Below are positions 1 to 45,988 of a DNA stretch of 45,988 nt, piece after piece (position 1 is the first letter of the stretch; every line of letters starts with the position of its first letter). The notes below the pieces were generated by a model. The model was not told the DNA's origin, searched no databases, and saw nothing but the letters and a program-made list of their open reading frames with translations. The DNA lies in contig JALEOD010000047.1 in NCBI GenBank assembly GCA_022767345.1, positions 1 through 45,988 on the forward strand, written 5' to 3'. The translations under genes were made by a program, and so were the position numbers. The DNA is from Emergencia sp. (GTDB lineage: Bacteria; Bacillota; Clostridia; Peptostreptococcales; Anaerovoracaceae).

Positions 1-583
1 GTTCTTCCTGGGGAACATCAATAGCGTGACCGTTTCGGATATATTCTTCCGCTTGATTTTCAAGATGTAGTTTTTCAATCAGCGTACCGCCGACAACAGC
101 AATTGCTAAACCGAGAACAACATACAAAACGGCAACTTTCCAACCAAATATGCTCATCAGTAAAACAAGACTACCGAGGTCAACCATTGGCGAAGAAATC
201 AAAAAGGAAAATGTAACGCCAAGCGGCAAACCCGCACTTGTAAACCCAATAAACAACGGAATAGAGGAACACGAACAAAATGGCGTTACCGTACCAAGTA
301 ATGCGGCAATGATATTTGCCCATATCCCGCGAAATCTGCCAAGTATCTTTTTTGTTCTTTCGGGCGGGAAATAACTTTGAATATACGAAATAATCAAAAT
401 CAACACAGCGAGCAGTACCATAATTTTTATAGTGTCGTAAATAAAGAACTGAATGCTGCCGCCTACTCTGCTTGTAGTATCTAAGCCGCAGGCATTCAAT
501 ATAGTTGATATGAGCCTACTCAGCCAACCCATACCGAGGACTTCATTTTGAAAAAAGTCCCAACCAATTTTTAGTGCTTCCAT
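1..583 (-). CDS. ArsP/YraQ-like permease (DUF318), C-terminus cut by window edge
   Basis: This is a multi-spanning inner-membrane permease of the DUF318 (YraQ/ArsP) family, whose characterised members export trivalent organoarsenicals. The first 194 residues are visible. There is a hydrophobic segment at about residues 50-70, then the family hallmark PFCSCSS at residues 101-107 followed by IPLFIGFTSAGLP, then further membrane segments. The start ATG (583, minus strand) is preceded by GGAGCG. The gene lies 88 bases downstream of arsR on the same strand, so the two probably form one unit repressed by ArsR. The C-terminal half is outside the window. Family assignment is firm; the exact substrate (methylarsenite or another metalloid) is inferred from the ArsR neighbour. 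Confidence 0.85.
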   Translation of the reverse strand, partial: MEALKIGWDFFQNEVLGMGWLSRLISTILNACGLDTTSRVGGSIQFFIYDTIKIMVLLAVLILIISYIQSYFPPERTKKILGRFRGIWANIIAALLGTVTPFCSCSSIPLFIGFTSAGLPLGVTFSFLISSPMVDLGSLVLLMSIFGWKVAVLYVVLGLAIAVVGGTLIEKLHLENQAEEYIRNGHAIDVPQEE

Positions 584-671
584 AAAACGCTCCTATCATA
601 TAGTTATATTGAAATGTGTCTATATATCGGCGGATTTATAAGCCGTGCGGAAAAGCAATCAATAAACTTCC

Positions 672-980
672 TCACTTTTCACAGCACGACTTATTTTCGC
701 TTTCAACATCAAGTGTTGTCAACTGCCGCAAACATTCTTTTGCCTGCTCCACGCCTTTTTCTGAAATGGAATAGTGCGTCCATTTTCCCTCTTTGCGACC
801 AACAACAATTTCAGCGTCACAAAGTATTTTCATATGGTGAGAAAGCGTGGGCTGTGTCACATTAATTTCTTCCAACAACTTGCAGGCGCATTTTTCGCCC
901 GAACGCAGTAGCTTTATAATTCTAATACGGTTTTCATCACAAAATGCTTTGAAGATTGCCGCAGTTCTTCTTTCGTCCAT
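672..980 (-). CDS. arsR: ArsR/SmtB-family metalloregulatory repressor
   Basis: This 102-residue winged-helix repressor matches the usual ArsR length. Residues 28-38 read GEKCACKLLEE, giving the CxC pair (C31, C33) at the position where ArsR-type sensors bind As(III) or Sb(III). The recognition helix is around TQPTLSHHMKIL (43-53). C14, C54 and a terminal CC (99-100) are extra cysteines that might also bind metal. The start is fixed by GGGAGGTG upstream on the minus strand. It heads a two-gene unit with the downstream permease and has a consensus promoter overlapped by inverted repeats, which indicates autorepression released by metalloid. Which of the cysteines actually sense is not decidable here. 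Confidence 0.9.
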   Translation of the reverse strand: MDERRTAAIFKAFCDENRIRIIKLLRSGEKCACKLLEEINVTQPTLSHHMKILCDAEIVVGRKEGKWTHYSISEKGVEQAKECLRQLTTLDVESENKSCCEK

Positions 981-997
981 CTCTCAAAACCACCTCC

Positions 998-1038
998 CAT
1001 AGATGACTGTCTATGTGTTATTATATGCGTCACATAGA
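998..1038 (-). promoter_or_regulatory. Probable ArsR operator: nested inverted repeats over the promoter
   Basis: The arms TCTATGTG (1010-1017) and CACATAGA (1031-1038) form a perfect 8-base inverted repeat that straddles the -10 box. The downstream arm is reused in a second palindrome, CATAGA (998-1003) with TCTATG (1010-1015). Binding at either repeat would occlude RNA polymerase or the start of the leader, as expected for an ArsR-type operator. Confidence 0.7.
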
Positions 1039-1048
1039 AGAATGTCAA
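1020..1048 (-). promoter_or_regulatory. SigA promoter of arsR-permease unit
   Basis: On the minus strand there is a perfect -35 TTGACA (1043-1048), a 17-base spacer and a perfect -10 TATAAT (1020-1025), followed by the arsR ribosome binding site at 991-998. Confidence 0.85.
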
Positions 1049-1080
1049 TATATTTTTGATTTAAGTGAAACATCTGTAAG

Positions 1081-1189
1081 CATTTCAAATCGTTCTTGTG
1101 CTTGCCTGTCAATGTCAGTAAGGAATATAATAATCTCCTTGCAGTTCATACCAAAGACCGTCGTTTTCATCATAAATATACTTGTCCAT
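1081..1189 (-). pseudogene. tnpV: Remnant of tnpV (mobile-element accessory gene)
   Basis: From an ATG at 1189 the minus strand encodes MDKYIYDENDGLWYELQGDY and then YIPY before a stop. One base further on, another frame reads DIDRQAQERFE. From memory of the TnpV family (small proteins of Tn4451-like and other clostridial mobile elements), these are its N-terminus and a later internal segment, with roughly forty residues deleted between them. The gene is therefore broken and non-functional. It marks past insertion or decay of a mobile element immediately upstream of the ars unit. Confidence 0.65.
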
Positions 1190-1574
1190 AAAAAAAACCT
1201 GCGTTATAATATATTCGCACATATGCCACAGTTCTCCGATTACCACACTCTGTTATATCTTGTTATGAGATTTTCCTGCTCTTGATTTTGTCCCTATAAG
1301 CAGTCAGGGAAAGAGTAAGCTTGTGTGAAATCATATAAAGGGATAAGGCGGACATATTGCGATAAATCTTTTATTTTCAAGGCTTTTGGAGGATTTTATT
1401 GATAACCTATGGAGAGCAATAATCACTCATAATTTTATGGTTTTCAAATTCCAGTTTGTGCTTGTGTAATAAAATGAAATACAGAACAAAGCCATGGCGG
1501 CTGATTTCGAAGCCGAATGGTGAGGGGATATACCCACTCACCAAAGCCAGCATTAAACCCTCGGAGGAAATAAA
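1190..1574. other. Gene-poor gap, no convincing gene
   Basis: This AT-rich stretch lies between the tnpV remnant and the acetyltransferase. It has only short open frames. A 34-codon frame at 1474-1578 overlaps the next start by four bases but has no ribosome binding site. The stretch is probably further debris of the decayed element plus the promoter region of the downstream gene, where no clear -35/-10 pair was found. Confidence 0.4.
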
Positions 1575-2108
1575 ATGAAAATAATACATTGCGATTTATG
1601 TATTAGAAATGCGGAGGAAAAGGATTGCGAACAGCTTGCAGCCTGGTGGAATGACGGAAGTGTCATGGCTCATGCAGGGTTTCCTAATGGGCTTGGGATA
1701 ACAGAGGCAGAGATTCAGGAGCAGATCGCAAATGACAGTGATAGCACAAAAAGACGACTTATTATTGAATATAGAGGGAACGCAATTGGTGAAATGAGCT
1801 TCTATGTTTATGAAGGCAAAAAGGTCGAGATAGGAATCAAAATATGCAATTCAGCTTTTCAGGGAAAAGGTCTGGGTCGAGTAGTATTAAGTATGCTTAT
1901 CGAGGAACTGTTTAGTATAGGTTATGAACTTGTTTTTTTAGATACCAATCTAAGAAATACAAGGGCACAGCACGTTTATGAATTGTTAGGATTCAAAAAA
2001 ACCGCAATATATGAAAATTCATGGGAAAATCAGTTAGGAGAGCCACAGACTTTGATTGGATATGAACTAAGAATATCCGATTTTTGCAATGCAAAATTGA
2101 TTGGTTAA
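1575..2108 (+). CDS. GNAT-family N-acetyltransferase (RimJ/RimL-like)
   Basis: This 177-residue cytoplasmic acyltransferase would transfer acetyl from acetyl-CoA to an amine. The acetyl-CoA-binding motif A is visible as QGKGLGRVVLSMLIEELF near residues 95-112, preceded by the strand VEIGIKI. The C-terminal NTRAQHVYELLGFKK is the usual GNAT motif B. The overall form resembles RimJ/RimL-type and aminoglycoside-acetyltransferase-like enzymes (N-terminal LCIRNAEEKDCEQLAAWWND). GGAGG sits just upstream of the ATG. The substrate cannot be told. A VOC-fold gene follows 57 bases on, a pairing often seen in small accessory or resistance islands. Confidence 0.85.
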   Translation: MKIIHCDLCIRNAEEKDCEQLAAWWNDGSVMAHAGFPNGLGITEAEIQEQIANDSDSTKRRLIIEYRGNAIGEMSFYVYEGKKVEIGIKICNSAFQGKGLGRVVLSMLIEELFSIGYELVFLDTNLRNTRAQHVYELLGFKKTAIYENSWENQLGEPQTLIGYELRISDFCNAKLIG

Positions 2109-2165
2109 AGCATGAAAGGTTACTTTATTTAAAGAGAAAGAGGTACTTGGAAGGAGACATATTCT

Positions 2166-2528
2166 ATGAAACTAAAAAACGTTCTAATCGTCGTAAAGGA
2201 CATTGAAAAGTCGAAGCAATTCTATCATGACCTGTTTGGACTTGATATGATACTCGATAATGACGGCAACATGGTATTAACCGAAGGGCTTGCGCTTCAG
2301 GATGAAAAAATCTGGAAGAAGTTTTTGGGGAAAGATATCATTCCGAAAAGCAATTCCTGTGAACTGTATTTTGAAGAACGGGATATAGAAGCTTTTATTG
2401 AAAAGCTGGAACGATTATATCCGTCGGTTCAATATGTCAACCGGCTTATGACCCATAGCTGGGGACAAAAAGTAATCCGGTTTTACGATTTGGACGGGAA
2501 TTTAATTGAAGTTGGAACACCTATGTGA
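2166..2528 (+). CDS. VOC-superfamily protein (glyoxalase/bleomycin-resistance fold)
   Basis: This 120-residue single-domain protein has the paired beta-alpha-beta-beta-beta modules of the vicinal-oxygen-chelate fold. Residues 1-30 (MKLKNVLIVVKDIEKSKQFY onward) are the typical first module, and the C-terminal VIRFYDLDGNLIEVG carries the conserved second metal-ligand glutamate region. Such proteins act either as metalloenzymes or as drug-binding proteins; nothing here fixes the ligand. AAGGAGA precedes the ATG. The downstream hairpin terminator closes the unit with the acetyltransferase. Confidence 0.85.
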   Translation: MKLKNVLIVVKDIEKSKQFYHDLFGLDMILDNDGNMVLTEGLALQDEKIWKKFLGKDIIPKSNSCELYFEERDIEAFIEKLERLYPSVQYVNRLMTHSWGQKVIRFYDLDGNLIEVGTPM

Positions 2529-2540
2529 TGAACGATATGC

Positions 2541-2581
2541 ACACCTTGCTGCCGAAAAAATGGCTGCAGGGTGTGTTTTTC
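2541..2581 (+). terminator. Rho-independent terminator after VOC gene
   Basis: ACACCTTGC (2541-2549) pairs with GCAGGGTGT (2566-2574) allowing one G-T pair. The inner GCC/GGC extends the stem, and a GTTTTTC tract follows. Confidence 0.75.
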
Positions 2582-2774
2582 TTTGGGAAGCCATGTCCTG
2601 AAATCGGGATTATCAAAACGAATTCTCGGACAAAAAACGGAAGAACCCATGGAAACCGCGATGTAAAAATATGAAAAAGATTGAAATAAATAAGTTTTCA
2701 GAATGCGGTATTATTTGGCATAGCCTTTGCGTATGATTTTATCGAGAAAAAACTTACCAAAAGGAGATGACAAA

Positions 2775-4460
2775 ATGAAGAAAAAGCTAACCAGTGTAAT
2801 CCTGATTCTGTCGGTCGTGATGACCATGTGCTTTGGCGCGATGGGAACTGTTTACGCAGGTGATCAGATGCAGAGAGTGAATCTGTCCGTCAGTGTAGAC
2901 GGGAAAGAACCTGTGACCGTAAAGGCATACAACGCATCCTACGCGTACAACATGTATGTTTCTGTAAAGGATTTATGCAGTGCGCTCAGCGGAAGCAGCA
3001 AGCAGATGGACTATAAGTATGACGAAGAAAGCGGCAAATATATTTTTACCACTGCAAAAGCTTATGAAGCTGTCGGCGGAGAGAATGAGGCCTTTGATGT
3101 GACCTATAGTCAGAACCCGAAAGAGGGACAGGATGATATTTCCCTGAGCACACCGGGTATGACGACACCGACCAACATGGAAATTGACGGAAAGCCGTAT
3201 GGCTACAGTGTTTATAAAGCTGGAAATGACATTTACATGAAAATCTTAGATTTGGGTTTTGCCTTTGATCTGAAGACAGAACTGACAGGAAAAACTACGC
3301 TGAAAATTGATACAAAGAAATCTTTCGATATTGATATCGATCAGCTGGACAAGAATGGATATTTCAGCTTCCTCCACGGTGCAGTAGTAGGAAACGCTGA
3401 AACCGGCGAGATTCTTTATGCATCCAACGAAAACGTGCAGACACAGCTGGCTTCCACAACAAAGCTGATGACTTATCTGCTTGTGCAGGAAGCAATTGAT
3501 AAAGGTAAAATCTCTCTCGATACAAAGGTAAAGATTTCTGAAGCTGTTATGGAAGAAGCAAACTCCGAAGACAGCACCGGTATCTGCAGAAATAACTTTG
3601 AACTGGGAAAGGAAGTTTCCGTTCATGATCTGCTTGCAGGATTCCTGCTTCCTTCTGCCAATGAGTGCGGAACAGCCCTTGCTGAAGCAGTCAGCGGTTC
3701 TGAAGCTGCTTTCGTAAAGCAGATGAACAAGAGAGCAAAAGAACTGGGACTTTCTACAGCTGTATTTTACAATGTGCACGGTCTTCCTAACTATGACAGC
3801 AGCGCAGTCACCGCAAAACGCCAGAACTCCATGTCCGCTAAGGATATGTTCAAGCTGGCATCTTATCTGATGAAGAACTATCAGAAAGAACTGACTGCAT
3901 TTACAAGCCAGACAAAGATTGAACTGCCGACTTTTGGAGAAGATGTAGTTGCTACCTCTACCTTTGGCACTTTGATTTACAACTTAGGCGCAATCGGACT
4001 GAAAACCGGTACAACCAATCGTTCCGGCGCCAATATGATTACGGCGGTTCCTGTAAAGATTAACGGAAAGACACAGACCGTAGTATCCGTTGTTCTGGGC
4101 GCTGAAAATACAGCAGAACGCTACGAAAAGAGCACCATGCTGATTAAGTATGCGCAGCAGTACTACGCAGCAAAGGACGCGGTAAAAGCTGTAAAAGTAA
4201 AGGCTTCTGCTAAGACCGGCGAAAAAGGCATCACCGTATCCTGGAAAAAGACTGGCAGTGCAGTAGACGGATACCAGGTTTACAGAGCAACTAAGAAAAA
4301 CGGAACCTATAAGAAAATCGTTACAACAAAGAAACTTTCTGCGCTCAACAAGAGCACAACAAAAGGAAAGACTTACTATTATAAAGTAAGAGGCTACAAG
4401 AAAATTGACGGCCACACGGTTTATACACCGTGGTCCGCAGTTGTAGCACAGAAACGGTAA
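2775..4460 (+). CDS. Serine D-Ala-D-Ala carboxypeptidase (PBP5-type) with C-terminal FN3-like domain
   Basis: This secreted 561-residue penicillin-binding protein trims the terminal D-Ala of peptidoglycan stem peptides. A signal peptide ends at about TVYA (residue 28). Residues 35-200 look like a copper-amine-oxidase-N-like or other beta-rich module. The peptidase S11 domain follows, with STTK (S227, K230), SAN (294-296) and KTG (410-412), so the active site is complete. Residues about 475-561 are a fibronectin-III-like module ending in YYYKVRGYKK and PWSAVVAQKR. The start at 2775 is preferred over an upstream in-frame ATG because AAGGAGATGAC lies directly before it and the signal peptide begins there. 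The gene is monocistronic, with a strong terminator downstream. Confidence 0.9.
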   Translation: MKKKLTSVILILSVVMTMCFGAMGTVYAGDQMQRVNLSVSVDGKEPVTVKAYNASYAYNMYVSVKDLCSALSGSSKQMDYKYDEESGKYIFTTAKAYEAVGGENEAFDVTYSQNPKEGQDDISLSTPGMTTPTNMEIDGKPYGYSVYKAGNDIYMKILDLGFAFDLKTELTGKTTLKIDTKKSFDIDIDQLDKNGYFSFLHGAVVGNAETGEILYASNENVQTQLASTTKLMTYLLVQEAIDKGKISLDTKVKISEAVMEEANSEDSTGICRNNFELGKEVSVHDLLAGFLLPSANECGTALAEAVSGSEAAFVKQMNKRAKELGLSTAVFYNVHGLPNYDSSAVTAKRQNSMSAKDMFKLASYLMKNYQKELTAFTSQTKIELPTFGEDVVATSTFGTLIYNLGAIGLKTGTTNRSGANMITAVPVKINGKTQTVVSVVLGAENTAERYEKSTMLIKYAQQYYAAKDAVKAVKVKASAKTGEKGITVSWKKTGSAVDGYQVYRATKKNGTYKKIVTTKKLSALNKSTTKGKTYYYKVRGYKKIDGHTVYTPWSAVVAQKR

Positions 4461-4485
4461 ACTTACATAATAAATACACCAATTG

Positions 4486-4529
4486 AAAAGGACGGCGGTT
4501 CAATACAAACTGCCGTCCTTTTCTTTTTG
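4486..4529 (+). terminator. Rho-independent terminator after carboxypeptidase
   Basis: AAAAGGACGGC (4486-4496) pairs perfectly with GCCGTCCTTTT (4512-4522), followed by CTTTTT. It may also stop the converging small gene at 4540-4668. Confidence 0.9.
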
Positions 4530-4539
4530 GATTTTTTAC

Positions 4540-4668
4540 TTAATCTCTCTTCACATCATAAGCAATGAGCGCCACCTGACAGCCACACTGGTCAGCCAGC
4601 TTTTTTTCAGCGTCATCGATGATTTTCATCTCTCCCTCGGAAATCGCCGCAAATTTACCTAATTTCAT
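4540..4668 (-). CDS. Hypothetical 42-residue protein
   Basis: The product starts MKLGKFAAISEGEMKIIDDA and continues EKKLADQCGCQVALIAYDVKRD. I do not recognise a named family. It is predicted to be one amphipathic helix followed by a short strand, with a CGC motif and no membrane segment. Support for it being real is a strong AGGAGGTGAT ribosome binding site seven bases before the ATG and a sequence with normal codon use. It is divergent from ecfA1 and convergent with the carboxypeptidase gene. Confidence 0.6.
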   Translation of the reverse strand: MKLGKFAAISEGEMKIIDDAEKKLADQCGCQVALIAYDVKRD

Positions 4669-4755
4669 GTTCTATCACCTCCTAATAATAGTATGGCAAA
4701 TTTTTTGCAATTGTGGTAAAATAAATTGTTAAACAATAATTACCAAGAGGCGTGT

Positions 4756-5595
4756 ATGGAAAATATCATTCGCATTGAGAATTTAATCTTTGAATATATG
4801 GCAGGCGAGGACGATGAGAAGGTTCGCGCCATCGATGATGTGTCGCTGAACATAGAGAGGGGCAGTTTTACTGCTGTTATCGGCAGAAACGGATCCGGCA
4901 AGTCCACTCTGGCGAAAAATCTCAACGGGCTGCTGCTTCCCAGCGGCGGCACTATTTATGTAAAAGGGTGGGACACCAGAGACGACAGTCACATCTGGGA
5001 CGTGCGGCAGAGAGCAGGTATGGTCTTTCAGAATCCGGACAATCAGCTGGTATCTTCCATCGTAGAGGACGATGTGGCCTTTGGACCGGAGAATCTGGGC
5101 GTAGACCCTGCTGAAATCCGGCAGAGGGTGGACAACGCCCTTTCCGCTGTGAATATGGGAAAATATAAGAAAAAATCTCCCCACATGCTTTCCGGCGGGC
5201 AGAAGCAGAGAATCGCCATCGCAGGCGTCGTGGCGATGAAACCGGAGTGCATCATTTTTGATGAGCCCACTGCGATGCTTGACCCAAAAGGCAGAGAAGA
5301 AATCATGGAGATTATCAGACAGCTTCACGATGAGGGCATTACGGTGGTGCTGATTACCCACTTTATGGACGAGGCGGTGCAGGCCGACCGGATTATCATC
5401 ATGGACAGAGGCCATGTGCTCCTTGACGGTACGCCGGAGGAAGTCTTTGCCGAGGAAGAAATCCTTAGAGAGGCCAGTCTGGATTTGCCTCTTGCAGTGG
5501 AGCTTGCACAGAAATTAAGAAAACGCGGAATCAAAATTCCGAAGGAAATTATTACCGTTGAAGGATTGGTGGAATTTATATGTCAATACAAGTAA
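4756..5595 (+). CDS. ecfA1: ECF transporter ATPase subunit A1
   Basis: This 279-residue ABC ATPase is one of the two motor subunits of energy-coupling-factor vitamin transporters. Visible motifs are Walker [10 protein letters not shown] (43-51), Q-loop FQNPDNQ, signature LSGGQKQR (from 145), Walker B CIIFDEP (from 165) and switch histidine H202 in LITHFMDEA. The start at 4756 ([10 protein letters not shown]) follows AAGAGGCG and matches the family N-terminus better than the upstream ATG. The gene is the first of ecfA1-ecfA2-ecfT, overlapping ecfA2 by 16 bases. No substrate-binding S-component is encoded nearby, as in group II ECF systems where one module serves several S-components. Confidence 0.95.
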
Positions 5596-6437
5596 GAAAT
5601 TTATCCCATATTTATTCCAAGGGCATGCCCGACGAGCAGAAGGCGCTTGATAATATCAACTTTAACATCTATGACGGCGAAATCGTAGGAATCATCGGAC
5701 AGACCGGCTCCGGAAAATCCACCCTTCTGCAGCATCTCAACGGACTTTTAAAAGCGGACAGCGGCTCCATCGAAATTGACGGCGTCGATATTACAAAGCC
5801 CGGCGTCAGCATGCGGGACATCAGAAAAAAGGTCGGGCTGGTCTTCCAGTATCCGGAGTATCAGCTCTTTGAGGAAACCGTGGCGCTGGATGTGGCTTTT
5901 GGACCGAAGAATCTGGGACTTTCCCCGGAAGAAGTGGACAGCAGAGTCAAGGAGGGTCTGGAACTTGTGGGGCTTTCCTACGAGGATATCAAAGATCGGT
6001 CGCCTTTCGAACTTTCCGGCGGACAGAAACGGCGGGTGGCAATCGCAGGCGTCATCGCCATGAAACCTCACGTGCTGATTTTAGATGAGCCGACGGCGGG
6101 GCTTGATCCGGGAGCGCACAAGGATATCCTTTCCATGATTGAAGAGGTACACGAATCTCAGAACAACATCATTCTCTTCGTTTCTCACAACATGGCGGAC
6201 GTGGCGGCGCTGTCGGACAAAGTGCTGGTCATGGACGAGGGAAAACTGATCATGGCGGGAACGCCGAAGGAGATTTTTGCGCAGAGAGACAGGCTGACTG
6301 CCATTGGACTATCTGTGCCGCCGGTGACGGAACTGATGTACAGGCTCAAAGAAAGAGGCATTCCCGCAGCGGAAAACATTCTGGACATCAAAGAGGCGGC
6401 GGAAGTATTATATGAGTATTTGCAGAGGAAATCATGA
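5580..6437 (+). CDS. ecfA2: ECF transporter ATPase subunit A2
   Basis: This 285-residue paralogue of EcfA1 forms the ATPase heterodimer with it. Walker A is GQTGSGKST (about 40-48), Q-loop [13 protein letters not shown], signature [13 protein letters not shown] (about 145), Walker B VLILDEP and switch histidine in LFVSHNMAD. The FQYPEYQ form of the Q-loop is typical of the A2 subunit and separates it from A1. The start lies inside the ecfA1 end, and the stop overlaps the ecfT start as ATGA, so translation of the three subunits is coupled. Confidence 0.95.
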
Positions 6438-7231
6438 TTAGAGATATCACACTTGGACAGTATTACGGGGTGGAATCCCCCATTCATAGATTAGACCCGA
6501 GAATCAAAATCGTTGCAACGATTCTGTTTATCGTGGAACTGTTTTTGGTGGACAGTTTTGTTGGATTTGCGGTCAGCATTGCGGCACTGGGTACAGTGGT
6601 GGCGGCGAGCAAAGTCCCTCTGTCCTTTATTCTGCGCGGCCTGAAACCGATACTTCTGATTATCATTTTCACCTTTTGTCTCAATATTTTTATGACTAAT
6701 GGTGAGGAACTGTGGCGGTGGGGCTTTTTGAAGATTACCAGAGAAGGTCTTTATATGGCGGCGTTTATGGCGCTGCGTCTGGTACTTCTGATTGTCGGCT
6801 CGTCCCTTTTGACTCTGACGACCAAGCCCATCAGCCTGACTGACGGAATCGAACGGCTCCTTGGACCTCTCGGTCATGTCGGTGTGCCGACCCATGAAAT
6901 CGCTATGATGATGTCCATTGCCCTGCGGTTTATTCCGACCCTCCTTGAGGAGACGGACAAAATCATGAAAGCCCAGCAGGCGAGAGGAGCAGATTTTGAG
7001 AGCGGCAATATCATTAATCGGGCGAAGGCGTTGATTCCGATTCTGGTGCCGCTGTTCATCAGCGCGTTCCGCATTGCCCAGGATCTGGCTATGGCCATGG
7101 AGGTAAGGTGCTACCGGGGCGGCAAAGGCAGAACCCGTATGCACGCCATGAAAATGCAGGGCAGAGATTACGGCGCGATGGTCTTGCTGGCGCTGTTTTT
7201 GGCAGTGATTATTTTAATGAGGATTTATTAG
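6434..7231 (+). CDS. ecfT: ECF transporter transmembrane subunit T
   Basis: This 265-residue integral membrane scaffold connects the EcfA ATPases to exchangeable S-components. Hydrophobic segments lie at about residues 25-65, 70-90, 105-130 and near the C-terminus ([16 protein letters not shown]). The two cytoplasmic coupling-helix motifs are visible as QQARGADF and MEVRCYRGG, the Ala/Glu-Arg-containing signatures that insert into the ATPases. It overlaps ecfA2 by four bases. In many Firmicutes this module lies just after rplQ; here it is about 29 kb away from rplQ. Confidence 0.93.
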
Positions 7232-7238
7232 AGGACAT

Positions 7239-7877
7239 ATGAGACAGAGAAAGATTAAAGATATAGACAATAAACTGGCGGCTTATGAGGCATTCACCGT
7301 GGAAGCGCCGGCTGCCAATAAAGGAAAATGGCAGGAAATTTTTGGAAACCAAAACCCAATTTATCTGGAAATCGGCTGCGGCAAAGGGCAGTTTATTACG
7401 GAAATGGCCAAAAAGTATCCGGAAAGGAATTTTGTCGCAATCGAGGGGCACCAGAGCGTAGTGCTCAGAGCTCTTGAAAAGACAGAAACAGCGCAAATTG
7501 TCAATATACGATTTGTGCTAGAGTACGTAAAGGATATCAGAGATTTTTTTGCAGATGGAGAACTTTCCGGCGTGTATCTGAATTTCAGTGACCCGTGGCC
7601 TAAGGACCGTCATGCAAAGCGGAGACTGACCTATGGAAAGCGGCTGCAGCAGTACCGGCAGATTATCGCGGACGGCGGCAGCATCTGCTTTAAAACAGAC
7701 AACGAAGGGCTGTTCGCTTTTACGCTGGAACAAATTGAAAGTGAAAATCTGGAAATCCTGGAAATGAGTCGAGACCTTCACGCTTCAGAGTTTGCGGCAG
7801 AAAACATTACCACCGAATACGAAGATAAATTCGCAAGGACGGGGAAGAATATCAATTATGTAAAGATAAGAGCCTGA
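7239..7877 (+). CDS. trmB: tRNA (guanine-46-N7)-methyltransferase
   Basis: This 212-residue SAM-dependent enzyme makes m7G46 in the variable loop of tRNAs. The SAM-binding motif is LEIGCGKGQF, and the TrmB signature SDPWPKDRHAKRRL is intact. The C-terminus TTEYEDKFARTGKNINYVK is also characteristic. It begins 7 bases after ecfT with a modest AGAGGA site and probably shares the ecf transcript. Its stop codon lies within the downstream hairpin terminator. Confidence 0.95.
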   Translation: MRQRKIKDIDNKLAAYEAFTVEAPAANKGKWQEIFGNQNPIYLEIGCGKGQFITEMAKKYPERNFVAIEGHQSVVLRALEKTETAQIVNIRFVLEYVKDIRDFFADGELSGVYLNFSDPWPKDRHAKRRLTYGKRLQQYRQIIADGGSICFKTDNEGLFAFTLEQIESENLEILEMSRDLHASEFAAENITTEYEDKFARTGKNINYVKIRA

Positions 7878-7894
7878 AATGGCTCTTTTTCTTT
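7868..7894 (+). terminator. Rho-independent terminator overlapping trmB stop
   Basis: AAGAGCC (7868-7874) and GGCTCTT (7881-7887) flank the TGAAAT loop, followed by TTTCTTT. The stop codon TGA lies in the loop. Confidence 0.85.
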
Positions 7895-7913
7895 AAGAAC
7901 GCTTTGGGAACGG

Positions 7914-8615
7914 TTATTGGGAAATGACCTTGGCCGGGTCACAGAGTTTACCGTTTTTCAAAAGCTCAAAATGCAGATGGGCTTTGTCCATGGATTCGTA
8001 CAATGCGGATTTTCCAATATTGCTGATGACCTGCCCTTTTTTGACGGTGTCGCCTTTCTCGCAAAGTTTGTCTGTTGCCAGATTGCAGTAGCGGGAAATG
8101 TAGCCGCCTTTGTGGGTGATTTCGATGGTAATGCCGTAGGCATCATCGGTATAGACATCCGTAATCGTGCCGTCTGCTACAGCTTTTACGCCGGAACCCT
8201 GGGGCGCCTCAAAATCAATCCCTGGATGGGTCATGTACTGGTCTAAGGTCAGGTTGTAAATCACCATATCCATGGAATATTCTTTGGAAATCTTTGCTGT
8301 CGACATGTCCATGGGACTTGCAAAGGTTGTTTTTCCTTTCGTCTGTTTCTGGCTGTCGACGGTAGGAATCTCTGAAGCGGTTTCTTCTGCATCCTCATCT
8401 TCACCGGATATTTCTTCCGTAGGGGAATCAGTCTGCTTTTCCGGCTGCGGCTTTGTCGGAGTTTCTGTCGCTGCCGGCACGTCACCTGCACTTTTTGTAA
8501 TCTTGTCTATGCTGGACTTTATGGTAAAAATCGAAACGAGAGCAATGAGACAGAAACAAAGCATTAAAACCGCGGCAACTTTGTCTTTTCCTTTTTTCTT
8601 TTCTGCTTGGCGCAT
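7914..8615 (-). CDS. Membrane-anchored M23 peptidase-fold protein, SpoIIQ-like
   Basis: This 233-residue protein has one N-terminal membrane anchor (about residues 12-33), an acidic Thr/Pro/Glu-rich linker and a C-terminal LytM/M23 domain. The metal ligands of active M23 enzymes appear present: HPGID (H and D) and HLHFE. The lead-in YNLTLDQYMTHPGIDF resembles clostridial SpoIIQ, the forespore protein of the SpoIIQ-SpoIIIAH engulfment channel, in which the zinc site is also kept. The start at 8615 is set by GGAGGTGAAG; an upstream-extended frame has no support. Generic M23 endopeptidase is the alternative, since the partner spoIIIAH is not in view. Confidence 0.75.
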   Translation of the reverse strand: MRQAEKKKGKDKVAAVLMLCFCLIALVSIFTIKSSIDKITKSAGDVPAATETPTKPQPEKQTDSPTEEISGEDEDAEETASEIPTVDSQKQTKGKTTFASPMDMSTAKISKEYSMDMVIYNLTLDQYMTHPGIDFEAPQGSGVKAVADGTITDVYTDDAYGITIEITHKGGYISRYCNLATDKLCEKGDTVKKGQVISNIGKSALYESMDKAHLHFELLKNGKLCDPAKVISQ

Positions 8616-8675
8616 GTTCTTCACCTCCTTGCATCTAGTATCACCAATTATGACGGGATTCATACGAATAATAAC

Positions 8676-8704
8676 TTGTAAAAAAAGGGAGAAACGGATA
8701 TAAT
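8676..8704 (+). promoter_or_regulatory. SigA promoter of psuG
   Basis: TTGTAA (8676-8681), a 17-base spacer and TATAAT (8699-8704) lie 68 bases before the psuG start. Confidence 0.65.
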
Positions 8705-8772
8705 TTATAAAAGAAAACAATTGAAAACTTTGCCGGAATATTTTGCGGCAATGAAATAAACAGGGGGTTTTC

Positions 8773-9687
8773 ATGAACAAATATTTAGATATCGCGCCGG
8801 AAGTGAAAGAGGCGCTTGACAACAACAGGCCGGTGGTCGCACTGGAATCCACAATTATTTCTCATGGCATGCCGTATCCGAAGAATGTGGAAACGGCCCT
8901 CGCAGTGGAACAGATTATCAGAGATAACGGCGCAGTGCCTGCAACCATTGCGATTCTTGGAGGCAGACTCAAGTGCGGTCTGTCCGCAGAGGAAATAGAA
9001 TATTTGGGGAAGAAGGGCGCTGAAATCGTAAAGACTTCGAGAAGAGACGTACCGGTAGTCCTTTCAAAAAAAATTGACGGAGCGACTACTGTGGCGACAA
9101 CGATGATGATTGCCAACATGGCAGACGTAAAGATTTTTGCGACCGGCGGAATCGGCGGTGTGCACAGAGGTGCGGAAACCACCATGGATATTTCTGCCGA
9201 TTTAGAGGAACTGGCCAGTACGCCGGTGATGGTAGTCTGTGCGGGAGCAAAAGCGATTCTGGATTTAGGTTTGACACTGGAATATCTGGAAACCAAAGGC
9301 GTTCCGGTCATCGGCTACGGCACATCGGAGCTGCCGGCCTTCTATACCAGAAAGAGCGGCTTTAACGTGGACTATAGGCTGGACACACCGAAGGAAGTAG
9401 CTGAAGCTTTTGACGCGCAGAGAAAGTGCGGACTTCATACCGGTATGCTGATTACAAATCCGATTCCGGAGGCGTACTCCATGGATGCGGATACCATCAA
9501 CCGCGCCATCGATGAGGCGGTCTGCGAGGCAGGCGAAAAGGGAATCAGCGGCAAGGAGACGACGCCGTTTTTACTGGCGAAGGTGAAGGAACTGACCGGC
9601 GGGGAAAGTCTGGAAGCCAACATTCAGCTTGTTTACAACAATGCAAAGGTGGCTGCGCAGGTTGCCTGTCAGCTTTGCACATTATAA
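8773..9687 (+). CDS. psuG: Pseudouridine-5'-phosphate glycosidase
   Basis: This 304-residue enzyme cleaves the C-C glycosidic bond of pseudouridine 5'-phosphate to uracil and ribose 5-phosphate. It acts after PsuK in salvage of pseudouridine from degraded RNA. The conserved N-terminal block VALESTIISHGMPYP, FATGGIGGVHRGAETT in the middle and the GKETTPFLLAKV block near the C-terminus all match the family, and the length is normal. GGGGG precedes the ATG. The partner kinase candidate is at 16892, not adjacent. Exonuclease III follows 12 bases later and may be co-transcribed. Confidence 0.95.
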   Translation: MNKYLDIAPEVKEALDNNRPVVALESTIISHGMPYPKNVETALAVEQIIRDNGAVPATIAILGGRLKCGLSAEEIEYLGKKGAEIVKTSRRDVPVVLSKKIDGATTVATTMMIANMADVKIFATGGIGGVHRGAETTMDISADLEELASTPVMVVCAGAKAILDLGLTLEYLETKGVPVIGYGTSELPAFYTRKSGFNVDYRLDTPKEVAEAFDAQRKCGLHTGMLITNPIPEAYSMDADTINRAIDEAVCEAGEKGISGKETTPFLLAKVKELTGGESLEANIQLVYNNAKVAAQVACQLCTL

Positions 9688-9699
9688 AGGAGCGCTTTG

Positions 9700-10449
9700 A
9701 TGAAACTGATTTCGTGGAATGTCAACGGGCTGCGTGCCTGTCTTGGAAAAGGCTTTGTGGAGTCGATGAAGGCTCTTGAGCCTGATTTTATCTGCATTCA
9801 GGAAACGAAGATGCAGCAGGGGCAGGCGGAAGTAGACCTGCCTGACTATCTGGAATTTTACAGCAGCGCTGAGAAAAAGGGGTATTCCGGCACGGCAATT
9901 TTTGCAAAGGAACAGCCCCAGTCGGTACAGATTAATTTCGGCAAACATACAGATGAGGGAAGAGCCGTCATTTTGGAATACGAAAAGTTTTTTCTCGTCA
10001 ATGTGTATGTGCCTAACGCCCAGGATCAGCTGAAGAGAATCGACTACCGCATGGAGTGGGAGGATGATTTTCGCGGGTTTGTGCGCAAGCTCGATGAGAA
10101 GAAACCGGTTATCATCTGCGGTGATATGAATGTTGCCAAAGAGGAAATTGACCTGAAAAATCCGAAGACCAACAGAGGCAATGCGGGATTTTCTGACCAG
10201 GAGAGGGATAAAATGCGCCAGCTGCAGGCAGCGGGCTTTGTGGATACTTTCCGTTATCTGTATCCCGATGCGGAAGGAATATACAGCTGGTGGTCCTATC
10301 GTTTCAACGCCCGCAAGAACAACGCGGGGTGGAGAATTGACTATTTTCTCGTCAGTGAGCGCATCGCGGATAAAATTATCGACGCAAAGATTCATACGGA
10401 TATCTTTGGCAGCGATCACTGTCCGGTGGAACTTGAGATTGCGCTGTAA
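9700..10449 (+). CDS. xth: Exodeoxyribonuclease III (AP endonuclease)
   Basis: This 249-residue Mg-dependent nuclease of the ExoIII/ExoA type repairs abasic sites. The motif set is complete: SWNVNGLRA, ICIQETK, GYSGTAIFAK, VYVPNAQ, CGDMNVA, WRIDYFLVS and SDHCPVEL. The start is the ATG at 9700 with AAAGGAG nine bases ahead; a TTG one codon upstream is an unlikely start. The gene is close behind psuG in the same orientation. Confidence 0.95.
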   Translation: MKLISWNVNGLRACLGKGFVESMKALEPDFICIQETKMQQGQAEVDLPDYLEFYSSAEKKGYSGTAIFAKEQPQSVQINFGKHTDEGRAVILEYEKFFLVNVYVPNAQDQLKRIDYRMEWEDDFRGFVRKLDEKKPVIICGDMNVAKEEIDLKNPKTNRGNAGFSDQERDKMRQLQAAGFVDTFRYLYPDAEGIYSWWSYRFNARKNNAGWRIDYFLVSERIADKIIDAKIHTDIFGSDHCPVELEIAL

Positions 10450-10466
10450 AAGGGTTTTGAAAGATG

Positions 10467-10495
10467 TTGACGTACAGAATTCTGTACGTTATAAT
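10467..10495 (+). promoter_or_regulatory. SigA promoter of the toxin-antitoxin pair
   Basis: TTGACG (10467-10472), a 17-base spacer and TATAAT (10490-10495). The entire spacer lies inside the operator palindrome. Confidence 0.85.
10470..10489 (+). promoter_or_regulatory. Perfect 20-base palindromic operator for YefM-YoeB
   Basis: ACGTACAGAATTCTGTACGT is its own reverse complement and fills the gap between -35 and -10. It holds two TGTAC/GTACA cores, the motif known for YefM operators, so autorepression by the antitoxin-toxin complex is very likely. Confidence 0.8.
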
Positions 10496-10520
10496 GGGAT
10501 TAGAAGGAGGTGGGAAAGTC

Positions 10521-10784
10521 ATGATAGCGACAAATTATACGAGCGTCAGAAACAACCTGAAGGATTATATGGATCAGGTAATTCAGGACTTTGAAACTGT
10601 AATTGTAACGCGTAAAAAAGATGAGAATGTTGTGATGATTTCTGAGAAAGCATATAACAACCTGTTGGAGAATGCCTATCTTTTAAGCGATAAAGAGAAT
10701 TTTGACTGGCTGATGGAATCTAAGCAGCAGTATGAAAGAGGAGAACTCATTTCACAGCCGTTCCCGGAGGAAGCAGATGAATAG
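10521..10784 (+). CDS. yefM: YefM/Phd-family antitoxin
   Basis: This 87-residue protein binds the operator through its N-terminal Phd/YefM fold (MIATNYTSVRNNLKDYMDQV) and neutralises the toxin with a disordered acidic C-terminal tail (EEADE). The strand TVIVTRKKDENVVMIS is the family core. The start is assigned to 10521 because AGAAGGAGGTGG precedes it and the N-terminus matches the family; an upstream ATG in frame falls within the promoter region. The stop overlaps the toxin start by eight bases, giving coupled translation. Confidence 0.92.
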   Translation: MIATNYTSVRNNLKDYMDQVIQDFETVIVTRKKDENVVMISEKAYNNLLENAYLLSDKENFDWLMESKQQYERGELISQPFPEEADE

Positions 10785-11037
10785 ACTGCTTACTTCTAAT
10801 GGCTGGCAGGATTACGTTTACTGGCAGAAAGAGGATCGAAAAACCCTAAAAAAGATTAATTCTCTACTTGAGGATATCGCAAGAAATGGAAATGTAGGAA
10901 TCGGAAAGCCGGAGCCGTTAGTCGGTAACTTAAATGGATTCTGGAGCAGGAGAATTGATGAGAAAAATAGACTCGTCTATAAGATTGAGAATGAAAATAT
11001 TATCGTATTATCCTGCAGATATCACTATACAAAATAA
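10777..11037 (+). CDS. yoeB: YoeB-family mRNA interferase toxin
   Basis: This 86-residue RelE-superfamily ribonuclease cleaves mRNA in the ribosomal A site when free. Typical YoeB sequence runs throughout: NGWQDYVYWQKEDRKTLKKI, GIGKPEPL, GFWSRRIDEKNRLVYKI and the catalytic C-terminus SCRYHY. All the usual catalytic side chains (E, R, H near the end and the terminal Y) appear present, so it is probably active. The GGAGGAAG within the antitoxin end serves as ribosome binding site. Confidence 0.93.
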   Translation: MNRLLTSNGWQDYVYWQKEDRKTLKKINSLLEDIARNGNVGIGKPEPLVGNLNGFWSRRIDEKNRLVYKIENENIIVLSCRYHYTK

Positions 11038-11044
11038 AATATAA

Positions 11045-11085
11045 AACAGCCCGTATACTTGTCATCCCACGCGGGCTGTTTTTTT
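11045..11085. terminator. Terminator between yoeB and the MATE gene, probably bidirectional
   Basis: AACAGCCCG pairs with CGGGCTGTT (11072-11080), followed by TTTTT on the plus strand. On the minus strand the stem is followed by TTTATATTTT, so it can serve both converging genes. Confidence 0.8.
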
Positions 11086-11175
11086 GCTGTTATTCCACCT
11101 GAATTTCAAGCTGTTTGACACAGCTTGTTTCGCTAGTCATTCAGCAGATCGCGCTGCAGTAGCTGTACAGGCAGA

Positions 11176-12597
11176 TCAGTGCGTCTGCTCTCCGGTCAGA
11201 TTCTGCAGCCAGACACCCTTTTTTACGAGGACGAAGCCGATGGCGCATTTAATCAGATCCAGCGAGTGGTCGATGAGGAAGACCAGCACCACCGGAAGGC
11301 TCGTAAAGCGAACCATGATGGTAACCGCCGGAATGGTGCAGATCCATAAAAACATGCTGTCGAAGAGGAATGTGATAATTGTTTTTCCGCCGGAACGCAG
11401 GGTAAAGTAGGACGCGTTGATAAAGCCGAACAGCGGCGCGGACAGTCCCTGAATCTGAATAAACCGCATGGCGATATGCTGAATTTCCGGGGCAGTGTTG
11501 TATATCTGCGGAAACAGAGGCGCGATGATGATGAGCAGAATGCCGGTAATGACACTGCAGAACATGGAAAAGGCGATGAGCTGATTATCTTCTTCGCGGG
11601 CTTTTTCCAGTTCTCCTGCGCCCAGTAGCTGACCTACGATGATGCCCACAGAGCCGCCCAGAGAAGCAAAGACCACATTGGTGACATTGCTCAGTGTGTT
11701 GGCGATATTTTCTGCGGCGACCACATCCAGACCCAGCATGGAATAGCACTGTGCCAGGAACGCCAATGCCAGAGACCAAAGCAGTTCGTTGAAGAACAGC
11801 GGGGTAGCGACTCGCAGGAGCTGTTTGACAAGACGTGCCGGCACGTAAAAACTGCGATAAAGATCCTTGATAAATGGCAGCTGATCCGTATGCCTGTGTG
11901 TCCATATGACGATGATGGCAAGTTCTACAAATCGAGACAGCACTGTGGCGATGGCGGCGCCTTCTACGCCCAGAGCCGGTGCGCCGAATTTTCCGAAGAT
12001 CAGAATATAATTGAATACCAGGTCGACAAGAACGGCGATGATGCCGCTGATCATAGGTACAATGGTTCGTCCTGTTTCGCGGAGGGTACTGGAATAAACC
12101 TGCGACATGGCGCTGGGCAGCATGCCGATCAGCATAATCAGCAGGTAGTTTCTTCCGTGGGTCAAAGTGGCGGAAAGGTCGCCGTGACTTTCTCCCTGAT
12201 GAAGAAAGGCTTCGATGAGGGGATTGCCGAAAGGAATCAGAATCAATGCGGCAAGAAGAGCCAAAACCACGCCGCAGAGGATTTTAAACCGCATGGTATA
12301 GCGGAGTCCTTCGTTATTTTTGCTGCCGAAAAACTGAGCGCCCAGAATACCCGCACCGGCAACGGCACCGAACACGGCCATATTGAAGACGAGAATCAGC
12401 TGATTGGCGATGGAAACACCGGACATCTGCTCCGTACCCACCTGACCGACCATGATGTTATCCAGCATATTGACAAAATTGGTAATGCCGTTCTGCAGCA
12501 TAATAGGAACGGCAATGAGAAGCACTTTCTTGTAAAAGGCTCTGTCACCGATGAGTTTCAGCCGCTTTGGACGGTTGGTATCTTGCAATTGATTCAT
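11176..12597 (-). CDS. MATE-family multidrug/cation efflux transporter
   Basis: This 473-residue polytopic membrane protein has about twelve predicted membrane helices in two homologous halves, the size and layout of MATE exporters that couple drug efflux to Na+ or H+. The first half shows VLLIAVPIMLQNGITNFVNMLDNIMVGQVG, where the N-terminal helix-1 block and the MVGQ turn are typical. The second half repeats the pattern with RVATPLFFNELLWSLAL and VGIIVGQLLGAGE. The start at 12597 follows GAGAGGAGG on the minus strand. It is divergent from the phosphoesterase gene. Substrate unknown. Confidence 0.9.
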   Translation of the reverse strand: MNQLQDTNRPKRLKLIGDRAFYKKVLLIAVPIMLQNGITNFVNMLDNIMVGQVGTEQMSGVSIANQLILVFNMAVFGAVAGAGILGAQFFGSKNNEGLRYTMRFKILCGVVLALLAALILIPFGNPLIEAFLHQGESHGDLSATLTHGRNYLLIMLIGMLPSAMSQVYSSTLRETGRTIVPMISGIIAVLVDLVFNYILIFGKFGAPALGVEGAAIATVLSRFVELAIIVIWTHRHTDQLPFIKDLYRSFYVPARLVKQLLRVATPLFFNELLWSLALAFLAQCYSMLGLDVVAAENIANTLSNVTNVVFASLGGSVGIIVGQLLGAGELEKAREEDNQLIAFSMFCSVITGILLIIIAPLFPQIYNTAPEIQHIAMRFIQIQGLSAPLFGFINASYFTLRSGGKTIITFLFDSMFLWICTIPAVTIMVRFTSLPVVLVFLIDHSLDLIKCAIGFVLVKKGVWLQNLTGEQTH

Positions 12598-12678
12598 TTT
12601 GTGGCCTCCTCTCTCGTAATACGTGAATACCAGTATATCACAAAGAGGATAGATTGTATACAGGGTATTCTGAAGTGG

Positions 12679-12707
12679 TTGCCATGTGGAGAGACTTTTA
12701 CTATAAT
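12679..12707 (+). promoter_or_regulatory. SigA promoter of the phosphoesterase gene
   Basis: TTGCCA (12679-12684), a 17-base spacer and TATAAT (12702-12707) lie 33 bases before the chosen start. Confidence 0.7.
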
Positions 12708-12740
12708 ATATAGAAGAAACATATGAAGAGAGGGGAATTT

Positions 12741-13652
12741 ATGGGTATACTGATCGGCGGCGTAATTATGGGCATACTGCTGCTTTTAGCCGCATTTTTG
12801 CAGTGGAGCAGAAAGAGCATAAAAATAACAACTTATTCCTACAGTGACAGCAGACTGCCGCAGGCATTATACGGGCTTCGGATTGTGCATCTGTCGGATT
12901 TGCAGAGTGAATATTTCGGAAAGGAGCAGTGCCGCATTTTGGCAAAGACGGCGGCAGAAAAGCCGGATTTAATTGTATTTACAGGGGACCTGGTGGATCG
13001 GAATCATACCAACTACGAAGCGGGGCTTACGCTGATGAAAGGGCTTACGAAGATTGCGCCGGTTTACTATGTCGACGGAAATCATGAACTGGCGCTGCCG
13101 CAGGAGGAAATATCGCAAATGAACGATGGGTTGCGGCAGATGGGCGTCCATCTGCTTTTGAACAGCAGTGAAAGGTTTTCTTATGGGCAGGGGCAGCTGT
13201 ATCTGATGGGAATTTCCGAGGAGACATTGTACCGTGCGAAAGTCAGCGGCGGCGCGCTGCAGGAAGGTCAGATGAGCAGCAGAGGAAAAGTGTCTGATAC
13301 AGACGTCGATGAAAAGATTATAGCCGATGCTCTTAGAACTTTGAACGGGGAGCTGCCGGAAGGGGCATTTTCCATTCTTCTGGTTCATGAGCCGCAGTTT
13401 TTAGAAATTTACGAGTCGTCTAAGGCAGCGCTGCTTTGTGCGGGACATGCCCATGGCGGACAGATTCGGCTGCCGTTTACCCAGGGGCTCTTTGCGCCGG
13501 GACAGGGCGTGCTGCCAAAACTGACAAGCGGGATGCACCGGTCGGGCGCAAGTACTATGGTCATCAGCAGGGGACTTGGCAACAGTACTTTTCCATTCCG
13601 GGTGTTCAACAGGCCGGAAATTGTAGTCATTACATTAAAACCGCCGGCTTAA
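12741..13652 (+). CDS. Membrane-anchored metallophosphoesterase (YkuE-like)
   Basis: This 303-residue calcineurin-like phosphoesterase is tethered by one N-terminal membrane helix (MGILIGGVIMGILLLLAAFL). Motifs seen in order are HLSDLQSEYFG, VFTGDLVDR, VDGNHE, LVHEP and AGHAHGGQIRLP, all parts of the dinuclear metal site. In the first motif the usual DLH is DLQ, so one metal ligand differs from the family standard. The start at 12741 is chosen because AGAGGGG stands before it and the hydrophobic anchor begins there; an ATG six codons earlier is the alternative. The usual role in this subfamily is hydrolysis of phosphodiesters such as lipid-linked phosphates; the substrate here is unknown. Confidence 0.85.
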   Translation: MGILIGGVIMGILLLLAAFLQWSRKSIKITTYSYSDSRLPQALYGLRIVHLSDLQSEYFGKEQCRILAKTAAEKPDLIVFTGDLVDRNHTNYEAGLTLMKGLTKIAPVYYVDGNHELALPQEEISQMNDGLRQMGVHLLLNSSERFSYGQGQLYLMGISEETLYRAKVSGGALQEGQMSSRGKVSDTDVDEKIIADALRTLNGELPEGAFSILLVHEPQFLEIYESSKAALLCAGHAHGGQIRLPFTQGLFAPGQGVLPKLTSGMHRSGASTMVISRGLGNSTFPFRVFNRPEIVVITLKPPA

Positions 13653-13723
13653 ATCTGCCCGGCGGCGGGACAAATTGATTTCCAAGGAGAATATGCTTCG
13701 CAGAATTTACAGTATAGTCAAAT

Positions 13724-14074
13724 CTGACCGTTTAGTAAAAAATAAAGCAAATACGGTCAGTTCAAAAAATCGTGTAACACCAAAAATGACCGCAATCTCG
13801 CCATTCAGACCGATTACGGTCAGAAAAAGAGTGGTGAACGAATTTGTACGGGGAAAATTCCGTTGGCAGAAATGTATTTCTGGAATTTTCCTCCAATGAT
13901 TTGGCAGAGAATGTAATATTGCTGGATCATTGACATGGATTCAATCCATCTAAGACCAATGAATCTTGATTTTCTGACCGTATTGACACGAAATAAGCCT
14001 TCTGCGGTCAGAATCACCATAACAGAATTTTTGAAGCTGACCGCATTGCACTAAAAATCAGCAAATACGGTCAG
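13724..14074. repeat. Array of eight TGACCG/CGGTCA half-sites forming four hairpins
   Basis: The stretch 13653-14195 has no credible gene. It holds four inverted repeats of the form CTGACCG, 22-25 bases, CGGTCAG at 13724-13760, 13786-13823, 13974-14011 and 14037-14074. Half-sites start at 13725, 13754, 13787, 13817 and again at 13975, 14005, 14038, 14068, so the spacing 29/30-33-30 occurs twice. Between the two pairs lie a long hairpin (GGAAAATTC with GAATTTTCC, about 13851-13892), an inverted CAATGAT/ATCATTG pair and the small hairpin ATGGATTCAATCCAT. I know no named element of this form. Operator cluster, recombination site and palindromic repeat family are all possible. Confidence 0.75.
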
Positions 14075-14195
14075 ATGACGGGTTTTCGGGATTTCATGTG
14101 TTTGCCGCCCATGGAACTCCTAAAAACGTATTGACATTAACTGTAAATAATGGTAATATATCCTTGGGCGAGCTGGCATGGAAAGAGAGTTTGAA

Positions 14196-14774
14196 ATGCC
14201 AGATAAAAATATTACTTTTGAGATTAAAGAACATTTAGGAGTTATCACCAGATTCGACAACGGCTGGAACCGGGAACTGAATATTATCAGTTGGAACGGA
14301 GCGGCTGCCAAATACGATTTGCGTGACTGGGATCCGCATCATGAGCGCATGCGCAAGGGAATCACCCTTCATGCACAGGAGATGCGCAAGCTGGTGGATT
14401 TGTATTTGAATAATAACAGTCAGAAAGCAGTCGAGGAGGGCCGCGCTTTGGAAGCAGAACGCAGGGCACGGCAGAGAGCGCAGAGAGAGCAGTATGCGCG
14501 CAGCCTGGAAGGACGAGGCGCAGTGGCAGAAGCTGTCGATGAAGACAGCTATGAAGGAGCGCTTCCACCTGTGCCGGAGACTGCTGAAGGCGCGGATTTG
14601 CAGGAGCAGAGCCAGAGGGAAGATGTAAAGGAAACATCCGATACCGCTGGAACTACGGGAGCCGAAGCAGAATCTCAAGGAGCTGCGGAAGCCGGCGCAG
14701 AGGTCGAATCAGATGACGAGGAGGAGTCGGCGGATTTTGCCGCAGTAGAAAATACAGAGAAAACACCATTTTAA
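14196..14774 (+). CDS. PC4/YdbC-like single-stranded DNA-binding protein with acidic tail
   Basis: This is a 192-residue protein. Residues 1-70 match the YdbC-type PC4-like fold (FEIKEHLGVITRFDNGWNRE, then LNIISWNGAAAKYDLRDWDP and KGITLHAQEMRKLVDL), a dimeric beta-sheet module whose studied bacterial member binds ssDNA. Residues about 80-115 are a charged Arg/Glu-rich helix (AEERRARQRAQREQ-like). From about 120 to the end the chain is low-complexity, strongly acidic and Ala/Glu-rich, absent from the short family members. The start at 14196 (MPDKNITF) follows GAAAGAGAG; an ATG six codons upstream is the alternative. It stands alone between the hairpin array and a small peptide gene. Confidence 0.75.
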   Translation: MPDKNITFEIKEHLGVITRFDNGWNRELNIISWNGAAAKYDLRDWDPHHERMRKGITLHAQEMRKLVDLYLNNNSQKAVEEGRALEAERRARQRAQREQYARSLEGRGAVAEAVDEDSYEGALPPVPETAEGADLQEQSQREDVKETSDTAGTTGAEAESQGAAEAGAEVESDDEEESADFAAVENTEKTPF

Positions 14775-14848
14775 ACCGTGTTTTTATGAACCAGTGACAA
14801 GCAAAACACATACTATATAGCAAACGAAAGAAACAGGAGGTATGTATG

Positions 14849-14983
14849 ATGTCATGTTTTAATCATGGAAGAGGAATGGACGACAGTCTGTTATTCTTTT
14901 TCTTATTGCTGGTTCTGCTGTTCTGTAATCCGGGCGCGTTCGGATGCGGAAACTGCGATTCATGTGAACCTACATGTTGCTAA
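14849..14983 (+). CDS. Small Cys-rich membrane peptide, 44 residues
   Basis: The product begins MSCFNHGRGMDDSLLFFFLL, continues with a single hydrophobic helix (LLFFFLLLVLLF) and ends in a Cys-rich tail GCGNCDSCEPTCC. It has a strong AGGAGG eight bases before the ATG at 14849 (another ATG lies one codon upstream) and its own terminator, so it is a real gene. Small peptides of this plan are common in spore-formers, where some are spore-coat or membrane-associated. The seven cysteines could bind metal or crosslink. No function can be assigned. Confidence 0.7.
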   Translation: MSCFNHGRGMDDSLLFFFLLLVLLFCNPGAFGCGNCDSCEPTCC

Positions 14984-14995
14984 TTTCAGCAAATT

Positions 14996-15028
14996 AGAGA
15001 GGGAGCAATCCCTCTCTTTGTGTTTTTC
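14996..15028 (+). terminator. Rho-independent terminator after the small peptide gene
   Basis: AGAGAGGGA (14996-15004), a GCAA loop and TCCCTCTCT (15009-15017), followed by TTGTGTTTTTC. Confidence 0.92.
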
Positions 15029-15029
15029 T

Positions 15030-15057
15030 TTTACATAAAAGTGGAATGTGGTATAAT
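15030..15057 (+). promoter_or_regulatory. Probable promoter and hairpin leader of the nucleoside kinase gene
   Basis: TTTACA (15030-15035), a 16-base spacer and TATAAT (15052-15057). The leader beyond it has a perfect 9-base stem (AATGAACGC with GCGTTCATT, about 15056-15103). A second TATAAT occurs near 15146, which may be an additional start site. Confidence 0.5.
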
Positions 15058-15194
15058 GAACGCAAATGATTATGCCGGCTTTGCCGCAGGGAAGCGTTCA
15101 TTGAATCATGACTGCCCGATTCTATTTTCAGCGGTATCGTCATGGTATAATATTCTTAAGTTGCCGCAAACGATAAAATTGGAGGGGATTTGAA

Positions 15195-16859
15195 ATGAAA
15201 ATTCAACTGAAGACTGCACCGCGCGGACCATGGGAACCGCTGGAGGTGCAAAAGGGAACTACAATAGAGGAGATTTACAAAGAATACGAAGGGGATTTGC
15301 CGTATAAGATGATTGCGGCGAAGGTCGACTATAAATTTGAAGATTTAACTTATGTCCTTGACCGGGACTGCCGTGTGGAACTTTTGGACATGCGGACTCA
15401 GGCAGCGAATTTGATTTATCAGTACAGCTTGTCGTTGATTTATTTGAAAGCTGTATCGGATTGTCTGGGAAATGTGCGGGTAGAAATCCAGAATTCCTTA
15501 AATAAGGGAATCTACACAGAAATAAAGACGGCAGAACCGGTCACTGAGGCGCAGGTAGCTGCTGTCGAGAAGCGCATGAAAGAAATCGTGGCAGAGGATA
15601 TGCCTTTTGTGAAGGAAGTTGTGTCCAGAGAAGAAGCCATGGAAATCTTCGAGAAAGACGGCAGAAAAGATAAGCAGAAGATTATGAATGCTTCTCTCGA
15701 TTTAAAGGATGTGAAATTTTATTCCCTGGGCGGAGTTAGAGACTTTTTCTACGGACTCATGGCGCCGTCTGCCGGATATATTGAGCACTTTGAACTGATG
15801 AAGTATCGCCGCGGCGTGCTGCTGCGTTTTCCGCACCCGGCAAATCCAAATGAAATTCCGCCCTATGTGGATGAAACGAAGCTGTATCAGGCATTTGGAG
15901 AGCAGACTAAATGGGATAAACTGCTGGGCGTTAATTATGTGGCAGATTTGAATGAAAAAATCGAGAGCGGCGAATACAGGGAGCTGATTCAGCTTTCCGA
16001 GGCTCTTCACGAGAAAAAAATCGCAGAAATCGCGGATATGATAAAAAAGCAGAATAAGCGCATCGTGCTGATCGCAGGTCCATCGTCATCGGGCAAGACC
16101 ACTTTTGCCCGCAGGCTTTGTATTCAGCTGAAGGTAAATGGACTGGATCCGATTTATATGGGTACTGACGATTATTTTGTGGAGCGGGAAGAAACGCCTC
16201 TTGATGAGAACGGCGAAAAAGACTACGAGAACCTGCAGGCGCTGGATATCGAGCTGTTTAACAGCAATATGAACGACCTGCTTGCCGGTGAGAAGGTGGA
16301 TTTACCGACCTTTAACTTTATGACGGGGCATAAGGAATATGGAAAGCGAATTACTTCTATCAGGGCCAATCAGCCTATTGTGATAGAAGGGATTCATGCA
16401 CTCAATGAGGAACTGACGGCGTATATTCCAAAGGAAGAGAAGTTCAAGATTTATATCAGTCCGCTGACCCAGCTGAACATCGATGCCCATAACCGCATTC
16501 CGACCACCGACGAGCGTATGCTGCGGCGTATGGTGCGGGATAACCTTTACAGAGGGCACAATGCCCAGAGCACCATTGCAAGCTGGCCAAAAGTGCGTGC
16601 CGGTGAAGATAAAAATATCTTCCCTTACAGCAGTGAGGCAGACGTGCTGTTTAATTCCTACCACGTATATGAGATTGCAGTGCTGAAAAAATACGCGGAG
16701 CCGCTCCTGAAGGAGATTAAACCGGAAGAGGCAGAATACGCCGATGCGGTGCGCATGCTGAAATTCCTGCGGTTCTTCAAGACCATAGAAGACGATAGCA
16801 TCATTGTCAACAATTCGATTATACGGGAATTTATCGGAGGCAGTATTTTTGTTGACTGA
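15195..16859 (+). CDS. Nucleoside kinase with N-terminal TGS and ThrRS-like domains
   Basis: This 554-residue cytoplasmic protein has the three-part build known from clostridial 'uridine kinase-like' proteins. It has a TGS ubiquitin-like domain at residues 1-60, a threonyl-tRNA-synthetase-type second additional domain at about 65-230, and a P-loop phosphoribulokinase/uridine kinase domain from about 285 to the end. The Walker A is GPSSSGKTTFARRL near residue 294, followed by the substrate-side DDYFVEREETP and the R-rich lid RRMVRDNLYRGHNA. It most likely phosphorylates a nucleoside using ATP or GTP. The role of the tRNA-synthetase-like half is unknown. GGAGGGG precedes the ATG. A sugar/nucleoside kinase gene follows 32 bases later, suggesting a salvage operon. 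Confidence 0.88.
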   Translation: MKIQLKTAPRGPWEPLEVQKGTTIEEIYKEYEGDLPYKMIAAKVDYKFEDLTYVLDRDCRVELLDMRTQAANLIYQYSLSLIYLKAVSDCLGNVRVEIQNSLNKGIYTEIKTAEPVTEAQVAAVEKRMKEIVAEDMPFVKEVVSREEAMEIFEKDGRKDKQKIMNASLDLKDVKFYSLGGVRDFFYGLMAPSAGYIEHFELMKYRRGVLLRFPHPANPNEIPPYVDETKLYQAFGEQTKWDKLLGVNYVADLNEKIESGEYRELIQLSEALHEKKIAEIADMIKKQNKRIVLIAGPSSSGKTTFARRLCIQLKVNGLDPIYMGTDDYFVEREETPLDENGEKDYENLQALDIELFNSNMNDLLAGEKVDLPTFNFMTGHKEYGKRITSIRANQPIVIEGIHALNEELTAYIPKEEKFKIYISPLTQLNIDAHNRIPTTDERMLRRMVRDNLYRGHNAQSTIASWPKVRAGEDKNIFPYSSEADVLFNSYHVYEIAVLKKYAEPLLKEIKPEEAEYADAVRMLKFLRFFKTIEDDSIIVNNSIIREFIGGSIFVD

Positions 16860-16891
16860 TGGCTGACAGGTAGAAAGGATACTTAGCAAAA

Positions 16892-17806
16892 ATGGCAGAA
16901 ATAACTATAGTAGGCGGAATTAACATCGATATTGAAGGCGTGCCTTACGGCCCGCTTTTGATGGCGGATTCCAATCCCGGAAAAGTCAATCAGTCCTTTG
17001 GAGGCGTAGGCCGCAATATCGTGGAAAATATTGCAAGACTGGGCGGAGCTGTATCGATGCTGTCTTTGATTGGGGATGATTTTATGGGAGAAAGCGCCCG
17101 CCGCCAGCTGGAACGTCTGGGTGTCGACACCAGAAAGATTTATCCGGTCAAAGGGGAAAGTACTGGGATGTATCTTTCCATTTTGAACCACAACAACGAC
17201 ATGGAACTCGCAATTTGCAATATGGACATTCTGGAACGGATTACACCGGCGTTTCTGGAAGATAAAATGGAGGAACTCAACCGCTCAAAGATGATTGGTG
17301 TGGATTGTAATTTGCGCAGTGAAACTTTGGCGTATATGATCAGCCGTGCTGAAGTGCCTCTGTTTTTAGATCCTGTTTCGGCGTCTAAGGCGGAGCGGGT
17401 GAAGCCGATGATAGGTGGCTTTCACACCATTAAACCCAACCGCATAGAGGCGGAACTTCTCAGCGGTATTAAAATTACCGATGATGACGGTCTGTCCCGG
17501 GCGGGCGAATGGTTCTGCCGCCAAGGGGTAAAGCGAGTGTTTATCAGCCTCGGTGAAAAAGGCGCTTATTACAGAGAAGGTGCCTCTGAGGGCATAGTGG
17601 AAACAAAACCGGTGCAGATATTAAGCGCTACCGGTGCCGGGGATGCTTTTTCTGCTGCAATTCTGCTGAGTCATGTGATGGGCCTTTCTGCAAAAGAAGC
17701 AGCCCAGATGGGAATTGCCTGTGCGTCTGTTGCGCTGCAGTCGCAGACCGCTGTCAATCCGGCCATGTCCATGGAGCGGGTGCGGGCTTTCATGGCTTTG
17801 TCGTGA
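16892..17806 (+). CDS. PfkB-family kinase, probable pseudouridine kinase
   Basis: This 304-residue ribokinase-fold enzyme opens with ITIVGGINIDIEGVPYG, carries the first PfkB signature GGVGRNIVENIARLG near residue 37 and the second, ATGAGDAFSAAILL, with catalytic Asp in GAGD. Within PfkB, the N-terminal NIDIEG block and the overall length resemble PsuK/YeiC-type pseudouridine kinases, and psuG is present 7 kb upstream. This makes pseudouridine to pseudouridine 5'-phosphate the best guess. Another nucleoside or ribose-like substrate is possible. It follows the nucleoside kinase at 32 bases with AAAGGA as a somewhat distant ribosome binding site. Confidence 0.8.
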   Translation: MAEITIVGGINIDIEGVPYGPLLMADSNPGKVNQSFGGVGRNIVENIARLGGAVSMLSLIGDDFMGESARRQLERLGVDTRKIYPVKGESTGMYLSILNHNNDMELAICNMDILERITPAFLEDKMEELNRSKMIGVDCNLRSETLAYMISRAEVPLFLDPVSASKAERVKPMIGGFHTIKPNRIEAELLSGIKITDDDGLSRAGEWFCRQGVKRVFISLGEKGAYYREGASEGIVETKPVQILSATGAGDAFSAAILLSHVMGLSAKEAAQMGIACASVALQSQTAVNPAMSMERVRAFMALS

Positions 17807-17823
17807 CAAAACATAAATTCCTC

Positions 17824-17852
17824 TTGACAAATTAGCACATTTTAAATATAAT
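17824..17852 (+). promoter_or_regulatory. Perfect SigA promoter of the Fur-family gene
   Basis: TTGACA (17824-17829), a 17-base spacer and TATAAT (17847-17852), all at consensus. Confidence 0.9.
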
Positions 17853-17874
17853 AATGATAATCGTTATCGTTATT
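17853..17874 (+). promoter_or_regulatory. Fur/PerR-type operator
   Basis: Directly after the -10 box comes AATGATAATCGTTATCGTTA and then TT. It is built of overlapping GATAAT/GTTATC inverted hexamers around a central C, the form of a Fur box. This predicts autoregulation of the gene and control of rubrerythrin by read-through. Confidence 0.75.
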
Positions 17875-17885
17875 GAGGTGTCTTT

Positions 17886-18290
17886 ATGAAATATTCAAAG
17901 CAAAGAGAACTGATTTTGAACATCGTCAGGGAAAATCCCGTGCATCCGACAGCCAACCAGGTTTGGCAGAAGGCGGCGGAGAAGATGCCAACGCTGGGTA
18001 TTGCTACAGTGTATCGGAATTTGAATGCTCTGTCAGAGGCGGGAGAAATCAGGAGAATCCCTGGTGAGGAGGGCGCTCCGGATCGTTTTGACGGAATGGT
18101 CTGCGAGCATTATCATATGCGGTGCAGTGCCTGCGGCAGAATCTTTGATTTGATGACAGAGAAGGACAGCGATGTACAGAATGTGAAGGATACAATTTGC
18201 CTGACCTTTGGACTCAGCAAGGAAACAGCCACACTGAACAGCGTGCTGGTCAACAGTATTTGCGGGGATTGTAAGAAGCATTTAACTTAA
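17886..18290 (+). CDS. Fur-family transcriptional regulator, PerR-like
   Basis: This 134-residue repressor has an N-terminal winged helix ([20 protein letters not shown], then [20 protein letters not shown]) and a C-terminal metal-binding dimerisation domain. The structural zinc site has both CxxC pairs: CSACG and CGDC. Regulatory-metal ligands occur in CEHYHMRC and DRFDG. The HPTANQ-type motif and the immediate rubrerythrin neighbour point to peroxide sensing (PerR) rather than iron uptake control, although the operator looks equally like a Fur box. GAGGTG precedes the ATG. Rubrerythrin starts 17 bases after the stop, so the two form one unit. Confidence 0.88.
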
Positions 18291-18307
18291 ATGGAGGATT
18301 GAAACCA

Positions 18308-18844
18308 ATGAAAGACTTAAAAGGAACGAAAACACTGGAAAATTTGATGATTGCTTTTGCCGGAGAATCTCAGGCAAGAAATAAGTATACTTACTACGCG
18401 TCTAAAGCGAAAAAGGAAGGCTATGTGCAGATTTCCAAAATCTTTGAAGAGACTGCCGCAAACGAAAAGGAACATGCAGAACTGTGGTTTAAGCATGCTG
18501 TAGGAATCGGCTCCACCATGGAAAATCTGCTGGATGCAGCAGCAGGAGAAAACGAAGAGTGGACTTCCATGTATGCTGAAATGGCAAAAGTTGCTGACGA
18601 AGAGGGTTTCCCTGAAATCGCAGCACAGATGAGAGGCGTAGCGGCGGTAGAAAAAGAGCATGAAGAAAGATACAGAAAGCTTGCTAAGAACATCGAAGAA
18701 GGCAAAGTATTTGCAAAGGATGAAGAGGTTGTTTGGCAGTGCAGCAACTGCGGACACCAGTTTGTAGGCAAGGAAGCGCCGGAAGTGTGCCCGGTATGTG
18801 CTCATGGAAAAGCTTATTTCCAGGTAAAAGCAGAGAATTATTAA
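18308..18844 (+). CDS. rbr: Rubrerythrin
   Basis: This 178-residue peroxide-reducing non-haem diiron protein protects anaerobes from H2O2. The ferritin-like domain carries the diiron glutamates within [26 protein letters not shown] and [10 protein letters not shown]. The C-terminal rubredoxin domain has both metal knuckles, CSNCG and CPVCAHG, so the electron-transfer centre is complete. The ATG at 18308 follows GGAGG by ten bases; a TTG nearer to it is unlikely. It is co-transcribed with the Fur-family gene and ended by a terminator. Confidence 0.95.
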
Positions 18845-18879
18845 AAAGAAAAGCCGGAGTCTGATGACGAGGTTTACTG

Positions 18880-18920
18880 GCGGGGTTTGCTGAAAGCAGC
18901 GCAAAGCCCCGTCTTTTTTT
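18880..18920 (+). terminator. Rho-independent terminator after rubrerythrin
   Basis: The arm CGGGGTTTGC (18881-18890) pairs with GCAAAGCCCCG (18901-18911) with a one-base bulge, followed by TCTTTTTTT. Confidence 0.85.
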
Positions 18921-18963
18921 GGTCTTTTTTACGCACATTTCGTGATTCTCTGTAAAATATCAG

Positions 18964-18992
18964 TTCAAATAAGTGGTGTATTCTGATATACT
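18964..18992 (+). promoter_or_regulatory. Probable SigA promoter of the flippase gene
   Basis: TTCAAA (18964-18969), a 17-base spacer and TATACT (18987-18992) lie 35 bases before the ATG. Confidence 0.6.
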
Positions 18993-19027
18993 AATAGAAA
19001 GATAACAAAGGGGACTGGGGAAGAATC

Positions 19028-20635
19028 ATGGACGGAAAAAGAGATTTTATAAAAGGCGCGGTAATTTTGAGCATATCGGGGATTTTAGTAAAACTGCTGG
19101 GCGCCGCGCTGAGAATTCCTATCGCAAATAAATTGGGTGAAGGCATGGCATATTATAACGTAGCCTATACGATATATGCCATTTTTTTAGTGCTGGCAAC
19201 GGCAGGTATACCGGTTGCGGTATCGCGCATGGTTTCTGAGCGGACTGCAGTTGGAAACGAAGCGGGCGCAAGGAAAGTTTTTGTTACAGCGCTGAAACTG
19301 ATGGCAGTCATCGGAGCGGCGGCATTTGCCATTTGCTTTTTCGGCGCTGACCTGATTGCCTTTGTCATTGATATTCCCGGTTCTCAAAACTCCCTGCGGT
19401 CCATTGCGCCGGCGCTGTGTATTGTGCCGCTTCTGGCTGCCTTTCGGGGATATTTTCAGGGGCAGCAGGACATGCGCCCTACGGCAGTTTCCGAAGTCTG
19501 TGAACAAGTGGTGCGGGTGGCTGCAGGTCTGGGCCTTGGCTTTTATCTGTACGATGAGGGACTGGATATCGCTGCAGCCGGTGCTACTTTTGGTGCTGTT
19601 GCCGGTGCGGCGGCGGGCATGAGCGTAATGGGTTTGATTTACTGGAGGCGGCGCCGGCAGTGCAGAAAAACCGCGGAGCGTCTTGGAGATGATGTCTGCA
19701 ATGCCAGTGCAAGAACAGAATCGTCCGTAGAAATCCTGAAAAAAATAGCATGGATTGCAGTACCCATTGTAATCGGGGCGGAAATCATGCCGCTGATGTC
19801 GGCCATTGACACAACGCTGGTAGTTTCCAGACTGAAAGACACAGGCTGGGAAGCGGGAGCGGCGCTGAACCTGTACAATCAGTACGGTGCTTACTGCGAT
19901 ACGCTGATTTCCCTGCCGCAGACCTTTACGCAGGCCATTGCAGTAAGTCTGGTGCCTTCCATTGCAGCTTTTTATTGGCAGGGAAGAAAAGGAAAAGTGC
20001 AGGAGAATATTCAGATCAGCATGCGGATGACGATGCTTTTGGCATGTCCCTGCGCTGTAGGCCTCTTCGTCCTTGCAAAACCGATTCTTCTTCTGCTGTA
20101 TTTTAATCAGAGAGAAAATGCCCTGCAGGCAGTGCCGACGCTGCAGGTTATGACTATCGGTGTGATACTCCTTGCTGTGGTGCAGACCACGACGGGCGCT
20201 CTGCAGTCTGTGGGCAGACAGATGAAGCCGGTGCGCAATATGGCTGTCGGCGCAGTGCTGAAAGCCGTTCTTACTTACGTGCTGGTGGGCATTCCGGCCA
20301 TCCATGTGAAAGGCGCAGCCCTTGGTACAAGCGGCGCTTACCTTGCCGCTTTGATTTTAAATCTTTACGAAGTAAAAAAAGAGACGGGCGTGCATTTTCC
20401 TCTTGTACAGACTTATGTAAAGCCTATGGCGGCTTCTGTTATTATGGGACTGTGCGCATACGGTTCTTATAATGTGATTTCTGCCTGGGCAGGCAATGCT
20501 GCCGGTGTTTTCGGCAGTATTCTCCTCAGCATAGGGGCTTATTGTGTATTGGTTCTGCGCATGAAAGCAGTCAGTCCGGCGGAACTTTCGGCACTTCCGG
20601 GAGGAGAATTTTTAATGCGGATCTTTCGGGTTTAG
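19028..20635 (+). CDS. SpoVB/MurJ-like lipid-linked oligosaccharide flippase
   Basis: This 535-residue membrane protein of the MOP exporter superfamily has about fourteen hydrophobic segments. The opening FIKGAVILSISGILVKLLGA and RIPIANKLGEGMAYYN is characteristic of the SpoVB/YtgP branch, whose members move lipid II or related precursors across the membrane in growth or in spore-cortex synthesis. AFRGYFQGQQDMRPTAVSEV is the other conserved block of this branch. The ATG follows GGGGACTGGGG. The gene is monocistronic. Whether it acts vegetatively (MurJ role) or in sporulation cannot be told. Confidence 0.85.
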   Translation: MDGKRDFIKGAVILSISGILVKLLGAALRIPIANKLGEGMAYYNVAYTIYAIFLVLATAGIPVAVSRMVSERTAVGNEAGARKVFVTALKLMAVIGAAAFAICFFGADLIAFVIDIPGSQNSLRSIAPALCIVPLLAAFRGYFQGQQDMRPTAVSEVCEQVVRVAAGLGLGFYLYDEGLDIAAAGATFGAVAGAAAGMSVMGLIYWRRRRQCRKTAERLGDDVCNASARTESSVEILKKIAWIAVPIVIGAEIMPLMSAIDTTLVVSRLKDTGWEAGAALNLYNQYGAYCDTLISLPQTFTQAIAVSLVPSIAAFYWQGRKGKVQENIQISMRMTMLLACPCAVGLFVLAKPILLLLYFNQRENALQAVPTLQVMTIGVILLAVVQTTTGALQSVGRQMKPVRNMAVGAVLKAVLTYVLVGIPAIHVKGAALGTSGAYLAALILNLYEVKKETGVHFPLVQTYVKPMAASVIMGLCAYGSYNVISAWAGNAAGVFGSILLSIGAYCVLVLRMKAVSPAELSALPGGEFLMRIFRV

Positions 20636-20741
20636 AAACGCCAGGGTCAGTGTATAACAGTAGGGGATGCAAAGGGTTGAAAATGCTGTATCAGGTTTCT
20701 AAAAAACTTTCAAATTTCATAAAACTTTTTTAAAAAAAGGG

Positions 20742-20770
20742 TTGCAATCTTTACCAACCTCATATATAAT
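20742..20770 (+). promoter_or_regulatory. Main promoter of the S10-spc-alpha cluster
   Basis: TTGCAA (20742-20747), a 17-base spacer and TATAAT (20765-20770). The leader of about 285 bases to rpsJ is the first transcript segment of the cluster. Confidence 0.8.
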
Positions 20771-20776
20771 TAAAAG

Positions 20777-21060
20777 GCTTGCTTAAGGCGATGAAGTAGG
20801 AAGTTGCGGAGCTATCCGGTAATTTCTACGGAGAATTGTTCCCACCAGATGGGGGCGAAGGTGTTCGCCGACTTTTGCTTTGTGCGAAAAATAAAGAAAC
20901 GCACGGAGCCGTGTGCAAAGTAAGCGATTCCACCGCACACGTTACAGAAGTGGGCATTTGACTGGGTTTTGCGCAGGTTCGCGAAGCACAGGACATCGGT
21001 CAGAAAAGAACCCCTGTACAAGCATAGCGAAAACAGTACAAAAAATTTTAGGAGGAAAAA
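20777..21060 (+). ncRNA. Long structured 5' leader of rpsJ
   Basis: No gene fits between the promoter and rpsJ. The leader can form several stems: GGCGAA/TTCGCC (about 20857-20872), GTGTGC/GCACAC (about 20912-20940), and an outer TGAC/GTCA pair enclosing the last domain (about 20960-21002). No T-tract follows a stem, so attenuation is not obvious. A ribosomal-protein autoregulatory leader (L4 or another cluster protein) is the natural idea, but I could not match a named class. Confidence 0.5.
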
Positions 21061-21372
21061 ATGAGCGAATTACAGAAAATCAGAATTAAGCTTAAGGCCT
21101 ATGACCATGCGTTATTAGACCAGTCCGCAGCGAAAATCGTGGAAACTGCCAAGAAAACTGGCGCAGATGTTTCCGGACCGATTCCGCTTCCGACAGAAAA
21201 AGAAGTCGTTACAATCCTGAGAGCTGTTCACAAATACAAGGACAGCAGAGAGCAGTTCGAACAGAGAACACACAAGAGATTGATCGACATCACCAATGCT
21301 ACACTGCAGACTACAGACGCTTTAACTAAGCTGGACTTACCTGCTGGCGTAGACATCGAAATCAAGTTATAA
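21061..21372 (+). CDS. rpsJ: 30S ribosomal protein S10
   Basis: This 103-residue protein of the 30S head also forms the NusB-NusE antitermination complex. The sequence [20 protein letters not shown], the PLPTEKE loop and [11 protein letters not shown] are all canonical, and the length is normal. AGGAGG precedes the ATG. It is the first gene of the cluster. An unusually long 139-base structured spacer separates it from rplC. Confidence 0.97.
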
Positions 21373-21511
21373 GGGTCTTTCCCTTAGTAAGATTGCATGA
21401 GAGGGAAAAGCTGCGAACGGCTCACCTGTGAGAGCCCAGGCGCAAGATGCGGCGCCGCTGTGGCAAGTTGCACACCAGAGCAATCCAATGTAAGTGAAAA
21501 GGAGAAACAAT
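21373..21511 (+). ncRNA. Structured spacer between rpsJ and rplC
   Basis: GATTGC (about 21390) and GCAATC (about 21479) can close a domain holding GGCTC/GAGCC and GGCGC/GCGCC stems. There is no T-tract and no gene. It may regulate or stabilise the mRNA in front of L3. Confidence 0.45.
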
Positions 21512-22147
21512 ATGAAAGCTATTTTAGGCAAGAAAATCGGCATGACCCAGATTTTCGCAGAAACAGGAGAAGTCATTCCTGTAACAGTAATCGAAGCTGG
21601 TCCTGAAGTTGTAACACAGGTTAAGACAGTAGAAACTGACGGTTACAACGCAGTACAGGTTGCATTCGAAGATCAGAAAGCACACAGAGTAAACAAGCCT
21701 ATGACAGGCCACTTTGCAAAGAGCGGTGCTCCTCTGAAAAAACATCTGACTGAGTTCAGAGTAGAAGAAGGCGAAACTTACGAATTAGGACAGGTTATCA
21801 CCGTTGCTGACTTTGAAGAAGGAAGCAAATTGGACGTGACCGGAACCTCCAAAGGTAAAGGCACACAGGGTAACATCAAGAGACACGGACACCACAGAGG
21901 CCCGATGACTCACGGTTCCAAGCACAAGAGACTGGCCGGCGCACTGGCTGCTGGTACTTATCCTTCAAGAGTATTTAAGGGTAATGCAGGTCCTGGTAGA
22001 ATGGGACGCGAAACTGTTACCGTTCAGAACGTAGTTTTAGTAAAAGTTGACACTGACAGAAACCTGATGCTGGTTAAGGGCGCAGTACCTGGCGGCAAAG
22101 GAAGTCTGGTAAAAGTCCAGTACGCTGTCAAAGGTCAGGACAAATAG
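21512..22147 (+). CDS. rplC: 50S ribosomal protein L3
   Basis: This 211-residue early-assembly protein binds domain VI of 23S rRNA and reaches towards the peptidyl-transferase centre. The long loop TGTSKGKGTQGNIKRHGHHR and PMTHGSKHKRLAGALAAGTY, which lies near the catalytic centre, is intact. The start at 21512 (MKAILGKKIGMTQIF) follows AAAGGAG; a TTG six codons upstream is not credible. Confidence 0.97.
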   Translation: MKAILGKKIGMTQIFAETGEVIPVTVIEAGPEVVTQVKTVETDGYNAVQVAFEDQKAHRVNKPMTGHFAKSGAPLKKHLTEFRVEEGETYELGQVITVADFEEGSKLDVTGTSKGKGTQGNIKRHGHHRGPMTHGSKHKRLAGALAAGTYPSRVFKGNAGPGRMGRETVTVQNVVLVKVDTDRNLMLVKGAVPGGKGSLVKVQYAVKGQDK

Positions 22148-22176
22148 AATAGACTTCAGAAAGGAGGAAGCACAAA

Positions 22177-22800
22177 ATGGCAAAAGTAACAATGCTTAAC
22201 ATGGCCGGAGCTGAAGCCGGAACAATTGAGCTGAAAGACGAAATATTCGGCATTGAGCCAAACGAAAACGCTGTTCACGCAGTGGTTGTAAATTATCTGG
22301 CAAACCAGAGACAGGGCACTCAGTCTGCAAAGACCAGAGGCGAAGTCAGAGGAGGCGGCAGAAAGCCTTTCAGACAGAAAGGAACTGGACGTCACAGACA
22401 GGGTTCCACAACTGACCCTTCACAGGTAGGAGGCGGTATCGCTTTCGCACCAAAGCCAAGAGACTACAGCTATAAAGTACCTAAGAAGTTAAAGAGACTG
22501 GCACTGAAGTCCGCTCTTTCCGCAAAGGTATTAGATAAAGAAATCATCGTGTTAGACGAATTAAAATTTGATGCTCCTAAGACTAAGGAAATGATTAAGG
22601 TTTTAGAGAATGTCAAAGCTGCAAGAAAGGCACTGATTATCACTGCCGAAAAGGACGAAAACGTAGTTAGATCCGCAGCAAACATCCCTGGCGTAAAAAC
22701 CGCACAGGTAGGAACCATGAACGTTTACGAAATCGTAAACCACACAAGCTTCATCGTAACAAAAGAAGCAATCGAGAAAATTGAGGAGGTGTACTTATAA
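22177..22800 (+). CDS. rplD: 50S ribosomal protein L4
   Basis: This 207-residue protein has a basic loop ([20 protein letters not shown] followed by [13 protein letters not shown]) that lines the peptide exit tunnel where macrolides bind. L4 is the classical autoregulator of the S10 operon in enterobacteria; whether that applies here is unknown. Its TAA overlaps the rplW ATG by one base, giving coupled translation. Confidence 0.97.
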
Positions 22801-23090
22801 TGAGAAGCGCATACGACGTAATTATCAAGCCGGTTATCTCCGAACAGAGTATGGATCAGGCACAGGAAAAGAAGTACACATTCAAAGTTGCAACAGACGC
22901 TAACAAGACCCAGGTAAAACTGGCTGTTGAAGAAATCTTTGGTGTTGAAGTTAAAAAAGTCAACATTATGAACTATGACGGAAAATTAAAGAGAATGGGA
23001 AGAACCATGGGAAGAAGAGCTGCTTACAAAAAGGCAATCGTAACCTTGACCGAAGCCAGCAAAGAAATCGAGTTCTTCCAGGGTCTGTAA
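22800..23090 (+). CDS. rplW: 50S ribosomal protein L23
   Basis: This 96-residue protein sits at the tunnel exit and is the docking point of trigger factor and [23 protein letters not shown] is the family N-terminus. [20 protein letters not shown] and [13 protein letters not shown] form the extended RNA-binding loop. The ATG overlaps the last base of rplD; GGAGG within the rplD end serves as ribosome binding site. Confidence 0.97.
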
Positions 23091-23108
23091 TATAGGAGGT
23101 AACTACGA

Positions 23109-23942
23109 ATGGGAATTAAAAAATATAAACCAACGACTCCTGGACAGAGAGGTATGACCGTTTCTACTTTCGAAGAGATCACAGCAAAAGCTCCTGAGAA
23201 ATCTTTGACAGTAACTCTGAAAAAGCATGCAGGAAGAAACGTTAGAGGTAAGATTACCGTTAGACACAGAGGCGGCGGTACAAGACCAAAATACAGAATC
23301 ATCGACTTCAAGAGAAGAAAGGATGATATTCCGGGAACTGTTAAGACAATCGAATACGATCCGAACAGAAGCGCAAACATCGCTTTAATCGTATATGCTG
23401 ACGGTGAAAAGAGATACATCCTCGCACCGGACAAATTAAAGGTCGGCGATGTAATCTATTCCGGACCTGAAGCTGATATCAAGGTTGGCAACGCACTTCC
23501 GATCGCCAACATTCCAGTTGGTACTATGATTCACAACATCGAACTGAAGCCTGGCAAGGGCGGTCAGATGGCTAGATCCGCAGGTAACGCTGCACAGCTG
23601 ATGGCTAAGGAAGATAAATATGCGCAGGTAAGACTGCCTTCCGGAGAAGTTAGAAAAGTTCTGGTACAGTGCAGAGCAACCATCGGCGAAGTTGGTAATG
23701 CAGATCATTCCAACATTCAGATTGGTAAAGCAGGTAGAAAAAGACACATGGGCATCAGACCTACCGTTAGAGGTTCTGTTATGAACCCGAACGATCACCC
23801 ACACGGCGGTGGTGAAGGCAGAGCGCCTATCGGACGTAAGGGTCCTGTTACTCCTTGGGGTAAACCTGCTCTTGGCTACAAGACCAGAAAGAAGAACAAA
23901 GCTTCTAATCAGTATATCGTAAAGAGAAGAAATGAGAAATAA
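23109..23942 (+). CDS. rplB: 50S ribosomal protein L2
   Basis: This 277-residue protein is essential for subunit association and peptidyl transfer. The signatures [20 protein letters not shown] and [24 protein letters not shown] (including the key histidine of this block) are complete, and the C-terminus is basic. It lies 18 bases after rplW with TAGGAGGT upstream. Confidence 0.97.
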
Positions 23943-23959
23943 GGAAGGAGCATAGATAA

Positions 23960-24238
23960 ATGAGTAGATCACTTAAAAAAGGTCCTTTCGTAGACGTGAA
24001 GCTTCTGAAAGCTATCGAAGCCATGAATGAAGCCAACGAAAAGAAAGTTATCAAGACATGGTCTAGACCATCTACAATTTTCCCACAGATGGTGGGTCAC
24101 ACAATTGCAGTCCATGATGGAAGAAAACATGTGCCTGTATATGTTACAGAAGACATGGTAGGACACAAGCTTGGAGAATTCGCTCCAACCAGAACTTACA
24201 GAGGTCATGCTGCAGATAAGTCATCAAAGGTTAGATAA
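23960..24238 (+). CDS. rpsS: 30S ribosomal protein S19
   Basis: This 92-residue 30S-head protein pairs with S13. [20 protein letters not shown] and [20 protein letters not shown] are diagnostic. It starts 17 bases after rplB with AAGGAG. Confidence 0.97.
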
Positions 24239-24254
24239 GAAAAGGAGATAAGAA

Positions 24255-24590
24255 ATGGAAGCAAAAGCAGTTGCAAAATACGTAAGAATGTCTCCTATCA
24301 AGCTGAAGCCGGTAACTGATCTGGTTAGAGGCAAAGACTTAGCGGAGGCATTAACAATCCTGAAATTCACACCGGGTAAAGGTGCTGAAATCGTTGAAAA
24401 AGTTGTTCAGTCAGCAGCAGCAAACGCTGAAAACAATTTCGATATGAATCCGGACAATTTATACGTTGCTGAAGTATATGCTCATCAGGGCCCTACAATG
24501 AAGAGATGGAGAGCCGGTTCACAAGGTAGAGCATCAATCATTCTGAAGAGATCAAGCCACGTTGGCGTGACTCTGAAGGAAAGAGACTAA
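24255..24590 (+). CDS. rplV: 50S ribosomal protein L22
   Basis: This 111-residue tunnel protein has a beta-hairpin (AHQGPTMKRWRAGSQGRASI) that reaches into the exit-tunnel constriction opposite L4. The N-terminal YVRMSPIKLKPVTDLVRGK block is typical. The spacer to rpsS is 16 bases. Confidence 0.96.
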   Translation: MEAKAVAKYVRMSPIKLKPVTDLVRGKDLAEALTILKFTPGKGAEIVEKVVQSAAANAENNFDMNPDNLYVAEVYAHQGPTMKRWRAGSQGRASIILKRSSHVGVTLKERD

Positions 24591-24607
24591 GATAGGAGGT
24601 TCATTGA

Positions 24608-25483
24608 ATGGGTCAGAAAGTAAGTCCACATGGATTGAGAGTGGGCGTAATCAAAGACTGGAATTCCAAATGGTATGCAAACAAAAATAACTTTGCAGAC
24701 ATGCTGGTTGAAGATAACAAAGTCAGAGAATACGTAAAGAAAAAATTATATGCTGCAGGCGTTTCTAAAGTGTTAATCGAAAGAGCTGCAGAAAACAAAA
24801 TCAGAGTCATCGTTTTAACTGCAAGACCTGGCATGGTAATCGGACGTTCCGGCAACGGCGTTGAAGAACTGAAGGCTGCACTGGTTAAGATGACAAAGAA
24901 AGAAGTAGAGATTTCCATCGAAGAAGTCAGAAGATCCGAGCTTGACGCACAGCTGACAGCTGAATCCATCGCACAGGCACTGGAAAGACGTGTTTCTTTC
25001 AGAAGAGCCATGAAACAGGCAATGGGCAGAACCATGAAAGCCGGCGCTAAGGGAATCAAAGTTCTCTGCTCCGGAAGACTGGGCGGCGCTGAAATCGCAA
25101 GAAGCGAAAAATACAGCGAAGGTAACGTTCCTCTCCACACTTTGAGAGCTGACATCGATTATGGATTTGCAGAAGCAGACACCACTTACGGTAAGATCGG
25201 TATCAAAGTATGGATTAACCACGGTGAAATTCTCGACAAGGGATTACAGAGCCCGATTCGTGAAGAAAAGCGCGAAAAGAGAGACAGAAGAGGCAAGAAA
25301 GACGGCGACAGAAGAAGAAACGACAGACGTGATCGCGGCGACAGAAGAAGAAATGACAGAAACGACCGTCAGGAAGCGCCGAAAGCTGTAAACCCAAGAG
25401 TTAGAAAGACTCCGAAGGTAGAAAAAGTAGAAGAACCACAGGTAGAAGCAGCAGTAGAAACTGCAGAAGCTACTGAAGAATAA
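24608..25483 (+). CDS. rpsC: 30S ribosomal protein S3 with unusual C-terminal extension
   Basis: This 291-residue protein is about 70 residues longer than the usual bacterial S3. Residues 1-215 form the normal N-terminal domain, KH domain ([13 protein letters not shown]) and C-terminal S3 domain, ending near [10 protein letters not shown]. From about 216 the chain turns into an Arg/Asp repeat ([20 protein letters not shown] and on), then a Pro/Lys stretch and an acidic Ala/Glu tail. S3 forms the mRNA entry pore and its helicase site, so a disordered, charged tail here would lie at the mRNA entrance. Extensions of this sort exist in some clostridia, but I cannot tell how general this one is. 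Confidence 0.96.
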
Positions 25484-25509
25484 GCACTGAAGAAAGGAGG
25501 AACAAAGCC

Positions 25510-25941
25510 ATGTTAATGCCAAAGCGCGTTAAACACAGAAGAGTTCATAGAGGTAGAATGAAGGGCGTAGCAACCAAGGGCAACACAATCACCTACGGAG
25601 CATACGGCCTGGTATCACAGGACTGTGGATGGATCACCTCCAATCAGATCGAGGCAGCTCGTATTGCCATGACAAGATCGATCAAAAGAGGTGGTAAAGT
25701 ATATATCAAGATTTTCCCACACAAGTCAGTAACTAAGAAGCCTGCTGAAGTACGTATGGGTTCCGGTAAAGGTGCACCTGAGTACTGGGTAGCAGTTGTA
25801 AAACCTGGCAGAGTCATGTTTGAGATTGAGGGGGTAACTGAAGAACAGGCAAGAGAAGCTATGAGACTTGCTATGCACAAGTTACCTGTTAAATGTAAGT
25901 TTGCCATCAAGGAAAAAGCAGCAGAGGGTGGTGAAGCATAA
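25510..25941 (+). CDS. rplP: 50S ribosomal protein L16
   Basis: This 143-residue protein contacts tRNA in the A and P sites. [20 protein letters not shown] and [20 protein letters not shown] are diagnostic. AAAGGAGG precedes the start at 25510. The stop overlaps the rpmC start by one base. Confidence 0.97.
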
Positions 25942-26144
25942 TGGAATTAAAGAAAATGAGAGAAATGACAGAAATCGAGCTCGCGGCTGAGCTGGAAAAG
26001 ATGAAAAAAGAACTGTTCAACTTGAGATTCCAGCACGTAACAGGCCAGCTTGAAAACCCAGTTAAAATGAGAGAAGTAAAGAGAAACATCGCTAGAGTGA
26101 AAACTATCATAAGAGAAAAAGAACTGGAAAAGGTTCAGGCTTAA
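25941..26144 (+). CDS. rpmC: 50S ribosomal protein L29
   Basis: This 67-residue helical protein lies beside L23 at the tunnel exit. [20 protein letters not shown] and [20 protein letters not shown] are typical. It overlaps rplP by one base. Confidence 0.96.
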
Positions 26145-26162
26145 GAAAGGAGGATGTAAATT

Positions 26163-26423
26163 ATGGCAGTTGAAAGAAACAGAAGAAAGACTAAAGTCGG
26201 CATCGTAGTAAGCGATAAGATGGATAAGACTGTAGTTGTTGCAATCGAAGACTTCGTAAGACATTCCCTTTACGGCAAAGCTGTAAAAAGAACCAAGAAG
26301 GTGAAGGCTCACGATGAAAACAACGAATGCCAGATTGGCGATAAAGTTAGAATTATGGAAACAAGACCTCTGTCCAAAGACAAGAGATGGAGACTTGTGA
26401 ACATCGTAGAGAAAGTTAAATAA
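26163..26423 (+). CDS. rpsQ: 30S ribosomal protein S17
   Basis: This 86-residue primary 16S-binding protein has an OB fold. The [20 protein letters not shown] core and the terminal [20 protein letters not shown] are canonical. AAAGGAGG lies ahead of the ATG. Confidence 0.97.
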
Positions 26424-26437
26424 GGAGGCACCAAATC

Positions 26438-26812
26438 ATGATTCAGACTGAAACTAGATTAAGAGTTGCTGACAATTCAGGTGCAAAAGAACTTTTATGT
26501 ATCCGTATTCTGGGCGGTACTTCCCGTCAGTATGCGAATATCGGTGATGTAATCGTTTGTGCTGTTAAAGAAGCAACCCCAGGCGGCGTCGTTAAAAAAG
26601 GTGACGTTGTCAAGGCTGTAGTGGTTAGAACTAAGAAAGGTGCCAGAAGAGCAGACGGCAGCTATGTAAAGTTTGACCAGAACGCTGCAGTAATTATTAA
26701 AGATAAAGAAGACAAGAGCCCAGTGGGAACACGTATCTTCGGACCTGTTGCAAGAGAGCTCAGAGATAAGGGCTTTATGAAGATTGTGTCATTGGCACCA
26801 GAAGTACTGTAA
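26438..26812 (+). CDS. rplN: 50S ribosomal protein L14
   Basis: This 124-residue intersubunit-bridge protein shows [20 protein letters not shown] and the RGARR-type RNA-binding block ([20 protein letters not shown]). Its length is two residues above the common 122. The spacer to rpsQ is 14 bases. Confidence 0.97.
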
Positions 26813-26826
26813 GGAGGTGTTGACAG

Positions 26827-27132
26827 ATGCGTATTAAAAAAGACGATACAGTAATTGTGATTACTGGTAAAGATAAGGGCAAAACAGGCAAAGTCCTGAA
26901 AGCTATGCCGAAAGAAAACAGAGTTATCGTAGAAGGCGTAAACATTCAGACTAAGCACCAGAAGCAGACCAGAACTGCTAAGGCTGAAATCAAACATGTA
27001 GAAGGTCCAATCGATGCTTCTAACGTTATGTTCTACGACACAAAAGCAAAAGCTGCAGTAAAAATCGGTTATAAAGTTGACGGCGACAAGAAAGTAAGAG
27101 TCAACAGAAAGACCGGAGCTGTAATTGACTAA
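26827..27132 (+). CDS. rplX: 50S ribosomal protein L24
   Basis: This 101-residue assembly initiator has an N-terminal KOW motif, [20 protein letters not shown]. The HQKQT and [11 protein letters not shown] segments are typical. AAGGAGGTG precedes the ATG. Confidence 0.96.
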
Positions 27133-27149
27133 GAAAGGAGGAGACGATT

Positions 27150-27692
27150 TTGACAGCAAGATTAAGAGAAACTTATAAAGAAAAAGTATTCCCAGCACTG
27201 CAGGAAAAGTTCCAGTACAAAAATGTAATGGAAGTACCTAAGCTGGAGAAAGTTACCATAAATATGGGTCTTGGCGAAGCGAAAGAAAACGCTAAGATTC
27301 TGGAAACAGCCGTTAAAGAAATCGGACTGATCACTGGTCAGAGACCGGTTGTAACAAAGGCAAAGAAGTCCATCGCTAACTTCAAAGTAAGACAGGGTAT
27401 GCCGGTTGGAGCAAAAGTTACTCTGAGAGGGGATAACATGTATGAATTTATTGATAAGTTCTTCAATATCTCTCTTCCTAGAGTAAGAGACTTCAAGGGT
27501 GTCAGCAAAAACTCTTTTGATGGCAGAGGAAACTATTCCATGGGTATCAAGGAACAGTTAATCTTCCCTGAAATCAACTATGATGACGTTGACACAATCA
27601 AAGGTATGAACATCGTATTTACTACAACGGCTAAGACTGACGAAGAAGCAGCTGCACTGCTTGAACTTCTGGGCATGCCGTTTGAAAAGTAG
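27150..27692 (+). CDS. rplE: 50S ribosomal protein L5 (TTG start)
   Basis: This 180-residue 5S rRNA-binding protein of the central protuberance shows [20 protein letters not shown] and the loop [20 protein letters not shown], which are diagnostic. The only start compatible with the family N-terminus ([20 protein letters not shown]) and with the AAAGGAGGAG site is the TTG at 27150. A rare start codon in a high-expression gene may tune its level. Confidence 0.96.
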
Positions 27693-27779
27693 AAAAACCT
27701 GATCGCATCGGCGTTGCCGCAAGGAAGTTTTTATATAATTTCCTCGGCGATGCTCGGAAATTATAGGTAGGAGGTTAAG
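27693..27779 (+). ncRNA. Hairpin spacer between rplE and rpsZ
   Basis: ATAATTTCC (about 27736-27744) pairs perfectly with GGAAATTAT (about 27757-27765), and GCATCG/CGATGC allows an alternative pairing. AGGAGG follows. No terminator tract is present. Confidence 0.4.
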
Positions 27780-27965
27780 ATGGCTAAGACATCTCTAAAA
27801 GTAAAACAGCAGAGAAAACCGAAGTACTCCACTCGCGCTTATACAAGATGCAGACTTTGTGGAAGACCTCACTCTGTATTAAAGAAATACGGCATCTGCC
27901 GTATCTGCTTCAGAGAGCTTGCTTACAAAGGTGAAATCCCTGGTGTAAGAAAAGCTAGCTGGTAA
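27780..27965 (+). CDS. rpsZ: 30S ribosomal protein S14 type Z (zinc form)
   Basis: This 61-residue short S14 has one zinc ribbon: CRLCG and CRICF supply the four cysteines. It is the C+ form, so the cell spends zinc here rather than using the zinc-free paralogue. Its upstream and downstream spacers (87 and 189 bases) are far longer than those elsewhere in the cluster. Confidence 0.97.
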
Positions 27966-28154
27966 GAATTCGTTAAATCAGTGCGAAGGCGAAGCCGCAA
28001 ATTGTTAGGCTCTCGGCAGACCCGTTAGGGTTCCGGCGGTAAAACGCAGCCAAATCAAAGATTTGGGCGTTTCTCGCACAAGACCTACCAACGATTTGCT
28101 TCACAAATCGGGTTAGGGCTTCGAACCGCGCAAGAGTAAAGGAGATATACTGTA
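27966..28154 (+). ncRNA. Structured 189-base spacer ahead of rpsH
   Basis: There is no gene. GTGCGA (about 27980) and TCGCAC (about 28073) can close a domain that contains AAACGC AG CCAAATC AAA GATTTGG GCGTTT (28042-28072). A second hairpin CGATTTG/CAAATCG lies at about 28092-28110 with CCTA/TAGG extending it. There is no T-tract. Position directly before rpsH suggests a regulatory leader, perhaps sensing S8; this is a guess. Confidence 0.5.
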
Positions 28155-28553
28155 ATGACAATGACAGATCCAATAGCAGATATGCTAACAAGAATCAGAA
28201 ATGCCAATACTGTAGGTCATGAAACAGTGGAAATCCCTGCGTCAAGAATCAAAAAATCCATCGCAGAGATTTTACTGGAAGAAGGCTACATTAATGGATT
28301 CGAAGTTATAGACGATAACAAGCAGGGCATCATCAAAGTACAGATGAAGTACGGTGCCGGCAAAGAAAGAGTTATCACAGGAATTAAGAAGATTTCAAAG
28401 CCTGGTCTGAAAGTTTACGCAAAGGCTAACGAAGTACCAAAGGTACTGGGCGGTCTGGGAATCGCAATCGTTTCCACATCCAAAGGCGTAATCAGTGATA
28501 AAAAAGCAAGACAGCTTGGCGTTGGCGGCGAAGTCATCTGTTATGTATGGTAG
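28155..28553 (+). CDS. rpsH: 30S ribosomal protein S8
   Basis: This 132-residue primary 16S binder is the regulator of the spc operon in E. coli. [20 protein letters not shown] and the C-terminal [22 protein letters not shown] are canonical. AAAGGAGAT precedes the ATG. Confidence 0.97.
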
Positions 28554-28566
28554 GAGGTAATGAATT

Positions 28567-29109
28567 ATGTCTAGAATAGGTAATAAACCTGTTGCACTTC
28601 CTGCCGGCGTAGAAGTTACTGTAGATGCAAACAATCTTGTAACAGTAAAAGGACCGAAAGGTCAGCTGCAGGAGCAGGTAAGCAAATTAATCAACGTAGA
28701 AGTAAAAGAAAACGAAATTTTATTCACCAGACCTTCCGATGCGAGAGAATACAGATCTCAGCACGGTCTGGCAAGAACGCTGGTAAACAACATGGTAGTC
28801 GGCGTAACTGAAGGTTACCAGAAGAAACTCCAGTTAATCGGTGTTGGTTACAGAGCAGAGAAAAAAGGTGACACACTGGTGATGAACCTTGGATATTCTC
28901 ATCCTGTAGAAATGAAAGACCCTGAAGGAATCACAACAGAAGTTCCTGATGCTACCACTGTAGTAGTAAAGGGTATCGACAAAGCAGTTATCGGAAACTA
29001 TGCGGCAAACATCAGAGCCTGGAGAATGCCTGAACCGTACAAAGGAAAGGGTATCAAGTACGAGGACGAAGTTATCCGCAGAAAAGAAGGAAAAGCTGGA
29101 GCTAAATAA
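28567..29109 (+). CDS. rplF: 50S ribosomal protein L6
   Basis: This 180-residue, two-lobed protein lies near the sarcin-ricin loop. [20 protein letters not shown] opens it, and the C-terminal [20 protein letters not shown] is diagnostic. The spacer to rpsH is 13 bases. Confidence 0.97.
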
Positions 29110-29127
29110 GGAAAGGAGTGAAGAAAA

Positions 29128-29493
29128 ATGGCAAAAGAAAGCAGAAACGACAGACGTGTTAAGAGACACGAAAGAGTCAGAAAGAATTTATCCGGAACTC
29201 CTGAGAAGCCTAGACTTTGCGTTTTCAAATCTAACAAGAATATTTCTTGCCAGATTATCGACGACGTAAACAAAGTTACATTAGCTTCTGCATCTTCCCT
29301 TGACAAAGAGCTGAAAGCCGAAATCGGTTACGGTGGAAACAAGGAAGCTGCAAAGAAAGTCGGCGAAGCCATCGCAAAGAGAGCACTGGCAAAGGGAATC
29401 GAAGTTGTTGCTTTTGACAGAGGCGGTTTCCTCTATCACGGAAGAGTGAAGGAACTGGCTGAAGGTGCTCGCGAAGGCGGATTAAAATTCTAA
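29128..29493 (+). CDS. rplR: 50S ribosomal protein L18
   Basis: This 121-residue 5S rRNA protein has a basic N-terminus ([20 protein letters not shown]), and [20 protein letters not shown] is the conserved C-terminal block. Confidence 0.97.
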
Positions 29494-29509
29494 CAGGAGG
29501 AGATAAGGA

Positions 29510-30013
29510 ATGCGTAATATCATTGATGCATCCAAGCTTGACTTAAAAGAAACTATCGTTAACATCAGACGTGTAGCGAAGACTGTTAAGGGCGGTAGAA
29601 ACATGAGATTCAGCGTAACTGTAGTAGTCGGCGACGGCAATGGCTATGTAGGCGTTGGTCTTGGTAAAGCACAGGAAATTCCTGAGGCTGTAAGAAAAGC
29701 AACAGAAGATGCTAAGAAGAATTTAATATATGTTCCTACAGTTGGAACAACTATCCCACACAGAAACGTTGGTATTTTCGGCGCAGGTAAAGTTTTACTG
29801 ATGCCTGCTGCACAGGGTACCGGAGTTATCGCAGGTTCCTCTGTACGTACCGTACTGGAAGCTGCAGGAATCAAAGACGTAAGAGCTAAGTCCATCGGCT
29901 CCAGCAACACTGGAAACATGGCTTACGCAACTTTGGAAGGCCTGAAGAGCCTGATGACTGTAGAAAAAGTTGCTAAGCTGAGAGGCAAAGCTCCTGAAGA
30001 AATTTTAGGATAA
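29510..30013 (+). CDS. rpsE: 30S ribosomal protein S5
   Basis: This 167-residue fidelity protein has the dsRNA-binding-like N-domain ([20 protein letters not shown]) followed by [20 protein letters not shown] and the [19 protein letters not shown] region. The loop with VKGGRNM is where spectinomycin-resistance changes arise; it looks wild type. Confidence 0.97.
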
Positions 30014-30026
30014 GGAGGAACGTTTC

Positions 30027-30206
30027 ATGGCTATGTTAAAAATCACATTGACAAAGAGCACAATTGGCGCTTCCCCTAAACAGAGAAAAGTTGTTGAAGC
30101 GTTAGGACTGAAGAAGCTGCATAGAAGTGTCGAATTAGCTGACACACCTGCAACTCGCGGTGCTGTAGCAAAAGTAGCACATCTTGTTACTGTAGAAGAA
30201 CTGTAA
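30027..30206 (+). CDS. rpmD: 50S ribosomal protein L30
   Basis: This 59-residue protein starts [20 protein letters not shown] and contains [20 protein letters not shown], which is typical of short bacterial L30. AAGGAGGAA precedes the ATG. It falls between rpsE and rplO, its usual place. Confidence 0.95.
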
Positions 30207-30226
30207 GATAGGGGGTGCAAGGTAAA

Positions 30227-30667
30227 ATGAAACTGCATGAGTTAAGAGCGGCAGAAGGTTCCACTAAAAACCGCAAAAGAAGAGGTCGCGGTACTGCTAC
30301 CGGACAGGGTAAAACCGGCGGCAGAGGTATGAACGGTCAGAAGTCCAGAAGCGGCGGCGGAGTCAGACTTGGCTTCGAAGGTGGACAGATGCCACTTTAC
30401 AGACGTCTTCCAAAGAGAGGATTCACCAATATCTTTGGAACAGAGTATACAATTATTAATGTAGAGGATCTTAATAGATTTGAAGCTGGTACTGAAGTTA
30501 CACCTGAACTGCTGAAGGAAGTAGGCATGGTAAAACAGGTAAAAGACGGCATCAAAATTCTTGGAAACGGAACTTTGAATAATGGTCTCACAGTAAAAGC
30601 ACACAAATTTACTAAGAGCGCAATTGAAAAAATCGAAGCTGCTGGAGGAAAGGCAGAGGTGATTTAA
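30227..30667 (+). CDS. rplO: 50S ribosomal protein L15
   Basis: This 146-residue assembly protein has a Gly/Arg-rich N-terminus ([20 protein letters not shown]) and the [17 protein letters not shown] block, both diagnostic. The start at 30227 is chosen because GGGGGTG lies before it and [11 protein letters not shown] is the family beginning. secY begins one base after the stop. Confidence 0.97.
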
Positions 30668-30668
30668 T

Positions 30669-31955
30669 ATGGAGATGCTTAAAACTATTTCACAGGCATT
30701 TAAAGTCGCTGAAATAAGGAGCAAAATGATTTTCACGCTGTTAATGCTGGTCGTTTTTAGAATCGGATCTAACATTCCTGTACCGGGCATCAACAGAGGT
30801 ACGCTGGCACAGATGTTTACAGGTGAAACCGGACTGTTCGACTTGTTCGACCTGTTTTCCGGCGGATCTTTCAGCCAGTTCACCATATTTGCTTTAAGTA
30901 TTACACCATACATTACGGCTTCCATCATTATCCAGCTTTTGACCATGGCTTTCCCTTATTTTGAAAGACTGGCAAAAGAAGGACAGGAAGGAAGAAAAAA
31001 GATGGCCCAGATTACTCGTTATCTGACCATCGTCCTGGCGCTGATTCAGGCGCTTGGCTTAACAGTAGGTCTGTTTAGAAGAGCGATTACCGACCAGTCA
31101 TGGTTCTCCTTTGCAGTCATCATCCTGGTATTGACAGCAGGTACTGCATTCCTGATGTGGCTGGGCGAGCAGATTAATGAAAACGGAATCGGAAACGGTA
31201 TCTCCCTGATCATCTTTGGTGGTATCGTTGCAAGGATTCCGAGCGGACTTCGCAGCTTATGGACGCAGTATAACGATGGAGCACTTTCCATCGTGACACT
31301 GCTGGTATTCGTAGTATTTGCAGTCGTAGTTATCCTGGGCGTTATCGAAGTTCAGCAGGGTACCAGAAGAATTCCGGTACAGTATGCGAAGAGAGTCGTA
31401 GGAAGAAAGATGTACGGCGGACAATCCACCCATATCCCGCTAAAGGTTAACCAGGCAGGGGTAATTCCGGTAATTTTTGCGCTGTCCATTCTGCAGTTCC
31501 CGCTGACAATCACATACTTCTTCCCGGGCACTGCGTTTACTGAATTTGTAACCAAGTGGTTGTCACCTGCAGGAAATCCGGGAGTATGGGTATATGCAGT
31601 ATTTAATGTACTTCTGATCATATTCTTCAACTACTTCTATACCGCAGTTACCTTTAATCCTGTGGAAGTAGCACAGAATATGAAAGCAAACGGCGGATTT
31701 ATTCCGGGGATCAGACCGGGAAAGGCTACAGTTGAATATCTGAACAGAGTAATGTCAAGACTTTCATTTGTAGGCGCTATTTTTCTGGCAGTAATCGCAA
31801 CATTGCCGACAATTTTAGGCGTACTGCTTCCTGCGTTGAAGGGAATGCACTTCGGCGGAACTTCCCTTCTGATTGCAGTAGGTGTTGCGCTTGATACAAT
31901 GAAACAACTGGAAAATCAGATGGTTATGAGAAACTATCAGGGATTCCTGAAATAA
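30669..31955 (+). CDS. secY: Preprotein translocase subunit SecY
   Basis: This 428-residue, ten-helix core of the Sec channel has the plug-side sequence NIPVPGINRGTLAQMFTGET, the segment LTMAFPYFERLAKEGQEGRK and the cytosolic loop PGIRPGKATVEYLNRVMSRL. The C-terminal MVMRNYQGFLK contact for SecA is conserved. The gene begins one base after rplO, so translation is probably coupled. Confidence 0.97.
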   Translation: MEMLKTISQAFKVAEIRSKMIFTLLMLVVFRIGSNIPVPGINRGTLAQMFTGETGLFDLFDLFSGGSFSQFTIFALSITPYITASIIIQLLTMAFPYFERLAKEGQEGRKKMAQITRYLTIVLALIQALGLTVGLFRRAITDQSWFSFAVIILVLTAGTAFLMWLGEQINENGIGNGISLIIFGGIVARIPSGLRSLWTQYNDGALSIVTLLVFVVFAVVVILGVIEVQQGTRRIPVQYAKRVVGRKMYGGQSTHIPLKVNQAGVIPVIFALSILQFPLTITYFFPGTAFTEFVTKWLSPAGNPGVWVYAVFNVLLIIFFNYFYTAVTFNPVEVAQNMKANGGFIPGIRPGKATVEYLNRVMSRLSFVGAIFLAVIATLPTILGVLLPALKGMHFGGTSLLIAVGVALDTMKQLENQMVMRNYQGFLK

Positions 31956-31969
31956 GAGGAGATGAGCAA

Positions 31970-32617
31970 ATGCTGAGAACAGTATTGTTAGGCCCTCCGG
32001 GAGCCGGTAAGGGCACACAGGCAGTGAAAATTGTGGAGAAATATAATATTCCACACATTTCAACTGGAGATATTTTCAGAGAAAACATCAAAAACGGAAC
32101 AGAGCTTGGAAAGAAAGCGCAGGAATATATGAACAAAGGTGAATTGGTTCCAGATGAACTGGTAATCGATTTAGCGACAGACAGACTTCTTGCAGACGAC
32201 TGCAAGAACGGCTTCCTGCTGGACGGCTTCCCTAGAACTGTTTATCAGGCTGAAAAGCTGGATGAATTCTTAGCGGCACATGGTCAGAAACTTGACACTG
32301 TCATTGATATCGAAGTTGAAAAGGAAGAACTGGTTACAAGAATCACAGGAAGAAGAGTCTGCAAGGCTTGTGGCGCTTCTTTCCATGTCGTAAACATTCC
32401 TCCTAAAAAAGAAGGCATTTGTGATCTCTGCGGAGGCGAGCTGTTCCAGAGAGCAGACGACACGGTTGAAGCTGTTGAGACCAGAGTCGCAGAATACAAC
32501 GAAAAGACCAAGCCTTTAGTAGATTACTACACAAAGGCAGACTGCGTTGTTACAATCGATGGAGCGCTTCCTCTCGACACTGTATTTGCTGAAATTGTAA
32601 AAGCTATAGGTGAATAA
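31970..32617 (+). CDS. adk: Adenylate kinase (zinc lid type)
   Basis: This 215-residue enzyme converts ATP plus AMP to two ADP. The P-loop is GPPGAGKGT (about residues 7-15), with DGFPRT as the AMP site. The lid holds four cysteines (CKACG and CDLCG), so it is the Gram-positive zinc-stabilised type. Its place between secY and map is conserved in Firmicutes. Confidence 0.97.
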   Translation: MLRTVLLGPPGAGKGTQAVKIVEKYNIPHISTGDIFRENIKNGTELGKKAQEYMNKGELVPDELVIDLATDRLLADDCKNGFLLDGFPRTVYQAEKLDEFLAAHGQKLDTVIDIEVEKEELVTRITGRRVCKACGASFHVVNIPPKKEGICDLCGGELFQRADDTVEAVETRVAEYNEKTKPLVDYYTKADCVVTIDGALPLDTVFAEIVKAIGE

Positions 32618-32619
32618 GT

Positions 32620-33366
32620 ATGATCATCATCAAGTCCAGACAGGAAATTGATATAATGCGCGAGTCCGGAAAAGTTACTGGCTATATCTTGAACACGCTG
32701 GAAGATTTTATTAAACCGGGCATGTCCACCATGGATATCGACCGTTATGTAGAGGAAACCATCCGTAAGAACAAAATGATTCCGTCATTTAAGGGCTATG
32801 GCGGTTTTCCCGGCAGCGCATGCGTGTCCATCAATGAAGAAGTTGTTCACGGGATTCCCGATAAAAAGAGAATCATACGGGAAGGCGACATTGTCAGCGT
32901 GGATGTGGGTTCGACCTACAAAGGTTATGTCAGCGATGCTGCCAGGACCTACGCAATCGGCAAGGTTGACCCTGAGGCCCAGCGGCTGATTGATGTTACC
33001 AGAGAAAGCTTTTTCGAAGGTATCAAATTTGCAAAAGCTGGATACAGACTGACTGATATCTCCCATGCCATTCAGGTACACGCGGAGAACGCAGGATTTT
33101 CTGTTATTCGCGACTTTGTAGGACACGGCGTAGGCAGAGATATGCACGAAGATCCGCAGATTCCTAACTACGGCAAACCGGGAAAAGGGCCGAGACTGGT
33201 CAGCGGCATGGTATTTGCTATCGAACCGATGATTTGTCAGGGCGGTTACGAAGTGGAAACGCTACTCAACGACTGGACGGTTGTTACAGCTGACGGAAAA
33301 CTTGCAGCGCATTATGAAAATACTGTTGTTATCAATGATGGTGAGCCTGAACTGCTTACCTTATAG
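32620..33366 (+). CDS. map: Methionine aminopeptidase, type I
   Basis: This 248-residue metalloprotease removes the initiator Met from nascent chains. Metal ligands lie in VDVGSTYKGYVSDAAR (two Asp), GHGVGRDMHEDP (His) and FAIEPM (Glu), with the final Glu near AAHYENTVV. It starts two bases after the adk stop. Confidence 0.97.
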   Translation: MIIIKSRQEIDIMRESGKVTGYILNTLEDFIKPGMSTMDIDRYVEETIRKNKMIPSFKGYGGFPGSACVSINEEVVHGIPDKKRIIREGDIVSVDVGSTYKGYVSDAARTYAIGKVDPEAQRLIDVTRESFFEGIKFAKAGYRLTDISHAIQVHAENAGFSVIRDFVGHGVGRDMHEDPQIPNYGKPGKGPRLVSGMVFAIEPMICQGGYEVETLLNDWTVVTADGKLAAHYENTVVINDGEPELLTL

Positions 33367-33384
33367 TAAAGAGAGGTGTAATTA

Positions 33385-33603
33385 ATGGCGAAGAAAGACG
33401 TCATCGAAGCAATGGGAACCGTTGTTGACGCACAGCCCAACGCAATGTTTAAAGTGAAGCTTGAGAACGGTTTTGAAGTGCTCGCACACATTTCAGGAAA
33501 AATCAGAATGAACTATATAAGAATCCTTCCGGGAGATAAAGTGAAAGTGGAACTTTCCCCTTACGACCTGACTCGCGGAAGAATTATCTGGAGAGATAAA
33601 TGA
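33385..33603 (+). CDS. infA: Translation initiation factor IF-1
   Basis: This 72-residue OB-fold factor binds the A site. [20 protein letters not shown] and [20 protein letters not shown] are canonical. A hairpin-forming spacer of 65 bases follows. Confidence 0.97.
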
Positions 33604-33668
33604 TTTCCTCGGCTTACGCCCTGGGAATTAGAACCAAGATATGACATGGATATGGAGGAGGAATTAAA

Positions 33669-33782
33669 ATGAAAGTTAGAGCTTCCGTAAAACCAATCTG
33701 TGAAAAGTGCAAAGTAATCAAAAGAAACGGACGAGTAATGGTAATCTGTGAAAATCCGAAGCACAAGCAGAGACAAGGTTAA
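33669..33782 (+). CDS. rpmJ: 50S ribosomal protein L36 (zinc form)
   Basis: This 37-residue protein begins [20 protein letters not shown] and ends KHKQRQG. The C11, C14, C27 and H32 zinc ligands are all present, so this is the C+ form. GGAGGA precedes the ATG. Confidence 0.97.
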
Positions 33783-33903
33783 TTGAATTTGTTAAATCTC
33801 CTGCGTGGACCAGGACCGCAGGAAAGATAAATTTTATTGTTATTAGAACCCCTGTCTGTATCACCCCTGGAAGGTGACGGAAGATAGGAGAAGGAGGAAA
33901 CGT
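33783..33903 (+). ncRNA. Hairpin leader between rpmJ and rpsM
   Basis: TCCTGCG and CGCAGGA (about 33797-33821) form one stem and TCACC/GGTGA (about 33860-33876) another. AGAAGGAGG follows. This could be the internal leader of the alpha-operon part (rpsM-rpsK-rpsD-rpoA-rplQ), where S4 is the known autoregulator in other bacteria. Confidence 0.4.
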
Positions 33904-34272
33904 ATGGCTCGTATAGCCGGTGTCGACTTACCAAGAGACAAAAGAGTAGAAATTGGTTTAACTTACATTTACGGTATCGGAAGAAAAACCTCGAATGTAA
34001 TCCTTGAAAAAGCAGGCATTAATCCTGACACAAGGGTAAAAGACCTGACTGAAGATGAAGCTGGTAAAATCAGAAAAATCATCGATGAAGAATACCTTGT
34101 AGAAGGTGATCTGAGAAGAGAAGTTTCTCTGAACATCAAGAGACTGATGGAAATCGGTTCCTACAGAGGTATCAGACATAGAAGAGGTCTGCCTGTTAGA
34201 GGTCAGAAGACAAAGACAAACGCTAGAACTCGTAAAGGTCCTAAAAAGACTGTAGGCAGAAAGAAGAAATAA
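33904..34272 (+). CDS. rpsM: 30S ribosomal protein S13
   Basis: This 122-residue head protein contacts the P-site tRNA through its C-terminal tail. [20 protein letters not shown] and [20 protein letters not shown] are diagnostic. The start at 33904 follows AGGAGGAAAC; the frame extends ten codons upstream without a family match. Confidence 0.97.
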
Positions 34273-34289
34273 GAAGGAGGTAGGAAACA

Positions 34290-34688
34290 ATGGCTAAAAC
34301 TGCTAAAAAGGTAGTTAGAAAAAAGAAAAGAGAACGTAAGAACATTGAAAAAGGCCAGGCACATATCCAATCCACCTTTAACAATACTTTAGTAACTCTT
34401 ACAGATATGGACGGAAACGCACTTTCCTGGTCCAGCGCAGGATCCCTGGGTTTCAAGGGTTCCAGAAAGTCTACTCCATTCGCTGCACAGATGGCTGCTG
34501 AAGAAGCAACCAAGGGTGCACTGGAACACGGCTTAAAGACAGTTGAAGTTTATGTAAAGGGTCCAGGATCCGGAAGAGAAGCTGCTATCAGAGCACTGCA
34601 GGCAGCTGGTCTTGAAATCACTATGATTAAGGATATCACACCGATTCCGCACAACGGATGCAGACCGCCAAAGAGAAGAAGAGTCTAA
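34290..34688 (+). CDS. rpsK: 30S ribosomal protein S11
   Basis: This 132-residue platform protein lies by the Shine-Dalgarno helix. [20 protein letters not shown] and the C-terminal [17 protein letters not shown] are canonical. Confidence 0.97.
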
Positions 34689-34710
34689 TTGAAGGGAGGA
34701 GTAATATAAC

Positions 34711-35331
34711 ATGGCAAGATATACAGACGCTAACTGCAGATTATGCAGAAGAGAAGGCCAGAAGCTTTTCTTGAAAGGTGAAAGATGCTATAGCGGCAAA
34801 TGCGCAATTGAGAAGAGAAATTACGCTCCCGGTCAGCACGGTCAGTCCAGAAAGAAAGTATCTGACTACGGACTGCAGCTGCGTGAAAAGCAGAAGGCAA
34901 AGAGATTCTACGGAATGCAGGAAAAGCAGTTTAGAAATTTATTTGATAAAGCTGCTAGAAAACAGGGTAAGACCGGTGAAAACTTACTGATCTTATTAGA
35001 AACAAGACTGGACAACGCAGTTTACAGATTGGGTTTTGCATCTTCCAGAAAAGAAGCAAGACAGCTGGTTGTTCACGGACATTTCACTGTAAACGGCAAG
35101 AAAGCGACAGCTCCATCTATGCAGCTGAAAGCTGGCGATGTCATTAAAGTTAAGGAAAAGAGCACAAGCTCCCCTAAATTTAAGGAAATCAAGGAAATGT
35201 CAATCACTGTACCTTCATGGATGGCAGTAGACGTTGAAAAATTAGAAGGTAAAGTTGTTGCTATGCCAACAAGAGAAGATATCGATACTCCGGTTGCAGA
35301 GCACTTAATCGTCGAATTGTACTCCAAGTAA
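34711..35331 (+). CDS. rpsD: 30S ribosomal protein S4 (zinc form)
   Basis: This 206-residue assembly initiator has an N-terminal zinc cluster from CRLC and CYSGKC (four cysteines). [20 protein letters not shown] starts the S4 RNA-binding domain. In clostridia rpsD is in this operon, unlike Bacillus. Its stop codon lies in a stem (CCAAGTAA 35324-35331 with TTACTTGG 35353-35360). Confidence 0.97.
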
Positions 35332-35380
35332 ACCAGCGGCGTAAAACCGGTATTACTTGGAATAAGAAGGAGGGTTTTTA

Positions 35381-36325
35381 GTGATAGAAATCGAAAAACC
35401 AACAATCACTAAGTTTGTGGACGAAGACGGTACTTACGGCAAATTTGTCGTAGAACCTCTTGAAAGAGGTTATGGTACAACACTGGGTAACTGCATGAGA
35501 AGAATTCTCTTGAGTTCACTTCCGGGTGCTGCTGTAACTTCTGTAAAAATCGACGGAATACTTCACGAGTTTTCAACGATACCAGGTGTCAAGGAAGACG
35601 TAACAGAAATCATCTTAAACTTAAAGAAACTTGCTGTAAGACTGAACGGCGATAATACAAAGCGTGTCATCATCAATGCAGTTGGTCCGAAAGTTGTAAC
35701 AGCTGCGGACATCATTGGTGATTCCGAAATGGAAATTTTTAATCCTGAGCTGCATATTGCAACACTGGAAGAAAATGCTACCCTTGTAATGGAAATCAAC
35801 CTCGCAAGAGGCAGAGGCTATGTGCCTGCTGACCAGAACAAGACTGAGAGCACACCGATTTCAGTCATTCCGGTTGACTCTATCTATACACCTGTAAGAA
35901 AAGTCAACTATACAGTAGAAAATACAAGAGTTGGTCAGGTCACTGACTTTGACAGACTGAATCTGGAAATCTGGACCGACGGTTCCATCACACCGGAGGA
36001 AGGCGTATCCATCGGAGCGAAGATTATGCAGGAACACCTGAATCTCTTCATTCAGCTGGACGACTCCACTGACGGCATGGAAATCATGGTTGCAAAAGAA
36101 GAAGACCAGAAAGAAAAAGCGCTGGAAATGACAATTGATGAACTGGAACTTTCTGTTCGTTCCTTCAACTGTCTGAAGAGAGCAGCGATTAACACTGTTG
36201 AAGAACTGACCGAACGCACCGAAGAGGATATGATGAAGGTTAGAAACCTTGGTAAGAAGTCCCTCGACGAAGTGAAAGCAAAGTTAGAAGAATTAGGCCT
36301 TGGTCTGAAACCAAGCGACGATTAA
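35381..36325 (+). CDS. rpoA: RNA polymerase alpha subunit (GTG start)
   Basis: This 314-residue protein has an N-terminal assembly domain ([20 protein letters not shown]) and a C-terminal domain that binds UP elements and activators ([20 protein letters not shown]). GTG at 35381 is the start, after [20 protein letters not shown] fits the family. A 49-base spacer with the stem around the rpsD stop lies ahead. Confidence 0.97.
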
Positions 36326-36369
36326 TTATTTGCATAGACAGACAATAACATAGTGAAAGGAGAATTGAT

Positions 36370-36711
36370 ATGCCAGGATATAGAAAACTGGGCAGACCTA
36401 CTGCTCACAGAAAAGCTATGCTGAGAAATCTGGTAACCGATCTGTTCAGAGAAGGTAGAATTTCTACTACTGACTGCAGAGCTAAGGAAGCTAGAAGAGA
36501 AGCAGAAAAGCTGATTACACTTGCAAAGCGCGGCGACCTTCACGCAAGAAGACAGGCGCTGGCATACATCTACGACGAAAGCGTAGTAAGCAAGCTGTTT
36601 GAAGAAATCGCACCGAAGTATGCTGACAGAAACGGTGGATATACAAGAATTCTGAAGCTGGGACCTAGGAGAGGCGACTGCGCTGAAGTAGTGTTCTTAG
36701 AATTAGTATAA
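36370..36711 (+). CDS. rplQ: 50S ribosomal protein L17
   Basis: This 113-residue protein carries [20 protein letters not shown] and the C-terminal [20 protein letters not shown], both diagnostic. It is the last gene of the ribosomal cluster; the usual followers in many Firmicutes (ecfA1, ecfA2, ecfT, truA) are not here. Confidence 0.97.
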
Positions 36712-36734
36712 TTATCAGCTTAAGATGAAACATG

Positions 36735-36770
36735 AAAACCCTGCAAGGTTAGTCCTGCAGGGTTTTGTGC
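36735..36770 (+). terminator. Terminator of the ribosomal protein cluster
   Basis: AAAACCCTGCA (36735-36745) pairs with TGCAGGGTTTT (36756-36766), with the T-run forming part of the stem. Confidence 0.85.
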
Positions 36771-36790
36771 TATGGTGACAGGTGCTTTCT

Positions 36791-37678
36791 TTAGTAGGCT
36801 TTGCTGTATTTAAGGTAGTACTCCTGCGCTTTCTCTTCGCTCAGAGAGAAGTACTTTTGCAGTTTGGCGAGAATCTGCGCCTGGGTCTTTCCTTCTTCCA
36901 GATTATCTGAAATCAAAGCGAGAATGCCTTGTTCTCTGCCTTCTCTCACAGCAATACTCCGTTCGGTTGCACGGTCGTGTTTTGCCATCTCTTCATGCCA
37001 TAAAAGAACTTCCAGGACTTCATCGTCTGTAACATTTTTGTATACCTGATCGGACATGTGAATCGCCTCCTCGTCAGTTTCTAAGAGTTTCGCGACATAG
37101 TCTTCTTTCTGGTCATCGCCGACATATTTCAGATAGGTGCAGAACTGTTCCAGCGGGGTCATCAGGCAGGGAGCCTTATCCTGCAGTTTGCCCAGCTCCA
37201 GAAAGTGAATTTCCAGTCTGTCTGTCAAGGCGTAACCGTATGTCTCCTCTGCCATGATGAATCGGGTATGAAAATCAGGAATATTTCTGAACTGTATACC
37301 ATTGACAAAGGAGATGACTACGTTTTTCTTCATTTTATCATAGTTTTCCCCGGAATCCAATGACGAATTTGCCATGCGGCAGCCGTACAGCAAGGTACGG
37401 TTTCCAAAGTCCTCCTGTACTTTATTCTGCATCTCTACGTTAAACTGCTCCCCGGCAAGAGTTTTCGCACGGATATCCATAATAGTGCCTTTATCGCCGG
37501 GCTTAAAGCCTTTATGTACACTGTTCAGGACAGTAACCTCGGTGATTGGATCGGCTTTGCGGTCCAGAACCAGATTCAGCAGCGCGATGAGAGCCCGGCG
37601 GGATGCCTCTGTGTCGGAAGCATAAACGTAGTGAAAGACCAGATCATCGGTCAGGCGCAATTGTAATTTTTGTTTCAT
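36791..37678 (-). CDS. Rpn-family nuclease (PD-(D/E)XK, formerly 'putative transposase')
   Basis: This 295-residue protein belongs to the recombination-promoting nuclease (Rpn)/PDDEXK_2 family. The opening LTDDLVFHYVYASDTEASRR, the DIRAKTLAGEQFNVEMQ block (catalytic D, then ExQ) and NRTLLYGCRMANS are the family core. The rest contains a helical C-terminus with REGREQGILALISDNLEEGK, a motif common in these proteins. Studied members cut DNA and promote RecA-independent recombination; many copies per genome are usual in clostridia. AAAGGGGAC precedes the ATG on the minus strand. It converges on the ribosomal cluster terminator. Confidence 0.85.
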   Translation of the reverse strand: MKQKLQLRLTDDLVFHYVYASDTEASRRALIALLNLVLDRKADPITEVTVLNSVHKGFKPGDKGTIMDIRAKTLAGEQFNVEMQNKVQEDFGNRTLLYGCRMANSSLDSGENYDKMKKNVVISFVNGIQFRNIPDFHTRFIMAEETYGYALTDRLEIHFLELGKLQDKAPCLMTPLEQFCTYLKYVGDDQKEDYVAKLLETDEEAIHMSDQVYKNVTDDEVLEVLLWHEEMAKHDRATERSIAVREGREQGILALISDNLEEGKTQAQILAKLQKYFSLSEEKAQEYYLKYSKAY

Positions 37679-37888
37679 GTAGTCCCCTTTCTTTTCAAAT
37701 AGATAAAATAGAATTACAAAAACGAAAAAAGAGAAAATGACAAAACAGTAAAAGTTTGCCTTTTTCTCCTTATACTAATTTTAGCATGAAAAAATCCCCT
37801 AATCAATACAAATTTTAGAATAAATTACATTTTAAGGAAAACAATGCGCTTTGTGAGTTGCCGTGCTGCAATAAAAAAATTAGTATAC
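37679..37888. other. AT-rich gene-free stretch
   Basis: This is the upstream region of the Rpn gene. Nothing beyond AT-rich sequence and short poly-A/T runs can be identified; no clear promoter for the minus-strand gene was found. Confidence 0.5.
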
Positions 37889-37940
37889 GTCAAGTTATTT
37901 TAGAGGTTTTTGTGTCAAGCGTTATTTTAGAGGTTTTTGT
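37889..37940 (+). repeat. Tandem direct repeat ahead of the riboswitch promoter
   Basis: GTTATTTTAGAGGTTTTTGT occurs at 37894-37913 and exactly again at 37921-37940, each preceded by GTCAA or GTCAAGC. The second copy runs into the -35 box. It may be a duplicated regulatory site or a scar of a mobile-element end. Confidence 0.8.
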
Positions 37941-37968
37941 TGACAGAGATGGAATACGGTGATATACT
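37940..37968 (+). promoter_or_regulatory. SigA promoter of cobalamin riboswitch 1
   Basis: TTGACA (37940-37945), a 17-base spacer and TATACT (37963-37968). Confidence 0.85.
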
Positions 37969-38004
37969 AAATTGACAAATTAAATTATGAGTTCTGTGTT
38001 CTCT

Positions 38005-38175
38005 GTCTGTCATGCTTTGCAGCAGAGCTAAGATGGAAGCAGGTGAAAGTCCTGCACGGTCCCGCCACTGTAATTGGGGAGCGTTTGTTTACCAGTCATT
38101 TGGACTATCCACTGGAAACGGGAAGGAGAAACATGCGCATTAATCCATAAGTCAGGAGACATGCATAGAATGGTT
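38005..38175 (+). promoter_or_regulatory. Cobalamin riboswitch 1
   Basis: Conserved parts of the cobalamin (B12) aptamer are present in order. These are GCAGGTGAAAGTCCTGC (about 38039-38055), the core CCCGCCACTGTAA (38061-38073), a CCAGTC/ACTGG stem, GGGAAGG and the B12 box AAGTCAGGAGACATGC (38149-38164). CATGC/GCATG arms near the ends form the closing stem. It is followed 60 bases on by a terminator, so B12 should switch transcription off. The gene it once led into now lies beyond the IS110 element. Confidence 0.9.
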
Positions 38176-38224
38176 TTGGCTGACGAAGGATCAGTAAGAA
38201 ACAAGAGAGTTGGCAGGAATATGG

Positions 38225-38253
38225 CTGCATCGTGGTTGCGATGCAGTTTTTTG
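38225..38253 (+). terminator. Riboswitch 1 expression-platform terminator
   Basis: CTGCATCG (38225-38232), a TGGTTG loop and CGATGCAG (38239-38246), followed by TTTTTT. Confidence 0.9.
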
Positions 38254-38436
38254 ATTGCATAAAAGGAAAGACTAACTATTAAAAGTCAAGTCCCAAAATG
38301 ATATTTTTTGAATAAAGTACAGAAATGTATTTTAGATATACTTTGAACTCAGTTAGAGTTCCTTGAACCTTGAAAACTGCATGACAAAAAGAGCATCGTG
38401 ATAGGTGCTCAAAAAGGAGTATTGAATTAGAATTCA

Positions 38437-39612
38437 TTAAGCTGCTTTGATGTATTGCTGCTTTGTTTTTTCAAGATGATAAATCACTCGAACCAGCTTT
38501 TTTACAGCATGTGATATGGCAACATTGTAATGCTTACTTTCCGCTCGTTTCTTAGCGAGATAGGCTGAAAATGTCGGATCCCAGTGGCAGACATACTTGG
38601 CTGCATTGTACAGAGCATATCGAAGGTATCTGGAACCACGTTTTTCCATATGTGAGTATGCACCATTCAGTTGCCCAGATTGATATGTTGATGGCGAAAA
38701 GCCAGCGTAGGCTAAGATTTTATCAGGAGAATCAAAACGATTGAAATCACCAATCTCGGCAATAATCATGGCTCCCATGCGATAATTAATTCCGGGAATG
38801 CTAAGAATTGGAGAGTTGATATCATCCATAATGATTTTGATCTGATTTTCGATTTCATCAATCTCTGAATCAAGTTCTTGAATGAGCTTGATGGTGTGCT
38901 TTAATTCAAGAGATTTGGCTGGCATATTTGAGCCGATAGAAGCTCTTGCAGCTTCTCTGAAAGTAATGGCAGTATCTTTACCATATCGACCTTTAGAGGC
39001 TTCTGAAAGAAGATTTGTAAGTCTGGTAAGATGTGCACTGGCTACATGTTTGGCACCGGGAAATTCAGAGAGCATTGCATAAACGGATGCCATATGAAGT
39101 GTTGGCACAAGTTTTTCTAATTCAGGGAATAAAATACAGACAAGTCTTGAAACGGAAGTTTTCAGCTTGGCACGTTCTTTCACTTTATCAAAACGATAAC
39201 GGGTTAATGACTTTAGCTCCTCGTTGTGGTAAGATATGTCTGAGTAGGACTTTAAGTTCACATCAGACATGAGCATGGAAGCAATCGTGCGGGCATCTAC
39301 CTTATCCGTTTTCGTCTGTCTAAGGCTTAGACTTTTTCTGTACAGATTTATATGTAACGGATTGATAACATAGGCGAGCAAACCTTTATCAATGAGATAG
39401 CCAAGAAGATTGTAACTATAGTGTCCAGTGGCTTCCAGTCCTACTTTTACTTTTGTTACATCATTCATAACAGATAGAATCTTTTGATAAAGTTCATTAA
39501 AATCATCTAAGTTGTTGGTGATGGTAAATGCTTTAAACAGCACTTCTCCATCCGAGTTGGTGATAAAGCAATCATGCTTGTCCTTAGCAACATCAATTCC
39601 TACGTAAATCAT
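38437..39612 (-). CDS. IS110-family transposase (DEDD, bridge-RNA guided type)
   Basis: This 391-residue recombinase has an N-terminal RuvC-like DEDD domain: GIDVAKDKHD (first Asp), VGLEATGHY (Glu) and TKTDKVDARTIA (Asp pair). The C-terminal Transposase_20 domain follows, with ILSIPGINYRMGAMIIAEIG and GFSPSTYQSGQLNGAYSHME, where the conserved nucleophilic serine lies. The frame is uninterrupted and AAAGGAGA precedes the ATG, so it looks active. IS110 enzymes use an RNA from their own noncoding end to choose donor and target sites. Confidence 0.93.
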   Translation of the reverse strand: MIYVGIDVAKDKHDCFITNSDGEVLFKAFTITNNLDDFNELYQKILSVMNDVTKVKVGLEATGHYSYNLLGYLIDKGLLAYVINPLHINLYRKSLSLRQTKTDKVDARTIASMLMSDVNLKSYSDISYHNEELKSLTRYRFDKVKERAKLKTSVSRLVCILFPELEKLVPTLHMASVYAMLSEFPGAKHVASAHLTRLTNLLSEASKGRYGKDTAITFREAARASIGSNMPAKSLELKHTIKLIQELDSEIDEIENQIKIIMDDINSPILSIPGINYRMGAMIIAEIGDFNRFDSPDKILAYAGFSPSTYQSGQLNGAYSHMEKRGSRYLRYALYNAAKYVCHWDPTFSAYLAKKRAESKHYNVAISHAVKKLVRVIYHLEKTKQQYIKAA

Positions 39613-39639
39613 AAAAATCTCCTTTGAAATGTATTTGAT

Positions 39640-39800
39640 ACTGTTTTAGAACCACAGGATGCTCCTTGCGATTGTAACCTCGTTCTAAATAAACCGTCAT
39701 GCGGTATCTAACTGATTAACAAATGAACAAAGAGACTGTGGTTGGAGCCTTTCCTAAACCATCAAGTGGTAGGAGTGATAAACCAATCCACAGTATCTTA
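39640..39800 (-). ncRNA. Candidate bridge RNA of the IS110 element
   Basis: Upstream of the transposase the minus strand can fold into two internal-loop stems. One uses plus-strand 39735-39745 (ACTGTGGTTGG) with 39783-39794 (CCAA T CCACAGT) and encloses a 37-base loop. The second uses AGAAC..AGG (39648-39658) with CCT..GTTCT (39678-39686). A small ACCG/CGGT hairpin (39693-39705) lies between. Two-loop architecture matches known bridge RNAs (target-binding and donor-binding loops). The exact ends are not visible. Confidence 0.5.
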
Positions 39801-39911
39801 TATATCATAGTCGAACCTACAGAAGAGGTAAAGAAAAGACTATGATTTAATAGTTAAAAGACCTTGGAGAGGGTCTCTAAAAACTACTACTATATAATAC
39901 GAGGAAAGATA

Positions 39912-40487
39912 GTGAACGTAAATTGGTTTAAAAACCCGGATCATGTTGTATATGCCGACGCGCAGGAGTTTGTTGATAACTTCGCTAAAGAAACGGGAAT
40001 CAGCGATTTAAAAAAGAAAATCGAGGATTTTGAGGCAAATCCGGAGCCCGATGGTGTGATTCTGAAAGGACGGAAGAGAACTTCCATCAAGCTTTTTATC
40101 CCGGACATGGTCTTTGATGAGCATATTGATATGGGGGAGAATGTCTGGGTGTATATGGGCGAGAACTATGAGTGCTACTGTCTGTATAATATTAGCGATC
40201 GTGGCTTTTTTCCTGAAACCGAGAATTTTAAGTTTTTTTCACATCGGGAATGCGAATATTTCCCGTGCCATGAAACAAAAGAGACGGAAACATTTAACTG
40301 TTTGTTCTGCTATTGTCCTCTCTATGCCATGGGCAGAGACTGCGGTGGCAATTACTACTATACCCCGGATGGCGTAAAAGACTGCAGCGGCTGTTTGGTA
40401 CCCCATAGAAAGGATAATTTTGATTATATGATGGCGCGCCTTGCCAAATTTCATAGGAACTTGCAGTTGGCAGAAAAGGAAAGTTAA
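39912..40487 (+). CDS. Protein with Cys-rich small domain, B12-associated
   Basis: This is a 191-residue cytoplasmic protein. Residues about 1-115 are of unknown fold. The C-terminal part, from HRECEYFPCHE through FNCLFCYCPLYAMGRDCGGN to KDCSGCLVPH, is the 'cysteine-rich small domain' with about ten closely spaced cysteines, probably a metal or Fe-S site. From memory this domain is found beside or fused to cobalamin-biosynthesis enzymes such as CobD-type decarboxylases. The start is the GTG at 39912, with GAGGAAAG just before it; the frame opens further upstream only with TTG. Before the IS110 insertion it would have been the gene directly under riboswitch 1. Confidence 0.75.
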   Translation: MNVNWFKNPDHVVYADAQEFVDNFAKETGISDLKKKIEDFEANPEPDGVILKGRKRTSIKLFIPDMVFDEHIDMGENVWVYMGENYECYCLYNISDRGFFPETENFKFFSHRECEYFPCHETKETETFNCLFCYCPLYAMGRDCGGNYYYTPDGVKDCSGCLVPHRKDNFDYMMARLAKFHRNLQLAEKES

Positions 40488-40491
40488 AAAG

Positions 40492-40520
40492 CTGAAAATT
40501 AAATAGAGTTCTTTTATAAT
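40492..40520 (+). promoter_or_regulatory. Promoter of cobalamin riboswitch 2
   Basis: CTGAAA (40492-40497), a 17-base spacer and TATAAT (40515-40520), directly after the Cys-rich gene. Confidence 0.6.
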
Positions 40521-40527
40521 GTGGTCA

Positions 40528-40665
40528 CGAAGGGTTGATATCGTTCTCTTTGAAGGATATCAAACAGCGGACGTGTCAAATGACAAGCCGGTGAGAATCC
40601 GGCACAGTCTTACCTCTACTGTATTCGGTTCATGCCGTAAGTCAGGATTGTCAGCCGCATTGTAG
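40528..40665 (+). promoter_or_regulatory. Cobalamin riboswitch 2 (divergent core)
   Basis: A perfect TTGATATC/GATATCAA stem (40535-40542 with 40556-40563) is followed by GCCGGTGAGAATCCGGC (40587-40603), a core reading CTTACCTCTACTGTA where the usual form is CCCGCCACTGTA, and the B12 box AAGTCAGGATTGTCAGCC (40639-40656). The order and spacing fit a cobalamin aptamer with a variant core. A long terminator hairpin follows, so it should also be an OFF switch. Confidence 0.82.
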
Positions 40666-40681
40666 GTTCAGCATCGAGGTG

Positions 40682-40785
40682 GAATGCTCTATCAGCTGCG
40701 ATTCTCCGGTTAAAGAAAAGGAGAGGTGTTTTTGATGTGTAAAAGAGCATCTGTCGCAGCTTATAAAGGAGCATTCTTTTTGTTT
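40682..40785 (+). terminator. Riboswitch 2 expression-platform terminator
   Basis: GAATGCTC (40682-40689) pairs with GAGCATTC (40769-40776), which precedes TTTTTGTTTG. Inside, AGCTGCGA (40694-40701) pairs with TCGCAGCT (40754-40761), and TCTCC/GGAGA forms an inner stem. The hairpin is unusually long. Confidence 0.8.
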
Positions 40786-40907
40786 GTGCGATGTGGAAAG
40801 GAGGAATGTCTGCTGGACAGAGATTAATGTTGACATAAATCAAATACTATGAATCAAAAGAGAAAGGAGCGAGAGATATATTTTATAAGTATATCAAATA
40901 AGAAATT

Positions 40908-43900
40908 ATGAGAAGAGAAATTTTAAAGAAGAAAATTGCATTACTTCTCGTCTGCATGATGGTGTTCTCGCTGTTTGGCACGAATCTAGCCTTTGCAGAA
41001 GACCAGGCAGCAAACATAGAAGGAAGCGTAAAGCAGATTGCTTCCGCTGCTGATTTTCCGACCGAGATTGCAGCGGGAGAAACCTATGAACTGGCAGCGG
41101 ATATCACGCTAAGTGCAGAACAGCAGATTACTACGCTGGCAGGAACGCTGGACGGCAAAGGTCATACCATTACGCTGAGTGGTAAAGCGCTGGCGGACAC
41201 GATAGGAGAAACAGGAATCGTTCAGAATTTGGGTGTCACGGGGAATTTGCCGACAGATTATACTGCAGCATATGCGATGCATTTTAAGGGAGTGATTCAA
41301 AACTGTTTTTCTAAAGTTGCAACGACAGGACTCACGGAAATTAGCGGGTTTGTAGCAGATATACAGGGTGGAACTATTCAAAACAGCTGGTTTTCTGGAA
41401 ATGAAGGTTTTGGAGCGGCTTTTGTATACCAGGGTGCTGAAGGAACTTTAAATAACCTGATTTGTCAAAATTCTGGATATGGCGGAATATACGCCGGAAC
41501 TAATGATTTAATGATAAATAATGTTAAAAAAATCGGTGATGAAGTTTCGTCGTGGAATGAGGCAATTGCAATTCTCAATACGGACCGCCCGGACACTGGC
41601 TACAAATGGAAAATGGGAACGAGAGAATATCCTGTATTAATTGAAGATTCTGGGACCGAAGAACCTGAAACTGTTAATAAAACCGCATTGGAAAAAACCA
41701 TTACGGCAGCCGAAAGCAAAACGGAAGCGGATTATACCCAGGACAGCTGGCAGGTATTTCAGACAGCTTTGTCTTCCGCACAGGAAATCAAATCAAAAGA
41801 TGACGCTACTCAGGCTGAAGTCGACGCAGCTGTATCTGCGCTACAGAAAGCTATAGACAGTTTACAAAAGATTAAGCCGCTAAAACCGGTGCAGATTCCA
41901 GATGACGCAATCAAAATCAGCACAGTATCAGATCTTGAATCAATCGGAACCGGAGAAGAAAAGTATTATGTTTTAGAAAATGATATTACCATAAAACAAT
42001 CTGACTGGTATTTTGCTATCAATGAATTTCAGGGTGTTTTTGATGGTAAAGGCTATACTATAACCTTTGAAAAAAGTGGTGGACTATTTGGAGGTGTTGG
42101 AACAGACGGTATCGTACAGAATGTACATTTTACAGGGACAGTCTCAGGTAATGGTCCATTGGGTCAGACTATCTCCGGCGCAGTGATAAACTGCTATTCC
42201 GACACAGAAGAAAGTAATTCCGCCGGCTTTGCAAATAAGCTGGACGGCGGCGTTCTTGCTAACTGCTATTCAACCAGTGCAGCGAAAAACGGAGCTATTG
42301 TCAATCTTTATGGCGAAAATACAGATGGAAATACATATACCGGCACTTTCTACAACACTTATTGGCGAAGCGACCTGAAAATGCCTTCCATTTCCGCAGG
42401 AGATTTAAAGAAAGGTTCTGGGGCGAAATCGGAAGCAGAAATGCAATCCAAACTTTTCGTTGACCTTCTCAACACCAATAGAGGTGAATATGGCACATCC
42501 TGGGGATTGAATAAAGAAACAGGTTATCCATATTTTGGAGAAGACCAGTCAGAGACACTGCCGGAGTCTCAATACCCGATCGTTTTTACGGAAATAGGAA
42601 AAAATCCAATTCAGGATGAAAATCAGGCATTGAGAGTTTTCGTTGGCAGCAGCGGCTCTTTTTCCCTGGCAGGTGCTCCGGAAAAGGAAATTACTTGGGA
42701 ACTGAAAGATGCAAGTCCGGAGGGATGTATGACTTTGGACGGCGCGACTTTGCGTGCAGACAAGGAAGGCTCTGCAGTTCTCACAGCAAGCGCTATAAAC
42801 ACACAAGGAGAGAAAGAAATCGTAGCGGCTGCGACCATAACAGCAGTTACAAGGCAGCTGGAGTCAATTACACTTACCATCAGCGGAGATGAGAATAACA
42901 AATATATAAAGCCGACCGATGACGGAAAGTACGAAATCGACGGTTCCGCCTATGCAAAGATAAACATATCAGAAAAGTACGAAGGCGATGATACTGTATA
43001 TACCGGAAATATCAGAGACTACAGTATTACCTCTTCTGACGAAAGCAAGGCGCTGCCGCCAATGGGATCAGAAGTGCAGTTCAAAGAACCGGGCACGGCA
43101 GTCATGACCGTAACCTCTAAAAAGAACGCTGCGGTTTTTGCAAAAGTGGAATTGACTTCTACCTATGTGGCGGTTACTGCAGTAAAGCCGGGCATCAGCG
43201 GAACCCATATGATTCACGGCAGAAATGCCAACGACTGGGAAAGCTCTCCGGAGCGGTTTAATCCGGAATATCTGGGTGTAGATATCCAGCCGGCCAACGC
43301 CAGCTACAAAGACCGGGAATATGTAACCATTACAAGCTCCGATGAGAACATCGGCGTGTACCACAATCTGGCATATATCCCTGTAGGCGCAGGTACTGTG
43401 ACTTATACAGCAACTGTTAGGGATCCGCAGGGCGCTGAAGTATCCGGCAGTTCTACGGTTACCTATGCTTACAAAAATCCGCTGAAGGCACTTTCCGTGG
43501 ACGGAAAGGATTTTACACTGAAAGCAAATGAGGCGAAAACATTGCCGCTGACGTTTACAGGCGAAAAGGATAACGATGGCTGGAGCATTACAGATCCTGT
43601 GATAGACTGGAGCTACAGCGAAGAAGGAATCGCAGAAATTCATCGTAAACAATCAAAAGCTTACAAAAAAGCTGATGAGAAGGCGCCGGATTACACGTTT
43701 TATGTACTGGATACCGAATATGTCCTGACCGGCATCAAAGAAGGCACCGTTACAGTGACCGGAACACCCCGTGACAAGACGCATAACCTGAAGCCGATCA
43801 CCTTTACCGTGACTGTTTCAGGTTCAGAGGCGCTGCCGGAAATCGACATTCCGGCAACGATAGAGCAGGGTATGAAAGACGCCATCAGTTACATTCAGCT

Positions 43901-45752
43901 GAATCATACAGATGGATATACCTATAACAATAACGACTGGGCAGTGCAGGCACTGATTTCCGCAGGAAAAACGCCGACGCAGGCACAGCTGGACAGCTAC
44001 TATGCCAGCGTGGAAAATACCGTAAAGGCATGGAGCGAAAATCAGAAACCGACGGATATTGCGCGTGTAGTACTGGCGCTTGCTGCCATGAAAAAAGATG
44101 TAACCAATGTGGGCGGCAAAAACCTGGCAGCGATGATTTACAATCATCCGGATTTAGACGCTGGTTCCAACGAGCTGGCATGGGCTTTAATTGCGCTGGA
44201 CGCATCGAAGAGTGATGTGCCGCAGGATGCAACGTGGTCAAAAAATGCGATGATAAAAGCGTTGCTGGAGTTCCAAAACAGTGACGGCGGATTTGCTTTA
44301 AGTAAAACCGAGACAGACAGCAGCGTTGATATCACAGCTATGACCCTACAGGCGCTTGCTCCTTATGAGAATACAAATGACAATGCTAAAAAAGCCATTG
44401 AAGTGGGACTGGACTTTCTGAAAAGCAAGCTTTCCAGCGGCATCAACCCGGGCTATGGAACCTGCGAGGCAGAGGCACAGGTCATCTTAACTTTGGCAGT
44501 ATTGAAGAAAGATGTTACAGCTGCAGGCTTTGGAGATGTATACAGAAACCTGTTCTCCCATTTGGAAGAAAACTATAAAAATGCAACCGGTGGATATAAG
44601 CATCAGGCAAATGACGCAGTCAGCCAGGAGATGTCTACCGTGCAGGTACTGCAGGCGTATGACGCATATAATCGGTTCTTGAATAAGCAGTCATCCTATT
44701 GGGATTTCGGCAACGGAACGGTGATACCGGGTGAGGAAACACAGGCAGAGGATGTCATTGCTGCTATCGCAAAGATTGCAGATACTTCAAAGCTCACTCT
44801 GAGTGACGAAGAGACCGTGAAAGCCGTTCGCGCTTTATATAATGCTCTTTCTGAGGAAGAAAAGGCAAAAGTAGATGAAGCTAATCTGGCAAAACTGACA
44901 GCAGCTGAAACAAAAATTGCGGAGCTGAAGGCGCAGTCAAAGGAAATAACGGTTCAGTTTACCCTTCTGGGAGACAAAAAACACGACAGTGATGCGGACA
45001 AGGAAGTCCACAACCTGGAATCCGGCAATCTTGAAACCTGGATTGCGACAGAATCCATTACTGTGGAGGCTGGAGCCAGTGTCAGAACGGTATTGGAGAA
45101 GGCGCTGAAAGCACATGGCTACAAAGCGACCTATACAAACGGCGGAGACTATGTATCGGCGATTACTACCCCTGACGGGTTTACTCTTTCAGAATTTGAT
45201 AACGGGAAGAATTCCGGCTGGAAATACAATGTCAACGGCAGCTATCCGGACAAAGCCCTTACAGCATACAAGGTAAGCAATGGAGAAAACATCATCTGGT
45301 GCTATACCGATAATTACAAAAAGGATGCTGGCTATGTGCCGGAAGACCCAGGCGATACAGATATCGACGATCCTGATACGCCGCTGGATCCGGGAACCGA
45401 AGCCGTAAAGAGCATGGTATCTTCCCTGAAGCTGACAGCGCGTTCTGCAAGAACCAGCAAGAAAAACGTAAAAGTTACAATTACGACAGATAAAGCGACG
45501 ACTTCAGCAGTTAAAGAGCTGAAAGAAATGGGATACACCGTAAAATACACCTATTTCCGTTCTACGAAAAAAGCGTCCGGCTACAAGGCGATGCTGACGA
45601 AGAAGACGAAAACCTATACCAATACTATTGGTAAAAAAGGAAAAATGTATTACTATAAAGCCCAGATTAGAGTTTATGACAAAGACGGAAAACTGGCTGC
45701 GAAAACTATGCTGAAACAGTGCAAATATGCGAACAGAATCTGGAAAAAGTAA
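40908..45752 (+). CDS. Secreted multidomain protein with transcobalamin-like C-terminal half
   Basis: This 1614-residue exported protein has a signal peptide cut near AFA (residue 30). About 35-245 and 330-545 are two beta-helix/GLUG-like regions (LDGKGHTITLSGK, FDGKGYTITFEKSGGLFGGV), separated by a FIVAR-like helical module (255-320). About 548-985 are Ig-like beta domains. About 985-1265 is an alpha/alpha-toroid of the squalene-cyclase/prenyltransferase type (NNDWAVQALISAGK, FQNSDGGFALSKTE). About 1275-1345 is helical linker. About 1348-1470 is DUF4430 (SGWKYNVNGSYPD, NGENIIWCYT). A C-terminal beta module (1502-1614) may bind the wall. The alpha/alpha-toroid plus DUF4430 order is that of animal intrinsic factor and transcobalamin, and a cobalamin riboswitch controls the gene. 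There is no LPxTG or membrane tail. Confidence 0.85.
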   Translation: MRREILKKKIALLLVCMMVFSLFGTNLAFAEDQAANIEGSVKQIASAADFPTEIAAGETYELAADITLSAEQQITTLAGTLDGKGHTITLSGKALADTIGETGIVQNLGVTGNLPTDYTAAYAMHFKGVIQNCFSKVATTGLTEISGFVADIQGGTIQNSWFSGNEGFGAAFVYQGAEGTLNNLICQNSGYGGIYAGTNDLMINNVKKIGDEVSSWNEAIAILNTDRPDTGYKWKMGTREYPVLIEDSGTEEPETVNKTALEKTITAAESKTEADYTQDSWQVFQTALSSAQEIKSKDDATQAEVDAAVSALQKAIDSLQKIKPLKPVQIPDDAIKISTVSDLESIGTGEEKYYVLENDITIKQSDWYFAINEFQGVFDGKGYTITFEKSGGLFGGVGTDGIVQNVHFTGTVSGNGPLGQTISGAVINCYSDTEESNSAGFANKLDGGVLANCYSTSAAKNGAIVNLYGENTDGNTYTGTFYNTYWRSDLKMPSISAGDLKKGSGAKSEAEMQSKLFVDLLNTNRGEYGTSWGLNKETGYPYFGEDQSETLPESQYPIVFTEIGKNPIQDENQALRVFVGSSGSFSLAGAPEKEITWELKDASPEGCMTLDGATLRADKEGSAVLTASAINTQGEKEIVAAATITAVTRQLESITLTISGDENNKYIKPTDDGKYEIDGSAYAKINISEKYEGDDTVYTGNIRDYSITSSDESKALPPMGSEVQFKEPGTAVMTVTSKKNAAVFAKVELTSTYVAVTAVKPGISGTHMIHGRNANDWESSPERFNPEYLGVDIQPANASYKDREYVTITSSDENIGVYHNLAYIPVGAGTVTYTATVRDPQGAEVSGSSTVTYAYKNPLKALSVDGKDFTLKANEAKTLPLTFTGEKDNDGWSITDPVIDWSYSEEGIAEIHRKQSKAYKKADEKAPDYTFYVLDTEYVLTGIKEGTVTVTGTPRDKTHNLKPITFTVTVSGSEALPEIDIPATIEQGMKDAISYIQLNHTDGYTYNNNDWAVQALISAGKTPTQAQLDSYYASVENTVKAWSENQKPTDIARVVLALAAMKKDVTNVGGKNLAAMIYNHPDLDAGSNELAWALIALDASKSDVPQDATWSKNAMIKALLEFQNSDGGFALSKTETDSSVDITAMTLQALAPYENTNDNAKKAIEVGLDFLKSKLSSGINPGYGTCEAEAQVILTLAVLKKDVTAAGFGDVYRNLFSHLEENYKNATGGYKHQANDAVSQEMSTVQVLQAYDAYNRFLNKQSSYWDFGNGTVIPGEETQAEDVIAAIAKIADTSKLTLSDEETVKAVRALYNALSEEEKAKVDEANLAKLTAAETKIAELKAQSKEITVQFTLLGDKKHDSDADKEVHNLESGNLETWIATESITVEAGASVRTVLEKALKAHGYKATYTNGGDYVSAITTPDGFTLSEFDNGKNSGWKYNVNGSYPDKALTAYKVSNGENIIWCYTDNYKKDAGYVPEDPGDTDIDDPDTPLDPGTEAVKSMVSSLKLTARSARTSKKNVKVTITTDKATTSAVKELKEMGYTVKYTYFRSTKKASGYKAMLTKKTKTYTNTIGKKGKMYYYKAQIRVYDKDGKLAAKTMLKQCKYANRIWKK

Positions 45753-45769
45753 ATAACAGAAAGCAGCAG

Positions 45770-45806
45770 GAGGAACGGAAGAAATTTCGTTCCTCTTGTA
45801 TTTTCG
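45770..45806 (+). terminator. Terminator after the large secreted protein
   Basis: GAGGAACG (45770-45777) pairs with CGTTCCTC (45788-45795), followed by TTGTATTTT. Confidence 0.85.
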
Positions 45807-45832
45807 AGGGAATGGCTGAAATGCCGTTTTTC

Positions 45833-45861
45833 TTGTGTTTTCAGGGAAAGCAGGGTATAAT
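45833..45861 (+). promoter_or_regulatory. Promoter of the last gene
   Basis: TTGTGT (45833-45838), a 17-base spacer and TATAAT (45856-45861). Confidence 0.6.
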
Positions 45862-45886
45862 AAAGGAAGGAAAAGGAGAAGAGGAT

Positions 45887-45988
45887 ATGAGCAGCACAGA
45901 ACGGATATACAACAAGAGAAAGAAAGTCATCTCCATCGGCATGGAAGATTTTAAGGAGATTATCAATAAAAACGGATATTTTGTAGAT
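45887..45988 (+). CDS. AAA-ATPase-like/PD-(D/E)XK family protein, N-terminus only
   Basis: Only 34 codons are visible: MSSTERIYNKRKKVISIGME and then DFKEIINKNGYFVD. The pattern 'IGMEDFKEIINKNGYFVDKT' is the usual start of AAA-ATPase-like proteins carrying a C-terminal PD-(D/E)XK domain, abundant in clostridial and Bacteroides genomes and of unclear function. GGAGAAGAGG precedes the ATG. The rest is outside the window, so whether the gene is intact is unknown. Confidence 0.6.
   Translation, partial: MSSTERIYNKRKKVISIGMEDFKEIINKNGYFVD

Follow-up and report, generated by a model that had tools for sequence, protein, structure and literature searches.

A giant exported protein with a predicted transcobalamin-like fold behind a cobalamin riboswitch in Emergencia sp.

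What a 1614-residue exported protein encoded behind a cobalamin riboswitch might do for a member of the Clostridia is the question raised by a contig of Emergencia sp. (assembly GCA_022767345.1, contig JALEOD010000047.1), of which positions 1–45,988 of the forward strand, the window, were analyzed as a whole. We regard it as likely that the protein is a transcobalamin-like extracellular corrinoid-capture protein feeding a CbrT-type ECF importer, in a giant and probably wall-associated version. This reading, like the binding of cobalamin itself, is inferred without binding data.

The coding sequence (40908..45752, + strand) was confirmed as a real ORF, ORF starts being mechanical calls, and it begins with a Sec-type signal peptide read by eye without a predictor (residues 1–30, ending in AFA; 40908..40997, +), in agreement with the first-pass annotation, which had described an exported protein of 1614 residues. 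Pfam placed a FIVAR domain at residues 258–319 (41679..41864, +; E 3.1e-8). AlphaFold2 (whole-model mean pLDDT 91.5) predicted an α6/α6 toroid, the alpha domain, of 12 helices within residues 982–1258 (43851..44681, +), a call also supported by Foldseek and by conserved residues; a helical linker of four predicted helices, one of them short, at residues 1279–1343 (44742..44936, +); and a DUF4430 beta domain at residues 1346–1467 (44943..45308, +), supported as well by Pfam (PF14478 match at residues 1389–1467, E 9.3e-14), Foldseek and profile comparison. These limits lie within a few residues of those first proposed (985–1265 and 1348–1470). The GLUG-like modules that had also been proposed found no Pfam support at E ≤ 1 anywhere in the protein, and the sole Pfam trace of the proposed Ig-like modules was a sub-threshold HYR match (E 0.41). 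At the same threshold, Pfam returned no match for the toroid and none of PF01122 (Cobalamin_bind) to the protein. The final 124 residues form a basic C-terminal module (45378..45749, +; 31 K+R versus 7 D+E), which we infer to be probably a wall attachment; the LPXTG motif is absent from the protein. The module is shared with an 808-residue DUF4430 protein encoded on another contig of the same genome, C59 (58% identity over 306 columns, residues 1332–1614, a range that includes the DUF4430 domain).

The model of the protein was compared with solved structures using Foldseek. The 15 best of 719 PDB matches were all transcobalamin, haptocorrin, or intrinsic factor (E 3.4e-10 to 4.7e-8, 511–535 alignment columns), and the next best was a prenyltransferase (E 6.3e-4). 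The model of a homologue, L026 (pLDDT 94, pTM 0.91), again had the transcobalamin family as the 15 best of its 815 matches (E 1.4e-12 to 7.3e-9); the two models are not independent evidence, because most alignment rows are common to both. The isolated transcobalamin beta domain fitted the L026 model with a TMt of 0.83 and an rmsd of 1.9 Å, and the beta-domain comparison of 5no0 with the model of the 1614-residue protein gave a TMt of 0.72. Whole-length TM-scores were moderate (0.41–0.52 by query for the top 15 matches of the 1614-residue protein). The domain arrangement was off that of holo-transcobalamin by an rmsd of 6.4–12.2 Å in these same matches, and L026 departed strongly from the holo orientation (18.6–19.8 Å, top 15), both models being without ligand. 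The lack of an alpha/alpha toroid at 985–1265 would have refuted the first-pass annotation; the predicted fold is instead an α6/α6 toroid followed by a transcobalamin-type beta domain, and this family ranks first among the matches of the whole segment.

At the sequence level, transcobalamin was reached through the beta domain. Using hhalign, this domain aligned with human transcobalamin over 79 columns at 27% identity (E 8.4e-6 in a single comparison, probability 83%), and when the two-domain profile was used, the beta domain alone was aligned, not the toroid. Likewise, transcobalamin appeared in the profile search through its beta domain only (E 0.016 alone, 0.23 in the full chain). A phmmer search of the PDB found nothing at E ≤ 1 with the whole 1614-residue protein or with a 455-residue DUF4430 protein, and PF01122, the eukaryotic cobalamin-binding family, matched 2 of 121 bacterial segments at E ≤ 0.01 (best 6e-5). 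Tyr1415, invariant in the 63 of 63 rows covering its position, aligns with transcobalamin Tyr380, which is among the B12-site residues discussed in PMC3331988. The residues kept invariant or nearly so in the family are W1011, T1049, R1053, N1088, D1141, Q1246, Y1415, and G1437-W1438; the protein differs from the family consensus at 1062, 1139, 1154, 1188, and 1245. The correspondence of toroid residues with the alpha-domain contacts of transcobalamin, which we take to be D176, N224, S227, and Q273, is a motif reading only.

The upstream region contains two cobalamin riboswitches. The first is a full-length RF00174 element (37979..38182, +; 97.3 bits, E 3.6e-23), preceded by a promoter-like site, TTGACA-17-TATACT (37940..37968, +; 11/12 matches), and followed by a terminator-like hairpin (38223..38248, +) found by a pattern scan that gave 3 sites versus 1.9 in shuffles. 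It ends 2.7 kb upstream of the 1614-residue gene, and an IS110 element and a gene for a PF04071 cysteine-rich small domain (39864..40487, +; Pfam E 1.5e-26) intervene. The IS110 transposase (38437-39612, −; Pfam/NCBIfam) lies inside a stretch (38254..39900) that separates riboswitch 1 from the PF04071 gene and is missing from the orthologous locus L025, where the flanking matches stand 35 nt apart. Because similarity to L025 starts at 39901, the true start of the PF04071 gene may be further in. From this arrangement, the PF04071 gene would probably be the original target of riboswitch 1. We thus rejected riboswitch 1 as the direct control of the 1614-residue gene, since L025 places it beside the PF04071 gene and the 1614-residue gene has its own.

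This second, short riboswitch lies directly upstream of the gene (40515..40664, +). It scored 26.6 bits, below the Rfam gathering score of 31.5 (E 4.5e-4 in a search of 3.4 kb), and 30.8 bits at 40566-40671 with R1, a model built from 10 riboswitches of the same genome. Its core (40573-40675) is identical to L025 at 102 of 103 positions, the flanks being 70% and 83% identical, and, judged by this comparison, is under strong constraint. Downstream is a long terminator-type hairpin ending in a U-tract (40681..40780, +), which the pattern scan, limited to loops of 3-8, missed; the folding energy of 40670-40805 was −45.3 kcal/mol (z −3.7), with 0 of 200 shuffles equally stable. A promoter-like site, CTGAAA-17-TATAAT (40492..40520, +; 10/12 matches), precedes the riboswitch. 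The promoter-like sites are weak evidence alone, because the region has 11 of them versus a shuffle mean of 8.7. The earlier claim that the gene stands behind a cobalamin riboswitch is therefore refined: the gene's own element is the weaker, proximal one. This gives the cobalamin riboswitch control expected of an extracellular component of a CbrT-type ECF system, though with a score below the gathering threshold.

To see the protein among its relatives, 80 loci were collected, the top-ranking 80 of 373 in a similarity search with a three-row toroid query that included the 1614-residue protein. The sample is non-random, and at least two pairs of loci come from one genome each (L025/L046 and L070/L098). 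DUF4430 domains were detected with an HMM from four domains of the own genome, ECF proteins with HMMs grown from proteins of contig C59, and riboswitches as R1 matches at E ≤ 0.01; of the 73 R1 matches listed, 5 weaker ones and 7 in this contig, L019, and L020 were omitted. In these best 80 of 373, the toroid was paired with DUF4430 in 75 loci, an R1 match was present in 45, a toroid/DUF4430 ORF had an ECF-T gene on its own strand no more than 5 kb away in 61, and the full S+T+A set was found in 54. In 36 of the 80 loci, no more than 600 nt separated an R1 match from the start of a toroid/DUF4430 ORF, and 58 of 61 matches were on the gene's strand; 35 loci had no riboswitch and 11 had neither riboswitch nor ECF-T. 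Rfam's own cobalamin model matched in 36 of 38 genomes, reached via 40 of the 80 loci, with L050 left out, and counted per genome, not per locus.

In a count over 61 family-level genomes, the own genome included, at least 65 of 116 DUF4430 hits had a listed cobalamin riboswitch no more than 10 kb away, with 4.6 expected. The first figure is a lower bound obtained from the first 150 riboswitch matches with stricter filters; the second rests on these 150 matches as well and takes no account of contig ends. Among the matches listed in these genomes, the riboswitch was upstream of DUF4430 on the same strand in 58 cases and downstream in 12. A search of six genomes at order level, too few to use, found DUF4430 in two, one being the own genome. 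Relatives were found in Clostridia and Bacilli. Their domain order is variable, with the toroid first in 32 cases and DUF4430 first in 18, and in the split-gene form we counted 54 toroid-then-DUF4430 ORF pairs in 53 loci. Cobalamin has been reported to drive the assembly of the alpha and beta domains of transcobalamin (PMC5599065, PMC11107200), and this fits the split-gene form.

The own genome also has toroid and DUF4430 halves as separate genes, and on C59 paralogues are encoded with the S, T, and A genes of a riboswitch-controlled ECF importer; the C59 toroid occupies 8611-9906 of locus L019, and a DUF4430 ORF follows at 9908-11275. No ECF gene is visible beside the 1614-residue gene, because the contig ends 236 nt past its stop codon. 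For all three S-components of related operons that were searched (L019, L042, and L034), the best solved-structure match was CbrT, an S-component with demonstrated B12 specificity (6FNP; E 1e-6, 1.9e-18, and 1.2e-9, respectively), and the next ECF S-component, 4hzu, matched one of them at E 0.0057 and was absent at E ≤ 1 for the other two; the S-component of L054, a Lysinibacillus locus, had no ECF model match in NCBIfam. The homologues, whose lack of ties to cobalamin genes or riboswitches would have counted against the initial proposal, are thus strongly linked both to cobalamin riboswitches and, through shared operons, to ECF importers with CbrT-like S-components. As its relatives share operons with a B12-type importer, the 1614-residue protein most likely grabs B12 outside the cell.

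Low cellular cobalamin would then allow, through the upstream riboswitch, transcription past the terminator, as inferred from the anatomy of the region. The protein would be exported by its signal peptide and probably held at the wall by its basic module. The fold and the conserved residues suggest that the toroid and DUF4430 domains might close on the corrinoid, which may be handed to the riboswitch-controlled ECF importer on C59. The ligand, the closing mechanism, and the hand-off are all inferred. Several observations count against this reading: the departure from the holo-transcobalamin arrangement, the moderate whole-length TM-scores, the variable domain order, the closer sequence kinship of the toroid with cyclases, the missing disulfides and cobalt-binding His, the diverged consensus positions, the riboflavin and folate names of the S-component models, the lack of a visible ECF neighbor at the contig end, the possible corrinoid synthesis by the organism itself, and the loci with no riboswitch or ECF-T.

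Instead of cobalamin itself, the protein could capture a precursor of B12 or some other corrinoid (cobinamide, pseudo-B12), which we consider rather unlikely. The idea draws on CobS, encoded in the genome, with which the organism may finish precursors, and on ECF-CbrT, which carries cobinamide as well as cobalamin according to the available part of PMC5997447; against it, the riboswitches are of the cobalamin family and the transcobalamin fold encloses whole cobalamin. Corrinoids in general remain possible ligands, and this alternative refines the capture model without contradicting it. Together with CobS, the genome encodes CbiC and has nine PF02310 hits. Because CbiC and CobS are present, it may make corrinoids itself, and B12 auxotrophy was rejected as the driver on these same genes and hits. 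On gene content alone, the organism would probably be a heavy B12 user and possibly a producer.

A general role as a wall adhesin or structural component, expressed when B12 is limiting and having no more than modules in common with B12 proteins, is improbable for the protein. The length of 1614 residues, the FIVAR domain, and the basic C-terminus would suit such a role, as would the divergence at some consensus positions and the fact that the two-domain segment and linker make up only ~30% of the protein, against which both domains retain invariant or near-invariant family residues and the riboswitch core is strongly constrained.

We give very little credence to an enzymatic function of the toroid, as an exported protein related to terpene cyclases or prenyltransferases, with DUF4430 as a separate binding module. 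Such toroids presumably receive automatic names of the kind "prenyltransferase/squalene oxidase repeat", which suggest an enzyme; by profile search the toroid is closer to squalene-hopene and drimenyl diphosphate cyclases (4.1e-17) than to transcobalamin; and Pfam Prenyltrans and SQHop_cyclase_C matched 61 and 57 of the 121 segments, respectively. Asp1141 stands at the position of DxDD, the catalytic motif of class II terpene cyclases, and is therefore not specific to B12 binding. However, the motif at 1139-1143 reads SVDIT, not DxDD, the protein is exported, the fold-match E-values favor the transcobalamin family over prenyltransferases by four to six orders of magnitude, the 80 loci as a set show linkage to cobalamin riboswitches and ECF genes, and no recurrent isoprenoid gene family was found among the neighbors (30 largest clusters, most unannotated); the enzyme was rejected on these grounds. 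Equally hard to credit is that the linked ECF importers, served by the toroid/DUF4430 proteins, carry another vitamin such as riboflavin, as the names of Pfam and NCBIfam S-component models would have it (the C59 S-component is over the cut-off for Pfam "ECF-type riboflavin transporter, S component" and matches NCBIfam riboflavin and folate models far below theirs), and a riboflavin or folate importer was rejected because cobalamin riboswitches precede the operons and CbrT, not 4hzu, is the closest solved relative of the three S-components.

Beyond capture by a single protein, we tentatively raise the possibility, short of an even chance, that Gram-positives have a complete transcobalamin system, in which fused or two-gene alpha/beta halves clamp cobalamin and offer it to an ECF importer of the CbrT type, and with which the animal carriers share descent. 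If true, ECF transporters would have a binding partner outside the cell, and the cobalamin-driven assembly of the two transcobalamin domains would be an inheritance from once separate proteins. With a riboswitch-controlled partner of this type, B12 uptake would include an additional step of capture, and the partner could matter where host carriers and gut bacteria compete for B12. It would also open to experiment the origin of the animal B12 carriers and the way in which such a clamp hands over its ligand to an ABC importer.

Among known systems, BtuG and BtuH have folds that differ from the toroid plus DUF4430 plan. The protein had been called a counterpart of Bacteroides BtuG, and the likeness holds for the role only: none of the BtuG, BtuH, and BtuJ families is among its Pfam or NCBIfam matches, and BtuG homology was rejected, the best fold matches being transcobalamin. 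As far as the accessible parts of the sources go, BtuG, BtuH, and BtuJ are riboswitch-controlled surface lipoproteins that supply an importer with captured B12 (PMC13398666, PMC8941943), with a DUF4465 beta-jellyroll in BtuJ (PMC13398666), and they act in an outer-membrane setting, unlike the 1614-residue protein. A solved bacterial match to the DUF4430 domain, RUMGNA_00854 of Ruminococcus gnavus (3u7z; TMt 0.64 with the 1614-residue protein and 0.74 with L026), differs in being called a putative metal-binding protein and in comprising the beta domain only (96-97 residues). Prior annotation of the beta half exists in Lactobacillus rhamnosus, where LRHMDP2_2713 (LGG_02295), likewise with DUF4430 and a predicted cobalamin ECF link, is named "Additional lipoprotein component of putative cobalamin ECF transporter"; it differs in being named a lipoprotein, and the portion of the paper at hand mentions no toroid partner or transcobalamin-like model (PMC9963975). 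In ECF-CbrT of Lactobacillus delbrueckii, the closest match of the related S-components, the membrane S-component itself binds the substrate, the cluster is described as including a gene cbrS, and no transcobalamin-like extracellular partner is described in the available part of the report (PMC5997447).

Unlike transcobalamin, the bacterial protein carries its two domains within a 1614-residue exported chain with a 65-residue helical linker, and it lacks the cobalt-binding His of the α7/α8 loop and the disulfides, of which the alpha domain has four in rat and three in bovine transcobalamin (PMC11107200); C1186 and C1465 are the only cysteines of the two-domain segment. Its relatives are often two genes or in reversed order and are linked to ECF importers, not endocytosis. 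Transcobalamin, intrinsic factor, and haptocorrin (PDB 2bb5, 2pmv, and 4kki) nonetheless have likewise an α6/α6 toroid followed by a DUF4430-type beta domain, rank first by fold against the two-domain segment as a whole, and share with it a beta-domain Tyr at one position of the transcobalamin B12 site.

The 1614-residue protein is encoded on the plus strand at 40908–45752 of the window, which is an entire contig (C25, 45,988 bases) of a 2.6-Mb draft genome. It consists of a signal peptide, unclassified N-terminal regions, a FIVAR domain (258–319), a long middle part, an alpha6/alpha6 toroid, a DUF4430 beta domain and a basic C-terminus. The DUF4430 domain was matched by Pfam (E 9.3e-14), and no Pfam match was obtained for the toroid. 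At E ≤ 0.01, the Pfam Prenyltrans toroid matched 61 of 121 related segments and PF01122, the eukaryotic cobalamin-binding family, matched two.

To predict the fold, AlphaFold2 was given an alignment of 119 rows, made up of the window protein together with related segments taken from named genome contigs. The model (pLDDT 91.5, pTM 0.80) contains twelve toroid helices, which a helical linker joins to the beta domain, so that the toroid-then-DUF4430 arrangement claimed by the first-pass annotation for this exported protein is borne out by the model and by Pfam. In a Foldseek search of the PDB, the animal B12 carriers occupied ranks 1–15 of 719 (E 3.4e-10 to 4.7e-8), and the first non-carrier match was a prenyltransferase (E 6.3e-4). 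The carriers again took ranks 1–15 of 815 with a second model, that of the homologue L026, which has a shorter linker. They are thus the best solved matches of both models, as the comparison with transcobalamin (TC) had anticipated. The L026 beta domain alone fits TC with an rmsd of 1.9 Å, but its domains are oriented unlike those of holo-transcobalamin (rmsd 18.6–19.8 Å). According to PMC11107200 (sections 4 and 8), the two TC domains associate only with cobalamin, which the introduction of PMC5599065 frames as a hypothesis; hence, ligand-free models need not show the closed form. Even granting this, a cleft between the modeled toroid and DUF4430 domains remains unproven. The TC relationship is also weaker from sequence alone than from the predicted fold: in profile searches of PDB sequences, the top toroid matches were cyclases (4.1e-17), and TC was found only via its beta domain, at 0.016 with that domain isolated and 0.23 with whole chains.

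The strictest toroid positions include W1011 (79/79), T1049 (75/80), R1053 (73), N1088 (76), D1141 (79), T1143 (77), E1187 (72) and Q1246 (80/80), and the conserved positions fall at or near the start of the second helix of each helix pair. For motif comparison, we used a list of TC alpha-domain residues that we take to contact cobalamin. The family consensus GGFxNSES resembles GHFGNVYS of TC, MATEQ resembles LMISQ (Gln273), and D1141 was matched by motif to Asp176, although terpene cyclases share this aspartate, which makes it weak evidence on its own. The window protein retains the family invariants and departs from the consensus at 1062, 1139, 1154, 1188 and 1245. Y1415, G1437 and W1438 of the beta domain occur in every row (63/63). 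By profile alignment, Y1415 corresponds to TC Tyr380 (full-length numbering), treated in PMC3331988 among the B12-site residues distinguishing TC and haptocorrin from intrinsic factor.

The gene had been described as lying behind a cobalamin riboswitch, which holds for a short riboswitch (40515–40664) immediately 5′ of it and not for a strong Rfam match at 37979–38182, which is separated from it by an IS110 element and a PF04071 gene. The short riboswitch was found in a laxer-threshold search, below the Rfam cut-off, and was also recovered by R1, a custom model built from riboswitches of this genome (40566–40671, 30.8 bits). We take it as real from the comparison with L025, an orthologous locus in a MAG named 'Eubacterium sp.' (84% protein identity across the toroid), where it occupies the equivalent place. 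The core (window 40573–40675) matches in 102 of 103 columns, against 64 of 92 before it and 194 of 233 after it, up to the start codon. A promoter-like site (weak evidence) precedes the riboswitch, which is followed by a stable hairpin ending in a U-tract and therefore likely acts through transcription termination. The strong riboswitch and its terminator-like hairpin are separated from the PF04071 gene by 1.6 kb (38254–39900) carrying an IS110 transposase (38437–39612, minus strand). This stretch is missing in L025, where its flanks are only 35 nt apart, and the strong riboswitch may have lost its gene. The PF04071 gene (39864–40487) encodes a cysteine-rich small domain and adjoins a riboswitch in L025; its product apparently belongs to the cobalamin regulon. 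Elsewhere in the window, the B12 region is separated from the ribosomal operon by an Rpn-family PD-(D/E)XK recombination-promoting nuclease (36791–37678), and an S10-Clostridia ribosomal protein leader (RF03136) lies at 20783–20858.

The expectation that related proteins would have cobalamin riboswitches nearby is supported by the best 80 of 373 toroid-related loci: 45 of these 80 have an R1 match (E ≤ 0.01), 58 of the 61 matches are on the gene's strand, and in 36 loci a match lies ≤600 nt from the start of a toroid/DUF4430 ORF. Among the same 80, a DUF4430 domain is found in the same or an adjacent ORF in 75, a same-strand ECF-T within 5 kb of a toroid/DUF4430 ORF in 61 and a full S, T and A set in 54; ECF-T is within 1 kb in 55 (median gap 1 nt). 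A riboswitch or ECF-T is present in 69, and five of the 11 loci with neither are on contigs <7 kb. Within single proteins, the toroid precedes DUF4430 in 32 cases and follows it in 18. Several of 12 loci listed share the order giant toroid/DUF4430 protein, toroid protein, 190–300-aa DUF4430 protein, T, A, S. ECF A and S share one reading frame in many loci (e.g., L026 15495–17966; ~740–1064 aa among the first 40 S matches listed) and are separate in L045, L054 and the own genome, among others.

Starting from DUF4430 in 61 genomes of the window's family, we obtained 116 matches in 45 genomes. Among the riboswitch matches listed, at least 65 of the 116 lie within 10 kb of a cobalamin riboswitch, where random placement would give 4.6; the riboswitch is upstream in 58 same-strand pairs and downstream in 12, and 30 of the 38 genomes having both elements contain at least one pair.

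The own genome has six DUF4430 matches, eleven riboswitch matches (ten above cut-off) and three toroids, the fused one in the window and two unfused ones on contig C59. The latter carries a riboswitch, an 808-aa DUF4430 protein, another riboswitch and a 351-aa ORF, followed by ECF T, A and S and then by the two toroid proteins, with two DUF4430 proteins between them. The best solved match of its S-component is 6FNP (E 1e-6), followed by 4hzu (0.0057); two other S-components match 6FNP at 1.9e-18 and 1.2e-9. 6FNP is ECF-CbrT, a demonstrated transporter of cobalamin and cobinamide (PMC5997447). However, the Pfam family of the C59 S-component carries a riboflavin name, and its matches to the NCBIfam models for riboflavin and folate stay well under the cut-offs of those models. 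On contig C51, riboswitches precede a DUF4430 protein of 1657 aa and a shorter one of 178 aa that matches DUF4430 only weakly (Pfam E 0.1). Nine PF02310 matches, CbiC and CobS were also found in this genome. A 139-aa DUF4430 protein with a lipobox by eye is found on contig C38 (locus L021, 7867–8286), which gave no cobalamin riboswitch match in the genome scan; this protein possibly has another role. From base 3, C59 and C51 both start within very similar copies of one gene, probably reflecting an assembly break at a repeat. A minus-strand riboswitch of C51 (1569–1767) adjoins a minus-strand ORF (1953–2993) that gave, from reading only, the impression of a nitrogenase-component type.

The earlier reading of the 1614-aa protein as a cobalamin-capture protein is right in essentials and its support now exceeds what sequence alone could show; ligand, affinity, cleft and hand-off are not proven. 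We infer a clamp in which the corrinoid would meet one half first and the other second, the toroid and DUF4430 halves closing around it at the wall before its release to the S-component. Release would be the hard step; a split pair like that of C59 could release the corrinoid more easily, and the giant fused proteins may act as surface stores.

InterPro presumably already relates DUF4430 to transcobalamin. The domain sits at the C-terminus of TCN proteins according to PMC4350170, and human carriers bind cobalamin so firmly that only proteolysis frees it (PMC5997447). No description of a bacterial TC-like protein paired with an ECF importer was found in a search of open-access papers, judged by their titles, the openings of their abstracts and selected passages, with subscription papers and preprints outside its scope. 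The nearest precedent is a Lactobacillus rhamnosus DUF4430 protein, tabled in PMC9963975 as an additional lipoprotein component of a putative cobalamin ECF transporter; by this entry, the beta half was already tied to cobalamin ECF transport, by annotation.
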